From: Planctomycetota bacterium
Lineage (GTDB): Bacteria > Planctomycetota > PLA2 > JAEUHO01
Length of the DNA: 64,000 nucleotides
Assembly (NCBI GenBank): GCA_029259775.1
Contig: JAJDEN010000016.1
Coordinates: 1-64,000 of the forward strand
Direction of reading: 5' to 3'
Shown: positions 1 through 64,000 of the stretch, one piece after another
How the letters are laid out: each line of letters starts with the position of its first letter
Position numbering within the stretch: the first letter of the stretch is position 1
Translations under genes and position numbers: made by a program
Notes under the pieces: generated by a model
What the model saw: the letters and a program-made list of their open reading frames with translations, nothing else
What the model was told of the DNA's origin: nothing
Database searches by the model: none

Positions 1-1042
<1,042 letters not shown>

Positions 1043-1046
<4 letters not shown>

Positions 1047-1828
1047 TCGAGCCACCGGGGCTTGCGCTCCTCGAGGAACGCGCTGAGGCCTTCGCGACCA
1101 TCGTCCGACGCCCGCGCGTCCGTGATGGCATCGCGTGCGAGGCGCGCGGCCTCGTCGGCGTCCGCATCGAGCAGGCGACGGATCAGCACCTTGGCGCCCG
1201 CGATGCCCTGCGGCGCGCAAGCGAGGATCTCTCCGACTACGCGCGCGATCGAGACGTCGAGCTGGTCGAGCGGCACGACGTGGTGGACGAGGCCGATGCG
1301 CAGCGCCTCCTCGGCGTCGAAGCGCTTGCCCGTCAGGAAGAGATGGCGCGTGTGCGACGCGCCGATCTTGCGCAGCACGTAGGGGCTGATGACGCCGGGC
1401 ACGAGGCCCAACCGCACCTCCGGGAAGCCGATCTTGGTGCCCTCGGCGGCAACGGCGACGTCGCAGCAGGCGATCAGGCCGGCGGCCCCGCCCATCGCGG
1501 CGCCCTGCACGCGGCAGATCACCGGCAACGGGCAGCGGTCGACCGCCTCGAAGGCCTGCTGGAACGCGGCGGCGTCTTCGAGGTTCTCTTCGCGGGTGTA
1601 CTCCGCGACGCGGCGCATCCAGTTGAGATCGCCGCCGGCGCAGAACACGTCGCCTTCGCCGCCCAGCACGATGACGCGCAGGTCATCGCGGGCACCTAGC
1701 TCGTTCATGGTGCGCGCAAGCTCGGCCGCAATGGCATCATCGAACGCGTTGCGCACGGCCGGACGGTCGAAGCGCACATGCGCCACGGGGCCTTCGATGC
1801 GGATGCTGAGGGCGTCGTCCGAACTCAT
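1043..1828 (-). CDS. Enoyl-CoA hydratase/isomerase family (methylglutaconyl-CoA hydratase-like by context)
   Basis: 261 aa; crotonase motifs (VFCAGGDLNWMRR, GAAMGGAAGLIACCDVAVA); sits between carboxylase alpha and beta genes. Confidence 0.9.
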
Positions 1829-1830
1829 GG

Positions 1831-3441
1831 CTACATCCGGTAGACCGGCGGGCCGAGGTCGTCCAGCGGCGCGTTCAGGGTGCTGAAGAGCGCGAGGCCA
1901 AGCGCGTCGCGGGTCTCACGCGGATCGATGACGCCGTCGTCCCAGAGCCTGGCGCTGCCGTAGTAGGGATGGCCCTCGGTCTCGTACTTCGCCCGAATGG
2001 GCGCCATGAGCTCCTCTTCCTGCTCGGGCGTCAATGGTTCCGCGCCCTCGTAGGCAAGTTGATCGCGCTTCACGGTGAGCATGACCTGCGCGGCCTGCTC
2101 GCCCCCCATCACGCTCACGCGCGCGTTGGGCCAGGTGAAGAGGAAGCGCGCGTCGTAGGCGCGCCCGCACATGCCGTAGTTCCCCGCGCCGAACGAGCTG
2201 CCGATGATGACGGTGATCTTCGGCACATTCACGGTGGCGACGGCCTGGACCATCTTGGCGCCGTCGCGCGCGATGCCGCCGCGCTCGGCGTCCTTGCCGA
2301 CCATGAAGCCCGTCACGTTCTGCAGGAACACGATCGGGATCCCACGCTGGCCGCACAGCTGGATGAAGTGCGAACCCTTCTGCGCGGACGGGCTGAACAG
2401 CACGCCGTTGTTGGCCACGATGCCAACCGGCATGCCGTGGATGCGCGCGAAGCCGGTGACGAGGGTCGTGCCGTAGCGCGCCTTGAACTCCTGGAAGCGG
2501 CTGCCGTCGACGACGCGGGCGATGACCTCGCGGACGTCGTAGGGCGTGCGGACGTCCTCCGGCACGATCCCGAGCAGTTCCTCGGGATCATGACGCGGCG
2601 CCTCGACCGCGCTCATGTCCATGCGGCGCGGCGCGGGCCGGTTGAGCGACTCGAGGATCGACCGCACCTGATGCAGCGCCTCGGCATCGTCGTGGGCGAA
2701 GTGATCGGCTACGCCGGAAATGCGCGTGTGGACGTCGGCACCGCCGAGATCCTCGGCGCTCACCTCCTCGCCGGTGGCCGCCTTCACGAGCGGCGGGCCC
2801 GCCAGGTAGATCGTGCCGTGGCCCTTCACGATGACGGCTTCGTCGCTCATCGCCGGGACGTAGGCGCCGCCGGCCGTGCACATGCCGAGCACCGCCGCGA
2901 TCTGGGGCACGCGCATGCCGGAGAGCACGGCCTGGTTCCGGAAGATGCGACCGAAGTGGTACTTGTCCGGGAAGACCTCCGCCTGGAGCGGCAGGAACGC
3001 GCCACCGGAGTCCACGAGGTAGACCGTCGGCAGACGGTTCTCGATCGCGACCTCCTGCGCGCGGACGTGCTTCTTGACGGTGATCGGGAGGTAGCTGCCG
3101 CCCTTCACCGTGGCGTCGTTGGCGACGACCATGACCTCGCGGCCGTGGACCCGGCCGATGCCGGTGACCACACCCGCGGCGGGCGCGGGCTTGGGGTAGA
3201 GCTCGTGAGCGGCCAGCGCCGAGAGCTCCAGGAAGGGGCTGTCGGGGTCGAGCAGCCGGTCGATGCGCTCCCGCACGAACAGCTTGCCGCGGTCGGCGTG
3301 CTTGGCACGCGCTTTCGCGCTCCCGCCCTCCCGGACGGTGCCGAGCAGGTCCCTCAGCGCGTCGCACTCCGCCTCGTGGCAGGCGCGGTTGGCGCGGTAG
3401 GCCTCCGAGGAGGTGTCGACCTGGGTGGGCAGTACGTCCAT
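1831..3441 (-). CDS. Acyl-CoA carboxylase beta (carboxyltransferase) subunit, methylcrotonyl-CoA carboxylase-like
   Basis: 536 aa; [62 protein letters not shown]. Confidence 0.93.
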
Positions 3442-3482
3442 GGCTCTCCGAAGGGGAGGCGCATCCTACCCGTGGCCGGTCC

Positions 3483-4304
3483 ATGAAACGGCATGCTACC
3501 GTCCCGCTCATGGCCCCCACCGACGCCGCCCCGCCCGCCGCAGCCGTACCGCCGGACGCCGTGCCGCCCGAAGAGGTTGCCGCCCTGATCGCGGGGGGCG
3601 GTGGTGGCGTGGGCGTCGCCGTCGCCGGCCGGCTCGAGAAGCTCGGCTACCGGATCGTGCTGCTCGTGCGCGACGCGGGCAAGGCGCGCGCCGCGGCGGC
3701 CGGGCTCGAGACCGAACCCGCGATCTACGCCTGCGACGTGACCGACCGCGCCGCCGTCGAGGCCGCCGTGGGTGCGGCGGCTCAGGAGGTCGGCCTGCCG
3801 CTCGTGCTGGTGAACGCCGCGGGCATCGCCGAGTCGAGCCGCCTGCTGCCGCCCGACGACGACCTCTGGGCGCGCACCATGGCCGTCAACACCACGGGTC
3901 CCTGGATCACGTCCACCGCCTGCCTGCCCTGGATGAAGGACGCGGGCCAGGGCTTCATCTGCAACGTCGCCAGCACCGCCGCGCTCGAGGGCTACCGCTA
4001 TACGGCGGCCTACGTCGCGAGCAAGCACGCGGTGCTCGGCCTGACCCGCGCCATGGCGGCCGACCTCGAAGACAGCGCCGTACGCGTGACGGCCGTATGT
4101 CCGGGGTTCCTGGATACGCCCATGACGGCGCGCACGGTCGCCAACATGACCGCCAAGACGGGCATGGCCGAGGACGCCGCGCGCGACGCGCTGGGCTCGA
4201 TGAACCGATCGGGTCGCCTGATCGACCCCGACGAGGTGGCCGCCGCCATCGTCGGGCTGCTGCACGGGGAGCACGACGGGACGGAGCCGCTCCGGCTCGA
4301 CTGA
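3483..4304 (+). CDS. Short-chain dehydrogenase/reductase
   Basis: SDR signatures NAAG, YVASKHAVLGLTRAMA, VCPGFLDTPM. Confidence 0.85.
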   Translation: MKRHATVPLMAPTDAAPPAAAVPPDAVPPEEVAALIAGGGGGVGVAVAGRLEKLGYRIVLLVRDAGKARAAAAGLETEPAIYACDVTDRAAVEAAVGAAAQEVGLPLVLVNAAGIAESSRLLPPDDDLWARTMAVNTTGPWITSTACLPWMKDAGQGFICNVASTAALEGYRYTAAYVASKHAVLGLTRAMAADLEDSAVRVTAVCPGFLDTPMTARTVANMTAKTGMAEDAARDALGSMNRSGRLIDPDEVAAAIVGLLHGEHDGTEPLRLD

Positions 4305-4328
4305 TGCGATTCAGGACAGGTCGGTAGG

Positions 4329-5147
4329 ATGGCCCGCCGTAGGAGGCTGTACATGGCTCAACTCCCCTTCGGCTACGAGATCGAGGACGGGGTCGCAACG
4401 ATCACGCTCGACCGGCCCGACCGGCTGAACGCCCTGACCTTCGAGGTCTACCGGCGGCTGACGGACATCCTCTACCGCGCTCGCTTCGCGAAGGAGATCA
4501 AGGCCGTCGTCATCACGGGCAAGGGTCGCGGCTTCTGCGGCGGCGGCGACGTGATCGACATCATCGGCCAGCTGCTCAAGCGCAGCTCCCGGGAGGTCCT
4601 CGAGTTCACCCGCATGACGGGCGAGCTCATCGAGAACATCCGCCGCCTCGACCGACCCGTCATCGCGGCCATCAACGGCACGGCCGCCGGCGCGGGTGCC
4701 GTCATCGCGCTGGCCTGCGACCTGCGCGTCATGGCCGAGAACGCGAAGATCCACTTCCTCTTCCCCAAGGTCGGCCTCACGGGTGCCGACATGGGTGCTG
4801 CGTGGCTGCTCCCGCGCGTCGTGGGCCTTGGCCGGGCGACGGAGTGGCTGATGCTCGGCGACGGCATCGACGCGAAGACCGCGCACCAGAGCGGACTCGT
4901 CACGCGGCTGGCGCCGCCGGCGGAGGTGCTCGACGACGCGCTCGCCCTGGCACGCCGCCTTGCCGACGGCCCGACGATGGCGCACGGCATGACCAAGCGC
5001 CTGCTCAACGGTGAGCTGTCGATGGACTTCAGCACGGCCATCGAGAGCGAGGCCGTCGCGCAGGCCCTCCTGCTCCAGGCCAACGATCACCGCCGCTTCT
5101 ACGAGGCCTTCACCAAGGGTGAAGAGCCCACGTTCGAGGGCGACTAG
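4329..5147 (+). CDS. Enoyl-CoA hydratase/isomerase family
   Basis: 272 aa crotonase; GRGFCGGGDVIDI, NGTAAGAGAVIALACDLRVMAE. Confidence 0.88.
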   Translation: MARRRRLYMAQLPFGYEIEDGVATITLDRPDRLNALTFEVYRRLTDILYRARFAKEIKAVVITGKGRGFCGGGDVIDIIGQLLKRSSREVLEFTRMTGELIENIRRLDRPVIAAINGTAAGAGAVIALACDLRVMAENAKIHFLFPKVGLTGADMGAAWLLPRVVGLGRATEWLMLGDGIDAKTAHQSGLVTRLAPPAEVLDDALALARRLADGPTMAHGMTKRLLNGELSMDFSTAIESEAVAQALLLQANDHRRFYEAFTKGEEPTFEGD

Positions 5148-6325
5148 TGGCCGACGGGGCCCCCACCGCCGCCCGGGAGTACGCGCGCGAGTGGGACATC
5201 GCCGCCGCCGACGAGGCATGGCGCCAGAAGGCGGCCGCCTTCGCGCGCGACGTGCTCGCGCCGCAGGTCCAGGAGGCGGATCGCAGCGGAGTCTTCTCGC
5301 GCGCGATCGTCAAGCAGCTGGGCGACGCGGGCCTCATCGAGCCGGAAGGCTCATCGCTGCTCGCACGCTGCCTGATCGCCGAGGAGATCGGCGCCGTGGA
5401 CGGCAGCGCGCGCGGCTTCCTCGCCGTGCAGGCGGGCCTCGTCCTGGCCCCTATCCTCAAGTACGCGCCCGACGAACACCGCGAGGCGTGGGCCGGCAGG
5501 CTCGCGGCGGGCGACGCCATCGGTGCCTGCTGCCTGACCGAACCCGAAGCCGGCAGCGACCTCGGCGCCATGCAGACGACGATCCGGCCCGACGGCATGG
5601 ACGTCGTGATCGACGGCGAGAAGGTGTGGATCACCAACGGCGGCGTGGCCGACGTCCTGCTCGTCTTCGGACAGACCGATCCCGCGAAGAAGACCCGCGG
5701 CCTCGCGTGCTACCTCGTGCCTGCCGACACGCCGGGCATCACGCGCAAGCCGATGCCCGGCAAGGAGCTCGGTCATCGCGCGTCGGATCATGCGCACATC
5801 GTATTCGAGAACGTGCGCGTCCCGGCAGGCAACCTGATCGGCGAGCCGCAGGGCGGGTTTGCGGTCGCGATGCATGGTTTGGAAGACGGCCGGCTGAACG
5901 TCGCGGCCGGCGCCGTGGGCGTGCACCGTGCCTGCCTCGAGGCGTCGATCGACTTCGCGCGCTCGCGGCGCCAGTTCGGCAAGCGCATCGGCGACTTCCA
6001 ACAGGTCAGCGCAACGCTCGCGGACATGGACACCTCGCTGCGCGCCTCGCGCCTGCTCGTCCATCAGGCGGCGCGCCTCAAGGATCGTGGACTCGACAAC
6101 GCACACGCCGTGAGCGCAGCGAAGCTGGTCGCGACCGAAGCGGCGCTCGAAGCCGCGACGAACGCGATCCAGTTGCACGGCAGCCGCGCGTACTCCGACG
6201 AGCTGCCGCTCGAGCGCTACTGGCGCGACGTGATCGCGCTGACGATCTACGAGGGCACGAGCAACATCCAGCGCGTGATCCTCGCGCGCAGCCTCTTGGG
6301 CAAGGACCTGGGGAGTTCGGCATGA
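5147..6325 (+). CDS. Acyl-CoA dehydrogenase
   Basis: 392 aa; CCLTEPEAGSDLGAMQT, KVWITNGGVADV, YEGTSNIQRVILAR; start overlaps upstream stop. Confidence 0.9.
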   Translation: MADGAPTAAREYAREWDIAAADEAWRQKAAAFARDVLAPQVQEADRSGVFSRAIVKQLGDAGLIEPEGSSLLARCLIAEEIGAVDGSARGFLAVQAGLVLAPILKYAPDEHREAWAGRLAAGDAIGACCLTEPEAGSDLGAMQTTIRPDGMDVVIDGEKVWITNGGVADVLLVFGQTDPAKKTRGLACYLVPADTPGITRKPMPGKELGHRASDHAHIVFENVRVPAGNLIGEPQGGFAVAMHGLEDGRLNVAAGAVGVHRACLEASIDFARSRRQFGKRIGDFQQVSATLADMDTSLRASRLLVHQAARLKDRGLDNAHAVSAAKLVATEAALEAATNAIQLHGSRAYSDELPLERYWRDVIALTIYEGTSNIQRVILARSLLGKDLGSSA

Positions 6326-6771
6326 GCGGCACCGACTCGAACGGCAACGACACGAGCGGCGAGGAACGTCCCTGGCGTGCGATCAACCCGCCCGAGATGG
6401 CGGACCCGGTCGGCTACAGCAATGCGATCGAGTCGATCGGCGGTCGCCGCATCACGATCGCCGGCCAGGTCGACATGCAGAAGGACGGCAGCATCGCCCA
6501 TCCGGGTGACCTCCTGAAGCAGGCCGACGGCGCCTTCGCCAACATCGCGCACGTGCTCGCCGCGGCCGGCGCCAAGCCGGAGCATCTGGTCCGCATGCGG
6601 GTGTTCGTGACGGACGTGAAGGCCTACAAGGCGCTCGGCCGCGAGATCGGCAGGGCCTACCGCAAGCACTTCGGCACGTGGTTCCCGGCGATGAGCCTCT
6701 TCGAGATCGCGTGCCTCTACGACGATGACGCGCTCATCGAGGTCGAGACCGAAGCGGTCGTTCCGGACTAG
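6322..6771 (+). CDS. RidA/YjgF-family protein
   Basis: MSGTDSNGNDTSGEERPWRAINPPEMADPVGYSNAI...RRITIAGQVDMQKDGS...FPAMSLFEIACLYDDDALIEVETEAVV; read as the 3' part of the longer 5011-6771 ORF. Confidence 0.8.
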   Translation: MSGTDSNGNDTSGEERPWRAINPPEMADPVGYSNAIESIGGRRITIAGQVDMQKDGSIAHPGDLLKQADGAFANIAHVLAAAGAKPEHLVRMRVFVTDVKAYKALGREIGRAYRKHFGTWFPAMSLFEIACLYDDDALIEVETEAVVPD

Positions 6772-6789
6772 CCCATCCCGGCTAGTCCG
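6764..6789. terminator. Bidirectional hairpin embedding both stop codons of a convergent pair
   Basis: CGGACTAGCC-catccc-GGCTAGTCCG, perfect 10-bp stem; TAG (6769-6771) and CTA (6782-6784) lie in opposite arms. Confidence 0.6.
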
Positions 6790-7717
6790 CCGCGATGCCG
6801 CCGACGAAGGGCACTTGCAGTTCTTCGTCCATGTAGGCGGTCGCCATCGACGGCGTGTTGTACGAGAAACCGATCGAGCCGTCGCGGGCGAGCAGGATCA
6901 CGCCGCCGCGGCCGCCGAAGCGCTCCTCGAACTCCTTCATCACGAGCCACGTCGCGTCCATGGCGTTGTGCTCGCGCGCGAGGTCCACCGCACGACGCGC
7001 CAGCCCCATGCGCAGCAAGGGCTCGCCCCAGCCCGTGCAGGCGGCGCCGGCCGAGAGATCGTCGGCGTAGTAGCCCGCGCCAGGAATCGGCGTGTCCCCC
7101 ATGCGGCCCGGAGGCTTGCCGCAGATGCCGCCCGTCGAGGCGCCTGCCGCCATCCGGCCAATGTGATCCACGGCCACGGCGCCGACGGTGTCGGGCGGTA
7201 CGCTCACGCCGGCGCTGCCGAAGTCGAGCCCGTCCGCCGGGTCCCGCTCGAGCGCCCGCTGCAGCCGCTCGCGCTCGCGCGGCTCGATCAGCGACTCGGG
7301 ATCGACGCTCGGCACGCCGTGCTCGTCGAGGTACTGCATGCCGCCGAGGCCCGACATGATGACGTACTTGCTCTCGAGGATGACCGCGGCCGCGTCGATC
7401 GGGTTCTTGCGGTTCTGGATCGCCGCGACGCCCCCGCAGTCCAGCGTGGTCCCGTTCATCAGCCCAGCGTCGAGCTCGACATGGCCTCCGCGGGTCAGGA
7501 CGCTGCCCGCGCCGGCGTTGAGGTTGGTGTCGTCCTCCATGGTCCGGATGGCCATGCGGACCGCATCGATGGCCTTGCCGCCCTCCTCGAGGACCTTCCA
7601 GCCGGCGGTCACGGCGGCCAGGCAGCCGGCCCGGTGCGCTTCCTTCTCCTCAGAAGGGATCGCCCAAGCCCCGCAGTGGACGATGATGGCGCGGCGGGGC
7701 GGGTGGGGTCTGTCCAT
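6782..7717 (-). CDS. Isoaspartyl peptidase/L-asparaginase (Ntn-hydrolase, Asparaginase_2)
   Basis: Starts MDRPHPPRRAIIVHCGAWAIP; GAGSVLTRGGHVELDAGLMNG and DTVGAVAVDHIGRMAAGASTGG. It is the true gene inside the 1046-aa reverse ORF. Confidence 0.85.
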   Translation of the reverse strand: MDRPHPPRRAIIVHCGAWAIPSEEKEAHRAGCLAAVTAGWKVLEEGGKAIDAVRMAIRTMEDDTNLNAGAGSVLTRGGHVELDAGLMNGTTLDCGGVAAIQNRKNPIDAAAVILESKYVIMSGLGGMQYLDEHGVPSVDPESLIEPRERERLQRALERDPADGLDFGSAGVSVPPDTVGAVAVDHIGRMAAGASTGGICGKPPGRMGDTPIPGAGYYADDLSAGAACTGWGEPLLRMGLARRAVDLAREHNAMDATWLVMKEFEERFGGRGGVILLARDGSIGFSYNTPSMATAYMDEELQVPFVGGIAAD

Positions 7718-7759
7718 GGCGGCGGCGTACTGTACGAGCAAGATGGCGGCGGAGAGCGT

Positions 7760-8371
7760 GTGAACGATCGGGACCTGCTGGACGCCGAGGACATCCGCCG
7801 CATCCGCGCCGGGGATCCGTCCGCGTTCCAGGGACTCGTCGTCCGCCACGCCCGCCGCGTGCACGATCTCGCCCGCCGCATGCTCCGGGATGGCCACGAG
7901 GCGGAAGACGTGGCCCAGCACGCCTTCCTGAACGCCTTCAACGCGCTGGACCGCTTCGACCTGGACCGCCCCTTCCGGCATTGGTTGTTGCGCATTGCAA
8001 GCAATCTGTGCCGCAACCGCATCGCAGCCCGGATGGTGCGCCGCAACCTGCCGCCGCCGACCGGCGGCGAGGACACCCTGCCCGAGCCGGCGGGCCCGAG
8101 CCGTCCGCTCGAGGTGCCGGCGGACCGCCTCGAACGGGACGCGGCGGTCCGCGAGGCCATCGAACAACTCCCCGAGCGCTACCGCCTCGCCGTGGTCCTC
8201 TTCTACGTCCACGATTGCTCGGTCCAGCAGATCAGCGAGATCGCCGAGGTCCCGCCGGCGACCGTGAAGACCCATCTCCACCGGGGCCGCGCGGCGCTGC
8301 GCGAGCTCCTGGAGAGCCCCGACGGCCCCCCCGGCGAAACCGCCACCGATGGCCCCGGTACGGAGGATTGA
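7760..8371 (+). CDS. ECF-type RNA polymerase sigma factor
   Basis: GTG start; GHEAEDVAQHAFLNAFNALDRFD...FRHWLLRIASNLCRNRI (region 2) and LPERYRLAVVLFYVHDCSVQQISEIAEVPPATVKTHLHRGRAALRELL (region 4). Confidence 0.88.
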   Translation: MNDRDLLDAEDIRRIRAGDPSAFQGLVVRHARRVHDLARRMLRDGHEAEDVAQHAFLNAFNALDRFDLDRPFRHWLLRIASNLCRNRIAARMVRRNLPPPTGGEDTLPEPAGPSRPLEVPADRLERDAAVREAIEQLPERYRLAVVLFYVHDCSVQQISEIAEVPPATVKTHLHRGRAALRELLESPDGPPGETATDGPGTED

Positions 8372-8372
8372 G

Positions 8373-8858
8373 ATGACAGAGCACCCCGACCAGGAGCTGG
8401 AAGCCCTCTTGCGCGAGCAGCAGATGCTACCGGTGCCCCTGGCGCTGATCAGCCGCGTCCTGGACGCCATGCCCGCGTACCAGGGTGCCGCGAGCGAGCC
8501 TGTGCGGCCTTGGCTCGTGGCCGGGCGCGCCGCCGCGGCGATCGTGGTGTTCTTCGCCTCCTGGTTCGCCTTCTCGGGCCAGGTGCCCGCCTTGGCCGAC
8601 GTCGTACCGGAGGCCCGCTTGGCCTCGGCACTCGAGACGTCTGACCTGGTCGACAAGCTGCCGGGGGGGCTGCCCGTCAAGACGCCGTCGCCCCGGACCC
8701 TCGCCACGGCAGGCCTGGGGACCGCGGCCGGTGCGCCCGCCGAGCCCGCGCTGGCATGGACCGCAGCCGGACTGCTTCTGCTGCTGGCCGGTGCGGCCTT
8801 CGCGTGGCGTACCCACCGGGCCGCCGCCGCTCCCCTCACCAACGGAGGTGCCTCATGA
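8373..8858 (+). CDS. Membrane protein, putative anti-sigma factor by context
   Basis: MTEHPDQELEALLREQQMLPVPLALISRVLDAM plus TM segments; starts directly after the sigma stop. Confidence 0.6.
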   Translation: MTEHPDQELEALLREQQMLPVPLALISRVLDAMPAYQGAASEPVRPWLVAGRAAAAIVVFFASWFAFSGQVPALADVVPEARLASALETSDLVDKLPGGLPVKTPSPRTLATAGLGTAAGAPAEPALAWTAAGLLLLLAGAAFAWRTHRAAAAPLTNGGAS

Positions 8859-9427
8859 GCGCGATCCTCGCTCTCCTCGCTGCCACATCGACCGAGAAGC
8901 TCGTCCAGGTGCTGCTGGTCGTGGTGCTGGCCGCCATCGCCTGTGTCGGCGCGGGCGCGGCCGTCCTGCTGGTGCGGGTCGTGCTGCCCGGCGTCGCAGG
9001 TGCCGCCGATGCTTCGTTGGGTCGCATGGGTACGCGACGCCTGCTCCTCACCGGCATCCTCCCGCTCGTCGGTGCCGGCCTGCTGGCCCGCGGCGTGGAG
9101 CTGGCGGGCAGCGACGTGCTCGGCGCTGTGTACTTCTTCCTCGTCCTCCTGCCGATCGCGCTGGCCCTCCTCGTGGGCGCGACGGCGGGCGTACCCCACA
9201 TCGGTGCGCGCGTACTCCGGGACGGCTCCAGCCCCGCGCCGCTCGCCTGCGCGGCTCTCGGTGGGCTCGTGATCGGCCTCGCCATGGTGAGTTGGGCCAT
9301 CCCGCCTGTCGGGCTGCTCGTCACGGTGTTGCTCGCCGGCTGGCTGCTCGGCATCGGTCTCGGCGCCTTCGTACGGGCCCCGCGTGCTGCGGCGGCGGCG
9401 GAAGAGCCGGAACGGGCAGCGACCTAG
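8855..9427 (+). CDS. Multi-pass membrane protein, unknown function
   Basis: MSAILALLAATSTEKLVQVLLVVVLAAIACVGAGAAVLLV...; overlaps upstream ORF by 4 bp. Confidence 0.6.
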   Translation: MSAILALLAATSTEKLVQVLLVVVLAAIACVGAGAAVLLVRVVLPGVAGAADASLGRMGTRRLLLTGILPLVGAGLLARGVELAGSDVLGAVYFFLVLLPIALALLVGATAGVPHIGARVLRDGSSPAPLACAALGGLVIGLAMVSWAIPPVGLLVTVLLAGWLLGIGLGAFVRAPRAAAAAEEPERAAT

Positions 9428-9503
9428 CAGGAAGCCTCGAACGCAAACGCCATCTAAACAGATCGCGTGGCGAGCGACCCATCGTGGACTACGATCGCCG
9501 TGG

Positions 9504-12089
9504 ATGAATGAGCTGGGTGCCCTGGCCCTCCGACTTTCGGAGGCCACCGACATTCCCACCGCCGCCGAACGGCTCGCAGAACACCTGCGCAGTCTGGCAC
9601 CCGGCGCGGCGGCGCGCGTGTACCTGCTCGCTCCGGGTGACAAGTGCTCCTCCTGCCCGCGCGCCGACCACTGCCCCGAGCAAGACCGCTGCTTCCATCT
9701 CGAAGCGAGCCAGGGGGAGTTCAGCCGCCCGGTGATGCTCGACCAGCGTGTGCCGCGGATCGGAACCGCCCTCGCGGAGGTCTTCGAGACCGGCAACACC
9801 CCCGCCACGCCCCCGCCGGAGCTGGCCAGTGCGGTGACGAGCGAGGACGAGACGGCGTCCATCCTCCTGCCCATGGAGGCCGGTGGGGAGACGGTCGGGG
9901 TCGTGGGCCTGCGCGTCCCCATCGCCTACGCCGAGACGGCCGAGGCCGAAGTGCGCATCGCGGCGTTCCTCACTGCCACGGCGATCCGCCTGGTTCGCAG
10001 CCTGAGCACGGCCAACCGCCGCTTCGAGTCGCTGCTGCTGGTCAACGAGCTCGGTCGCAAGGTCAACTCGATCCTCAACGACGAACTCCTGCTGCGCCAG
10101 GCCGCCGTGGACATCCACCGCACCTTCGGCTTCCACAACGTCATGATCTTCATGGCCGACGAGGCGCGCACCGCCCTCGAGCTGAAGGCCCAGGCCTCGC
10201 GCTACGCGAGCCCGGTCCAGGTCCAGGAGCGCGTCGAGATCGATACCGGCATCATCGGCAGCGTGTACCGCACCGGTCGCACCGAGACGCTCGACGATGT
10301 CAGCAAGTCCGACGCCTACGTGCGCTGGTACGCGGACACGAAGAGCGAGATGGCCGTGCCGATCCAGGTAGGCGGCGTCATCGAGGGCGTGCTCAACGTG
10401 GAGTCCGACACGGTGCGCGGGTTCACCCCCTCGGACCGCCTCGTGCTCGAGACCGTCTCGAACCAGCTCGCCATCGCGATTGAGAACGCGCGGCTCTTCG
10501 GCATGGTCAAGGAGCGCGAGGACCGCTACCGCACGCTCGTCGAGTCGAGCCCCGGCGCCGTGCTCCACCTCGACACCGAAGGTCGCCTGATCTACGCGAA
10601 CCCGGCCGCCGCCGAGCTCACGGGGTACGTGAAGCGCGACCTGCTCTCGCGTTTCAAGCACCTCGAGGATCTCGCGCAGGATGACGACCGCGAAGAGGTC
10701 GAATCCGCCGTCGGGGACGCGCTGCGCGGCCAGTCGCGTCACGATCTCGAGTGGCACATCACGCACGCCGATGGCAGCCAGCGCTTCGTGAACGGATCCC
10801 TGCAGCCGCTGCGCGGCGAGCAAGGCGACCTCAAGGGCGTCGTCGTGCTCGTGCGCGACCGCACGCGCGAGCGTCAGCTGCAGGATCAGCTCAACCAGAG
10901 CGAGAAACTCAGCGCCATCGGCACGCTCGTCAGCGGCGTCGCGCACGAACTCAACAACCCGCTGGCGGGCATCCTTGGGTTCGCCCAGCTCCTGCTGGCG
11001 CGACCGGTCGAGGAGTGGGGCCGCGGCGATGTCGAGAACATCGAGCAGAACGCGCGCCGCTGCCAGCGCATCGTCGAGAACCTGCTCGCCTTCGCGCGCC
11101 AGAGCCGCATGACCAAGCGGCGGGCGAACCTCAACGAGGTCATCGACTCGGTACTCAACCTCAACGAGTATCAGTTCCGCATGGACAACGTGCACATCGA
11201 GCGCGACCTCGATCGCACGATCCCGCCGTTCGCGATCGACGTGAACCGGCTGCAGCAGGTCTTCATCAACCTGGCTTCGAATGCCCACCAGGCGCTGCTC
11301 GGATCCAAGGTCAACCCGCGCCGCATCCGCTTCGAGACGCGACACGCGGACGGCGCCGCCGAGATCCGCATCAGCGACAACGGGCCGGGCATCCCGGATG
11401 ACGTGCGCAAGCACATCTTCGACCCCTTCTTCACGACGAAGGAATCCGGCACGGGCCTGGGGCTAGGCATCTGCTTCGGCATCGTCGAAGAGCACGGCGG
11501 CACCATCACCTTGGACGAGTCCGTCGAGTCGGGCGCCTGCTTCCTGATCACGATCCCCGTGGCGGAAGCACGCGTGTTCCCGGTCGAGATGGCCACCGCG
11601 GCGCGCAACCCCGCATCGGAAGCCGGCGCGGGCAAGACGGTCCTCATCGTGGATGACGACACCTACATCTGCGACGTCGTGGCGCGCGTGCTCAAGAACC
11701 ACAACTACACGACGGACGTGGCCAACGACGGCGCCCAGGCGCTACGCATGCTCAGTGAAGCTAGCTACGACCTGATCGTCACCGACGTGCGCATGCCCGG
11801 CGAGTACGACGGCATCGACCTGCACGATCGCCTCATCGCCCTGGACCCCCAGGCGAACCGGCGCATGATCTACATGACCGGCAACCTGCTCGACGGGCGC
11901 ACCATGGAGCGTCTCCAGGAACTGCAGGTGCGCTGCATCGAGAAGCCGTTCGACATCCACGCGCTCGCGGAGGCGATCAACGAGGTCGCCCGCAGCGCCA
12001 TCGGTGCCCCGCAGCTGTCGCTCCCCGCGCGCGACGCCGACGTGGCGCCCGGCCTGACCGTGCCCCCGCCTGGGGCCGCCACCGGGTAG
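9504..12089 (+). CDS. GAF-PAS hybrid sensor histidine kinase with C-terminal receiver domain
   Basis: GAF-like region, PAS (DRYRTLVESSPGAVLHLD), HisKA (GTLVSGVAHELNNPLAGILGFAQLLL), HATPase (ISDNGPGIPDDVRKHIFDPFFTTKESGTGLGLGICFGIV), receiver (TVLIVDDDTYICDVVARVL...LIVTDVRMPG). Confidence 0.92.
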   Translation: MNELGALALRLSEATDIPTAAERLAEHLRSLAPGAAARVYLLAPGDKCSSCPRADHCPEQDRCFHLEASQGEFSRPVMLDQRVPRIGTALAEVFETGNTPATPPPELASAVTSEDETASILLPMEAGGETVGVVGLRVPIAYAETAEAEVRIAAFLTATAIRLVRSLSTANRRFESLLLVNELGRKVNSILNDELLLRQAAVDIHRTFGFHNVMIFMADEARTALELKAQASRYASPVQVQERVEIDTGIIGSVYRTGRTETLDDVSKSDAYVRWYADTKSEMAVPIQVGGVIEGVLNVESDTVRGFTPSDRLVLETVSNQLAIAIENARLFGMVKEREDRYRTLVESSPGAVLHLDTEGRLIYANPAAAELTGYVKRDLLSRFKHLEDLAQDDDREEVESAVGDALRGQSRHDLEWHITHADGSQRFVNGSLQPLRGEQGDLKGVVVLVRDRTRERQLQDQLNQSEKLSAIGTLVSGVAHELNNPLAGILGFAQLLLARPVEEWGRGDVENIEQNARRCQRIVENLLAFARQSRMTKRRANLNEVIDSVLNLNEYQFRMDNVHIERDLDRTIPPFAIDVNRLQQVFINLASNAHQALLGSKVNPRRIRFETRHADGAAEIRISDNGPGIPDDVRKHIFDPFFTTKESGTGLGLGICFGIVEEHGGTITLDESVESGACFLITIPVAEARVFPVEMATAARNPASEAGAGKTVLIVDDDTYICDVVARVLKNHNYTTDVANDGAQALRMLSEASYDLIVTDVRMPGEYDGIDLHDRLIALDPQANRRMIYMTGNLLDGRTMERLQELQVRCIEKPFDIHALAEAINEVARSAIGAPQLSLPARDADVAPGLTVPPPGAATG

Positions 12090-12170
12090 CTGCGGCGCGT
12101 CCCTCGATGAGGGGGCGGAACGGCCCTGCCGCGAGGCGCTTCGGAAGCCGTCCAGCGCTATGCTCTCCCC

Positions 12171-13262
12171 ATGGCGACGAACTACTGGGACTACATCCGC
12201 GTCGAAGAGCTCCTCCGCCTCCAAGGCGGTCTCGAGGAGGACGACAGCAAGAACACCAACCACGAAGTGCTCTTCATCGTGGTGCACCAGGTGTTCGAGC
12301 TGTGGTTCAAGCTCGCCCTGCGCGAGCTGACGGCACTGCGCGACCAGTTCAAGCAGGACGTCGTCGCCGAGACGAGCCTCGGCGGGGCGGCCGCCAGCAT
12401 GGAGCGGCTCACGCGCATCTTCAACGCCGCGGCCTCGCACTTCCAGGTACTCGAGTCGCTCAACACGCGTGACTACCTCGACTTCCGCGACAAGCTCTTT
12501 CCCGCGAGCGGCTTCCAGTCCGCGCAGATGCGTGAGATGGAGATCCTGCTCGGCCTGCGCGACGACGAGCGCATCGGCCTGGGCGCGGGCGCGCAGTACA
12601 TGGAAGCGCTGAAGGACCCGTCGGGGCAGTCCGCCTCGCCGGCCCATGACCGGGTGCAGGCCCGCTTGAGCGACACGCCGTCGCTCTTGAGCGCGGTCGG
12701 CACGTGGCTGCACCGCACGCCGATCCGTGGTTCCCAGCCCGAGCAAGACGGTGACGCGGCGACGGTGGACGGGTTCCTCGAGGACTACATGGTCTCGCTG
12801 CAGGCCGCCACCGACGAGACGATCGGGATGGTGATCGCCTCCAACGCCATGGAACCCGCGAGCGTGAAGGCCCGCTACGCCAAGGAGGTGCAGCAGGCGC
12901 GCGACTTCTTCTTCGTCGAGGATCTGCAGTTGCGCCGCATCCGCGCCGCCGTGTTGTTCATCGAGAGCTACCGTGAGCTGCCGCTGCTCTCCTGGCCGCG
13001 CAAGCTCCTGGCCAAGCTGATCGAGTTCGAACAGGCGATGATCATCTTCCGCCAGCGCCATGCCCGCATGGTGGAGCGCGTGATCGGCCGTCGCATCGGC
13101 ACGGGCGGATCATCCGGCGTGGACTACCTCGACCAGACCGCGCTCGCCTACCGGGTCTTCAAGGATCTCTGGACCGTGCGCACCTTCCAATTGCCGGCGG
13201 ACGCGCTGCCCGCGCTCGACGACACGAGCCCCTACGAGTTCGGCACGAGCTACGGCCGGTGA
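12171..13262 (+). CDS. kynA: Tryptophan 2,3-dioxygenase
   Basis: NYWDYIRVEELLRLQ...HEVLFIVVHQVFELWFKLALRELTALRD; IIFRQRHARMVERVIGRRIGTGGSSGVDYLDQT. Confidence 0.93.
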   Translation: MATNYWDYIRVEELLRLQGGLEEDDSKNTNHEVLFIVVHQVFELWFKLALRELTALRDQFKQDVVAETSLGGAAASMERLTRIFNAAASHFQVLESLNTRDYLDFRDKLFPASGFQSAQMREMEILLGLRDDERIGLGAGAQYMEALKDPSGQSASPAHDRVQARLSDTPSLLSAVGTWLHRTPIRGSQPEQDGDAATVDGFLEDYMVSLQAATDETIGMVIASNAMEPASVKARYAKEVQQARDFFFVEDLQLRRIRAAVLFIESYRELPLLSWPRKLLAKLIEFEQAMIIFRQRHARMVERVIGRRIGTGGSSGVDYLDQTALAYRVFKDLWTVRTFQLPADALPALDDTSPYEFGTSYGR

Positions 13263-13282
13263 ATCTCCCGTAGGCTTGCGGC

Positions 13283-15715
13283 ATGCGCCGCCGGCATCTC
13301 ATCCTCGGACTCCTGGCCGTCGTGGTCGGAACGTGGCTCCTGGTGCAAACCGCGGGGCAGGATGACGGGGACGGTGGCGCCGGACGCGCAGACGCAACGG
13401 GGGCCACACAACCGCCTCCCGGCCTGTCGACCCGCGGGCCGGGCAAAGGCGAGGCGGAGAAGCAAGACCCGACGGACGCCGATGCGACCGACACCGAGGC
13501 GACCGACACCGAGGAGGCGGAGCTCGACGAGAACGAGTACCGCATCAGCGGCCGCATCCTCGATGCCGAGGGGCGCCCCGCGATGGGCGAAGCGTTCATC
13601 ACCGACGGCGAAGCCACCGACTCGCTGGACTTCATCATGGAAGACGGCCGCTTCGCGTGCACCCAGTCGCATTGGGGCGTCTACCGGATCCTGGTCATCC
13701 TGGAGGGCCACGTGCCGTGGCTCTCGCCGTGGAGGCGCGAGAAGCCCGGCGAGCGGTTGCGCCTGGGCGACATCCGCATGAAGCGGGGACTCGAGATCAG
13801 CGGCATCGTCCGGGCAACGGAGGGACCCGTGCTCAGACAGGTCGTGATCGAACCCGAGTTCGATCCGCCGCCGCCGTGGTGGGACCTGCTGGAGGGCCAC
13901 GACTCCGATTTCTGGACGCTCGTATCGTCGCGTGCCGACGCAAGCTTCGAGTTCCGAGGCCTGCCACCGGGCTCCTACCGACTGCGCGTCGGCTGGCGGG
14001 AATCCGACGAAGTGATCGTCCGTGGCGTGGTCGCCGGCACGAAGAAGCTGGCGGTGCTCGTGCCGGCGCGGCCGACGCCGGAACCGCCCGAGCCGCAGGG
14101 GCCACCCTTCTCGCTGCGCTTCGTGGTCACGGGAGAGAACGGCGAGAAGATCCCCATCGGTGACGCGCAACTCTCGGACGGCACGTCGACGTGGGGCATG
14201 AAGCAGATGTGGACCATCGAGGGTCACGGGACGCCGCCGTTCCAACTGTTCGTGAAAGGCACCGATCGCGCCCGGCTTGCGCCGGTCATGCTCGCGGGCA
14301 TCGTGCCCGGCAAGGAGCCTGTGCGCGTCACGCTGGGGCGTGGTCGGACGGTCATCGTGACGGCGAAGCACCTGCGCGAGGACGCGCACGTGCAGTTCTG
14401 GGCTCGCGGCTACCTGGGGCCCGACGGCCGCGCGATGCTCACCTCGGAACACAAGGGACCGTTCTTCGGGTTCGTCTCGTTCCGCTCTGAGCGCTTGTCG
14501 CCAACGACCTTCCGCTTCGCGGGGCTACCGGAGGGCACCCTCGATCTGACGATCAGCGGCGTCGGCTACAAACTGCCGCCGGAGATCGAGACGTTCGATA
14601 CGAGCGTCGGCGCCATCACGATTCCCCTGGTCGTGGTGCCGTGGCTCGACGTCGAGGTGACCGCGCCGCCTGGCACGGAGCTGGAGCGTGTCTTGATCGC
14701 GATCGATCAGCCGATCGACGGTGGCCGGAAACGCGTCGCGGACATCGGCAGGAACACCAAGGGCCGGCACTTCACGCACCGCTGTTTCATCGAGGACGCC
14801 TCCAGGCCGCACCGCGTCCACGTGCTGGGCATCACCGCAGCCGGCCGTTTGCGGCCCGCGCACGTCGAGGTCCCCGCCGGCGCGGAGGGACCGGTGCGCG
14901 TGAAACTTCGAACGGGTGCGCCGATCCGCGGTCGACTCGTCGACACGAAGGGACGCCCGCTACCGCGCACCCAGGTTCATCTCGCGCGACCGGCCGAGGG
15001 ACGTGGGCTGCTCGTCGAAGCCGACACGTGGGTCCGCGAACCCAACGACGATCCCGAGTACCCGGCGGCCGCGTGGACAGGTATCGACGGACGCTTCGAG
15101 ATCCTCGGCGCAGGCGATGGGGACTGGCATCTGATGGTCGCGCGCGCGGGCTACGTGCAGCAGGGTGCGCCCCCCATCGTGCGTGCGGGGCAGTCGGGCC
15201 TGCGTGTCGTCCTGGAGGCCGCCCAGCGGATCTCCGGATGGCTGCGTTGTGCCGATCCGGAGGTCGTGCTCTCGGACTTCGAGGTGGCCGCGTGGCCCGC
15301 GGAGCGCGGCGCGCCCATCGTCTACGTAGAGCCCGTCGACGGCGGGTTCTTCGAGATCCCGCGGCTTCCCGGTGGTCGCTACACGATCGTGGTGCGCCCG
15401 GTGAACGACGCTTCGTGGTCCGCACTCCAAGCGGGCGTCGCGGCGGGGACGAGCGACGTCGAGCTGCAGCTCAGACCCGCCCTGACCACCACGCTCGATC
15501 TGCGCGACGCCAAGGGACGCCGGCTCAACTGGGCGGCCGTCACCCTCCGAGGAGCGTTCACGGACATCGAGGCCCATCCTCCGGTGGTGGACGGTCCCTT
15601 CATCGCCTACGGCGTGACCAGCGGGACCTACGAGTTCGTCGTCTTCCTGGACGGCAAGCCTCCGATCCGCATTGAGGTTGAAGCAGGCACCACGACCACG
15701 TACGTCGTGCGCTAG
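13283..15715 (+). CDS. Secreted/anchored protein with carboxypeptidase-regulatory-like domains
   Basis: N-terminal signal/anchor (RHLILGLLAVVVGTWLLVQ); repeated YRISGRILDAEGRPAMGEAFI, PIRGRLVDTKGRPLPRTQVHL, GRFEILGAGDGDWHL motifs. Confidence 0.75.
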   Translation: MRRRHLILGLLAVVVGTWLLVQTAGQDDGDGGAGRADATGATQPPPGLSTRGPGKGEAEKQDPTDADATDTEATDTEEAELDENEYRISGRILDAEGRPAMGEAFITDGEATDSLDFIMEDGRFACTQSHWGVYRILVILEGHVPWLSPWRREKPGERLRLGDIRMKRGLEISGIVRATEGPVLRQVVIEPEFDPPPPWWDLLEGHDSDFWTLVSSRADASFEFRGLPPGSYRLRVGWRESDEVIVRGVVAGTKKLAVLVPARPTPEPPEPQGPPFSLRFVVTGENGEKIPIGDAQLSDGTSTWGMKQMWTIEGHGTPPFQLFVKGTDRARLAPVMLAGIVPGKEPVRVTLGRGRTVIVTAKHLREDAHVQFWARGYLGPDGRAMLTSEHKGPFFGFVSFRSERLSPTTFRFAGLPEGTLDLTISGVGYKLPPEIETFDTSVGAITIPLVVVPWLDVEVTAPPGTELERVLIAIDQPIDGGRKRVADIGRNTKGRHFTHRCFIEDASRPHRVHVLGITAAGRLRPAHVEVPAGAEGPVRVKLRTGAPIRGRLVDTKGRPLPRTQVHLARPAEGRGLLVEADTWVREPNDDPEYPAAAWTGIDGRFEILGAGDGDWHLMVARAGYVQQGAPPIVRAGQSGLRVVLEAAQRISGWLRCADPEVVLSDFEVAAWPAERGAPIVYVEPVDGGFFEIPRLPGGRYTIVVRPVNDASWSALQAGVAAGTSDVELQLRPALTTTLDLRDAKGRRLNWAAVTLRGAFTDIEAHPPVVDGPFIAYGVTSGTYEFVVFLDGKPPIRIEVEAGTTTTYVVR
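13484..13513 (+). repeat. 15-bp in-frame tandem duplication (GCGACCGACACCGAG x2)
   Basis: Exact two copies encoding ATDTE-ATDTE. Confidence 0.9.
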
Positions 15716-17670
15716 CGCCGCTTGGGTTCGGCGACGACGCGGAATCCGAGGTTCATCGCCGTGCGGATCGGACGCTCGCCTCCCCGGAAGGCGGCGCGCG
15801 TCTGCCACACAGGCGTGTCGAACGCGCCGCCCCGGAAGATGCGGCGGCTGCCGGACGACGACCCCTTCGGATCACGGATGCGGGTCGTGTCGTAGTCGGC
15901 GGCCCGGTCGGCGCACCACTCGGCCACGTTGCCGATCGTGTCGTAGAGCCCCCACGGATTGCTCCCGTACTGCGCCACGGCCGCTACGCTCACGCTGGAG
16001 TCCACGGTCCCGAAGTAGGCCCAGCGCGGATCGCGCTCGGCCTGCACCCTCACAGCGCGGGGCCAGCCGAGCCGCGCGCTGGTGTCAGCCACGTTCGCCC
16101 ACCGGCCGGCAACAAGCTCGGCGTCACCCCAGTACCAGCGCGTCTGGGTACCCGCCCGGCAGGCGAACTCCCACTCGGCTTCTGTCGGCAGCCGGTAGCG
16201 GCGCGCGCCGTCTTGGTTCGTCAGCCAGAGGCAGAACTTCTCGGCGCTCGCGTGACCGACGGAGCTCACTGGCATGTCCGGCTGGTTGGAGCCCTTCAGG
16301 CCCCGCGGCGACTCGCTCCCATGGAGCCTGCGGAACTTGCGGAACTGCGCGTTCGTCACCTCGGTGATCGCCATGTAGTAGGGCTGGGTCAGTTTCACGT
16401 TGTGCGGCACCTCGCCCTCGTGACGCCCCATCTCCGTCAGGGGCGAACCCATGATGAACTCGCCAGCCGGAATGAGGACGAAGCGCATGCCGATGCTGTT
16501 CTCGAACTGGATGGGCAGTCTCAGCCGCAGCGCTTCGTTCTGCTGATGCTTGGAGAGCACCGGCCAGGGAGCCTTGCGCAGCGGCTCGACCGGCACAGGA
16601 CGAACCTGCACCGTGCGGGTCTTCGGGGTGCGGGTCCGGGGCGGGCGGGTGAGCCTCGGAGCGGGCGGTGACGGGCTCTTGCGTGGTCGGTTGTAGCCGC
16701 GCGAGTGGCGACGGTTGTTCTCGCGCCGGCTCTTCTTGCTCGACTGCGTGCACTTCATGCAGCCGTAGAGCAACGCGAAGATCATGACGAGCACCCAGCC
16801 GCTGCCCTTCTTGGTGGTCTTCCACGCCTTGGTCGTGCGCTGCGGCGCGGCCCACGGCTCGTGGCGGGGCTGCGCGGGCGGCGAGCCATGGGGCCGATCC
16901 GCAGGCGACGTCGGTGGGTCCCAGGGCCGTGGCGCAGGGCCGGGCGTCTCCACCTCGAAGGCGGGCGCAGGATCGGGAGCGGGTTCGCTCTGGATGGTCG
17001 GTGCGGGAGGAGCGTAGGCCGAAGGGAGTTGCTCGAAGGGCCTGGGAGTAGGTTCGGGTTGAGGGTCGGGTTCAGGGGTCGGTTCGGGCGCAGGAACGAG
17101 GACAGGCTCGGCCGTGTCCGTTTCGGTGTCCGTTTCGGTGTCCGTGTCCGTATCCGTGTCGGTGTCCGTGTGCGTGTCGGTGTCCGTGTGCGCGTGGGGG
17201 CGCGCGAACGGGTCGGGGGCAGGAGGAGGCGCGGTGACGGCTGGAACGCCGCCGCCCGTGCGCCAGGCATCGAAGCGCTCGTCGAGCACCGCAGCCATGG
17301 CGTCCAACGCCTCGGGGCGATCGGGCACGTGGTAGAGCGTCGGGTGCTTGGCCAGCAGCGTGCGCTCGTAGTCGAGCAGGTACATGCCCGGGACGTAGTA
17401 GCTCTCCGCAAACTCACGCGCGGCCTTGCCAAGGTGCTCCTCGGTGAGCTTCCCGTCCAGGAACCCCAGCAAGTAGTCACGGCCGCTGTGCCAGCGACGC
17501 TGCAGGCGCTCGAACTCCTCGCGGTGGTGCTCCTCGTGCCACGGGCTCGCCAGCCCGCGCTCGACACACCACGCGAAGAAGATCCCGATGTGCGTGCCGC
17601 CTGCCTTGCGCGGTACGTCTCCGGGGAGGTTGGCGCGTTGCGCCCTCACGTCGTCGTAGACGCGCGTCAT
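15712..17670 (-). CDS. Formylglycine-generating-enzyme/SUMF1-like protein with unusual N-terminal domain, Pro/Asp/Thr linker and TM segment
   Basis: C-term: MRFVLIPAGEFIMGSPLTEMGRHEGEVPHNVKLTQPYYMAITEVTNAQFRKF...YRLPTEAEWEFACRAGT...NVAEWCADRAADY...FRGGAFDTPVWQTRAAFRGG. TM about WVLVMIFALLYGCMKC. About 140-aa N-terminal domain plus a TDTDTET linker. Confidence 0.88.
   Translation of the reverse strand: MTRVYDDVRAQRANLPGDVPRKAGGTHIGIFFAWCVERGLASPWHEEHHREEFERLQRRWHSGRDYLLGFLDGKLTEEHLGKAAREFAESYYVPGMYLLDYERTLLAKHPTLYHVPDRPEALDAMAAVLDERFDAWRTGGGVPAVTAPPPAPDPFARPHAHTDTDTHTDTDTDTDTDTETDTETDTAEPVLVPAPEPTPEPDPQPEPTPRPFEQLPSAYAPPAPTIQSEPAPDPAPAFEVETPGPAPRPWDPPTSPADRPHGSPPAQPRHEPWAAPQRTTKAWKTTKKGSGWVLVMIFALLYGCMKCTQSSKKSRRENNRRHSRGYNRPRKSPSPPAPRLTRPPRTRTPKTRTVQVRPVPVEPLRKAPWPVLSKHQQNEALRLRLPIQFENSIGMRFVLIPAGEFIMGSPLTEMGRHEGEVPHNVKLTQPYYMAITEVTNAQFRKFRRLHGSESPRGLKGSNQPDMPVSSVGHASAEKFCLWLTNQDGARRYRLPTEAEWEFACRAGTQTRWYWGDAELVAGRWANVADTSARLGWPRAVRVQAERDPRWAYFGTVDSSVSVAAVAQYGSNPWGLYDTIGNVAEWCADRAADYDTTRIRDPKGSSSGSRRIFRGGAFDTPVWQTRAAFRGGERPIRTAMNLGFRVVAEPKRR
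17110..17195. repeat. Hexanucleotide-period microsatellite inside the SUMF1-like gene
   Basis: cgtgtccgtttcggtgtccgtttcggtgtccgtgtccgtatccgtgtcggtgtccgtgtgcg...; encodes HTDTDTHTDTDTDTDTDTETDTETD. Confidence 0.85.
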
Positions 17671-17856
17671 GCTTGCCCCAGTCGTGAATCAGAGCCTGTG
17701 CCCAGCTGAGCCCCGGGCCGATGTCGGTAGGCGATCCGGGGCCCACACAGGGTAGCGGAGGCGACGGCGAAACGCAGCCATCGGCCAGCGGCCCCACCGG
17801 ACGCTGCCCGGGCACGTATCTTGGACACGTATCGTCGGCAGCACGAGGAGACGCAG

Positions 17857-18213
17857 ATGAACACCACAGGCCCCCACGACGACCTCCTGTTCGTAGGGAC
17901 GCACGGCCACGTCGCGGCGATCGAGAAGCGCACGGGCAAGACCATCTGGACTGCATCCCTGCCCAAGACGGGCTGGGGCGTCGTCTCGATCGTCTACGAA
18001 GACGACACGCTCTTCTGCGCGGGCGGCGGACGCGTCCTCGCCCTCGACCCCAAGAACGGCTACATCCTCTGGGAGAACCCGCTCAAGGGTCTCGGCAGCG
18101 GCCTCGTCTACCAGACGACCGCCCAGAGCAACGACACGCAGGCCGCGATGGCCGCCCTCGCCGCGGCGGCGGCGGCATCCCAGCAGGCCGCCGGCGCGTC
18201 AGGGACGAGCTAA
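17857..18213 (+). CDS. Small PQQ/beta-propeller-like repeat protein
   Basis: DDLLFVGTHGHVAAIEKRTGKTIWTASLP...DTLFCAGGGRVLALDPKNGYILWENPL (PQQ-blade-like). Confidence 0.65.
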   Translation: MNTTGPHDDLLFVGTHGHVAAIEKRTGKTIWTASLPKTGWGVVSIVYEDDTLFCAGGGRVLALDPKNGYILWENPLKGLGSGLVYQTTAQSNDTQAAMAALAAAAAASQQAAGASGTS

Positions 18214-18214
18214 G

Positions 18215-18245
18215 GACCCGATCGGACCCTGGGTCCGATCGGGTC
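18215..18245. terminator. Perfect 15-bp inverted repeat with 1-nt centre between convergent genes
   Basis: GACCCGATCGGACCC-t-GGGTCCGATCGGGTC; right arm enters the stop codon of the minus-strand gene (18244-18246). Confidence 0.6.
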
Positions 18246-19464
18246 ACTTGTTTCGCAGGTGCTCGGCGGCGCGGCGGGCGAACTCCCGCACGCGAGAGTC
18301 CACGAGTTCGTTGTCGGCGAAACGATCGAGCTGGGGCACGACGCTCGCATCGCCGAACTTGGCGATGATCCGCAGCGCCTCCGTGTGCGACTTCGGGTTG
18401 AGGAACTTGTCCAGGTGGTCTGCGTAGCGCTTCGCGACGTAGGGTTTCTGCGCGTCCGGGATCCCTCGCTGCAGGCCCTGGTGGGCGTGCGCGCGGATCT
18501 GGTGGTCCTCGTCGCTGAGATGTGTGAACAACGCGTCGACCACCCGGCGGGACTTGTCCTTCAGCTGGCTGAGCCCGTGCTGGACGGCGTCGCGGCGGTC
18601 CTTCGGCGTGCTCGCGAGATCGATCAGCGCCCGCTCGGCGCTCGCGGAGAGCGTCGCGCCCTGCAGACCCCGGACGGTGCCCCTGCGGACGTTGTCGTGC
18701 TTGTCGCCCAGGAGGCGCGCCAGGGTCTCCCCCGCTTGGCCTTCGAAGCGACCGCCCGTGTACAGGCCCAACACGCGCGCCGCGTGCATGCGCACGATCG
18801 GGTGATCGTCATCGGCGCCGGCCAATGCGAAGCGCGCGTCGCCTTCCTGCGCGCCCGTCGAGTGCAGCGCGTAGAGGGCGGCGCGCCGGACGCCGGGACT
18901 GTCCGACGTGATGAGGTCGAGTACCGTGGCGCGAAACACACCCTTGTCGACCTCCACGCCGCGCATGGAGTGGAGCGCGCTCAGCGAGTACTCGACCAGC
19001 ATCGTGTTGCTGCTCCCGAGCGCGGCCGTGAGCTCGTTGAGCCCCTCCTGGCGCACCGCGGGGTCCTTGACCTGCATCACCTTGGCGAGGATCGCCTTCA
19101 CCTCGGCGAGCGCCTCCTCCTGGATCTTCTTCTGCGCCGCCTTGCGCTCGGCTTCGGCGGCCTTGCCCGCGTCGTCCTGCGGCTCGGGCGCCGCGGCCGC
19201 GTCGGGCGCTTCACCGCCCATGGCCTCATGCGTCGGGGGCGGGCCCGTCCCGGTGAGCCCCGGGCCGTGCGTCTCCGGTACCGCCGAGGGGCCTGGCACC
19301 GTGCGCAGTTCCACGACTTCGGCACGCAACTCATCGATCACGCGCTCGTTCTCGAGGCCGGCATCAGCCTGGGTTGCGGCGTCGTCGCCGCCGAGCCAGA
19401 GTGCAAGCCACGCGGCATTGCTGCCTAGGAGCAACAAGATCGCGATCCAAGCGGTGCGGGTCAT
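18244..19464 (-). CDS. HEAT-repeat/coiled-coil protein with N-terminal membrane anchor
   Basis: MTRTAWIAILLLLGSNAAWLALWL; repeated DLITSDSPGVRRAALYALHS, HPIVRMHAARVLGLY, HDNVRRGTVRGLQGA helical pairs. Confidence 0.72.
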   Translation of the reverse strand: MTRTAWIAILLLLGSNAAWLALWLGGDDAATQADAGLENERVIDELRAEVVELRTVPGPSAVPETHGPGLTGTGPPPTHEAMGGEAPDAAAAPEPQDDAGKAAEAERKAAQKKIQEEALAEVKAILAKVMQVKDPAVRQEGLNELTAALGSSNTMLVEYSLSALHSMRGVEVDKGVFRATVLDLITSDSPGVRRAALYALHSTGAQEGDARFALAGADDDHPIVRMHAARVLGLYTGGRFEGQAGETLARLLGDKHDNVRRGTVRGLQGATLSASAERALIDLASTPKDRRDAVQHGLSQLKDKSRRVVDALFTHLSDEDHQIRAHAHQGLQRGIPDAQKPYVAKRYADHLDKFLNPKSHTEALRIIAKFGDASVVPQLDRFADNELVDSRVREFARRAAEHLRNK

Positions 19465-19527
19465 GGCGCCTCCACCGTCAGCATACGTCCGCGCGCGCGA
19501 GAGCCGCCAGGGCGTAGACTGCGCTGC

Positions 19528-21354
19528 ATGAAGCGCAAGGCACAGTCCGCGGCTCTCCTGCTCGTGGGGTTGCTCGTAGCCTTCCTGCTCTTCTGGGACC
19601 CGCTCGACGACCGGCCGGACACGACGCCGAGCGACGATTCTGCGCCCGCCCCCAAGAACGCGCCGCCCCCGCTGCTGGGGAGCGAGGCTGCCGCCGAGCC
19701 TACGAAGAAGGCGGCCGAAGAGACGCAGCCGCCGCCGACGCCCAGTGAACCGGAGCCCGGTGAAGTGAACAAGGGCACGGTCGTCCGCGTGACCGGGGCG
19801 GAGGGTGAGGTCGTGACCCAGGCGTTCGTGCGCCTCGTGCGCGACGCCGATGGGCAACCAGGCAATGGCCGAGCCAACATCATCAGCGAGCACCGCGCGA
19901 CGCTGCCCTTGAGCGTCCCCCGGCTGGACGCAACGACATGGATCGAGGTCATCAGGCCGCGCGACGCGCAAGGCAAGGACCTGCCTCTCGCCTCGGGCTG
20001 GGGGGGGCCGTTCGACGCTGGCGAGTCGGCCGTCGTCGTGGTGCTCCCGTCGGGCCGCGTGTTGGCCGGACGCGTGATCGACGCGGGCGGCCATCCCCTC
20101 GCGAACGCACGCGTCGAGGCGTACTTCGACGCCGACGAGGGACGCCGGCGCGTCCTGCACGGCCACGCGGTAAGTGCAGCCGACGGCACGTTCCGCATCG
20201 GGCGCCTGCGCCGGGGCACGTACCACCTCGAGGTCTGGCCGCGTGGACCCCACGGCGCGCCCCCTCCCGTCGCCGCGGAGGCAGGCACCGAGGACCTGGA
20301 GCTACGCACGCTGCCGGGCTTCGCGGCCCGCCTGATTGTCGTGGACGGCGCGGGTGCGCCCGTACCGAAGGCGCGGCTCGCGATCTCGACGTCGGTGAGC
20401 CGGGGCAAGGGCTTCTCCACATCGTTCAACCTCTCCGAGGGCATGACCGACGACGCGGGTCTTCTCGTACTCGACGGCCTCGATCCGAAGCGCACGTACG
20501 CGCTGCGCGTCGATCCCCCCTACCAGCGCAAGGACCTCATCGAGATCGACGAGCGTGGCTGGAAGCCGCAGCACCAGACGTTCACGCTGCGCCGGGGCGT
20601 CGAGGTGACGGGGCATGCGACCTACCCGGACGGCAAGCCCTTCCCCTTCGCGAGCCTGACCGTGAGCCCCGCAGGCATGGGACTCGTATCCGTGAATGGT
20701 TCGAGCCGCAAGGACGGCACCTTCGTCATCAAGGGCGTACCGGAGGGCAACATCCAGATCCGCGCGTGGCGCCGCGAGAAGGACGGCATGGAGTGGCTGG
20801 CCACGGGCGTGAAGGCCAAGGCGCCGTCTACGGGTGTCCGCATCGTCATGCAGGCGGACCCGGTCGGCACGTTCACGGTGCGCTTCGGCGCACCGGGCGG
20901 ACCCGCGGAGGGCGCCATCGTCAGGCTGTCCGAGATCAAGGACGGCAAGGCGGTGCACGGGAGCACAGGTAGCGTGCGCAGGGGTGTGGCTACGCTGCGA
21001 CGCGTACGCATGAAGCGCACCTACGTGCTATACGCCTGCTCGCGCGACAAGGGTCTCTGCGCCCTGGTGCGGGACATCCTCCCGGGGAAGGGCGCCATCG
21101 ATCTCGTGCTCGTCGCGGCCCACACGATTCGCGGACGCGTTGACGCGCCCGACGGCGCCACGGACCTCACCGTCTACGCGCGCGGCTTCGGCGTCACCAC
21201 AGGTGAGCAGGTCGGCCCGGGGGGCGACTTCGTACTGAATGGCCTACCGCGAGGAACGTACACGGTCGGCGCGATCGCGAAGCTAGGCGGACGGTCCCTG
21301 CACAAGGCGGTCGAAGCGAAGACGGGCGACTCGATCGACATCACGCTGGAGTAG
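19528..21354 (+). CDS. Membrane-anchored carboxypeptidase-regulatory-like protein, domain-level relative of 13283-15715
   Basis: AALLLVGLLVAFLLFWDPL anchor; RVLAGRVIDAGGHPLANARVEAYFD, DGTFRIGRLRRGTYHLEVWPRG, HTIRGRVDAPDGATDLTVYARG. Confidence 0.75.
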   Translation: MKRKAQSAALLLVGLLVAFLLFWDPLDDRPDTTPSDDSAPAPKNAPPPLLGSEAAAEPTKKAAEETQPPPTPSEPEPGEVNKGTVVRVTGAEGEVVTQAFVRLVRDADGQPGNGRANIISEHRATLPLSVPRLDATTWIEVIRPRDAQGKDLPLASGWGGPFDAGESAVVVVLPSGRVLAGRVIDAGGHPLANARVEAYFDADEGRRRVLHGHAVSAADGTFRIGRLRRGTYHLEVWPRGPHGAPPPVAAEAGTEDLELRTLPGFAARLIVVDGAGAPVPKARLAISTSVSRGKGFSTSFNLSEGMTDDAGLLVLDGLDPKRTYALRVDPPYQRKDLIEIDERGWKPQHQTFTLRRGVEVTGHATYPDGKPFPFASLTVSPAGMGLVSVNGSSRKDGTFVIKGVPEGNIQIRAWRREKDGMEWLATGVKAKAPSTGVRIVMQADPVGTFTVRFGAPGGPAEGAIVRLSEIKDGKAVHGSTGSVRRGVATLRRVRMKRTYVLYACSRDKGLCALVRDILPGKGAIDLVLVAAHTIRGRVDAPDGATDLTVYARGFGVTTGEQVGPGGDFVLNGLPRGTYTVGAIAKLGGRSLHKAVEAKTGDSIDITLE

Positions 21355-21380
21355 GCCTGCAGGAATCGGACCTGTGCGCG

Positions 21381-21632
21381 CTACGCAAGGTGCCGGTCGT
21401 GGATGAGGACGTCCGGACAGATGTCTGCACCGCCTGGCCACACGAGGGATCCGAACTCCGTATCGACCGCAACCTGGGCGAAGAGCGCGTCGTCCGCGCG
21501 GACGCCGTCGAAAGCCTGGCCCTGCAGAAGCGGCGCGAGATCCAACTCCCTGGTCTCGCCGGTCGTCAAGGTGATCTCGACGAGCCGCTCCCCCAGCACA
21601 CGTACGGCAGTGATGCGCACCATTTGGGACAT
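21381..21632 (-). CDS. DUF2442-family protein (partner of DUF4160)
   Basis: MSQMVRITAVRVLGERLVEITLTTGETRELDLAPLLQGQAFDGVRADDALFAQVAVDTEFGSLVWPGGADICPDVLIHDRHLA; canonical DUF2442 pattern. Confidence 0.8.
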   Translation of the reverse strand: MSQMVRITAVRVLGERLVEITLTTGETRELDLAPLLQGQAFDGVRADDALFAQVAVDTEFGSLVWPGGADICPDVLIHDRHLA

Positions 21633-21642
21633 GGCATCCATC

Positions 21643-21924
21643 CTACTCCAGGGGTGCAATCGGCTGTAAGGGCAGCCCTGCGCGAGCGAGCTTCCAGTCG
21701 TGTCGGAGAGCCTGACGATGGAGGGCCGCCCACTCGACGACCATCCGCCGCGCCCGTGGCGGCAAGCGACCCTCGATGACAGCGAGGCTCTCAATCGAGA
21801 TGACGGCTTCATGTTCGGCGTACCGCGCATGGAAGTGCGGAGGCGCGTGGTCACCGAAGTACATGCGGATCGCGATGCCGAAGAAGCGACTGATGACCGG
21901 CACGGGGGACCTCCCGTGCGACAT
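21643..21924 (-). CDS. DUF4160-family protein
   Basis: VPVISRFFGIAIRMYFGDHAPPHFHARYAEHEAVISIESLAVIEGRLPPRARRMVVEWAALHRQAL; typical DUF4160 ([FY]xxDHxPPHFHxxY). Confidence 0.85.
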   Translation of the reverse strand: MSHGRSPVPVISRFFGIAIRMYFGDHAPPHFHARYAEHEAVISIESLAVIEGRLPPRARRMVVEWAALHRQALRHDWKLARAGLPLQPIAPLE

Positions 21925-22022
21925 CGCGCGGGGGGTACGGTTGGTCACGCAGGACCACGACGCCTCTGCCGTCAGCATGCGTCCGCGCGTGACCGTTGCG
22001 CTCCCCCGCGCGAAGCAAGGGC

Positions 22023-22286
22023 ATGGAACGGCTGCACATCGCGGGTCGCACGATCGGCATCACGTCGTACGCGGCGCGCCGCATGGCGATCCGAGGCATC
22101 ACGAGAGACGACATCAGGAGGGTCATGGCAGATCCGACGAGCGTGGCGCCCTCGCGCGACTCGTCCTTCCGTCTCGTCTACAGCCGATCCGTGGACGGCC
22201 GCCGCCTGTCGGTCGTCATCGAGGGAGTACCGGGAGAATCGTCGTGGGTGGTTGTCACCACCTGGAGAAGAGGGCAGGATGGGTAG
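22023..22286 (+). CDS. DUF4258-family protein (toxin-like)
   Basis: MERLHIAGRTIGITSYAARRMAIRGITRDDIRRVMADPTSVAPSRDSSFRLVYSRSVDGRRLSVVIEGVPGESSWVVVTTWRRG. Confidence 0.75.
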   Translation: MERLHIAGRTIGITSYAARRMAIRGITRDDIRRVMADPTSVAPSRDSSFRLVYSRSVDGRRLSVVIEGVPGESSWVVVTTWRRGQDG

Positions 22287-22578
22287 CATCATGGGCACAC
22301 CGATTCGAATCGCCGTTCACAGCTCCGCGCCGCCGCTGGCCATGGAGTTCGCTCCCCGTGGATCCGCCGTGTACCTGCGCCTATCGGACGAGTTGGCGGT
22401 CCGCACGACCGAGATCGAGGACGGTGCCGTCGCGGACTACGATGCCGACGGCGCTCTGGTTGGATTCGAGATCCTGGGGCTGGAAGACCCCGCGTTCTCG
22501 GGCGTGCTGGAGCGCGTCAAGGCGCGATTCTCAGCCGAGGCGCCCGCGCTCGGCTCGGTCGAAGCCGTCCCTGCCTGA
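22279..22578 (+). CDS. DUF2283-family protein (antitoxin-like partner)
   Basis: AVYLRLSDELAVRTTEIEDGAVADYDADGALVGFEILGL; DUF2283 pattern; start overlaps upstream gene by 8 bp. Confidence 0.78.
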   Translation: MGSIMGTPIRIAVHSSAPPLAMEFAPRGSAVYLRLSDELAVRTTEIEDGAVADYDADGALVGFEILGLEDPAFSGVLERVKARFSAEAPALGSVEAVPA

Positions 22579-22580
22579 GC

Positions 22581-22614
22581 GGGGCCGCGTACCGATCAGC
22601 CTCCGATGTAGGAC
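22581..22614. repeat. Direct repeat copy 1 of the moaA 3'-end sequence (candidate att)
   Basis: ggggccgcgtaccgatcagcctccgatgtaggac; 28/34 identical to 23897-23930; reverse strand encodes SYIGG*. Confidence 0.7.
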
Positions 22615-22863
22615 GTGGCGCAAACGCGACACCACGCGGAGTTGGCGCTCGCAGAGCCCAGGCAATGCGTTTTGCGTTTGCCATCATTCCCACACTCGCT
22701 GACAGGAAATCATGGGAAATGCCGGGAAAGGAAATGTGTATCGCTAGGCATTCATGGCGTGCGCGAGAGGCGCGTTCGTTGCGAGCGTCTACTGCAACGC
22801 GAGTGAGTGAATGACCCCTCGGTTCTCCGAATGGCGAGAGTGCGCACGCAATCTCAGATCGCT

Positions 22864-23316
22864 CTACTCGTCCCGCTCTTCTCGCTCCAAATCGTGGATG
22901 TCGGCGAGATCCTTCGGGCGTCCAGCGGCACGCTTGTTCTCGATGAGCGCTCGCCGACCGATGACGGGAACGGTCAGGCCATCGATCTCGACCTCGATGC
23001 GCTCCGCCCAGACTGGCTCGAACGTCAGACCCGAGACGGACGTGAGGAGATCGATCCGGACCGGCGGTACACCAATCTGAATGACGAGGTCCTGCTCGGT
23101 GAAGTCCGCCTCCCGCAAGCCTTCGAGGGGCGCTCCGAAGCGGATCAACGCAGCCCACACGCGGCTGGCGTTCTCCTCGCTCGGGCGTACCCACAGATCC
23201 AGATCCCCGGTAGCACGAGGCGTCCCGTGTGCCGCCAGCGCGTGAGCCCCAACGACGAGGTACTCAGCCCCCGCTTCGGACAACGCGGACAACATGTCTA
23301 CGAAGTCGCGGTTCAC
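22864..23316 (-). CDS. Nucleotidyltransferase-like protein (DUF6036/AbiEii-type fold)
   Basis: MNRDFVDMLSALSEAGAEYLVVGAHALAAHGTPRATGDLDLWVRPSEENASRVWAALIRFGAP...RIDLLTSVSG...LIENKRAAGRPKDLADIHDLE. Confidence 0.85.
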   Translation of the reverse strand: MNRDFVDMLSALSEAGAEYLVVGAHALAAHGTPRATGDLDLWVRPSEENASRVWAALIRFGAPLEGLREADFTEQDLVIQIGVPPVRIDLLTSVSGLTFEPVWAERIEVEIDGLTVPVIGRRALIENKRAAGRPKDLADIHDLEREERDE

Positions 23317-23479
23317 TGTCAGCCCCCTCTTTGCACTTCGGGTCCATGAACGCCCACGCTTGGAGCGTGAGAGGCCACACCATCATGATGCGCTCGCTCG
23401 GTGTCAATCCTCGAACGTAGGCGTTGTCCTCAGGATCAGCGAGGCGACGGCGCTTGACGGGGTAGAGCGAGCGATCCAT
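23264..23479 (-). CDS. Small partner protein of the nucleotidyltransferase module
   Basis: MDRSLYPVKRRRLADPEDNAYVRGLTPSERIMMVWPLTLQAWAFMDP; overlaps the start of the downstream nucleotidyltransferase gene. Confidence 0.6.
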   Translation of the reverse strand: MDRSLYPVKRRRLADPEDNAYVRGLTPSERIMMVWPLTLQAWAFMDPKCKEGADSEPRLRRHVVRVVRSGG

Positions 23480-23499
23480 CCCGCCATTGTACCGGCTGC

Positions 23500-23860
23500 T
23501 CGTGCGCAGGCTTCCCAGGACCCGCCACGCGCCGCCATCTCACGCTCCTCCTCGGTCGGGAGGCGCCACTCCTTGCCGGTTGTCTTCGTCTTCCAGGCGC
23601 AAGAGGCCACGGCGTCGTGCCAAATGACGCCCCTCACGGGAATCCTCTCCTCGAAGCCCTCGCCGTTCTCCTGAAGGCACCAGTCGCGGATGTCGCCCTC
23701 CACGATCACGGGATCGGCGCGATAGACACCGTCCTCGCCACGATGCTCTGCCGTCCCGGGTCATGCGCCATGGAGTGCCTCCTGCTCCGGAGTCAACCGG
23801 GAGGACGCGCCTGGCGCAAGCATCCTCGTCTTCCCGCGAGCCACCCATGCGATGCATCGC
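23500..23860 (-). pseudogene. Degenerate formylglycine-generating-enzyme (SUMF1) fragment
   Basis: ORF 23404-23709 carries RIPVRGVIWHDAVASCAWKTKTTGKEWRLPTEEEREMAARGGSW (FGE-like) with no conserved N or C termini; another frame continues upstream. Confidence 0.6.
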
Positions 23861-23896
23861 TACCCAGGGAGAGAAGGCCTCAAACCCCTGTTTTCT

Positions 23897-23930
23897 GGGG
23901 CCGCAGGCCGATCAACCGCCTATGTAGGAC
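23897..23930. repeat. Direct repeat copy 2 at the moaA 3' end (candidate att)
   Basis: ggggccgcaggccgatcaaccgcctatgtaggac; includes the moaA stop (23912-23914) and SYIGG codons. Confidence 0.7.
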
Positions 23931-24925
23931 ATCTCTACCTTGGGCAGGTCGCGCGTGCCATCGGTGCGGAGCTCGGAGTAGGCGTCGTCACGCGCGGCCC
24001 AGATGCGAGCGAGTTCCTGGCCCAGGCGCTCCTCGCTCGCGTCCTCGTCGCGAATCAACGACTTGAGGTCGTGTCCCTGCGTGGCGAAGAGGCAGGTGTA
24101 GAGCTTGCCGTCCGCTGACAAGCGCGCGCGGTGGCATGTCGAGCAGAACGGCTTGGTCACGGACGAGATGAACCCGACCTCGCCCTGCCCATCGGCGTAG
24201 CGGAAGCGACGCGCGACCTCGCCCTCGTAGTTGGGTTCGATGGGTACGAGCGGCAGCTCGGCGGCGATTCGTTGGAACGTCTCGCCCGAAGGCACGACGT
24301 CTTCGAGACGCCAGCCGTTCTTCGTGCCGACGTCCATGTACTCGATGAAACGGAGGATGACCGGCTTGTCCCGGAAGTAGCGCGCGAGGTCCACGACGTC
24401 ACCGTCGTTCGCGCCGCGCTTCACGACGGTGTTCACCTTCACGGGCGTGAGGCCGGCCTCGATCGCCGCGTCGATACCCGACAGCACCTTCTCGACGGCG
24501 AAGTCGACGTCGTTCATGGCGCGGAAGGTCGCGTCGTCCAGCGAGTCGAGGCTCACCGTGATGCGGTCAAGTCCCGCCTCGGCCAGCATCTTCGCCTTGC
24601 GAGCGAGCAGCGAGCCGTTGGTCGTCATGGCGACGTCGTCGATGCCGGGGATCGCCTTGAGCCCCTTGATGAGCCAGTCGATGTCCTTGCGCAGCAGCGG
24701 CTCACCGCCGGTCAGGCGGAGCTTGCGCACGCCCAGCGGTACGGCGGCTTGCACGATGCTTCCGATCTCACCGAAGTGCAGCAGCTCCTTGCGGTCCATG
24801 AAGACGAAGTCGCTGCCGAAGGCTTCCTTGGGCATGCAGTAGGCACAGCGAAAGTTGCAGCGGTCCGTCACCGAGATCCTCAGATCCCTAAGCGGCCGCG
24901 CGCGCGTGTCTCGTGCTTCACCCAC
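23912..24925 (-). CDS. moaA: GTP 3',8-cyclase MoaA (radical SAM)
   Basis: DLRISVTDRCNFRCAYCMPKE...LRLTGGEPLLRKDI...CSTCHRARLSADGKLYTCLFA...C-terminal SYIGG. GTG at 24925 is a probable start; the listed ORF is over-extended. Confidence 0.93.
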   Translation of the reverse strand: MGEARDTRARPLRDLRISVTDRCNFRCAYCMPKEAFGSDFVFMDRKELLHFGEIGSIVQAAVPLGVRKLRLTGGEPLLRKDIDWLIKGLKAIPGIDDVAMTTNGSLLARKAKMLAEAGLDRITVSLDSLDDATFRAMNDVDFAVEKVLSGIDAAIEAGLTPVKVNTVVKRGANDGDVVDLARYFRDKPVILRFIEYMDVGTKNGWRLEDVVPSGETFQRIAAELPLVPIEPNYEGEVARRFRYADGQGEVGFISSVTKPFCSTCHRARLSADGKLYTCLFATQGHDLKSLIRDEDASEERLGQELARIWAARDDAYSELRTDGTRDLPKVEMSYIGG

Positions 24926-24951
24926 GCCAAAGAGGATACGCTCGACCCCTG

Positions 24952-27027
<2,076 letters not shown>

Positions 27028-27281
27028 GCGCGCATCGTAGCCGGGCGGCGCGGGGCGACCCGACAGGCACCTCCACCATCGAACGGCGTCACCAATCGGC
27101 ATGATCACTTGTAGGGGGAGCGGTCGCGGCGCGGGCCGAAGGCCTGCGGCGCCTGACCGCGGGGGGACTCCTCCCCCCGGCAGACGTCTAGTCAGGCACG
27201 GACGCGCGCAGCGCGGATCTGCACGCAGCGCGAAGCGCGCAGTGCATGCGCGAGGAGCGCAGCGACGATGCGTGGTGCCGG

Positions 27282-27304
27282 TCTGGGTGCCACGGGCACC
27301 CAGA
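27282..27304. terminator. 10-bp stem hairpin downstream of the phosphatase-cytochrome gene
   Basis: TCTGGGTGCC-acg-GGCACCCAGA. Confidence 0.5.
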
Positions 27305-27306
27305 GA

Positions 27307-28290
27307 CTAGTTTCGATAATCTCGGTGGCAGGAAGCGCAGCTGTTCGTGATGATCGCGAACTGCTTGTTGGCGCCCTCGACGTCCTTCGCGCGAAGCGCC
27401 TTCTCGAGCGCGATGCCCGCGTCCTCGGAGACCTTCAGGTACTTGAGGAAGATGTCGCCCTTGCCCTGCGCCTCGGTGTCGTTGCGCGCCATCTCACGAT
27501 TGAGCTCCCACAGCATGCGGGCCTCGTGCGGCGCACTGATGTCGGGATGAGCCGCCATCGGCTTCCACGCGTTCTTCTGCGACAGCTTGAGCGCTTCCCA
27601 GCGCTCGTTGACGTGGACCATGCCCGCGCGCAGCCCCTTGGGCAGGACCTTGTTCGGAAGCTCCGTGACCGCAGCAAGGTCTTCCTCCGACACGCCGCGG
27701 AACGCCCGAACGTCGCGCCAGAGGCCCGTGTAGTTCTTGCTCGTGCCCGAGCGCTCGAGGCCCTTGATGGCGGTGGCGTTCGAGATCTTGTCCTCGCTGA
27801 TGCGACAGATCATCGCGGCCGCCGGACCACGGTGCTTGCCGTGGTGGCAATGCACGAAGATCGGATGCTCGCTGATGCGCGCGGCCTTCACGATCCTGGC
27901 GGCGAGCGGCTTGTTGATGCCGTCGTAGCCAATCGGCACGTGCACGTAGCGCAGGCCGTGCTTCCGTGCGCCCTCGATGTCCGGCACCGAGCCGTCGACG
28001 CTGAGGATCGTCCGGTAGCCCAGCGCCTTGAGGTTCTGGAAGGCGATGTCGCCCTCGGGCTGAGCACCCTGGCCGACGTTGTCGGACCAGGCGATGTAGC
28101 GATCCAGACCCGCCGGCTGGCCGTCCTGGTCGTAGATGACCCCACCGGGCTGCCCGGCCTCGCCGACCTGCCCCGCGTCTCCCTGGGTCGACCGATCGGC
28201 CGAGCGAACCGGGCTGCAGGCCGCCAGCCCGATGACCAGCAGCGCCATCACGGCGAAGGCGAACAGGCTGATGATCGTGCGGTCGCGCAT
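27307..28290 (-). CDS. Lipoprotein with dual-specificity-phosphatase-like domain and C-terminal c-type cytochrome motif
   Basis: Lipobox-like VIGLAACSPV; P-loop FVHCHHGKHRGPAAAMICR; C-terminal NKQFAIITNSCASCHRDYRN (CxxCH). Confidence 0.85.
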   Translation of the reverse strand: MRDRTIISLFAFAVMALLVIGLAACSPVRSADRSTQGDAGQVGEAGQPGGVIYDQDGQPAGLDRYIAWSDNVGQGAQPEGDIAFQNLKALGYRTILSVDGSVPDIEGARKHGLRYVHVPIGYDGINKPLAARIVKAARISEHPIFVHCHHGKHRGPAAAMICRISEDKISNATAIKGLERSGTSKNYTGLWRDVRAFRGVSEEDLAAVTELPNKVLPKGLRAGMVHVNERWEALKLSQKNAWKPMAAHPDISAPHEARMLWELNREMARNDTEAQGKGDIFLKYLKVSEDAGIALEKALRAKDVEGANKQFAIITNSCASCHRDYRN

Positions 28291-28479
28291 GGCGGGGCCT
28301 TCCGGGGAGATGCGGCCGGCAGGCGCGCTGTCCTGCCGGGCCCCCTAGAGCAACTGCCATGCCCCCCGCGAAACCCCCATTTCATCAAGGGGAGCGTCGC
28401 CCTGGGGCGTCAGGTGTGCGCCTTCCGTAACGCCTCTGGGTTACGTGGCTCCGTTACGTGACGCCGCAGCTCGAGCGAG

Positions 28480-30657
28480 CTACGCCAGCCCGCTCTCGAA
28501 CGAGAGGATCTCCAGCTCGCGGACGTCGCCATCCACGTCCAGCGTGACCCGGTCGCCCGCGTTGGTGCCCATCAGGGCCTGACCGAGGGGCGTCAGGTAG
28601 TTGATGACGCCATTGGCCACGTCCGTGTCGGGCGGGCCGAAGAGCGTGTAGGTGAGCTCCTCGCCCGAGCCGTCCTTGAGACGGACGCGCGTGCCGACCG
28701 AGACCGCATCCGTGCGGATGATGTCCGGCGTGATCGCCACGGCCCGGGCCAGGTCGCCACCGATCATGTCGGCCTTGGCCTGGAGCAGCGACGCCTTTTC
28801 ACGCGCAGCGTGGTACTCGGCGTTCTCCTTGAGGTCGCCGAACTCACGAGCGCGCGCGATCTCCTTGGCGTTGTCCGGGATCTGCGTGTTGGTGAGGTCG
28901 TCGTGCTCCTCGCGCAGTCGCTCCATGCCGGCGGCGGTCATGTAGACCGTCTGCCCGACGGCCGGCTCTTCGACCTCGTCTTCCTTGGCCCGCAAGGCGT
29001 CGGGATGGCCCTTCAGGATCGTGTCCTGCAGACGCTCCCGCGCGCGGCCCTTCAGACCGCGGTTCTGCCCGAGCATCTTCATGAGGTGGCGAGCGGCCTC
29101 CAGGTCGGCAGCCTCCGCCGCCTCCGTGGCGAGCTTGCAGTTCTTGTCCGTGAGGATGTCGATGAGCTTCGGCACCGCGGCCTTGTCGTCGGCGTCGTTC
29201 ATGCGGCGCGCGCGGTACTCGACGGCGTCGATCACCTTGAGCATGCGCAGGAGCAGCTGCTCGGGCTCGTAGGAGCGGCCTGTCCAGCGGTCGAGCTTGA
29301 GGCCACGGCAGTACCAGGCGTAGAGGCGCGGGTACTGCGCGGGACGCGCGTCGATCTTGTCGAGCAGTCCCTCGAAGTCCTCGCCCCGGCCCAAACCGGA
29401 AAGCGTCTCGCCGGCGACGCGCGCCGCGGCGGGATCGTCGCGCAACGCGAGCTCGAGCAGCTTGCCCGGGCCGTCGTTCTCCAGCAGAACGAGCGCACGC
29501 GCCGCACGACCGCGCGTGGCGTCGTCGGTAATGCCGCTCACGATCGAGACGGGGTCCTGCGTGGAGGCGAGCGCCTCGGTCAGGCTCTCCTTCGGATCGG
29601 TATCGGTGACGGCAGCGTTCACGATGACCCAACCGACGCGGTCCGCCGGGTCGCGGGTGATCTTCAGCTCCTTCGCGGCGGCCTCGACGAGCGTCTGCTT
29701 CGCTTCTTCGTTCGTGCCGACGACCGACAGGAGGTCCGTGAGCGCCTTCTGGCGGCCGGCCGCGGTGGCCTGGCCCTTCAGGGCGCGGTCCACCTGCGAG
29801 GCGAAGTCGGACTGGGCGATGTCGTGGTACGTGATGCGCGGATCACGACCGGGGCCGACATCGATTCTCGGATCCATGAGGGCGTGCTTCTTCGCGACCT
29901 TCCACCACGCGCTCCACGTGGAGGTGGCGACGGCATCGGGCACGAGGGCCTCGCGCACGTTGCGCAGCGGGCAGCGGTTGTTGTAGCGAGCCAGGACCTG
30001 GCGAACCATCTCGAGCGGATCTTCCTTGGCGCGCTTGCGCAAGCCCTTCGGATCGGCGACGGCCTGGACGCGGATGTCGTCATCGCCGAGACGCTCGAGG
30101 AGCTTCGCGGCGGCCTCGACGTCCATCTCGTGCTGCGGACGCTCGCGGAAGTCGATCACGCAGCGAGCGCGGGCCGGGTAGTACTCGACGACCTTGCCGA
30201 CGCCCCAACCGGACTTGTGGAAGACCCACGCGTCCTTCTCGATGCGCAGGAGCGCCTCGAGCGACTTGACATGGCTCTCGAGGTCGGCGTTCGGGCCGCC
30301 GCGGACGCCGCTCTTCTCGAGCAGCACTTCGAGGTCACCGCGATCGGGGTGTGCCTTCTGCGCGGTCTCGAGGACCTCGTTGCGCAGCGTGCCGTCGTCC
30401 GGCGAGTAGCCGGAAATGCGACCGAGCACGGCGAGCAGCGCGTCCCAGCGCTCCTTGCCCTTGAGGTGATCCCCCAGCAGACCGAGCAAGCTGCCGGCGA
30501 GGCGCTTGCCCCCCTGCTGCTTTGCCGCCATGTCGGCTGCCTCGATGAACGGGACAGGGTCCCGCGGATCGGCTTCCAGCAGTTCGAACCAGATGCGCTC
30601 GACGGCATCGGTATCTCGCGCGAGGATTGCGCGTCGCAGGTCGTCCCAACGGGCCAT
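28480..30657 (-). CDS. GreA/GreB-type transcription elongation factor with very large N-terminal extension
   Basis: C-term MTAAGMERLREEHDDLTNTQIPDNAKEIARAREFGDLKENAEYHAAREKASLLQAKADMIGGDLARA...GTRVRLKDG...TPLGQALMGTNAGD; about 570-aa extension. Confidence 0.9.
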   Translation of the reverse strand: MARWDDLRRAILARDTDAVERIWFELLEADPRDPVPFIEAADMAAKQQGGKRLAGSLLGLLGDHLKGKERWDALLAVLGRISGYSPDDGTLRNEVLETAQKAHPDRGDLEVLLEKSGVRGGPNADLESHVKSLEALLRIEKDAWVFHKSGWGVGKVVEYYPARARCVIDFRERPQHEMDVEAAAKLLERLGDDDIRVQAVADPKGLRKRAKEDPLEMVRQVLARYNNRCPLRNVREALVPDAVATSTWSAWWKVAKKHALMDPRIDVGPGRDPRITYHDIAQSDFASQVDRALKGQATAAGRQKALTDLLSVVGTNEEAKQTLVEAAAKELKITRDPADRVGWVIVNAAVTDTDPKESLTEALASTQDPVSIVSGITDDATRGRAARALVLLENDGPGKLLELALRDDPAAARVAGETLSGLGRGEDFEGLLDKIDARPAQYPRLYAWYCRGLKLDRWTGRSYEPEQLLLRMLKVIDAVEYRARRMNDADDKAAVPKLIDILTDKNCKLATEAAEAADLEAARHLMKMLGQNRGLKGRARERLQDTILKGHPDALRAKEDEVEEPAVGQTVYMTAAGMERLREEHDDLTNTQIPDNAKEIARAREFGDLKENAEYHAAREKASLLQAKADMIGGDLARAVAITPDIIRTDAVSVGTRVRLKDGSGEELTYTLFGPPDTDVANGVINYLTPLGQALMGTNAGDRVTLDVDGDVRELEILSFESGLA

Positions 30658-30779
30658 GGGCTCGTCTCCGATTCAGAGGATGGTGAGCAAGACCTTGCGA
30701 GCGCGACACCCGCGGTTCTTGCCGATTTCGTAGAACGAATCCGGCGGTCCCACATTGCGGGACCGCCGGGCTCGTCAGC

Positions 30780-30854
30780 TGGTACGCCCACAGGGATTCG
30801 AACCCCGATCACCGGCTTCGGAGGCCGGTACTCTATCCATTGAGCTATGGGCGC
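30780..30854 (-). tRNA. tRNA-Arg (anticodon CCG)
   Basis: GCGCCCATAGCTCAATGGATAGAGTACCGGCCTCCGAAGCCGGTGATCGGGGTTCGAATCCCTGTGGGCGTACCA; anticodon stem CCGGC/GCCGG, loop CTCCGAA, TPsiC GGTTCGAATCC, encoded CCA. Confidence 0.96.
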
Positions 30855-30911
30855 TGGGGAGCCAAGTCTATGGCGCATTCGCCCAACGCACAGAAGCGGC
30901 GCGACGGCTGG

Positions 30912-31955
30912 TCACCGGTAGTAGCGGCGCCCCGGGCGGGGCGGCTGATCGTCCTTGCCGCCGCTCTGCCCCCCCGCGCCGCGCGCGGGGCCCTTGCCTG
31001 CGGCCGGACCCCGGGCCGGGCCACGCGCAGGCCCTTTGCCGGGGTCACGCCTCGGGCCGCGCTCCGAAGGCCTGCCCTGCCCGCCTCCACGCTGCTCGTG
31101 CCGCCCCTGGGGACGCGGACCGCGCTTCCCATGCTTCTTCGGGCGGGGCGCCTCGGCGTCCCAGACGTTCTTGTTGGCTTCGTAGAGACGCTCGGCCTCG
31201 TGGACGAAGCGCAGGTCCGCCGGTGAGAGCGCGACGCTTTGCCCCGCCGGTAGCTTGCCGAGCTCGAGCGGACCGATGCGGGTGCGCATGAGGCGCCGCA
31301 CCTTGACGTCGACCTTGGCGAAGACGCGCCGGATCTCGCGGTTGCGGCCCTCGAAGAGGGTCATCTCGAGCAGCGTGTCCTCGCCCTTGGGGTCGAAGGC
31401 CAGATGCTTCACCGTCGCGGGCGAGCTCTTGCCTTCGGCCAGCCAGACGCCGCTCTCGAGCTTGGCGAGCTCGCGCCGGCCAATCTTGCCGCGCACGACC
31501 ACGCGGTAGGACTTCTCCACGCGGTAGCGCGGATGGCAGATGATGTTGGCGATGCCGCCGTCGTTGGTCAGGAGGATCAGGCCGCGGCTGTCGGAGTCGA
31601 GCCGACCGACCGTGTAGATGCGCTCCTTGTTGCCCGGAATCAGATCCATCGCACGCGGACGACCCTTCTCGTCCGAGTTGGTGCAGATGTAGCCCGAGGG
31701 CTTGTTGAGCAGGTAGTAGACCTTGCGCTCGGGCGCGACCTTCTCGCCGTCAAAGCGCACGACGTCGTCGCCCGCCACGACCTTCACGCCCATCTTCGTG
31801 ACGACCTTGCCGTTCACGCTGACGCGGCCTTGCTGGATGAAGACCTCACACTCGCGGCGCGAGCCGGCGCCCGTGGAGGCCAGGAACTTGTGCAGGCGCT
31901 CGCCCCCGAGTCCGCCGCCGGTGAACCCCTTGGCTTCTTCATCTTCCGTCGACAT
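30912..31955 (-). CDS. RluB/RsuA-family pseudouridine synthase with G/P/R-rich C-terminal tail
   Basis: RLHKFLASTGAGSRRECEVFIQQGRVSVNGKVV (S4), YTVGRLDSDSRGLILLTNDG, EGRNREIRRVF. Confidence 0.92.
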   Translation of the reverse strand: MSTEDEEAKGFTGGGLGGERLHKFLASTGAGSRRECEVFIQQGRVSVNGKVVTKMGVKVVAGDDVVRFDGEKVAPERKVYYLLNKPSGYICTNSDEKGRPRAMDLIPGNKERIYTVGRLDSDSRGLILLTNDGGIANIICHPRYRVEKSYRVVVRGKIGRRELAKLESGVWLAEGKSSPATVKHLAFDPKGEDTLLEMTLFEGRNREIRRVFAKVDVKVRRLMRTRIGPLELGKLPAGQSVALSPADLRFVHEAERLYEANKNVWDAEAPRPKKHGKRGPRPQGRHEQRGGGQGRPSERGPRRDPGKGPARGPARGPAAGKGPARGAGGQSGGKDDQPPRPGRRYYR

Positions 31956-32057
31956 CAAGAATCCCTTCCATCCCGGTGCCTCACGGCATGGGACACCCCG
32001 GGCCTCACGGCGGGGGACAGTTTCGGGACGCCAGCATAGGCCAGGGGCCATGGATGC

Positions 32058-32960
32058 TCAAAGCGAGGCGGAGGCGATCATCCAACCGTCGGAGCGCAAC
32101 GCGGTCGTCCCGGGCGGGATCAGCACCGTCCGGCCGGCCGGCACCACGAACGGCTCCGCTTCGCCGACGAGCACGCGCCCCGGCCGGGTGAAGAACACGG
32201 CCTGCACGCGCGGGGCCTCGACCTCGCCCGGGGGGTGGACGTCGAGCACGAAACGCGCGGCGGCCAAGCGGCCCGCAGCGTCGGGCTCGGTGCGCGCCGG
32301 GGTGGCCTCGGCCAGCAGCGGGCCGGCTTCGTCCACGTGCAGGTCGCGGGCGGCGCCGGCGTCGTCGCGGCGCCCGTGATCGTCGAGCCGCCACGTCACG
32401 TCGACCGGGTTCTGTACCTCGAAGAGGAGCGCGCCGGCCAGCACGGCGTGCACGGTCCCCGGCGGGATGTGGACGACCGTGGGCGCGCGCGAGCCGGCGG
32501 AGGAGCCCGCGTGGAGCGGCAGCACGTCGAGCTGGTCGAGCCAGCCGCCTTCCGGCGGCAGGCCGTCGTCGGGGCAGCTGAGCGGTTGGCCCGGCGGCGC
32601 GATCGCGACCTCGCCGCCGTCCGCAAGCGCGACCCAGGCCTCCTCCTTGACCTCCTCGCCGTCGCGGCCGTCGGGATGCAGCTGCACCGAGAGGTGCTCG
32701 CGGGCGTCCAGCACCTTCAGCAGCAGGGGGAAGCGCATGCCCAGCACATCGCGCAGCGGCTGCCCGTCGAAGGGTCCCCCGTCGATGAGCGAGCACATCG
32801 AGCTGTCGCCCTCGGCGCCGAGATCGAAGACCTCCCACGACTCGCCGATGCGGCCGGCGGGGAAGTCGGGGCGCCCAAGCTCCGTGGCGAGCCGGCGGCC
32901 ACCCCAGGGCTTCGCCACGTAATGCGGACGAAGGAGCAGCGGGGGCAGGCCCGAGAGCAT
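32058..32960 (-). CDS. Class I mannose-6-phosphate isomerase
   Basis: RPHYVAKPWGGRRL...IGESWEV...FPLLLKVLDAREHLSVQLHPDG...VHIPPGTVHAVLAGALLFEVQNPVDVTWRL. Confidence 0.9.
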   Translation of the reverse strand: MLSGLPPLLLRPHYVAKPWGGRRLATELGRPDFPAGRIGESWEVFDLGAEGDSSMCSLIDGGPFDGQPLRDVLGMRFPLLLKVLDAREHLSVQLHPDGRDGEEVKEEAWVALADGGEVAIAPPGQPLSCPDDGLPPEGGWLDQLDVLPLHAGSSAGSRAPTVVHIPPGTVHAVLAGALLFEVQNPVDVTWRLDDHGRRDDAGAARDLHVDEAGPLLAEATPARTEPDAAGRLAAARFVLDVHPPGEVEAPRVQAVFFTRPGRVLVGEAEPFVVPAGRTVLIPPGTTALRSDGWMIASASL

Positions 32961-33016
32961 GGAGAAGTTGTACCGGGCGAGCCCTCCGCGGGGGGCGAGA
33001 TCGTTCGCGGCGCGGC

Positions 33017-34204
33017 CTACTTCACGCCGCTCAGGCGCGGACGGCGCTTGGGCGGGATGCCGCTGCGCGCGGCCGCGCTGGGCACGGGAATCCGCGCCTT
33101 GGGCTTCGTGGTCGGCAGGGCGGTCGGAGGCATCGCGGCGGGCGGCTGCGCATCGCCAGGGCGCCAGGAGGGTGCAGGGGCCGGGCCGCCATCCCGCGGC
33201 CCTCTCGAGGTCGGGGCCGGCTCTTCGTCGAAGCCCAGCGGGGCGTCGGGCATCGTCGGGATCTTGTCGTTGCGACGCGTGGGCCGGGGCCTCGGTGTGG
33301 ACGCGTCGGGCTGGTCGCCATCGGGATCGCCGAACGGCATCGGGGCGGCGCCCGACGGCGGGAGGCCGAGCGTGCCGCCGCCCGGTCGCGCCGGGCGCGG
33401 ACCGTCGCCGGTCACGTCCGGGTTGAACGGCTCGGGCATGTCGCCGCCCATGTCGGGCGGCTGCGGGACGTCTTGCGTCGGGTCGGGCTTGGGCAACTCG
33501 GGCAGGCCGACGCTTTCGCCGTTCTCGTACTGGCTCGCTTCCTTCCGGAAGCCGAGCTTGCGCAACGTGTCGCCGAGCAGCTTGCGCACCATCATGTCGT
33601 AGGCGGGCGGCAGGTCCGGCCGCAGGGCGTCCTTGAAGGAGCGCGCGGCCATCTGGTAGCCCTGCGTCGTGCCGGCGCGCGCGTACGCATTGCCGTCGAG
33701 GATGCTCGTCACGACCTTCTTGCCGAGACGATGGCCCGTCGCGCGGTAGGAGAACACCTCGATGGCGGGGCGTTGGCTGACGATCTCGCGCACCTTGCCG
33801 GTCACCTCGATGCGCGTGAACGCCGGCAAGCGCAGCAACTGCGTGCGCTGTGCGTGCGTGCGGCGCAGGTAGAGGAACGGCAGGTCGTTCTTGAAGCCCT
33901 TCTCCGACCAGACCACCGCGCCGTCGGGCCAGGCCGAGAAGTTGACGTGGCGCTGCTCGGAGAACGGCGTGTTCGTCGGGTAGTACTTGAACTCCCCGTC
34001 GGCCGTGTGGAAGACGGCGAAGAACGTGATCATGCGATCGCGGTAGGCGCGCGGGCCGCGCATCACGTCGGCGAGGCTGACGGCTTCGCCTTCGTCGAGT
34101 CCGCCCCACCAGCCGTCGCCGGCGTGTGCAGGGGCGGCGCTGATGAAGAGGAGCGCGAGCACCAGCAGCACGAGCACGGACAGGATCGAAGCGGGGCGCG
34201 CCAT
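33017..34204 (-). CDS. Secreted protein of unknown function with Pro/Asp-rich C-terminus
   Basis: Signal MARPASILSVLVLLVLALLFISAAPAHA; globular N-terminal half, low-complexity C-terminal half. Confidence 0.7.
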   Translation of the reverse strand: MARPASILSVLVLLVLALLFISAAPAHAGDGWWGGLDEGEAVSLADVMRGPRAYRDRMITFFAVFHTADGEFKYYPTNTPFSEQRHVNFSAWPDGAVVWSEKGFKNDLPFLYLRRTHAQRTQLLRLPAFTRIEVTGKVREIVSQRPAIEVFSYRATGHRLGKKVVTSILDGNAYARAGTTQGYQMAARSFKDALRPDLPPAYDMMVRKLLGDTLRKLGFRKEASQYENGESVGLPELPKPDPTQDVPQPPDMGGDMPEPFNPDVTGDGPRPARPGGGTLGLPPSGAAPMPFGDPDGDQPDASTPRPRPTRRNDKIPTMPDAPLGFDEEPAPTSRGPRDGGPAPAPSWRPGDAQPPAAMPPTALPTTKPKARIPVPSAAARSGIPPKRRPRLSGVK

Positions 34205-34322
34205 GCGTCCTCCCTCAGGGACCATTACACGTCACCCACGAGCGACTGCAACGTCGCGGTTGGGGGAACATGAAGGCCGGGTCGCTCGCTACGGCCCGAG
34301 CTTCAGCTCGCGACAGCCCGAG

Positions 34323-34613
34323 CTACTCCCCGAGCAGGCGCTCGATGCCACCGAGGACGTCCGCCTCGGTCGGGTAGGTGCCGTTGCGCAGGGCCTCGCG
34401 CAGGGCGCGCAGGCGATCCGGTCCGATGGGACCCAGCGGATCGGCCGGTCCGTGCAGTTGGGGTCCCTGCATCTGGGGTCCCTGCATCTGGGGTCCATGC
34501 ACCTTGCCTTCGCACGAGTCCGCCGCAGCGGGCTTCTGGCTGGGGCCAGCCGGCGCAGCGTGGGCCGGGGCCCTGCGAGTCATGCCGGGGCGGGTCTTGG
34601 AGGTGGGCAACAC
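34323..34613 (-). CDS. Putative FlgM-like anti-sigma-28 factor
   Basis: C-term DRLRALREALRNGTYPTEADVLGGIERLLGE resembles the FlgM C-terminus; weak family signal. Confidence 0.45.
   Translation of the reverse strand: MLPTSKTRPGMTRRAPAHAAPAGPSQKPAAADSCEGKVHGPQMQGPQMQGPQLHGPADPLGPIGPDRLRALREALRNGTYPTEADVLGGIERLLGE
34458..34502. repeat. 15-bp tandem repeat x3, in frame
   Basis: ttggggtccctgcat / ctggggtccctgcat / ctggggtccatgcac; encodes GPQMQ-GPQMQ-like. Confidence 0.92.
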
Positions 34614-34620
34614 GCGTACG

Positions 34621-34668
34621 TCCTGGGGGGTCAGGGCTCTGGGGGCTCAGTGTTCTGGGGGCTCAGTG
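34621..34668. repeat. 16-bp tandem repeat x3 (imperfect), intergenic
   Basis: tcctggggggtcaggg / ctctgggggctcagtg / ttctgggggctcagtg. Confidence 0.85.
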
Positions 34669-34760
34669 TTTCGTAGCGACGGCAGGCTCGCCCGAAAGCG
34701 AGTCGCGCCATCCTCACAATCGGCCGCTCCGCAGCCCGCCTTGACAGAACAGACCCCGAA

Positions 34761-35300
34761 TCAGGCGGGGTCGGCGGGCGTCAGCAGGGCATAGGCCGCC
34801 GAGGCCACGGGGGTCACCCGGAGCACCTCCCAGCGGTCATCCTCCGGGAGGTCCATTTGTTCCGGAATCTTGAGGATGAGCAGGCCTTCGTGGGCGGTGG
34901 CCTCGATGGCGCGGCCGATCAGCGGCCCGACCTCGGGCCCCTCCCAGAGCACGAACGGCGGGTCGAGAAACACGATATCGAACGGCCCCTCGGGGACCTT
35001 CCGGCGGACGTCGCCGCGCCGAACGCGGGCCTCCGAGGCCACCTCGGCGACCTCGATCCAGCGGGCCAGGGCTTTCACCGCGCGGGGATCGATCTCGACC
35101 ATCACCAGCTCGGCCGCCCCCCGGCTGAGCGCCTCGAGGCCGAAGCCGCCGATGCCCGCACAGAGGTCCAGCACCCGGGCGCCCTCGAGAAAGGGCTCGA
35201 GCACGCTGAACAGCGACTCCTTCAGCCGCCCCCCCACCGGCCGCGCATCGTGGACGGCCGGCAGGCGGCGGCCCCTGAATCGGCCTGCACTGATGCGCAT
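34761..35300 (-). CDS. rsmD: 16S rRNA (guanine966-N2)-methyltransferase RsmD
   Basis: MRISAGRFRGRRL...RPVGGRLKESLFSVL...VLDLCAGIGGFGLEALSRGA...DIVFLDPPF. Confidence 0.92.
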   Translation of the reverse strand: MRISAGRFRGRRLPAVHDARPVGGRLKESLFSVLEPFLEGARVLDLCAGIGGFGLEALSRGAAELVMVEIDPRAVKALARWIEVAEVASEARVRRGDVRRKVPEGPFDIVFLDPPFVLWEGPEVGPLIGRAIEATAHEGLLILKIPEQMDLPEDDRWEVLRVTPVASAAYALLTPADPA

Positions 35301-35366
35301 GGAGGCTCCTGAAAAAGCACGGGCTCCCCGGCTGACATCGCCGGGGAGGATCCCTATCTTCGCAGC

Positions 35367-36110
35367 ATGATCCGTCTAGGTGTGAACATCGACCACGTGG
35401 CCACCGTGCGCAATGCGCGCGGCGAGGCCTTTCCGGAACCCCTCGCGGCCGCGCACGCCGCCATCCTGGGCGGTGCCGACCAGATCACCGTGCACTTGCG
35501 CGAGGACCGCCGCCACATCCGTGATGCGGACGTCGAGCTGATCGCGAGCGGGCTGGCCATCGACCTCAACCTCGAGATGGCGTGCACCGAGGAGATGGTC
35601 GCCAAGGCCACGGCGATCAAGCCGCAGCACGTGTGCCTCGTGCCCGAGCGGCGCGAGGAGATCACCACCGAGGGTGGCCTCGACGTGGCGGGCAACCGCG
35701 ACGCCGTCGCCAGCACGATCCAAGGGGTGAAGGCGGCCGGCTGCTCCGTGTCGCTCTTCATCGACCCCGACGAGGCAGCGGTGCTGGCGGCGAACGACGT
35801 CGGCGCGGACGCGATCGAGATCCACACCGGACGCTATGCGAGTGCCAAGAGCCCGGCGGCGATCGTGCGCGAGTTCCTGGCGATCCGTCAGGCCGCGACG
35901 ACGGCGAAGCAGTTGGGCATCCGCGTGCACGCCGGCCACGGCCTCGACTACCGCAACGTCTGGCGCGTCGCCGCGCTGCCCGAGATCGAGGAGCTGAACA
36001 TCGGCTTCGCCATCATCTCGCGCGCGCTGTTCACGGGCCTTTCTGCGGCCGTCCGCCAGATGCGCGATGAGATGTTGCGCGCACGTGAGATGGCAGGCCA
36101 AGATCTGTAG
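35367..36110 (+). CDS. pdxJ: Pyridoxine 5'-phosphate synthase PdxJ
   Basis: MIRLGVNIDHVATVRNARG...GADQITVHLREDRRHI...IEIHTGRYA...VHAGHGLDYRNV...ELNIGFAIISRALFTGL. Confidence 0.95.
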   Translation: MIRLGVNIDHVATVRNARGEAFPEPLAAAHAAILGGADQITVHLREDRRHIRDADVELIASGLAIDLNLEMACTEEMVAKATAIKPQHVCLVPERREEITTEGGLDVAGNRDAVASTIQGVKAAGCSVSLFIDPDEAAVLAANDVGADAIEIHTGRYASAKSPAAIVREFLAIRQAATTAKQLGIRVHAGHGLDYRNVWRVAALPEIEELNIGFAIISRALFTGLSAAVRQMRDEMLRAREMAGQDL

Positions 36111-36980
36111 ATGAGCGACGCGCGAATCACCGGCTGCGGCACCGCCCTCGTCACCCCCTTCGCGGATGGCGCGGTGGATGTGCCTGCGCTGGCGGCACTG
36201 GTCGAGGCGCAGATCACGGGCGGCGTCGACTTCCTCGTGCCGTGCGGCACGACGGGCGAGTCACCGACGCTGACCGATGACGAGCGCCGGGTCGTCATCG
36301 AGACCGTCGTCCAGACAGCGGCCGGTCGCGTTCCGGTCGTGGCCGGCACGGGCACGAACGACACGCCCCACAGCATCGCGATGACCAAGCTGGCAAGGGC
36401 CGCGGGCGCCGACGCCTGCCTCGCGGTCGCGCCCTACTACAACAAGCCGGGCCAGGAGGGCCTCTACCGCCACTTCCGCGCCATGATCGACGATGGCGGC
36501 CTGCCGGCGATGCTCTACCACATTCGCGCACGCACGGGCATCGACATCGATCCCGAGACGGTCGCGCGCACGGCCGCGGCGGGCGGCGTGATCGGTCTCA
36601 AGGAGACCGAGTCGGTCGACCGGGTGACGCGCATCCGCGAGCTCACCGACGTGCCGATCTTCAGCGGCGACGACGGCCTGACGTGGCCGATGATGGCGCT
36701 GGGTGCGGTCGGCGTGGTGAGTGTGGCGAGCAACGTGCTGCCGTCGGACGTCACCGCCCTGGTGCGCGCGGCGCAGGCAGGCGACGTGGCCTCCGCCCTG
36801 GCGAAGCATGAACGCTTGGCGCCGCTGTTCACGGCGATCTTCCTCGAGCCCAACCCGCAGCCGATCAAGGCTGCGATGTTGATGCGGGGCCTGCTACCGA
36901 ACGACGGCGTCCGCCTGCCGATGGTGCGCTGCGGCGACGAGGTCCGCGCGAAGCTCGAAGCGATCCTCGCCGCGCTCTAG
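36111..36980 (+). CDS. dapA: 4-hydroxy-tetrahydrodipicolinate synthase DapA
   Basis: GCGTALVTPFADGAVD...VPCGTTGESPTL...PYYNKPGQEGLYRHF...IGLKE; ATG abuts the pdxJ stop. Confidence 0.94.
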   Translation: MSDARITGCGTALVTPFADGAVDVPALAALVEAQITGGVDFLVPCGTTGESPTLTDDERRVVIETVVQTAAGRVPVVAGTGTNDTPHSIAMTKLARAAGADACLAVAPYYNKPGQEGLYRHFRAMIDDGGLPAMLYHIRARTGIDIDPETVARTAAAGGVIGLKETESVDRVTRIRELTDVPIFSGDDGLTWPMMALGAVGVVSVASNVLPSDVTALVRAAQAGDVASALAKHERLAPLFTAIFLEPNPQPIKAAMLMRGLLPNDGVRLPMVRCGDEVRAKLEAILAAL

Positions 36981-37951
36981 GGAGCCGCCGACGGCTCCAA
37001 CGCAGCAGCGCCCACGCCGAGCTCCTCGGCCTCGTCGAGGAACAGCTCCGCGGCATCGACATCATCGAAACCGAACTGTTGCGGATCGCCGTTGCGGATC
37101 GCATCGACGTGTTCCTTCGCACGCTCCGGCGCCAGACCGAGGCGCTTCATGAGGAGCTTGATGACGGCCACAGGCGAGGTGTCGGCGCCGAGTGTCTGAA
37201 GGGCGACGAGGTGTTCAGGATCGGGCGCCTCGGCGGCAGCGGGACGCCACGTGGCGCGGGCCTTGTCCAAGCGCTTCGTGGCGGCCGGTCCGCCACCGGG
37301 CAAGGCGTCGTCGAGCCACCAGTCGGTCCCTTTGCAGCGCTCGCTCTTGAGGAACACGGCGAGGGCACAGCCCGCGCCGAAGCCGCCAAAGTGCGCGGCG
37401 TAGCCGACGTTGTCCCAAGGCGACGCCATCCAGGCGTAGAGGATCTGCCAAAAGATCCACATCCCGACGAGCCAGAGTGCTGCCAGCTGGAAGCGCTTGA
37501 AGACGACGTAGACGTAGACCCACAGGACGAAGATCACGCGCACCTTCGCGAACGGCGCACCCACGAGCACAAAGCCCATGAGGCCGGCGATGGCACCTGA
37601 CGCGCCCAGCGCTCTGCCGTCGTTGAGCGCGCCCCACAGCCCCCCGGCAATCAGGCCGAAGAGGAGGTAGGCCCCCAGGTACCGCCAACTACCGAGGCGC
37701 TCCTCGACGTACTTCCCGTACACGGCGAGGAACAACATGTTGCCGAGCAGATGCCAGAAACTGCCGTGCAGGAACATGGAGGTGATCGGCTGCCAGATCT
37801 GGAAGTCCAGCGTGTTGAACATCAGGTGGTCGAGGCCGTGCTCGATGTCACGGAACGTGAGCAGGAACGCGACGATGTTCACGCCGAGAAGCGTATTGGT
37901 CACGTAGGGCGTCCGCTCGTACGGATGCTCGATGCGGGTCGGCAAGAACAC
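36977..37951 (-). CDS. Rhomboid-family intramembrane serine protease
   Basis: ITSMFLHGSFWHLLGNMLFLAVYGKYVE...GALGASGAIAGLMGFVLVG...VGYAAHFGGFGAG. Confidence 0.92.
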   Translation of the reverse strand: MFLPTRIEHPYERTPYVTNTLLGVNIVAFLLTFRDIEHGLDHLMFNTLDFQIWQPITSMFLHGSFWHLLGNMLFLAVYGKYVEERLGSWRYLGAYLLFGLIAGGLWGALNDGRALGASGAIAGLMGFVLVGAPFAKVRVIFVLWVYVYVVFKRFQLAALWLVGMWIFWQILYAWMASPWDNVGYAAHFGGFGAGCALAVFLKSERCKGTDWWLDDALPGGGPAATKRLDKARATWRPAAAEAPDPEHLVALQTLGADTSPVAVIKLLMKRLGLAPERAKEHVDAIRNGDPQQFGFDDVDAAELFLDEAEELGVGAAALEPSAAP

Positions 37952-38074
37952 GTCCCCATCCTAGGGGCAGCGACATCCTGCCGTTTCGACAGGCCGCGTT
38001 GGCACGTTCCTGCCGCAGGCCCTTCGCCCGCTGCGGCGCAACGGCTACGAACAGGCGTTTCCCGGGCCTCCGCT

Positions 38075-38090
38075 TTGGCACCCCGGTTGC
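38075..38090 (+). promoter_or_regulatory. Sigma-54 (-24/-12) promoter upstream of hsp20-clpB
   Basis: TTGGCAC-CCCGG-TTGC, consensus TGGCAC-N5-TTGC; about 65 bp upstream of the hsp20 ATG. Confidence 0.7.
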
Positions 38091-38154
38091 GATAGCACGA
38101 CCACAGCAACCCGACGGCGCGCCCTGGGTGCGCGTCGAGCCAAGGAGATTCATC

Positions 38155-38586
38155 ATGACCACCGCCATCAAGAAGCGCGGCCAGACCGAGGCCTGGCCCA
38201 TCCCCGGCTTCGGCCGGTTCTTTGACGACTGGCCTGCGCAGACGCCGCGGGCTGCGGCGCGCGCGCTGCGTCCGGCGATGGACGTCGACGAAGACGACAA
38301 CGCCATCACCGTGAAGACGGAGCTGCCCGGCATCGCGAAGGACGACGTCCACGTGATGCTCGAGGACGGCGTCCTCACGATCACGGGCGACAAGAAGAGC
38401 GACCGCGAGGAGAAGGACAAGAACTTCCACCTCGTCGAGCGCAGCTTCGGCGCCTTCCACCGCTCGATCACGCTCCCCACGGGCGTCGAGTCCGACAGCG
38501 TCGACGCGTCGTTCAAGGACGGCGTGCTGGTGATCCGGATCCCCAAGACCGAGACCGCCAAGCCCCGCCGCATCGCCATCACGTAA
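38155..38586 (+). CDS. Hsp20/alpha-crystallin small heat-shock protein
   Basis: DVDEDDNAITVKTELPGIAKDDVHVMLEDGVLTITGDKKSDREEKDKNFHLVERSFGAFHRSITLPTGVESDSVDASFKDGVLVIRIPK. Confidence 0.94.
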   Translation: MTTAIKKRGQTEAWPIPGFGRFFDDWPAQTPRAAARALRPAMDVDEDDNAITVKTELPGIAKDDVHVMLEDGVLTITGDKKSDREEKDKNFHLVERSFGAFHRSITLPTGVESDSVDASFKDGVLVIRIPKTETAKPRRIAIT

Positions 38587-38603
38587 CGACACGCCAGGTG
38601 CCT

Positions 38604-38629
38604 GTAGGGGCGGCCCTTGTGGCCGCCCC
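38604..38629. repeat. GTAGGGGCG-type palindromic element between hsp20 and clpB
   Basis: gtaGGGGCGGCC-cttgt-GGCCGCCCC, perfect 9-bp stem. Confidence 0.65.
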
Positions 38630-38664
38630 CACAACCCCCCGCCCGCGCCCCACCGAGGTCCCCC

Positions 38665-41253
<2,589 letters not shown>

Positions 41254-41350
41254 GGGCATGCCAAGCCAGCGCGGCGTTGCCGCGTCGGCGGGTGCCTGCC
41301 CACGTCGTGCGCGCGCACGGCCGTGGGCGTCCACCCGGTCACGCGCTCCG

Positions 41351-41374
41351 CGCGCGACCTCGGGTCGCCCCTAC
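41351..41374. repeat. Second, inverted copy of the GTAGGGGCGACC-type element
   Basis: Reverse strand GTAGGGGCGACCCGAGGTCGCGCG. Confidence 0.6.
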
Positions 41375-41384
41375 GGCGCCGCAC

Positions 41385-42080
41385 CTACTTCGGATTCGTC
41401 GCCCACACCGTCGTCTCGGTGATGAATCCGCGGTCGGCCATCGCCAACATGTCCACCATCGCCTGCGCGATGTCTTTCGACTGCAGCTTCGTCGGGTTCG
41501 CGTCCGGCTGGACGCCGTTGCCGAACCCGGTCTGCACCTCGCTCGGGTTGATCTGCATCACGCGCACGCCGTGGCGCCGGAGCTCCGCGCGCCAGCACTC
41601 CGTCAAGCCGCTGAGCGCAAACTTGCTCGACGCGTACGCCGTGCCCCCCTCGAAGCCCTTGCGCGCGGCGGTCGAACCGACGTTCACGATGTCGCCCTTG
41701 CCGGCGGCCACGAAGTGCTTCGCCGTGGCCTGCGCCACGAGGAACGCGCCGAGCACGTTCACACGCCACACCCGCTCCATGTCGGCGGGGTCCGTATCGA
41801 CGAGCTTGCCGAACGTGCCGATGGCCGCGTTGTTGATCAGCACGTCGTAGCCGCCGAGGCCCTGGACCGTTTGCTCGATCAGCGACTGGACGTCGGCGGC
41901 CTCCGCCACGTCGGCACGGATGCCGAGGCACCCGAGCTCGCTCGCCGCCTCCTGACACGTGGCGTCATCGCGCCCGCAGATCGCGACCTTGGCGCCGCGC
42001 TCGACGAGCAGACGTGCCGTCTCCTTGCCGATGCCGCGGGAACCGCCCGTGACGAGTACGCGTGCGTTGCTGATGTCCAT
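41385..42080 (-). CDS. SDR-family oxidoreductase
   Basis: NARVLVTGGSRGIGKETARLLVERGA...LINNAAIGTFG...AYASSKFALSGLTE. Confidence 0.9.
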   Translation of the reverse strand: MDISNARVLVTGGSRGIGKETARLLVERGAKVAICGRDDATCQEAASELGCLGIRADVAEAADVQSLIEQTVQGLGGYDVLINNAAIGTFGKLVDTDPADMERVWRVNVLGAFLVAQATAKHFVAAGKGDIVNVGSTAARKGFEGGTAYASSKFALSGLTECWRAELRRHGVRVMQINPSEVQTGFGNGVQPDANPTKLQSKDIAQAMVDMLAMADRGFITETTVWATNPK

Positions 42081-42142
42081 GAGGGCCTCCGTCCGCCTGG
42101 TGGCGGGACGGCCGGATGGTACGGGCACGCCCGGGGCGCGCC

Positions 42143-42312
42143 GCGAGAGGATCGACGGGCTCAGCCCGAGCCGCAGGCTGGTGCTGAGCCCGTGGAGACC
42201 GAAGCGAGCCGGAGCTTCGGCGCGGAGGTGGGCCGCAGGCGTGCCTTTGCACGTTGAGGAGCCGCCTTCGTGCCGGACCCCGGCGCAGCGAGAGGATCGA
42301 CGGGCTCAGCCC
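42143..42312. repeat. Two exact 25-bp direct repeats (42143-42167, 42288-42312) in a structured intergenic region
   Basis: GCGAGAGGATCGACGGGCTCAGCCC at both positions; ACGGGCTCAG...CTGAGCCCGT inverted repeat in the first. Confidence 0.85.
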
Positions 42313-42315
42313 AGC

Positions 42316-44442
42316 CTAGAACTTCAGCTTGATCTTCACGCGACTCCCACGTGCCTGGCGGGTGCCGGCGGCGGGGCTTTGCGAACGCACCTTGACGCCG
42401 ATCCCGCTGGTCCGGACCTCGAAGCCGGCGTCCTTGAGGCGACGGATCGCCCTGTCGACGCGCATGCCAACGACGTTGGGCACGATCACGCGCTGCACCA
42501 CACCGATGCCGATGCGCTGGGTGATGGTCACGGTCGAACCGCGCGCGACGCGCGAACCGGCGACCCGGTCCTGCGCGATGATGCGTGAGGTCGGCACGCC
42601 CGGCGACACGATCGTGCTGCGCACGACGCGCACGACGAGCCCGTGCGCCTCGAGGCGACGGGTGGCCTCACCGACCTCAAGGCCGATGACGCGCGGCACC
42701 TCGACGGTGGGCAGCGCGATGATGCCGGTGAACTGGTAGATGGCCTCGATGGTGTGGCCGGCGGGACGGAGCGACCCGGCGACGGGGCTCTGGGTCACGA
42801 CGCGCGTGCGGCCGGTCCCGTAGGTGTTGGATCGCAGCACGGCGCGGAAACCCGCGGCCGTCAGGCGCCGGCTGGCTTCGCCCTTGCTGAGGCCGATCAC
42901 GCTCGGCACGCGCGTCAGCGGCTGGGCGATGACCTTCATCCGGAAGCGGAACGACACGGTCGAGCCGCGGGCGATCACCTCACCCACCGGGTGCTCTTGC
43001 GAGATCACCTCGCTGATGGCGCCGCGGTGCGGGGGGCCGCTGCGGACGGCGTTGGCGGTGAGGCCGGCGGCCTCGAGGGCCTGGATCGCCTGGGTGCGGG
43101 TCAAGCGCGCGAGGTCGGGCATGTTCGCGCGGTAGGGCAGGTAGTAGAGGACGCGTTCCCCGACGGTCTTGCGGCTACCCCCGTCAGGATCCTGGCGGAA
43201 GACGCGGTCGACAGCCTGACCGGGTGCGGTGTCACGCTGCATGCGCGGACGGAACCCTGCGGCCAGGAGCTTCACGTGCGCCTCGAAGGGACGCAGCCCT
43301 CGGACCTCGGGCACGAGGCCGATCGGCGCCCTCCACCCGCGCGGCGGCTCGGCGGCGATGATCACGCGGAACGTGGTACCGGAGGGCACGAGCGTGCCGG
43401 GGCGGATCCCCTGCTGGAGGATGGTGCCCACGGGCCGGCGCGAGGCCTGCTCGCGGAACGACGCCTTCAGGTCGAGGTGGGTGAGCAGGTCCAGCGCGTG
43501 GTCCTTCTCCATGCCGTAGAGCACGGGCACGCGGACCCCGTCGGCCATGCGGCTTGGCTTCACGACGTCGAAGCCGACGTGGTCGCCCTCCTGGACCCGG
43601 CGGCCGCCGGGCACTTCCTGGCTCACGACGCTCCACGCGGGCTGCCCCGAGACGTTCACGAAGTGGACGTGCGGTACGAGGCCCTGCGCGAGGATCTCTT
43701 GCTCGGCGTCCTGCATGGCGAGGCCTACGACGTGGGGCACACGCGACCGGTCACCCCCACCGGAGGGACGGCGTCCGGCCACGGCGACGTCGACGACGCC
43801 GCCCGGCTGCATCGCAGCACCGGTGTTCGGCAGCTGGCTGATGACGGTACCGCGCGCGGCGAACTGGCTGCGCACGTAGCGGACCTGCATCGAGAGGCCG
43901 ACGTCGTCCAGTATCTGGCGCGCGCCCGCCTCGGTCCGGCCGACGAGCATCGGCACGTTGATGCTGCTCTGGACGATCTTCAGGCGGAAGACGCCGCGGA
44001 ACGGGATCTCGGCCCCGGGCGGCGGCACCTGCGAGATGACGCGGCCGTGCTGGTGGCGGGGGCCGGGCACGTGCTGGATCTGGAGATAGTAGGCATCTTC
44101 CAACGCACGGACCGCTCGACGCTCGGTGAAGCCGATGACCCGCGGCGCGATCGTCTGGATGACCATGCGCACACCAACGGTGATCTCGACGGTGTCGCCA
44201 TCGGCGACGGTCGCGCCGGGATCCGGCGACTGGGAAGAGACCCGACCGGGCGAGACGCCGGCGATCGTCACGACATCGACTTGAAGGCCAAGCGCTTCGA
44301 GCTCCTGGACAGCCTGGCGTTCGGACTTGCCGATGATGCGGGGCATCGAGTGGTCCGCGAAGGCGTCGTTGGAGAAGAAGAGCAGGGCTGTCGCAACGAA
44401 GAGCACGAGGGGGATGGGCAGGCGGGAGGGGAGGATGCGCAT
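42316..44442 (-). CDS. Secreted multi-PASTA-domain protein (about 10 repeats), no kinase domain
   Basis: Signal MRILPSRLPIPLVLFVATALLFFSNDAFA; repeated VPxVxGxxxxxAxxxLxxxGL...VxxQxPxxGxxVxxGxxVxxxx units (10 counted). Confidence 0.9.
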   Translation of the reverse strand: MRILPSRLPIPLVLFVATALLFFSNDAFADHSMPRIIGKSERQAVQELEALGLQVDVVTIAGVSPGRVSSQSPDPGATVADGDTVEITVGVRMVIQTIAPRVIGFTERRAVRALEDAYYLQIQHVPGPRHQHGRVISQVPPPGAEIPFRGVFRLKIVQSSINVPMLVGRTEAGARQILDDVGLSMQVRYVRSQFAARGTVISQLPNTGAAMQPGGVVDVAVAGRRPSGGGDRSRVPHVVGLAMQDAEQEILAQGLVPHVHFVNVSGQPAWSVVSQEVPGGRRVQEGDHVGFDVVKPSRMADGVRVPVLYGMEKDHALDLLTHLDLKASFREQASRRPVGTILQQGIRPGTLVPSGTTFRVIIAAEPPRGWRAPIGLVPEVRGLRPFEAHVKLLAAGFRPRMQRDTAPGQAVDRVFRQDPDGGSRKTVGERVLYYLPYRANMPDLARLTRTQAIQALEAAGLTANAVRSGPPHRGAISEVISQEHPVGEVIARGSTVSFRFRMKVIAQPLTRVPSVIGLSKGEASRRLTAAGFRAVLRSNTYGTGRTRVVTQSPVAGSLRPAGHTIEAIYQFTGIIALPTVEVPRVIGLEVGEATRRLEAHGLVVRVVRSTIVSPGVPTSRIIAQDRVAGSRVARGSTVTITQRIGIGVVQRVIVPNVVGMRVDRAIRRLKDAGFEVRTSGIGVKVRSQSPAAGTRQARGSRVKIKLKF

Positions 44443-44694
44443 GGTGTGCTCCTTGTCCGAGCGTCTCGGCCCGGTACGGGTCGAGCGCCTCATGGCAATG
44501 CCGATGCCGAAGTCTGGGTTCGGCGTCCGCATGATTCCACCCCAGGACGCCAGACCCCCATTTTCCGGGCCCGGCGCGGAACGCAAAACCCACGCACGAA
44601 GACGGACGGAGGGCCTCCGCAGGTGCCGTGTCCCCCACCGGTGTCCTCGCGGGCAGTCAGTCCGGCGGTCCGACGGTGCCGTGAATCCAGGCCG

Positions 44695-45591
44695 TCAGTC
44701 CAAGAACGAGAACAGGTCGTCGCCATCGCGACAGATCGCGACGTCAGCTGGAACCCTCTGGCGCGCGGTGTCGGGATCGACCCCCCAATGCCCCACATGC
44801 GTGATCGCGATCTTCTTCGCCAGCCCCTCGCGCGCGATCTCGATCATGCGATCCGTCCCCGGATGTCCGTAGCCGCCCTCGCCCAGGTAGGTGCCGTCGC
44901 CCACGAAGAGATCGACCCGGAGGATGGCCCAGACGTCCTTCACGTACTCCTGCTCGCCGACAGGCGAGTCCGGATCGATCAGGCGCTTGCCCATCCCACG
45001 CGGCCCCATGTCGGTCGCGTAGAGGATCCGCTGCGGAGGCCCCCCACGCTCGACGTGGATCAGGAACGCCGTCGTCGGCTCGTCGTCGCGGTGGTTCGTC
45101 TCCACGCCCTTCAGCGTCACGGGCCCCACCTCGATGACCGTCCCGTCATCCCACGGCTCGAAGCAGATCTTCTCCTCGCCAGGACGCAGCAAGCTCGGCC
45201 ACAGCGCCTCGATCCGCCGCCTCGTCACCGGCCCGCAGTGCACCGGCAACACGTCAGGCCCCCCCCGCCGCGTGTAGCAGAGGTCCCGCAGCCCGTTCAT
45301 GTGGTCGTCGTGATGGTGCGAGATCACCACCCGGTCCACGACGGGGTCGATCCCCTCCCGTTCGAACTGGTGGGTCAGGTCCGGTGAGGCATCGAGCAGC
45401 ACATTCTGCCCACGGGAGGTCTGCCCACGGGAATTCTGCCCACGGGAGTTGCCTGCGGAGGTCTCCAAGAAGACCCCACTGCGCGTGCGGCGTTCCTTCG
45501 CATCCTCGCGCGAGAAGGCGCACTGGTCACATCCACACCCGGGCCGAGGGATCGGCCAGGCGTCACCGGTACCCAGAAATGTAGCGCGCAC
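44695..45591 (-). CDS. MBL-fold metallohydrolase (PhnP/lipoyl-octanoyltransferase-associated type)
   Basis: VRATFLGTGDAWPIPRPGCGCDQCAFS...VVISHHHDDHMNGLRDL...FLIHVERGG...GDGTYLGEGGYGHPGTDRMIEIA; GTG start inferred. Confidence 0.85.
   Translation of the reverse strand: MRATFLGTGDAWPIPRPGCGCDQCAFSREDAKERRTRSGVFLETSAGNSRGQNSRGQTSRGQNVLLDASPDLTHQFEREGIDPVVDRVVISHHHDDHMNGLRDLCYTRRGGPDVLPVHCGPVTRRRIEALWPSLLRPGEEKICFEPWDDGTVIEVGPVTLKGVETNHRDDEPTTAFLIHVERGGPPQRILYATDMGPRGMGKRLIDPDSPVGEQEYVKDVWAILRVDLFVGDGTYLGEGGYGHPGTDRMIEIAREGLAKKIAITHVGHWGVDPDTARQRVPADVAICRDGDDLFSFLD
45403..45447. repeat. 15-bp tandem repeat x3 inside the MBL-fold gene
   Basis: attctgcccacggga / ggtctgcccacggga / attctgcccacggga; encodes NSRGQNSRGQTSRGQN. 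Confidence 0.93.
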
Positions 45592-45685
45592 GTTCTCCAC
45601 AACCCGGTTGTAGCCAAAGCCTGTATCCACGGCACGTCCTTTGAAGAGTAGAGAGCGGAGGTGGAGGAGGCCCACGGAGAACACC

Positions 45686-45988
45686 GTGGCGTCCAAGCAC
45701 CTCTGCATCCACACCGATATCGCGCAACGCCTACGCGAGGCCACAGAGCCTCGCGCGGGCTCCCTCGACGATCTCATCGGCCGCGCACGCCGCGGCGACG
45801 TGCGCGCCTTCCAAGCCCTGCGCAAGAAGTTCGAACCCCAGCTGGTCAACTTCGTCCGGAGCTACGTGAAGGGCGACGAGGACACCGCCCACGACGTCGT
45901 GCAGGAGACGTTCCTCATCGCCTGGACCAAGATCAACCAGATCAAGGACGGCAAGCACCTCAGGCCGTGGCTCTACCGCGTTCGGTAG
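45686..45988 (+). pseudogene. ECF sigma factor truncated within region 2 by the recombinase element
   Basis: VASKHLCIHTDIAQRLREATEPRAGSLDDLIGRARRGDVRAFQALRKKFEPQLVNFVRSYVKGDEDTAHDVVQETFLIAWTKINQIKDGKHLRPWLYRV then RSSTOP; no region 4. Confidence 0.85.
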
Positions 45989-47516
45989 TTCCACTAGTTG
46001 GCGGTCCTTCAAGAAGAAAAGGGAGGTAGTTCAGCCTTAGCGTTACCTCCTCCTTGCGGACGGTGACACGGTCGACGAGCGATTCAATCGTCTGACGCTT
46101 GGCGTCTTCGTCCAAGGCCTCCAGATTGCCCAGAAGAGACTTGGCCATCTCAAGAGCTTGGCTCTCGTCGAGGAGTTGGGATTTGAGGCCGTCCAGTTCG
46201 CCCTGCGTCCGTGCAGCCGCCACTGAGAGTTGCTTCTGCCGTGCCTCAAGAGGCTGGTAGCGCGTTCCAAAGCCCTCGGTGGGGATCTCACCCTGGCGGT
46301 GAAGGCTGAACAGGTGATCTAGCTCCCCCTCCACGCCTCGGAGCTGGCTGGTAAGGCTCTGGAGGAGCTCCCGGCGCTCCTCCACGATCTGGTCCCCCTG
46401 AAGCAGGACAGCCGCGATCGTCTCGGGCGTGAGCCAGCTACGCAGCTTCTCCAGGAAGATGGCCTCCAGATCCGCTGTCGGGATGGAGGTGGAGCAGGCC
46501 TTGCAGCTGTAACTGTGGCTCTTGGAGCCCACGTACATCTTGTTGCCGCAGCCGCAGTGAACGAGCCCGGTGAACAGGTGCTTGCTCTTCCTCCCCGGGC
46601 GCTTGGCGAACCGCTCCGCGTTCCGGTCCAGTATGGCGTTGACCTGATCCCAGAGTTCGTCAGAGACGATCCGCGGCGCTGAAATGTAGACCCATTCACT
46701 CTCAGGTTTCGTGCGAGGCTGACCTGTCACGGAGTCCATGAAGCTGTGATTGGTTCTTCGCAGTCCCTTGGAGACGGGATTGGTCAGAATGTGCCTAACG
46801 CTCTTGTTGCTCCACTCCTTGCCCCTGCGAGTTCTCATCCCTCTCTCATTGAGATCGCGGGCCACGGTGAGCACGCGCCGGTGCTTTAGGAAGAGCTCGT
46901 ACATCAGCGCACGAACTGACGCCTCTTCAGGCAGAAGCTCCAACTGCTTGCTCTCGTTCCAGCGATAGCCGTACGGAGCCTGGCCCCCAAGCGGCTTGCC
47001 CATCTTGGCCCTGGTCGCCACCGCCTCCTTGACTCGGCTGGAGATCTCCTCGCGCTCCCACTGCGCCAGAGCCGCAATCACGGTGTAGAAGAGCCGCCCT
47101 GAGTGAGAACCCGTGTCGATGTTCTCCTGAAGACTCACTAGATCTGCGTCGTGATTGCGGAAGTAGTCGGCAAAATCCAGAAGATCGCGCGTGTTACGAG
47201 CGAGTCGCGCCAACTTGGAGAAGATGAGGGCTTCAATCCTGCCGCTCCTCACGTCTTCCAGCATGCGACGGCACTCAGGATGATCGCGTACGTGCTTCCC
47301 GCTCACCGCAGAGAGGTGATAGATCTCTACGACGCCCCAGTCCTTGGCCGCTGCGAATCCGCGAGCTCGGTGCTCGTGCGTCTCCGGACTATCGCCTGCA
47401 GCCTGGTTCTCCGTACTTACACGGATCCAGACCCCGACCGAACGCTTGCGGGATGAAACAGCGGGATCACTCACGAGCAGCTCCTGTACTCTCACAGACC
47501 GTGAATTGTAGTACAC
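45960..47516 (-). CDS. Large serine recombinase (resolvase, recombinase and zinc-ribbon domains)
   Basis: SVGVWIRVSTENQAAGDSPETHEHR...IEALIFSKLARLARNTRDLLDFADYF...LFYTVIAALAQWEREEISSRVKEA...GGQAPYGYRW...GLVHCGCGNKMYVGSKSHSYSCKAC. Confidence 0.95.
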   Translation of the reverse strand: MYYNSRSVRVQELLVSDPAVSSRKRSVGVWIRVSTENQAAGDSPETHEHRARGFAAAKDWGVVEIYHLSAVSGKHVRDHPECRRMLEDVRSGRIEALIFSKLARLARNTRDLLDFADYFRNHDADLVSLQENIDTGSHSGRLFYTVIAALAQWEREEISSRVKEAVATRAKMGKPLGGQAPYGYRWNESKQLELLPEEASVRALMYELFLKHRRVLTVARDLNERGMRTRRGKEWSNKSVRHILTNPVSKGLRRTNHSFMDSVTGQPRTKPESEWVYISAPRIVSDELWDQVNAILDRNAERFAKRPGRKSKHLFTGLVHCGCGNKMYVGSKSHSYSCKACSTSIPTADLEAIFLEKLRSWLTPETIAAVLLQGDQIVEERRELLQSLTSQLRGVEGELDHLFSLHRQGEIPTEGFGTRYQPLEARQKQLSVAAARTQGELDGLKSQLLDESQALEMAKSLLGNLEALDEDAKRQTIESLVDRVTVRKEEVTLRLNYLPFLLEGPPTSGTTERGRATA

Positions 47517-48157
47517 GAAGCGCGCGCGTCAGAGGGAGGGATAGATCCCCCGGAGCCCCTCGCCCGCATGCAGGCCCCAACGAGTGAGCGAGCTTACGAG
47601 CGCCGGGCCGACCAACGGCGTGGCCGCGAGCGAGTGTCTTCACGGCGCGACGTCCCCTGGCCCGGGCAGGCTCATGAGGGGTATTAGCGCGTATGCGCTA
47701 GATAGAGCGCGGCTAGATGAGTAAGCCAGGCAGTCTCAGCGCACTCTCGGAGGCGGCCACGAATTCTCGAGTTAGACATGTCAGCCATGGCGAAATGAGG
47801 GAGCCCTGGGGAACCGCCGGCTGGGCTGCGCTGCCTGGCCTCTGTATGCGCGGTGATCCCACCCAGGGTCGGGCTCCGGTCCGCGGTGCGTCGAGTCGGG
47901 GGGAGGGCGCCTCCACCCACATCCATGGGTAACACCCGGCTCGACGTTTCCGGAACTCCCCTGAACGCGCCTCAACTCCAACTCCTCAGAGAGCCTGATG
48001 CCAAGCACAGCCCCCTCATCATCTCAGGCCAGACGCTACCGGCATATCGCAGAGCTGCGTCCGGCACACGCGCGGAGTGCTCCCGCGACGCATCTCGCGT
48101 TGACGCTCATGGTCTTCGCCGTTCCTTCGGTCACACAGCGTCGTCGGGGGTGGGTCA

Positions 48158-48418
48158 TCACGAGTTGGGTCCCTCCAGAATCCTGACGGCGAGTTCAATC
48201 TCAACGCTCGCAGCATCTGGGGCGTGTGGGAGCTTGTGAATCGCTTGACCAATGTGCTCTTGGATAGGTTCCAGCGGACGGCTCTCTGCGAGAGCGTCGC
48301 TCATCGCGTCTCGAGCTTGCTCGAGTGCTAGGGGGGGTATCTCAAGGTCGCCGCGCGCCAAGGCATGCAGTGCCGTGTTGAGGCGCAGTCGGACGAACTC
48401 CAACTGAGCGGCTGACAT
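48158..48418 (-). CDS. Hypothetical small protein
   Basis: 86 aa MSAAQLEFVRLRLNTALHALARGDLEIPPLALEQARDAMSDALAES...; plausible soluble helical composition. Confidence 0.45.
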   Translation of the reverse strand: MSAAQLEFVRLRLNTALHALARGDLEIPPLALEQARDAMSDALAESRPLEPIQEHIGQAIHKLPHAPDAASVEIELAVRILEGPNS

Positions 48419-48475
48419 GGTGCAAGCACTCCCCCTGGCGTGGTCTTCCCCTTTCGGCCTGAAAGCCGGAGGGAC

Positions 48476-48943
48476 TCAGCGCCTCCGCTTGGGATGGCGC
48501 CGCCTCCGTTCGGGCGGGAGAAACCCCAGCATTTCGATACCCCAGAGCCACTCGTGCCCATCGACGGAGAACTCCACCTCGGCCCAAACCTTCTCTTCCC
48601 TGATCCACTGACGGAAGTTGGACACGTCGTGCCGTCCGGAACCGCGCTTCTTGTGCTGGCGGATGTAGTACTCCACCCAGACCTCTTGCCTCGTCCAACC
48701 GTGACGCGGACTCGCTACGGACCCTCGCGCAAAGTCACCCCGCAAACTCCAGACCAAGGCGCGGGCAGCGCGGACGTTGTGGTCGTTGCGTGGGCGCCGC
48801 GGCGATTGGATCACATGAGCATCAAGCGTACGAGCGTTCGCCAGCTCGCGCTCTCGATAGAAACGTAAAGGGTGGTTACCACCGACGATGCAGCGCGACC
48901 TTACGGTTTGACTTGATAATCGAGACGTGCGGGAGACTCTCAT
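48476..48943 (-). CDS. Hypothetical protein
   Basis: 155-aa ORF; RQEVWVEYYIRQHKKRGSGRHDVSNFRQWIREEKVWAEVEFSVDGHEWLWGIEMLGFLPPE looks protein-like, N-terminal part doubtful. Confidence 0.4.
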   Translation of the reverse strand: MRVSRTSRLSSQTVRSRCIVGGNHPLRFYRERELANARTLDAHVIQSPRRPRNDHNVRAARALVWSLRGDFARGSVASPRHGWTRQEVWVEYYIRQHKKRGSGRHDVSNFRQWIREEKVWAEVEFSVDGHEWLWGIEMLGFLPPERRRRHPKRRR

Positions 48944-49025
48944 CGTCGGCGCTGTCGAGCATCCCCGAATTGAGGACGTTACCCTCCGGCGGCGCCCCAG
49001 CGCCTGAATGCGCTAGCATGAACAG

Positions 49026-51119
49026 ATGAGCAGCACCCTGACTCCCTTCGACACAGACGCTAGGAAGAGATTGGCGCGTAAGCCGAGGCGCGTCAGGCCT
49101 GGAGCAGTGCCCCCGCATTCACGGCTGCCTGCGGCTCGTGGCGCTGGAAACCCAAGCGACCGCGAAGCGGGCAAGGACCCGATCTCACCGCCTGGCGCCA
49201 CGGCCCGTCATACGTATCCGCTCAAGGCCGAGGATGCCGTCGACCCCCTGATCGGCAAGACGATCGGACGCTGCCGGATCGAGATGCTGGTCGGTGTTGG
49301 AAAAACGGCGCGTGTGTACCAAGGAAGGCACGAGGCGCTGGACGGCCTCGTCGCCGTTAAGATCCTCCGGCCACGCGTGGCAGAGAACCAGGGCTTGGTC
49401 GATCGCTTTCATTCGGAAGCGCGAGCCATCGCATCGATCGACAACGAGAACGTGCTCAAGATCTATGACGTCGGTACGGAGGCCGGGCAGCACTACATGG
49501 TCGTCGAACTGCTCGAGGGCGAGGAGATCCTCGCCCTGATCCGTCGCGAGGGCCAGATCGAGGTCATGGATGCCCTGCGCATCATTCGTCAGGCGACCAA
49601 CGGCCTAGGCGCCGCGCATGAGAGAGAGCTCGTGCACAGAGACGTCAAGCCCGAGAACCTCTTCCTGCTCGACGACGGCACCGTCAAGGTGCTGGACTTT
49701 GGCCTTGCCGCGAACTTCGACAAGAACAGCGAACGGGTCGGCACCCCTCACTACATGGCTCCTGAGGTGTGCCAGTCCGGAGCCGTCTCTCCCGCCAATG
49801 ACATCTACGGGCTGGGCATCTCGTTGTTTCACCTTCTCACAGGGAGGCCTCCCTACGCAGGCCGCGACAGGAAGGCCATCTTCTCCGCTCACCTCGCCGG
49901 GCTTGCGCTCCACCCCGAGCGAGAGCTCCGTGGCCTACCCAAAGAAGTCGCTGACCTCGTTCGTCAGTTGACGAAGCGAGAGCCGCAGATGCGACCGACG
50001 GCGGCCGAACTCCTGGACGCCCTGGACCGTATTGGAGGCAAGGAACTCAAGCAGAAGGCGAGCTTGGGGCGTCGGCGGAAGCGCAGCCGATCACGCCTCG
50101 CGGTTGCCCGGCGTGACCGACGCGGCAAACGAGTTCCCGTGCTTCCGATCGCCATTGGGATCATCTCGGCCGTCGCCATCGGCCTGCTCGCCCTGGGAGG
50201 CCAAGGCGGTGGGACGGCTGAGCGCAGCCGTGTCCAAGCGAACGTCCCGGACGACGCTGTGAGCAGCGGATCGCGTCCTCAGGAGCCCAGGCCTGCGAAG
50301 GCCCCTGAGAAGAGCGTAGCGAAGAATGCGCGCCCCGAGGCGGTGGAGCGCGAGAGGGAGGCTAGCGAGGCCCTCGAGCGCGCCGAGGCGTACGCGCGCA
50401 AGACTTGGCGTGCTCCCGCGGACACGGATGCTGTTCTCTTGAAGTACACGTCGGTGTGGAGCCGCCACGAGTTCACGAAGGCTGGCAAGGAGGCTAGGCG
50501 CAGGGCACTGGCCATCAAGCACAAGAAGATGCACCCTCACCCGGACCGAGTCCTAACGTCCGAGAGCGCCGTCGCCAAGGCCCAGAGTGCGTGGAAAGAG
50601 AATCGGCCGAAGGTCGAGGACCTCATTCGAAAGCACGACTACCGAGGTGCGAGGCGCCTGGTGCCCGAGTCCGTCTCCGACGCGGCGGGTGATTTCCCGA
50701 GGGAACTCGACTTCTGGCGTGAGCACACGCGCCTCCTCGAGGACTTCCAGTCGGAGTTCATCAATAGGGTGACCAAGCTCCCTCCAGACAAGCGGACCCT
50801 AGTCGCAGCGGACGGGCAAGCAACCATTCGCCGGGTGACCCCAACCTCATTCGAGGTCCGCATCGGAGGGCGACGCGAGTCCTTGCCCTGGTCGAGGGTC
50901 GGTGCTGATGTCATCGCGGAGCTTGCTGCGGTTGCCTTCGGAACCGAGGATGCACGTCTGGTCATGCTCAGCGCCTCGTTCGCCTTCGCGCACAAGCTGG
51001 GGGAGAGTTTCTGGGACACACAGCTGCTGCTCGGCATTACGCACGGGGCCGAGGCCTACGACCGGCTGAAGAGGGCGTACGCCAAGCGCTTCCGGGCCTG
51101 GAGCGAGGCGGAGAGATAG
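49026..51119 (+). CDS. Ser/Thr protein kinase with TM and extracytoplasmic C-terminal region
   Basis: RCRIEMLVGVGKTARVYQGRHEALDGLVAVKILRP...ELVHRDVKPENLFLLDDGTVKVLDFGLAANF...GTPHYMAPEV; TM VPVLPIAIGIISAVAIGLLALGG. Confidence 0.92.
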   Translation: MSSTLTPFDTDARKRLARKPRRVRPGAVPPHSRLPAARGAGNPSDREAGKDPISPPGATARHTYPLKAEDAVDPLIGKTIGRCRIEMLVGVGKTARVYQGRHEALDGLVAVKILRPRVAENQGLVDRFHSEARAIASIDNENVLKIYDVGTEAGQHYMVVELLEGEEILALIRREGQIEVMDALRIIRQATNGLGAAHERELVHRDVKPENLFLLDDGTVKVLDFGLAANFDKNSERVGTPHYMAPEVCQSGAVSPANDIYGLGISLFHLLTGRPPYAGRDRKAIFSAHLAGLALHPERELRGLPKEVADLVRQLTKREPQMRPTAAELLDALDRIGGKELKQKASLGRRRKRSRSRLAVARRDRRGKRVPVLPIAIGIISAVAIGLLALGGQGGGTAERSRVQANVPDDAVSSGSRPQEPRPAKAPEKSVAKNARPEAVEREREASEALERAEAYARKTWRAPADTDAVLLKYTSVWSRHEFTKAGKEARRRALAIKHKKMHPHPDRVLTSESAVAKAQSAWKENRPKVEDLIRKHDYRGARRLVPESVSDAAGDFPRELDFWREHTRLLEDFQSEFINRVTKLPPDKRTLVAADGQATIRRVTPTSFEVRIGGRRESLPWSRVGADVIAELAAVAFGTEDARLVMLSASFAFAHKLGESFWDTQLLLGITHGAEAYDRLKRAYAKRFRAWSEAER

Positions 51120-51215
51120 GTCAATCGTAGATGCCTCGACAACAGCCCCTGTGGGCTACTTCGTGAGTCGCCAGGTGGCACACTCAGCGGGCGCGAGTCA
51201 CCATGGAGATGAGAA

Positions 51216-51377
51216 ATGGCGAGGAAGACGTACACGGCCGAGCAGATCATTCGGAAGCTGCGTGAGGCCAGAGTCGAGGTTGCGAGGGGAGATGGCGTCG
51301 TCCATGGGATCCGAGCGCAGCCCTCAGCCAACTCAGGCCCGAATGCGGCGCGAGATCGGGTCCGTTGGATCATCTAG
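51216..51377 (+). pseudogene. IS3-type transposase OrfA N-terminal fragment
   Basis: MARKTYTAEQIIRKLREARVEVARGDGVVHGI..., terminated early. Confidence 0.7.
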
Positions 51378-51473
51378 CGTCGGGGAGGCCAGCGCGGGAA
51401 GGTGCGGTGTGTGCAGAGATGGCCATGTATAGCGAACATCCACTAGAGTCCGCCCCGGGGACAATCAGGAGCG

Positions 51474-51764
51474 CACATCGCCAACATCGCATCGGTATTG
51501 AAAGAAGAGATCCAGCGCCCCGCGCGTAGGGAGATCCGCGCCGCCACCGGGTCGATCAAGAAGCACCGGGCTGACGACCGCAGCGCCATCGCCGCGCTGA
51601 AGCGGCAAGTCGCCAGTCTGGAGCGCGACGTGGCCTTCCTCCAGAAGCGCGAGAAGGGCCGTCTCAAGAAGGCACCCACTGCCACTGAAGCCGAGGGCGT
51701 CCAATTCAGCCCCAAGTGGGTCGCTGCAGGCCGTGTGCGGCTGGAACTCTCCGCAAGGGACTAG
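51474..51764 (+). pseudogene. Truncated HTH/XRE-type regulator lacking its HTH
   Basis: IANIASVLKEEIQRPARREIRAATGSIKKHRADDRSAIAALKRQVASLERDVAFLQKRE...GVQFSPKWVAAGRVRLELSARD then stop. Confidence 0.5.
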
Positions 51765-51953
51765 GCCAGCCTCCCACTGCAGCCGGGCCTCAGCCGAAGA
51801 TTAGCAGCGCGACATGCGTTGCAGACCGAGTCTTGCAGGCAGATCGAGACTGTGGCGAGCTTCGACGCTACTTGGCTGTTCCCGCGGCTTGAGCCACAGT
51901 TCGGGCAGCCACCGGAACATCTCGCTAGACCGGCGCGCGACCTTCACGGGCCT

Positions 51954-54167
51954 CTAGAAGTCTAGATCGAGGGCAAGAACCACCGACCGGCCGGGCTCGT
52001 TCTGCCCTGAACCGTGGATCCTGTAGTTCTCGTCCAGCACGTTTTCGAGTGCGAGGCTCATCCGCAGGTTGCGGCCCAACTTGGCCCCGGCCCTGAGGTT
52101 CAGGCGCGTCCACGCGGGTGTCCCGCCCGGCGGGATGCGACGCGAGTCCGTCTCGTCTCGGAACGAGAGGCGGTCCTCGCGGGCAGAATGCTCGATGTCG
52201 GCCTGGGCCCAGAACCGGGAGCAGGGCGGCGCGTAGCGCACGCCCGTCCACACGGCGAAGGGCTTCATACGGTCGAGGGGATGGCGCACCAGGGCGCCGG
52301 CGGGATCGAACTGGTCCACCTCGCCGTCCGTATATGAGACGGTTCCGAACCATGTCCAAGCGGGCGCTGCGCGCCAACTCCACTCCAAGTCGATTCCCCA
52401 CACCCAGCCGTCGCCGGCGTTGTCCTTACGCACCTCCGGGACGCCACCGATCAGGGTGCCGGTCGGCGACACAACGATGCTGTTCTCGATGAACGTGTAC
52501 CAGCCCGAGAGGCCTGCACGCAGGCGCTGCTGCTCCGTCTTCACGCCCACCTCGAAGGACACGAACGTCTCGGGGTCGAGGTCAGGCGCGGGCGTCTCTA
52601 CGATGCTCGTCGAATCGAGCGCCGTAAGTTCATGCAGCGTCGGCGTACGGAAGCCCTGCGAGACACCGCCGTACACCGACCAGCGCGGATTCACGTGGTA
52701 GAGGGCGCGCAGGCTGCCCGAGACGTTAGTCCATTCGTTCGACACTTGGATGATGTTGCCGGGCGTCGTCGGATCGCTGCCCGCGACGGCGGGATTGTCG
52801 ACGCGGTCCGCCTCGGCCGCGGCATACGTAAATCGCACCCCGCCGAATACTTCCCAGCGCCCCCATGCGATGTGCTCCTGAACGTAGGCACCGAAGAGGT
52901 CGTACGTGGCATCATCACCGACCGGACCCTGGATCACGGGCCCGCCGGGCACGCCGGCAGTAGAGCTCCGCCGGAAGCTGTCGACCGTGTCGTGGTAGTA
53001 CTCCGCACCATAGGTGAAGCGACCCCAGCGCGTGGGCGACTCGAGTTGCAGTTGGACGCCGATTTGACCGACGCTGAAGCCCTGCAGGTCACGTCGATCT
53101 CCGGTGCGCAAGCGGTCCCGCTCCTCGGCTTGGCGGTGGTAGCTCAGCGCCACGTGTCCGCGCGAAAACGGCGCGGAACACTCACCGGCGTCGAAGGCAA
53201 GCTTCGCGTAGGCGAGATCGCGTTCCTGGTCGAAGTCACGCTGCAGGTCACCGCCGACGCTCGTTCCGTGAAACGGAACGGCATCGACGGTGGTCTCGGT
53301 GCGTGGCGCGTCAAACTGCCGGACGTGCTGCCACGCCGTCGTCAGCGTCCAGTAGCGCCCGATACGCTGGTCGAAGCGCACATCGGCGTCCCACTCGTCG
53401 ATCCCGCCAGTGCCAGGCAGGCTGCCGCCGCCGCTATCGATGTCGCCGTAGATCTTGCGACTGAGCCCGGCTGCCCACCCCAAGTTGTTCATATTGCCCT
53501 CGGTCTGGACACGCGCGAAGTGGGCGCGCTCTCCCGAGGCAGAGCGCAGATACATGCCGCCGTTCGTATGCAACCCCCGCTCGAAGCTCGTCCGCCGCCA
53601 GGGGATCACGTTCACCGTCCCGCCAATCGCATCGCTGCCGTAGAGGACGGAGTGCGGACCGCGCGCCACCTCCAGGCGCTGGAGCGACAGCGCATCGATC
53701 GTCGCCCAGTACTGATTCGGGCCGGTCCGGAAAGTGGAATTGTTGAGCCGGATGCCGTCGATGAGCATCAGGTTTCTAAAGCCCGTAAAGCCGCGGATGA
53801 AGGGCGAGTGCTGGAGCGGGCCCGTCTTCTGCGCGAGGACGCCCGGCAGGCCTTGGAGCGCATCAGAGAGCGAGCGAGCCGCTCGTCGAATGCGGATCTC
53901 CTCGTTCGTAATCACGGTCACGGTGTTGGGCACACGAAGCATCTCCAGCCGGCCGCGCGTGGCCGTGATGGATGCCTCGCTACCTGCGTTGGCGGGGCCG
54001 CCGAGAAGGCGTGGGGCTATGACGTCCGCCGGCGCAAGGACCGGAATGTCATCCTCTTCGGTCGCGGACGGATCGTCCTGTGCCCAGACGCTTGGACCCA
54101 AGGACGCGAAGACGGCCAGGCAGATGCCGGTGAAAGCGGTGCACAGGCGGCGGTTGCCGATATCCAT
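51954..54167 (-). CDS. TonB-dependent outer-membrane receptor
   Basis: Signal, plug (VITNEEIRIRRAARSLSDALQGLPGVLAQKTGPLQHSPFIRGFTGFRNLMLIDGIRLNNS...GPHSVLYGSDAIGGTVNV), terminal beta strand YRIHGSGQNEPGRSVVLALDLDF. Confidence 0.95.
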   Translation of the reverse strand: MDIGNRRLCTAFTGICLAVFASLGPSVWAQDDPSATEEDDIPVLAPADVIAPRLLGGPANAGSEASITATRGRLEMLRVPNTVTVITNEEIRIRRAARSLSDALQGLPGVLAQKTGPLQHSPFIRGFTGFRNLMLIDGIRLNNSTFRTGPNQYWATIDALSLQRLEVARGPHSVLYGSDAIGGTVNVIPWRRTSFERGLHTNGGMYLRSASGERAHFARVQTEGNMNNLGWAAGLSRKIYGDIDSGGGSLPGTGGIDEWDADVRFDQRIGRYWTLTTAWQHVRQFDAPRTETTVDAVPFHGTSVGGDLQRDFDQERDLAYAKLAFDAGECSAPFSRGHVALSYHRQAEERDRLRTGDRRDLQGFSVGQIGVQLQLESPTRWGRFTYGAEYYHDTVDSFRRSSTAGVPGGPVIQGPVGDDATYDLFGAYVQEHIAWGRWEVFGGVRFTYAAAEADRVDNPAVAGSDPTTPGNIIQVSNEWTNVSGSLRALYHVNPRWSVYGGVSQGFRTPTLHELTALDSTSIVETPAPDLDPETFVSFEVGVKTEQQRLRAGLSGWYTFIENSIVVSPTGTLIGGVPEVRKDNAGDGWVWGIDLEWSWRAAPAWTWFGTVSYTDGEVDQFDPAGALVRHPLDRMKPFAVWTGVRYAPPCSRFWAQADIEHSAREDRLSFRDETDSRRIPPGGTPAWTRLNLRAGAKLGRNLRMSLALENVLDENYRIHGSGQNEPGRSVVLALDLDF

Positions 54168-54434
54168 TACTTATCCTCCCAGTCGATGCGCACCCAACGT
54201 TGGATCATGCACGGGGTTCACACGCGATCCGGCGCGCGCGAGGACTTCTGGGCACTTGTGCATATCTGCCTGAACCGGCGGCGCTCACGCGTGCACACGT
54301 CCGGAAGACGGGGCACCCCGCAGACGCCCATCATCTGGGTCTGGGTCGCCCTCGGCCTGTGCCCCGTGCAGGGCGAGGTACGTCGCGACCGTTGCACGTG
54401 GAGCATTGCGAGATCATTGCGGGTGTGCGATGAC

Positions 54435-55997
54435 CTAGGTGATCGACGTCTGCCCGGCCGGCTGGCCGAAGACGACGGTTGCGCGGAACACCCCGTCCTC
54501 GACGGTCACGTGAAACTCCAGATCGGCGACGCGAGCGATGTCGGCTACGATGCTGAGCCCCAGCCCGGCGTGCTGCACGCCGGTTCGAGCCCCGTCCCCG
54601 CGCCAGAACGCTCTCGTTGCATTCGCGGCCTCCCTTGCCGTGAGGGCTCCGGCCGGATTTGACAGCGAAAGTGCGGCGCCGCCAGGCTCGGTGCCGATCC
54701 TCGCTTCGATCAGGCTCCCTGGCGGGGCGTGCTCGATCGCGTTCTGAATCAGGTTGGAGAGAACTGATTCCACGATGTCAGGATCGGAGCGCACATGGGC
54801 CGCGGGTCCCTGGGCGAGGTCGAACCGCTGCTCGCGCGCCGATGCTCTCGTGCGCAGCAGCCTCCATGAGTCGAGCATGTGCTGGCGCAGATCGATCACT
54901 TCCGCGGCGGCCCACGATTGCCCCGTTCGGATACGGGCCAGGCGCGAGAGGGCCGAAACCAAACGCGTCATTCGATCCGCGACCGCGTGACACTGCGTTG
55001 CGCAGCGGGCCTGCAACGCGGCATCATCTGGCCATTGGCGCGCGACGTCCGTGATGCTCTTGAGCTCCGCGACAGGAGTGCGTAGCTCGTGCGCAAGGTC
55101 TGCCGTCATGCGCCGCTCGCGAGTGAAGGCATCGTCGAGCTTGTTCAGGGCAGCGTTCAGAGCATCGACGATGGGAACCAGGTCCGCCGGAGGCTTCGAG
55201 AGGCGGACAGCGCGGTCCAGGGTCGCGGCATCCAGGCGGCTCACCTCGTTTCGCAGGTCCCGTAGCGGCGCTAGGGCCCGGCGCGTCGTACACACGGCGA
55301 GGCCCGCCGCGCCCAGCACCAAGAGCACACCGCTCACCAGCAGCGCGGTGCGGAGCGACGCGAGGAGCGCGTGCTGTTCTTCCGCGTTCGTGGCGACGAC
55401 GACGGTCGCCGACACGGGCGGCAGCTTGAGCCGTTGGCGCAGCTCTGACCAAGAGCGCTGCCAAGCCGGACTGTCAAAGGGGACGTCAGTGAGTCGGAGC
55501 GTGACGGCGCGCCCCCGGCTTCCGTCCGGCAGCGTTGTGGGGCCGGTCGGCGGCAGCCTGCCGGCCGGCGCCAACTCTCGACCGTCCAGGGAGCGCGACC
55601 GGGCGAGAAGGACGCCAGCACGGTCACGGACCTCGAAGTGGTGCGGGGTGGCGGAACCGCCGGCTGCCGGCCCCCAACGGACCTTGGATAGGTCCGCCGC
55701 GAGACGTCCCACTGCGAGTTCACGGAAGTGGGCCCGACGACGCTCGGCAGCGGAATCCGCGAGATTGATTTCACGCAGCACGTCGGCGCCCAGCCGGTTG
55801 AACTCCGTCTGCCCAGCGGGCTCGACACCGACGTGCAGCGCCTCTGAGAGTCGCCGGGCCTCGCCAGCCAGAGACGCGTCGAGCGCGCCCCAGACGGCCG
55901 CCTGGACGAAGTGATCCAGCACGAGTCCTCCAACGAAGAAGATACCGGTCAGCCCGAGGGTCAGCGGCACGGTCAGCCGGCGTTGGAAGGATCTCAA
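54435..55997 (-). CDS. Two-component sensor histidine kinase
   Basis: LRSFQRRLTVPLTLGLTGIFFVGGLVLDHFVQ; RRMTADLAHELRTPVAELKSITDVAR; HATPase-like C-term; TTG start overlapping the regulator stop (TTGA). Confidence 0.88.
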   Translation of the reverse strand: MRSFQRRLTVPLTLGLTGIFFVGGLVLDHFVQAAVWGALDASLAGEARRLSEALHVGVEPAGQTEFNRLGADVLREINLADSAAERRRAHFRELAVGRLAADLSKVRWGPAAGGSATPHHFEVRDRAGVLLARSRSLDGRELAPAGRLPPTGPTTLPDGSRGRAVTLRLTDVPFDSPAWQRSWSELRQRLKLPPVSATVVVATNAEEQHALLASLRTALLVSGVLLVLGAAGLAVCTTRRALAPLRDLRNEVSRLDAATLDRAVRLSKPPADLVPIVDALNAALNKLDDAFTRERRMTADLAHELRTPVAELKSITDVARQWPDDAALQARCATQCHAVADRMTRLVSALSRLARIRTGQSWAAAEVIDLRQHMLDSWRLLRTRASAREQRFDLAQGPAAHVRSDPDIVESVLSNLIQNAIEHAPPGSLIEARIGTEPGGAALSLSNPAGALTAREAANATRAFWRGDGARTGVQHAGLGLSIVADIARVADLEFHVTVEDGVFRATVVFGQPAGQTSIT

Positions 55998-56671
55998 GGC
56001 ACCGCCACGAGCAACAGGTAGCCGCGCCCGCGCAGCGTTTCGATTCGAGGTGCCCCCTCGATGCTCCCGAGCCAAGCCCGAAGGCGGCAGATCGCGGAAT
56101 CAACCGCGTTTCCTTCAGGCAGAGTGTGTTCATCATAGAGCGCGTCTTCGATCTCGATGCGGGAGACGACCTCACCCGGCCGCCGGGCCAAGTACTCGAG
56201 CAGGGCATACTGGCGCGGCGGGATCGGCACCACTCGCCCGCCGCAGTGCGCGATCTGCTTGGCGGTGTCGAGTTGCAGCGTGCCCATCTCTAGCTTCGGG
56301 GCCTTCTGGCCGTAGCGGCGCCGACCGAGGGCCTGGATGCGAGCGACGAGTTCCTGGAAGTCGAAGGGCTTGACGAGGTAGTCATCGGCCCCCGCCCGCA
56401 GGCCGAGCACGCGATCCTGGATCCGGTCGCGCGCTGTCAGCATCAGCACGTGCGCCTGTGCACCGTGAGCGCGTAGTGATCGCAGCACTTCGATGCCATC
56501 CATACTCGGGAGCATCACGTCGAGGATCACGACATCGTAAGGGTTGGAGCGCGCGTAGGAGAGTCCTCGTCGCCCATCTCGCACCACGTCGACGGCGTAG
56601 CCGAGCCGTGACAGCCCGGCCTTGAGCGACTCGCACAGAAGTTCTGAATCCTCGACGACGAGCAAGCGCAT
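55994..56671 (-). CDS. OmpR/PhoB-family response regulator
   Basis: MRLLVVEDSELLCESLKAGLSRLGYAVDVVRDGRRGL...VVILDVMLPSMDGIEVL...LVKPFDFQELVAR; wHTH ending TLRGRGYLLLV. Confidence 0.93.
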   Translation of the reverse strand: MRLLVVEDSELLCESLKAGLSRLGYAVDVVRDGRRGLSYARSNPYDVVILDVMLPSMDGIEVLRSLRAHGAQAHVLMLTARDRIQDRVLGLRAGADDYLVKPFDFQELVARIQALGRRRYGQKAPKLEMGTLQLDTAKQIAHCGGRVVPIPPRQYALLEYLARRPGEVVSRIEIEDALYDEHTLPEGNAVDSAICRLRAWLGSIEGAPRIETLRGRGYLLLVAVP

Positions 56672-57056
56672 GACGCGATCATCCGTTCCAACCGCTCCTC
56701 TGCAAGCGCTGGGCACGGTGCTGCTCATGGCCGCCGAGGAAACCAATCATCCGCTCGCTTGATCTGTCCTGATCGCGGTAGGTGAAGCCTTGGGGCGGTT
56801 CAACACTCCAGCGCCAGCATCAAGCCCAGCGATGGAATGGGGCACCGCAGGGCAGGCCCCGAAGGGTGCTCGCGCCAGCCGGCGGCGAGGTTGCAGCAGC
56901 GAGCAAGCCAGGCTGCCGGGGCCCGTGGTCTCGCGCCAATCTGCCCGCCCCTGCAACTCCCCCGCGCCTAGGCGCCACCCGCCCCCGCCTAGAGGGTTTC
57001 CCCGCTCGACCGCGTCATCCTCAATCCGTCAGCCTCCCGGCGTCGGTCAGGGTAGG

Positions 57057-57560
57057 TCAGACTTCCTCACCAGTGGACACGCCGCCCCAGCAGTCACCGC
57101 TGTCCAGTCCTGAGCTGCCTGCCCCCTTGGCATGGAGGAAGAGCTGCATGCGGTACGCGGCCATGCACTGCGGCCCCATGAGCATCAGGACTTCACCCAG
57201 CGGGGTCTCGCGATTCTCCCAGGGGAGCACGCCACTCTTGGTCAGTAGATCCTCATCCGTGAGACCTGCGAGGACTCTGCGCATGGCTGCGAGTTGCTCG
57301 TCCATCGCCTGGGCGAACTCCTCCGGCGGGAGATTGCCTGCACGCTCTCGTGCCGCGTCCGCGATGGTCGAGCCGCCGCCACCATAGAGAGCGACGCCGT
57401 TGAGTGCCGCGTACGTGAGGTAGCGCAGCAGTTCGAGCGTTGATCGCTGCTGTGGCGTTGGTCTCCAATCGAGGCCGCCCGCCGGGATTTGCGTGGCCAG
57501 ATGCTTGATCACGCGCGTCTCGTAGGCCAGCGCACTGAGGAGTTGATCCCTGAAACTCAT
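57057..57560 (-). CDS. DinB-like four-helix protein
   Basis: MSFRDQLLSALAYETRVIKHLATQIPAGGLDWRPTPQQRSTLELLRYLTYAALN...EEFAQAMDEQLAAMRRVLAGLTDEDL. Confidence 0.65.
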   Translation of the reverse strand: MSFRDQLLSALAYETRVIKHLATQIPAGGLDWRPTPQQRSTLELLRYLTYAALNGVALYGGGGSTIADAARERAGNLPPEEFAQAMDEQLAAMRRVLAGLTDEDLLTKSGVLPWENRETPLGEVLMLMGPQCMAAYRMQLFLHAKGAGSSGLDSGDCWGGVSTGEEV

Positions 57561-57704
57561 GATGGTGTAGGCCTCCTCGCTTGCACGACTCGATTCGCTC
57601 AATCGCGTCGCGCTTGAGCTTCAGGCTACAGGGAGCCTCCAGCGGCGCCCATGGGATGCTCGACTCAGGAGAGCAAGCTCACCTGCCTGTCCCTACGACA
57701 ACGC

Positions 57705-57865
57705 CAGCCCAAAGCCAGACATCTCCATTGTGAGGGGCTTGCGTAGATCCCGGTGGACCCTCGTCACGGTCTCGGGATGCTCGTCGAGGAGCAGCGAGAT
57801 CGCGTCGTAGGCGGCGAAGTACTCGCGCGTGACCTTCGCCGTGACCTGCACCCCAGAAGCTGGAC
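57705..57865 (-). pseudogene. Possible transposase N-terminal remnant
   Basis: Reverse reading VQVTAKVTREYFAAYDAISLLLDEHPETVTRVHRDLRKPLTMEMSGFGLALS*; no downstream catalytic domain. Confidence 0.35.
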
Positions 57866-58159
57866 CACTTCTTGGGGATCAGGTCATGCCCCTGTCAAGG
57901 ATGGTTGTCTGACTTGCTTCCTAGGCGTTCCTCTCGTCTCGGATCAGGGGAGATGAGTCGGTTCGGCCAGTCATCTCTTCGGGCTCTTCGTCCCATGGTG
58001 TCAAGTTCGGACGGCAGCTTCCCTATCAGGTCAGCGATTTGAGAGCGGCTCAGAACGAGCGCCCCTCGGCTTGCGCCACCTTGCCCCCCCGGGCTTGCTG
58101 CCATCCGACTCCGACTCATGTCCCGTGATCCGTTCGCTTCCTACGTGTTGCTCTTCAGG

Positions 58160-59266
58160 CTACGCAGCCAGATCCGCGCGCGGCGTACCGAACGGCTTGG
58201 TCACGTCGTAGCACTCTCCAAGGGCGAAGAGCCGCCAGATGCCCTCCGCCAGCTTCCTTCCCGCGGCCGCTCGGGCTTTCACCTTGTTGCCGAGTCTGCG
58301 CTGCTTGGCCTCGATCCAAGATCGGATCACGGCGCCCGAGCCCTTGCGACACCTGCAGCAGATGTTCACCGCCTGCAGGAGGGCCCGGCGAAGATGTGGG
58401 CTGCCGTGTCGCGTGATGCCGCCGTGCTTGACGCGGCCTCCGCTGCTTCGATCGATGGGCGTGAGCCCGACGTAGCGGCCGAAGGCCTTGGCCGAGCGGA
58501 ACCGGCGAATCGGCCCCGACTCGGCGAAGATCGTGGCCGCGATGATCGGCCCTACGCCGGGGATGTGCTTGCGTAGCTCCTTCACCTCCGGGAGCTCGGC
58601 GGTCAACGCCTCGATGCGGCCCTGCCAGTCCAGGATGTTTCCATCGATGTGATCGATCAGCTCGAGCGTGAACGTGATGGCCATGCCCAGGTGCCCCGGC
58701 CCGCGCTGAGCACGCTCGCGCAGGAACGCCCAGTTCGCTTCGCTTCGAAGTGTCCGGTTGGGGAGCCGAATCGCCATCTGGCGCAGATGGCCACGAAGCT
58801 GCACGATGAGGCGCGTGCGTAGGGTGATGAGCGCTTGGCATTCTCGCGTGGCCAGACGCAGCTCGCGCAAGTCCCCCGTGGGGATGAAGCACTCGGGCAA
58901 ACGGCGCTCGTGCGTCAGATAGGCCGGCCACCAGGCGTCGTTGAGATCGTTCTTCTCCTGAGAGTTGGCGATGGCGCGAATGCGCCGCGATTGGGCCACA
59001 TGCACGCGATCGGCGCCCAGGCGCTCGCGCAGCACGTCGTAGTCCCAAAGCGTGCCGCCGCACGCCTCCAGAGCGACGTGCGTCTTGCGCCGGCCCACGT
59101 GCTCGCGAAGGAAGGCCTTGAGCGCCTCGTGCGTAGAATCGAACTCGCCGCATGCGATCTCGTCGCCCCGCCGATCAAGCCGTGAGAACACGATCAGGTC
59201 CTTGTGCACATCCAGGCCGATGGCCTCACCGTTGACCGTCAGTACGTTCCGCGCCAGCTTCTTCAT
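58160..59266 (-). CDS. IS110-family transposase (DEDD)
   Basis: MKKLARNVLTVNGEAIGLDVHKDLIVFSRLDRRG...KNDLNDAWWPAYL...IPGVGPIIAATIFAESGPIRRFRSAKAFGRYVGLTPIDRSSGGRVKHGGITRHGSPHLRRALLQAV. Confidence 0.93.
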   Translation of the reverse strand: MKKLARNVLTVNGEAIGLDVHKDLIVFSRLDRRGDEIACGEFDSTHEALKAFLREHVGRRKTHVALEACGGTLWDYDVLRERLGADRVHVAQSRRIRAIANSQEKNDLNDAWWPAYLTHERRLPECFIPTGDLRELRLATRECQALITLRTRLIVQLRGHLRQMAIRLPNRTLRSEANWAFLRERAQRGPGHLGMAITFTLELIDHIDGNILDWQGRIEALTAELPEVKELRKHIPGVGPIIAATIFAESGPIRRFRSAKAFGRYVGLTPIDRSSGGRVKHGGITRHGSPHLRRALLQAVNICCRCRKGSGAVIRSWIEAKQRRLGNKVKARAAAGRKLAEGIWRLFALGECYDVTKPFGTPRADLAA

Positions 59267-59490
59267 GGGTTGCCCTCTCGGTTTGTTGACTCGCACGTCA
59301 ACTGGGACTCTGAGCCCGATCGGGGACATCGCTCCCCGGCCGGAGGGCAGCTCGTTTGCGACATCAGGTCAATACCCATACCTCGCGCAACCGGCCGAAC
59401 GACCGCGCACGGTGAGTTCGCGCTCTCTGGCGTTCCGCCCGAGACCGAACTGCTATGCATCATGCGTGGTCCTGGCCCAGGCTTCCTAGT
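58160..59490 (-). mobile_element. IS110-family insertion sequence, ends not precisely defined
   Basis: Transposase plus about 220-nt upstream non-coding region with inverted repeats. Confidence 0.55.
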
Positions 59491-60011
59491 GCCTGGGCAG
59501 GGCGCATCGAGAGCACCCCGAGTCCTCGTCCTTCGGGCTCACGCTAGAGCACGCTCGGCGTTGGACGACATCCCACTTGGGGAGCGCGAGAAGTTCCTGA
59601 AGCACCGATAGCATCAACTGCTCCTGGAACCGAAACAGAGTCGAAAGCCTCGCCACTTCACTGGCCCGCTTTCGGCGCCCTCGGCAACTCTCCCGTTGAG
59701 CTTGCAACTGCAGAAGGTCTGGAGCCGAAGATGCTGATCTTGCTAGGTGTAAGGGTTCTGAATAGCCGCTCTAGCGACATCCCGACAAGCCCTCCCGCTC
59801 ATCTGAGAACCTATCGCTCCGGCCCCGCCTCGACTATCCGGCTGGCTTGGGTGGTTGCCCGGCTCGGGAGATCACCGCAGTTACTCCTGCTATCACCGGC
59901 CTCTGCCGGTGGGATTGGTACGGCATGAACAGGAACAAGCCGCTCGCAGCTACCCTCATCGCGCTCCTTCTGGCTCTCGGCCCAGCGGGTCCGGTTGAAG
60001 CGGGGGGGTGA

Positions 60012-60872
60012 AACCCGGAGGGTAGGGCCCCGAGCCCGAGCACACCCATCCCGCCGGAGGCGGGCCGAACCTCGACACCTACCACCACACCTCAGAGGTC
60101 GCCGACGGCGCGCGTGCCATCAGATCCCACGCCGGGCCCGCCTCCGACGCCAGCCCCGCCAACAACTCAGCCCTCCACGCGCGCCACGGGTCGGTTCAGG
60201 TCGCTGGCACGCACGAGGGACACGACCGTGCGCTGGGAAGCACTGGGGCGCATCAGCCCCCGAATCGTTACTCGCGAAACCCCTGAAGCTGCGCGCCGTT
60301 CAGAGACCGCGCGCAGGGCGATGGTCGCCCAGCCCCATGTCGTCTTCATCTACGACGCGCCCGAGTCGTGCGATGGAAGGTGCCGAGGCGCGTGTGACCG
60401 GTACTACGACATCGAGAAGGCGATGAAGGACGAGAGGGTGGCGCTTGCCACGCGTCCATTCCGAATGATCCGCATGAACACGACGGCGGCGAAACTCGAG
60501 CCCATGTTCAGCAAACTGAAGGTGAGCCGTTCTCAGGTTGTCTTTCTCAATGCGGTAACCGGGAAGGTCGTCCCCCTAAGCCCAAGCAAGGCAAAGAAGC
60601 CAAGTCAACTCTACGCCTCGATGCGAAGGGCATTCTCGGACTTCTACGGTGGCAAGCTGGATCAGCTTGTTCGTCGCCACGAACATCTGTTGATCGAACA
60701 CGACAAGATGGGCCGGGCATTGATGGAGGTTCAGCAGCGTCAGGGGCGAGCCCAGGAGGGCACCCTCAAGGACCGCCTCAATCGGCGTGCGCTTGCGATT
60801 GCAACAAGACAGAAACTGGTGGACACAGAGATCGAAGAGCTCTGGAGACTGAGACCCAAGCCCCACGATTGA
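60012..60872 (+). CDS. Secreted thioredoxin-fold-like protein body, in frame downstream of a signal peptide (59925-60008) but separated by TGA
   Basis: Open frame NPEGRAPSPSTPIPPEAGRTSTPTTTPQ...MVAQPHVVFIYDAPESCDGRCRGACDRYYDIEKAM...; signal MNRNKPLAATLIALLLALGPAGPVEAGG in the same frame. Confidence 0.6.
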   Translation, partial: NPEGRAPSPSTPIPPEAGRTSTPTTTPQRSPTARVPSDPTPGPPPTPAPPTTQPSTRATGRFRSLARTRDTTVRWEALGRISPRIVTRETPEAARRSETARRAMVAQPHVVFIYDAPESCDGRCRGACDRYYDIEKAMKDERVALATRPFRMIRMNTTAAKLEPMFSKLKVSRSQVVFLNAVTGKVVPLSPSKAKKPSQLYASMRRAFSDFYGGKLDQLVRRHEHLLIEHDKMGRALMEVQQRQGRAQEGTLKDRLNRRALAIATRQKLVDTEIEELWRLRPKPHD

Positions 60873-61612
60873 GCACGGGCCCACGGACGGTGGCTCGCAT
60901 CGGCGCTCGTGCAGCGGCGCGTGCGAGGAACCGGGTCTCCCAGCCACCACACTACTTGTGGTTCCGCCGCGGACGTGCTCACGTGCGACCTCTACTTGAG
61001 TGAGCACAAGCCACAAACTGCACTGGCTGTGGCGCCTTCGTCTCACGAGCTCGTCTCGGCGGAGCCCCCAGCTTGAGGGCGGGGGCCGCGTTGTTCCTTT
61101 CGTCGAATGGCTGTCTGGTCAGAAGCGGGGAACCGGAGTCGCCAATGCCCTCATCTGTTGTCTGGCCTTGGGGCCGGACAACGGATGAGCGGTGATCGGA
61201 CTGCCGCAGAGGACGCTGGGCGGACTTCCGTGCACGCCCTTGGAGCGCGAGCCTGTGTTCGCGCAGCTGCATGAGGAACGCTTCGTGGACCGAGCGCCAG
61301 CGTCGATCTACACCATGTCTCTTGAGGAAAAGACGGATCCTGTACTCGATTCGCACGCGTACCGCGCTCTTGAACCGAAGCACGAGACGCGGGAGCGCCG
61401 CGCCCAGCGTCGCCATCCAGGGCAAACACCACCCCAGCCGCAGGCGACGACGCCCAACTAAGTACGGATCTGGGACATCACGAAGCTGGCCAGAGGGCGA
61501 GGGGTTCGGTCCGCCCCAGAGCCGCTAGAGAGCCCTGCTCGGGTTCTTCTGCCTCCCACGGAGGTGAACCGAATTCTCGAGGCTCGGCAACTCTCTCTCA
61601 AGCGGGAGGGGC

Positions 61613-61990
61613 TTGCCCGTCGGAAATAGATACGCGAAGGAAGTACCCGTGCCTAAGCCTCAAACCAGCTTCATACTCTCACTCCTGCTCCTCGGTATTG
61701 CTAGTTGCGGCGGCTCATCCGGCGACGATTGCTCGACGGGAACTTGCCAGCTGCTGATCGTGAACAACACGGCCACTGACTTCGTCGAGCCCGTTCGCGC
61801 CGACTACGCATGTGGGCAGTTCGTCTGGACCACTTGGGCGGCTGGGGGGAACGCTGGAGGCGGCACGATGGACGAGCAGTGGCCAGCCGGCATTGCCGAC
61901 TTCCACTTCGTCGACGCGAATGGCATAGCTAGCGTCTATCTAGACGTCGTCCTCCCCGTTGGGGGAACCCAGAAGATCGAACTGAACTAG
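61613..61990 (+). CDS. Small lipoprotein
   Basis: SFILSLLLLGIASCGGSSGDDCSTGTCQLLIVNNTATDF...; lipobox-like GIASC. Confidence 0.6.
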   Translation: MPVGNRYAKEVPVPKPQTSFILSLLLLGIASCGGSSGDDCSTGTCQLLIVNNTATDFVEPVRADYACGQFVWTTWAAGGNAGGGTMDEQWPAGIADFHFVDANGIASVYLDVVLPVGGTQKIELN

Positions 61991-62087
61991 GAGCCTGTCC
62001 GAATATCGGCCCCTTCCACGAGGCCGCTCCCAGGTCGCGCCTCCCCGCTGGCCTGGCGTCAGTCGCCGTACGAAGGCGCCTCGGCTC

Positions 62088-62345
62088 TCAGCCCATCGCC
62101 TTATAGAGCTTGTTGAGGTTGTGCGCGGTGCAGAGTAGGTCACATTCGCCTTGCACCTTCTCGTGGCCTCGCGTCAGGAACTGCCTTAAGACCTTGGCGC
62201 CCTTGATCTGCCCGAACACAGGCGCAACCGTCTGTTTCCGGAGCCTGTAGCGACTGCGGTGGCCTGCGCGTCGTAGTCGGGTCCGCATCTCACAGGCGTA
62301 CGGCTGCTGCCAGTACAGAGGAGTGCCTGTCTCCCTCGACGAGTA
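62088..62345 (-). pseudogene. IS1182-type transposase C-terminal fragment
   Basis: RSRYRLRKQTVAPVFGQIKGAKVLRQFLTRGHEKVQGECDLLCTAHNLNKLYKAMG. Confidence 0.8.
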
Positions 62346-62425
62346 CCTGTCCGCTTTCAGCCTTGAATGGGTGTTGATATCGCTCTTTCCTAGAGCTGGC
62401 CACGGCGCCAGGGAAAGGACGAGAG

Positions 62426-62794
62426 ATGAGCGGACGGAAGAGGAACGATGAGAGGTCCGGCGGTCTAGGGGCCCGGGGCACGCCCCGGTGCACGGCCAGC
62501 ACGCGCCGACCCGAGGCACGCCGAGGCATCGAGTTTACGGGCGAGCAACGCTTGTTGGTGCTGGACTGCTGGTTCCGCACCGAGCTGGCGGCGACGGACT
62601 TCGCTCCGCTGGTGGGCGTCACCACGGCTTCGCTCTACGCCTGGCGGCGCAAGTTCGAGGACGAGGGCCCGGCCGGCTTGCTGGGGCACAAGCGCGGGAT
62701 GCGCGGCAGCCAGCTGCCGGAACCGACGCGGCGCGCGATCCTGTTGATGAAGGAAGCGCACTGGACTGGGGCCCGGAAGCGCCCGGAGAGCTGA
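62426..62794 (+). pseudogene. Truncated integrase/DDE-type transposase N-terminus (HTH)
   Basis: IEFTGEQRLLVLDCWFRTELAATDFAPLVGVTTASLYAWRRKFEDEGPAGLLGHKRG...ILLMKEAHWTGARK; no catalytic domain. Confidence 0.65.
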
Positions 62795-63060
62795 GCATGC
62801 GAGGGCTCGAGCGCTACCGTTCCAGGCCATGGCAGGTCTCCTGGTACGAGCGAGGCGCAGCATCGACACGCGAGCTTCCTGCGTTAACCACACGGAGAGC
62901 TCGCCTGAGGCGTTGCGAGCCCATTTCCGCGCTGCGCGTTGTCTAGAGAGATGCCAGGACCACGAATTCCGCTTCACGCGTACGAACAAGTCATTCCTAG
63001 ATGGACGGCCCGACGCGATTTGGTGAACCGATCTAGGCTAGTACGGCAACCTTCCCCTAC

Positions 63061-64000
63061 ATGCATGACAACAACGACTCAAGTCCCGAGGCACTTCTTG
63101 TTCACGCGGCCTTCCTGAAACGAATCGTGCGATTCATGGTCAGCGACGGCAATGACGTCGACGACGTCATTCAGGAGGTCTGGGTGGCTGCGCTTCGCAG
63201 ACCGCCGACCAACGCCCAGGCTGCGCGCTCATGGCTGTGGCGTGTTGCCTCCAATGTGGTCAAGCTGCGCATTCGGACCGAGTCGCGTGAGAGAAGGCGC
63301 GCTCGGAAGGTTGCAGCCTCCGCCGTCGCACCGTCCATCGACGAGATTCGCGAGCGGGAGGAGATCCGCCGCTCCCTGCTGGAGTCTCTCCTCACGCTAA
63401 GACCAGCGCACCGCGAAGTGCTGCTGCTACGGTTCTTCGAGGAGCTGTCCTGGAAGGAAGTTGCTGCCAGGTTAGATGTACCCCTTGAAACAGCGCGCAC
63501 CCGTGCGAAGCGTGCCCGTGTTGCACTCCGCGCAGAGGTTGAAGAGCGCACGAAGCATAAGGGAGCATCACTTCTTGCCCTGATCCCACTCCTCGAGATC
63601 CAGGACGGCACTGTGCTGGCGAAGTGGAGCATGGTCTCGGTGCTGCGGACGGCAGCCGTCCTATGCATCGCGTGTGCGACTGCTTGGTGGGGCGTGCAAG
63701 CGTTTCACGGCGAACAAGACGATCCTGGCCTAGGCCTCGCGGATCGGAGCGAGATGGAGTTGGATGACGAGCGGACCGAAAGCGCAGGGCCCGAGCTCCG
63801 CGGACTGGAGCGAGATTCGCCCGCGCCTGGGAATTCCGTTGCAGAACGCAGCACGATGCTGCGCGGACGCGTCATCGATCAGGCAGGCTCCCCCCTCCCG
63901 GGCGCGGAGGTTCGCGTGGGAGGCATCGCGGAACGCGAGTTCTCTAGGCTGAGCAACTCCGTACGTTCATCCCGAGAAAATGGTGCCTTCGAGCTATCCC
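63061..64000 (+). CDS. ECF sigma factor fused through a TM segment to a carboxypeptidase-regulatory-like domain, partial
   Basis: MHDNNDSSPEALLVHAAFLKRIVRFMVSDGNDVDDVIQEVWVAALRR...SWLWRVASNVVKLRI...LRPAHREVLLLRFFEELSWKEVAARLDVPLETARTRAKRARVAL...VLRTAAVLCIACATAWWGVQAF...STMLRGRVIDQAGSPLPGAEVRVGG; open to window edge. Confidence 0.88.
   Translation, partial: MHDNNDSSPEALLVHAAFLKRIVRFMVSDGNDVDDVIQEVWVAALRRPPTNAQAARSWLWRVASNVVKLRIRTESRERRRARKVAASAVAPSIDEIREREEIRRSLLESLLTLRPAHREVLLLRFFEELSWKEVAARLDVPLETARTRAKRARVALRAEVEERTKHKGASLLALIPLLEIQDGTVLAKWSMVSVLRTAAVLCIACATAWWGVQAFHGEQDDPGLGLADRSEMELDDERTESAGPELRGLERDSPAPGNSVAERSTMLRGRVIDQAGSPLPGAEVRVGGIAEREFSRLSNSVRSSRENGAFELS

Follow-up and report, generated by a model that had tools for sequence, protein, structure and literature searches.

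A large serine recombinase gene apparently split by the integration of its own element into an ECF sigma-factor gene

According to a review (PMC8371274), recombinases that disrupt their own gene are tyrosine enzymes found exclusively in archaea; in the SSV1-type suicidal integrases, attP lies within the integrase gene, which integration cuts into two inactive parts. An integration-dependent change of a C-terminus is also known for phage repressors, as in mycobacteriophage BPs (PMC4557955; PMC8092301). Known elements that interrupt regulator genes are the large serine recombinase (LSR) element skin, located in sigK of B. subtilis and C. difficile (PMC5025042), and the non-prophage, 28.6-kb gin, located in gerE of B. 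cereus (PMC5595907). Moreover, comM/magnesium chelatase is a known LSR target, accounting for 12.4% of predicted site-specific LSRs according to Durrant et al. 2022 (PMC10083194). What makes serine integrases act in one direction, and by what means elements recognise that they are integrated, is a live question that underlies genome-engineering tools.

Here, we analyzed a window of 64,000 nucleotides (the whole stretch under study, positions 1-64000 of contig C8) from a draft genome of 66 contigs and 5.09 Mb. The whole of our observations is best explained by a self-splitting LSR element, the integration of which cut both a sigma-factor gene and the LSR gene, and we consider this explanation very probable.

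The element and the interrupted sigma-factor gene

The features of the locus are collected in Table 1. The sigma reading frame is open through ...LRPWLYRV and broken thereafter; in full, it extends from a TTG at 45641 to 45988, where a stop codon lies within the element. The GTG at 45686 is the likely start, plausible in that intact homologues begin at the aligned position. We found the missing 3' half in the same genome (G000), where it begins with VARFKAI and is followed by a UDP-glucose dehydrogenase gene; it is not visible in the window because it lies on another contig. When the two halves are rejoined in silico at their common GT, CTCTACCGC-GT-CGCCAGGTTCAAG encodes LYRVARFK in a single ORF of 236 aa, counted from the upstream TTG, which reads ...LRPWLYRVARFKAITFLRRRG... 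as in the congeners. An earlier note, made from the letters of the window, had located the break in region 2 at the LSR junction and expected a 3' fragment starting like VARNLAID; both the break and the existence of a 3' half are confirmed here.

Table 1. Features of the locus (window coordinates equal those of contig C8)
Feature	Position	Strand	Remarks
Host flank, MBL-fold hydrolase ORF	44695..45849	-	Lactamase_B_2 (Pfam); same gene flanks intact sigma gene in G002 and G004
ECF sigma-factor gene, 5' half	45686..45981	+	Sigma70_r2 E=4.6e-10 (Pfam); intact homologues in G002 and G004; 3' half at C9:15521-15153
attB left half-site, sigma DNA TCAGGCCGTGGCTCTACCGC	45960..45979	+	12/20 like each attP arm
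Large serine recombinase, integrated form, 518 aa	45960..47516	-	Pfam Resolvase 2e-32, Recombinase 2.2e-22
Left part of element	45980..64000	.	runs on to contig end C8:66971; other end C9:35091 down to 15520
Crossover dinucleotide GT of attL	45980..45981	.	attR counterpart C9:15521-15520
attP arm at this element end, TCGGTAGTTCCACTAGTTGG	45982..46001	+	14/20 dyad with arm at C9 end
Cargo, Ser/Thr protein kinase	49026..51119	+	Pkinase E=7.7e-51 (Pfam)
Cargo, TonB-dependent receptor	51954..54167	-	76% identical paralogue in same genome at C19:156130
Cargo, histidine kinase (54435-56075) and response regulator (55994-56746)	54435..56746	-	two-component pair
IS110-family transposase within element	58160..59329	-	

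Relatives with an intact sigma gene, which the note had proposed to seek, exist in two congeners, G002 and G004 (~60% identical). There, the gene lies between MBL-fold/PASTA genes and a convergent UDP-glucose dehydrogenase gene, the same neighbours as here (the true start of the MBL-fold ORF is probably further inside). The 3' half is 63% identical to that of one congener, and identities to the congeners amount to 65.5% for the joined sigma protein, 57-59% for the MBL-fold neighbour, and 81-83% for the UDP-glucose dehydrogenase. The sigma gene thus shows no sign of decay, since its divergence is in line with that of the neighbouring genes. A close paralogue of the sigma gene is intact on contig C24 of the same genome.

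The GT core defines both junctions, and the element ends, once joined, yield an implied attP, TTGTGGAACCACCCT-GT-TCGGTAGTTCCACTA, with a dyad around the GT. Its arms match at 14 of 20 positions, as do ~5e-5 of random genomic 20-mers. Since the congeners share the flanking genes around an intact sigma gene and the attP arms match to this extent, the rejoining of the sigma halves stands above chance. The locus thus has the attL and attR, the 2-bp core, and the dyad attP that are expected of an LSR integrative element, and excision at this core would restore the sigma ORF, as the note had anticipated. When the window was searched for another occurrence of the core, only chance matches were returned. 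In attR (C9:15521-15553), the element arm and the sigma DNA each contain TCGCCAGGTT, the two copies lying ~22 bp apart; this doubling may be due to chance or be the remnant of an earlier event.

Over its C8 and C9 parts, the element measures at least 40.5 kb. Its middle lies outside the assembled contigs, because the contig ends are repeats, and no overlap physically links C8 to C9. The last 277 bp of C8 (66695-66971) recur at C15:21291-21567 with 99% identity, and this repeat probably broke the assembly. The two sides of the element have GC contents of 64.5% and 64.1%, versus 69.3% for the host DNA left of the site, which supports the earlier assignment of the kinase gene, the TonB receptor gene, and the two-component genes to the cargo. 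Overall, the cargo comprises kinases, this receptor, the two-component pair, and insertion sequences. Among the selected ORFs searched in the ~40.5 kb on either side of the missing middle, no phage structural or conjugation genes were recognised, and no IMG/VR contig encoded a relative of the window LSR. PADLOC matches of an element kinase look generic and were set aside.

Several other genes were observed on these contigs. Within the element, a 1,120-aa ORF (window 63061-64000, continuing to C8:66423) combines an N-terminus resembling a sigma factor with a long C-terminal region, and a second, similar fusion is found at C9:22719-24758. Close to attR, a cargo ORF (C9:17956-18813, locus L119) matches SduA_C (Shedu; Pfam E=1.4e-8) and has no PADLOC match. 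In the same locus, beside the sigma 3' half and the UDP-glucose dehydrogenase gene, C9:1-13670 contains a tyrosine-integrase-like gene (7268-8572) among unrelated genes, and a candidate tRNA-Asp gene can be read at C9 ~13590-13665. From its gene content, this stretch is probably a second integrated element adjoining the first.

The recombinase gene and its relatives

The 518-aa LSR has Pfam Resolvase and Recombinase domains as well as a Zn_ribbon whose score is slightly below the Pfam curated cut-off. Its last codons and stop are antisense sigma DNA, the stop lying 18-20 nt past the GT core, inside the sigma gene. The earlier note was thus right that the LSR end is chimeric and that the LSR is integrated inside the sigma gene; it missed that integration also split the LSR gene itself. 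Indeed, when the LSR ORF is joined across the implied attP, as in an in silico circular form, it encodes 600 aa versus 518 aa in the integrated form. The additional tail is encoded at the other element end (C9:15521-15784) and contains an XRE-type helix-turn-helix (HTH_3, E=8.2e-10). A profile of the tail matched the C9 edge (E=1.3e-10) and nothing else when C8, C9, and part of C49 were searched in six frames. Points against the assignment are that the window tail is short, with a single HTH, and that codon-position GC does not set it apart. The split keeps the serine catalytic, recombinase, and zinc domains together on one side and removes only this C-terminal HTH tail.

We compared the window LSR with a set of 80 LSRs, 45-54% identical, from genomes of many phyla; the best match in other genomes was 54% identical over the full-length kinship comparison. 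In 54 of the 80, the 5' part of comM (YifB, magnesium-chelatase-like) is directly convergent to the LSR and ends at MNPCPCG, and the LSR ORF passes the core into comM in 48 of 53 comM copies. This MNPCPCG site has TG as its core, whereas the window element has a sigma gene, a GT core, and other arms. The comM gene of the window genome itself is intact (C7:223574). In the tree, the window LSR pairs on a long stem with an LSR on C49 of the same genome (62% identical) that is found directly downstream of a complete FKBP gene, and comM targeting clusters weakly (30 of 500 shuffles are as low). None of the 80 relatives targets an ECF sigma gene in the arrangement of the window; L051 was examined as a candidate and rejected because its arrangement is different, with a same-strand sigma ORF 242 bp downstream. 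Searches of the five congeners and of further family members returned no close relative of the element LSR.

To examine whether the split extends to the family, we located the comM 3' halves in the genomes of the relatives and joined the element ends at a core set by the site motif, not by the reading frame. In all 23 resolved elements, and in L064 in addition, the LSR frame continues into a tail that is homologous (E 1e-28 to 1e-65); of the 26 comM pairs attempted, L037 showed no tail and L076 had a tail with a junction that was not resolved. For the C49 sister element, the other end was found on C61; the arms of its two ends mirror each other (AACAAGGGTCCGAACCC / AACAAGGGTCACAACCC), and the join to a tail is again in frame. 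Altogether, counting the window and C49/C61 elements, the join into the HTH tail is in frame in 26 of 26 elements with both ends resolved, where frame alone predicts one in three. The tail follows the consensus PALPFC..L.A.KP....YP..L.TLGDHLR.RRLDLGL.QK.VA..IGV...T..NWE.NR..P.....P.II.FLGY.P and often includes a second HTH.

Naturally unsplit LSR ORFs that include the tail occur on five contigs (L022, L036, L046, L071, and L079), none of them flanked by comM, while the tail is absent from the LSR ORF in all 54 comM-flanked copies. Resolvase, recombinase, and HTH_3 domains (Pfam) are present in a single protein in four of the five, L046 ending early in the tail, and the attP palindrome is visible inside unsplit ORFs, for instance, ATGGCAACGCAACTTCACCCCTGCGTTGCCAT in L071. 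In the genomes of these five copies, comM is intact in three and split in two. Plasmid and phage records, searched for unsplit copies, returned only distant LSRs of 25-30% identity, such as that of Paenibacillus phage Paisley (97% query coverage, 25% identity). In an AlphaFold2 model of the L079 protein (mean pLDDT 77), the att-encoded residues (~498-502) fall inside a low-confidence linker (482-508, pLDDT ~41) that is predicted to join the recombinase C-terminus to two HTH domains, the domain arrangement itself not being reliable given a pTM of 0.34.

Additional observations were made in the compared loci. At L017:8397-9917, a complete comM lies directly beside an LSR whose integration cut another comM on the other side, and this element may carry a replacement copy. 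An ATPase of TraG/VirD4-like appearance is encoded near the C49 LSR (L133:2798-4636, C49:16797-18638; PADLOC mad8, E=6.5e-20), and 27 of the compared loci have a related ORF close to the LSR. Family LSRs on contigs of archaeal metagenome-assembled genomes (L016 and L018; Thermoplasmatales and Thermococci) reflect either real transfer or mis-binning.

Proposed mechanism and other readings

We propose that a circular, apparently non-phage element of at least 40.5 kb recombined by means of its own LSR, between attP in the LSR gene and attB in region 2 of the sigma gene. In this reading, the sigma gene was cut into two intact halves, the frame of which would be rejoined by precise excision. The LSR gene was cut just past its zinc/coiled-coil domain, placing the 518-aa recombinase at one end and the XRE HTH tail at the other, where it was left without a proper start codon, and the 600-aa recombinase-HTH fusion would be encoded by the excised circle alone. 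As far as the anatomy is concerned, namely, that integration cuts the target gene and the LSR gene and that the tail-less LSR keeps its catalytic and zinc/coiled-coil parts, we regard this reading of the sequences as secure. The sequences directly show the two junctions, the empty site in the relatives, the in-frame joins, and the natural unsplit copies. Excision may also occur in vivo. Self-splitting would then be a conserved property of a widespread, usually comM-targeting LSR family, of which the window lineage has another target.

Could the locus result from an assembly chimera, mis-binning, or a chromosomal rearrangement instead of an inserted element? The genome is a draft and the contigs end in repeats, yet the sigma halves join exactly into one ORF, attP arms taken from two contigs mirror each other, the tail profile matches only the C9 edge, both sides of the break share the low GC of the element, and the gene order is unbroken in G002 and G004, all of which makes this extremely unlikely. 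We find it hardly more credible, and still highly unlikely, that the HTH tail belongs to a separate small gene, for a regulator or an excisionase, which merely happens to lie at the right element end and is in frame with the LSR by accident. XRE-type HTH proteins are common regulators, and most tails have a TTG at codon 2 or 5; however, these TTGs stem from the attP arm, an ATG precedes the HTH in only 3 of 23 tails with no conserved ATG start, and the conserved tail residues begin directly after the core. The in-frame joins without exception and the natural unsplit fusion ORFs also argue against a separate gene.

The earlier note had drawn the analogy with skin and offered regulated excision as an inference. 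In a skin-like developmental switch, a domesticated element would be excised in a regulated manner to turn the sigma factor on. The possible in-frame reconstitution of the sigma gene from two open, undecayed halves is compatible with this scenario, but a recent insertion would likewise look undecayed. Since the element is missing from the congeners and family members searched and its kin use other targets, mostly comM and, among the 80 compared, in no case a sigma gene in this arrangement, an ordinary insertion is the more likely, and the intact paralogue on C24 also speaks against the switch, which we judge very unlikely.

Within the self-splitting explanation, the HTH tail may set directionality, the main alternative being autoregulation. 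In the former case, the full-length LSR would integrate, and the tail-less LSR would be held back or would constitute the excision-competent form. A natural C-terminal module confined to the circle could set direction, since artificially fusing an LSR to its directionality factor reversed its preference (PMC5737554). No separate directionality factor was recognised in the element. We tentatively put forward, without considering it the probable outcome, that in this cross-phylum bacterial LSR family integration turns a recombinase-HTH fusion into a tail-less enzyme and thereby acts as a one-gene directionality switch that dispenses with a separate factor. An enzyme whose C-terminus is altered by the recombination it catalyses would represent a natural design that is directly testable. 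In addition, LSRs mined from integrated copies of this family would be truncated, the pre-integration form having an HTH tail from the other element end.

Comparison with known systems

The curated NCBIfam models nearest to the window LSR are those of the SCCmec recombinases CcrB (7.6e-39) and CcrC (1.3e-35) and of XisF (1.9e-31), with scores far under the curated cut-offs (133.8 of 900, 123 of 900, and 109.5 of 375, respectively). The comM LSRs share with it ~50% identity, an orientation convergent to the target, an ORF that passes the core into the target, and an HTH tail at the far end, and differ from the window system in their target, core, and arms. The portion of Durrant et al. that we consulted makes no mention of an attP splitting the LSR gene, and we found no description of self-splitting serine recombinases in the open-licence literature, a search that does not prove novelty.

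Like skin, the window element is an LSR element that interrupts the gene of a transcription regulator, which excision could restore, and like gin, it has no recognised phage genes. The host lineage and the recombinase family are different, and here the LSR gene is also split. Of the hallmarks of skin-type elements, in-frame restoration upon excision was obtained in silico, whereas conservation of the insertion in the lineage was not found. With mycobacteriophage BPs, the window system has in common an attP located in a regulatory gene, a shortened C-terminus, and free and integrated forms that differ. In BPs, however, the repressor is cut, a degradation tag is removed, and the tyrosine integrase is separate, while in the window system it is the recombinase that is cut, with the loss of domains predicted to bind DNA.

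The SSV1-type suicidal integrases share with the window LSR an attP within the recombinase gene and two gene fragments at the two element ends. The present system differs in its serine chemistry, its occurrence in bacteria of many phyla, and its protein-coding targets, and the catalytic part of the LSR stays whole. Self-splitting bacterial LSRs would thus contradict the statement that self-disrupting recombinases are exclusively archaeal.
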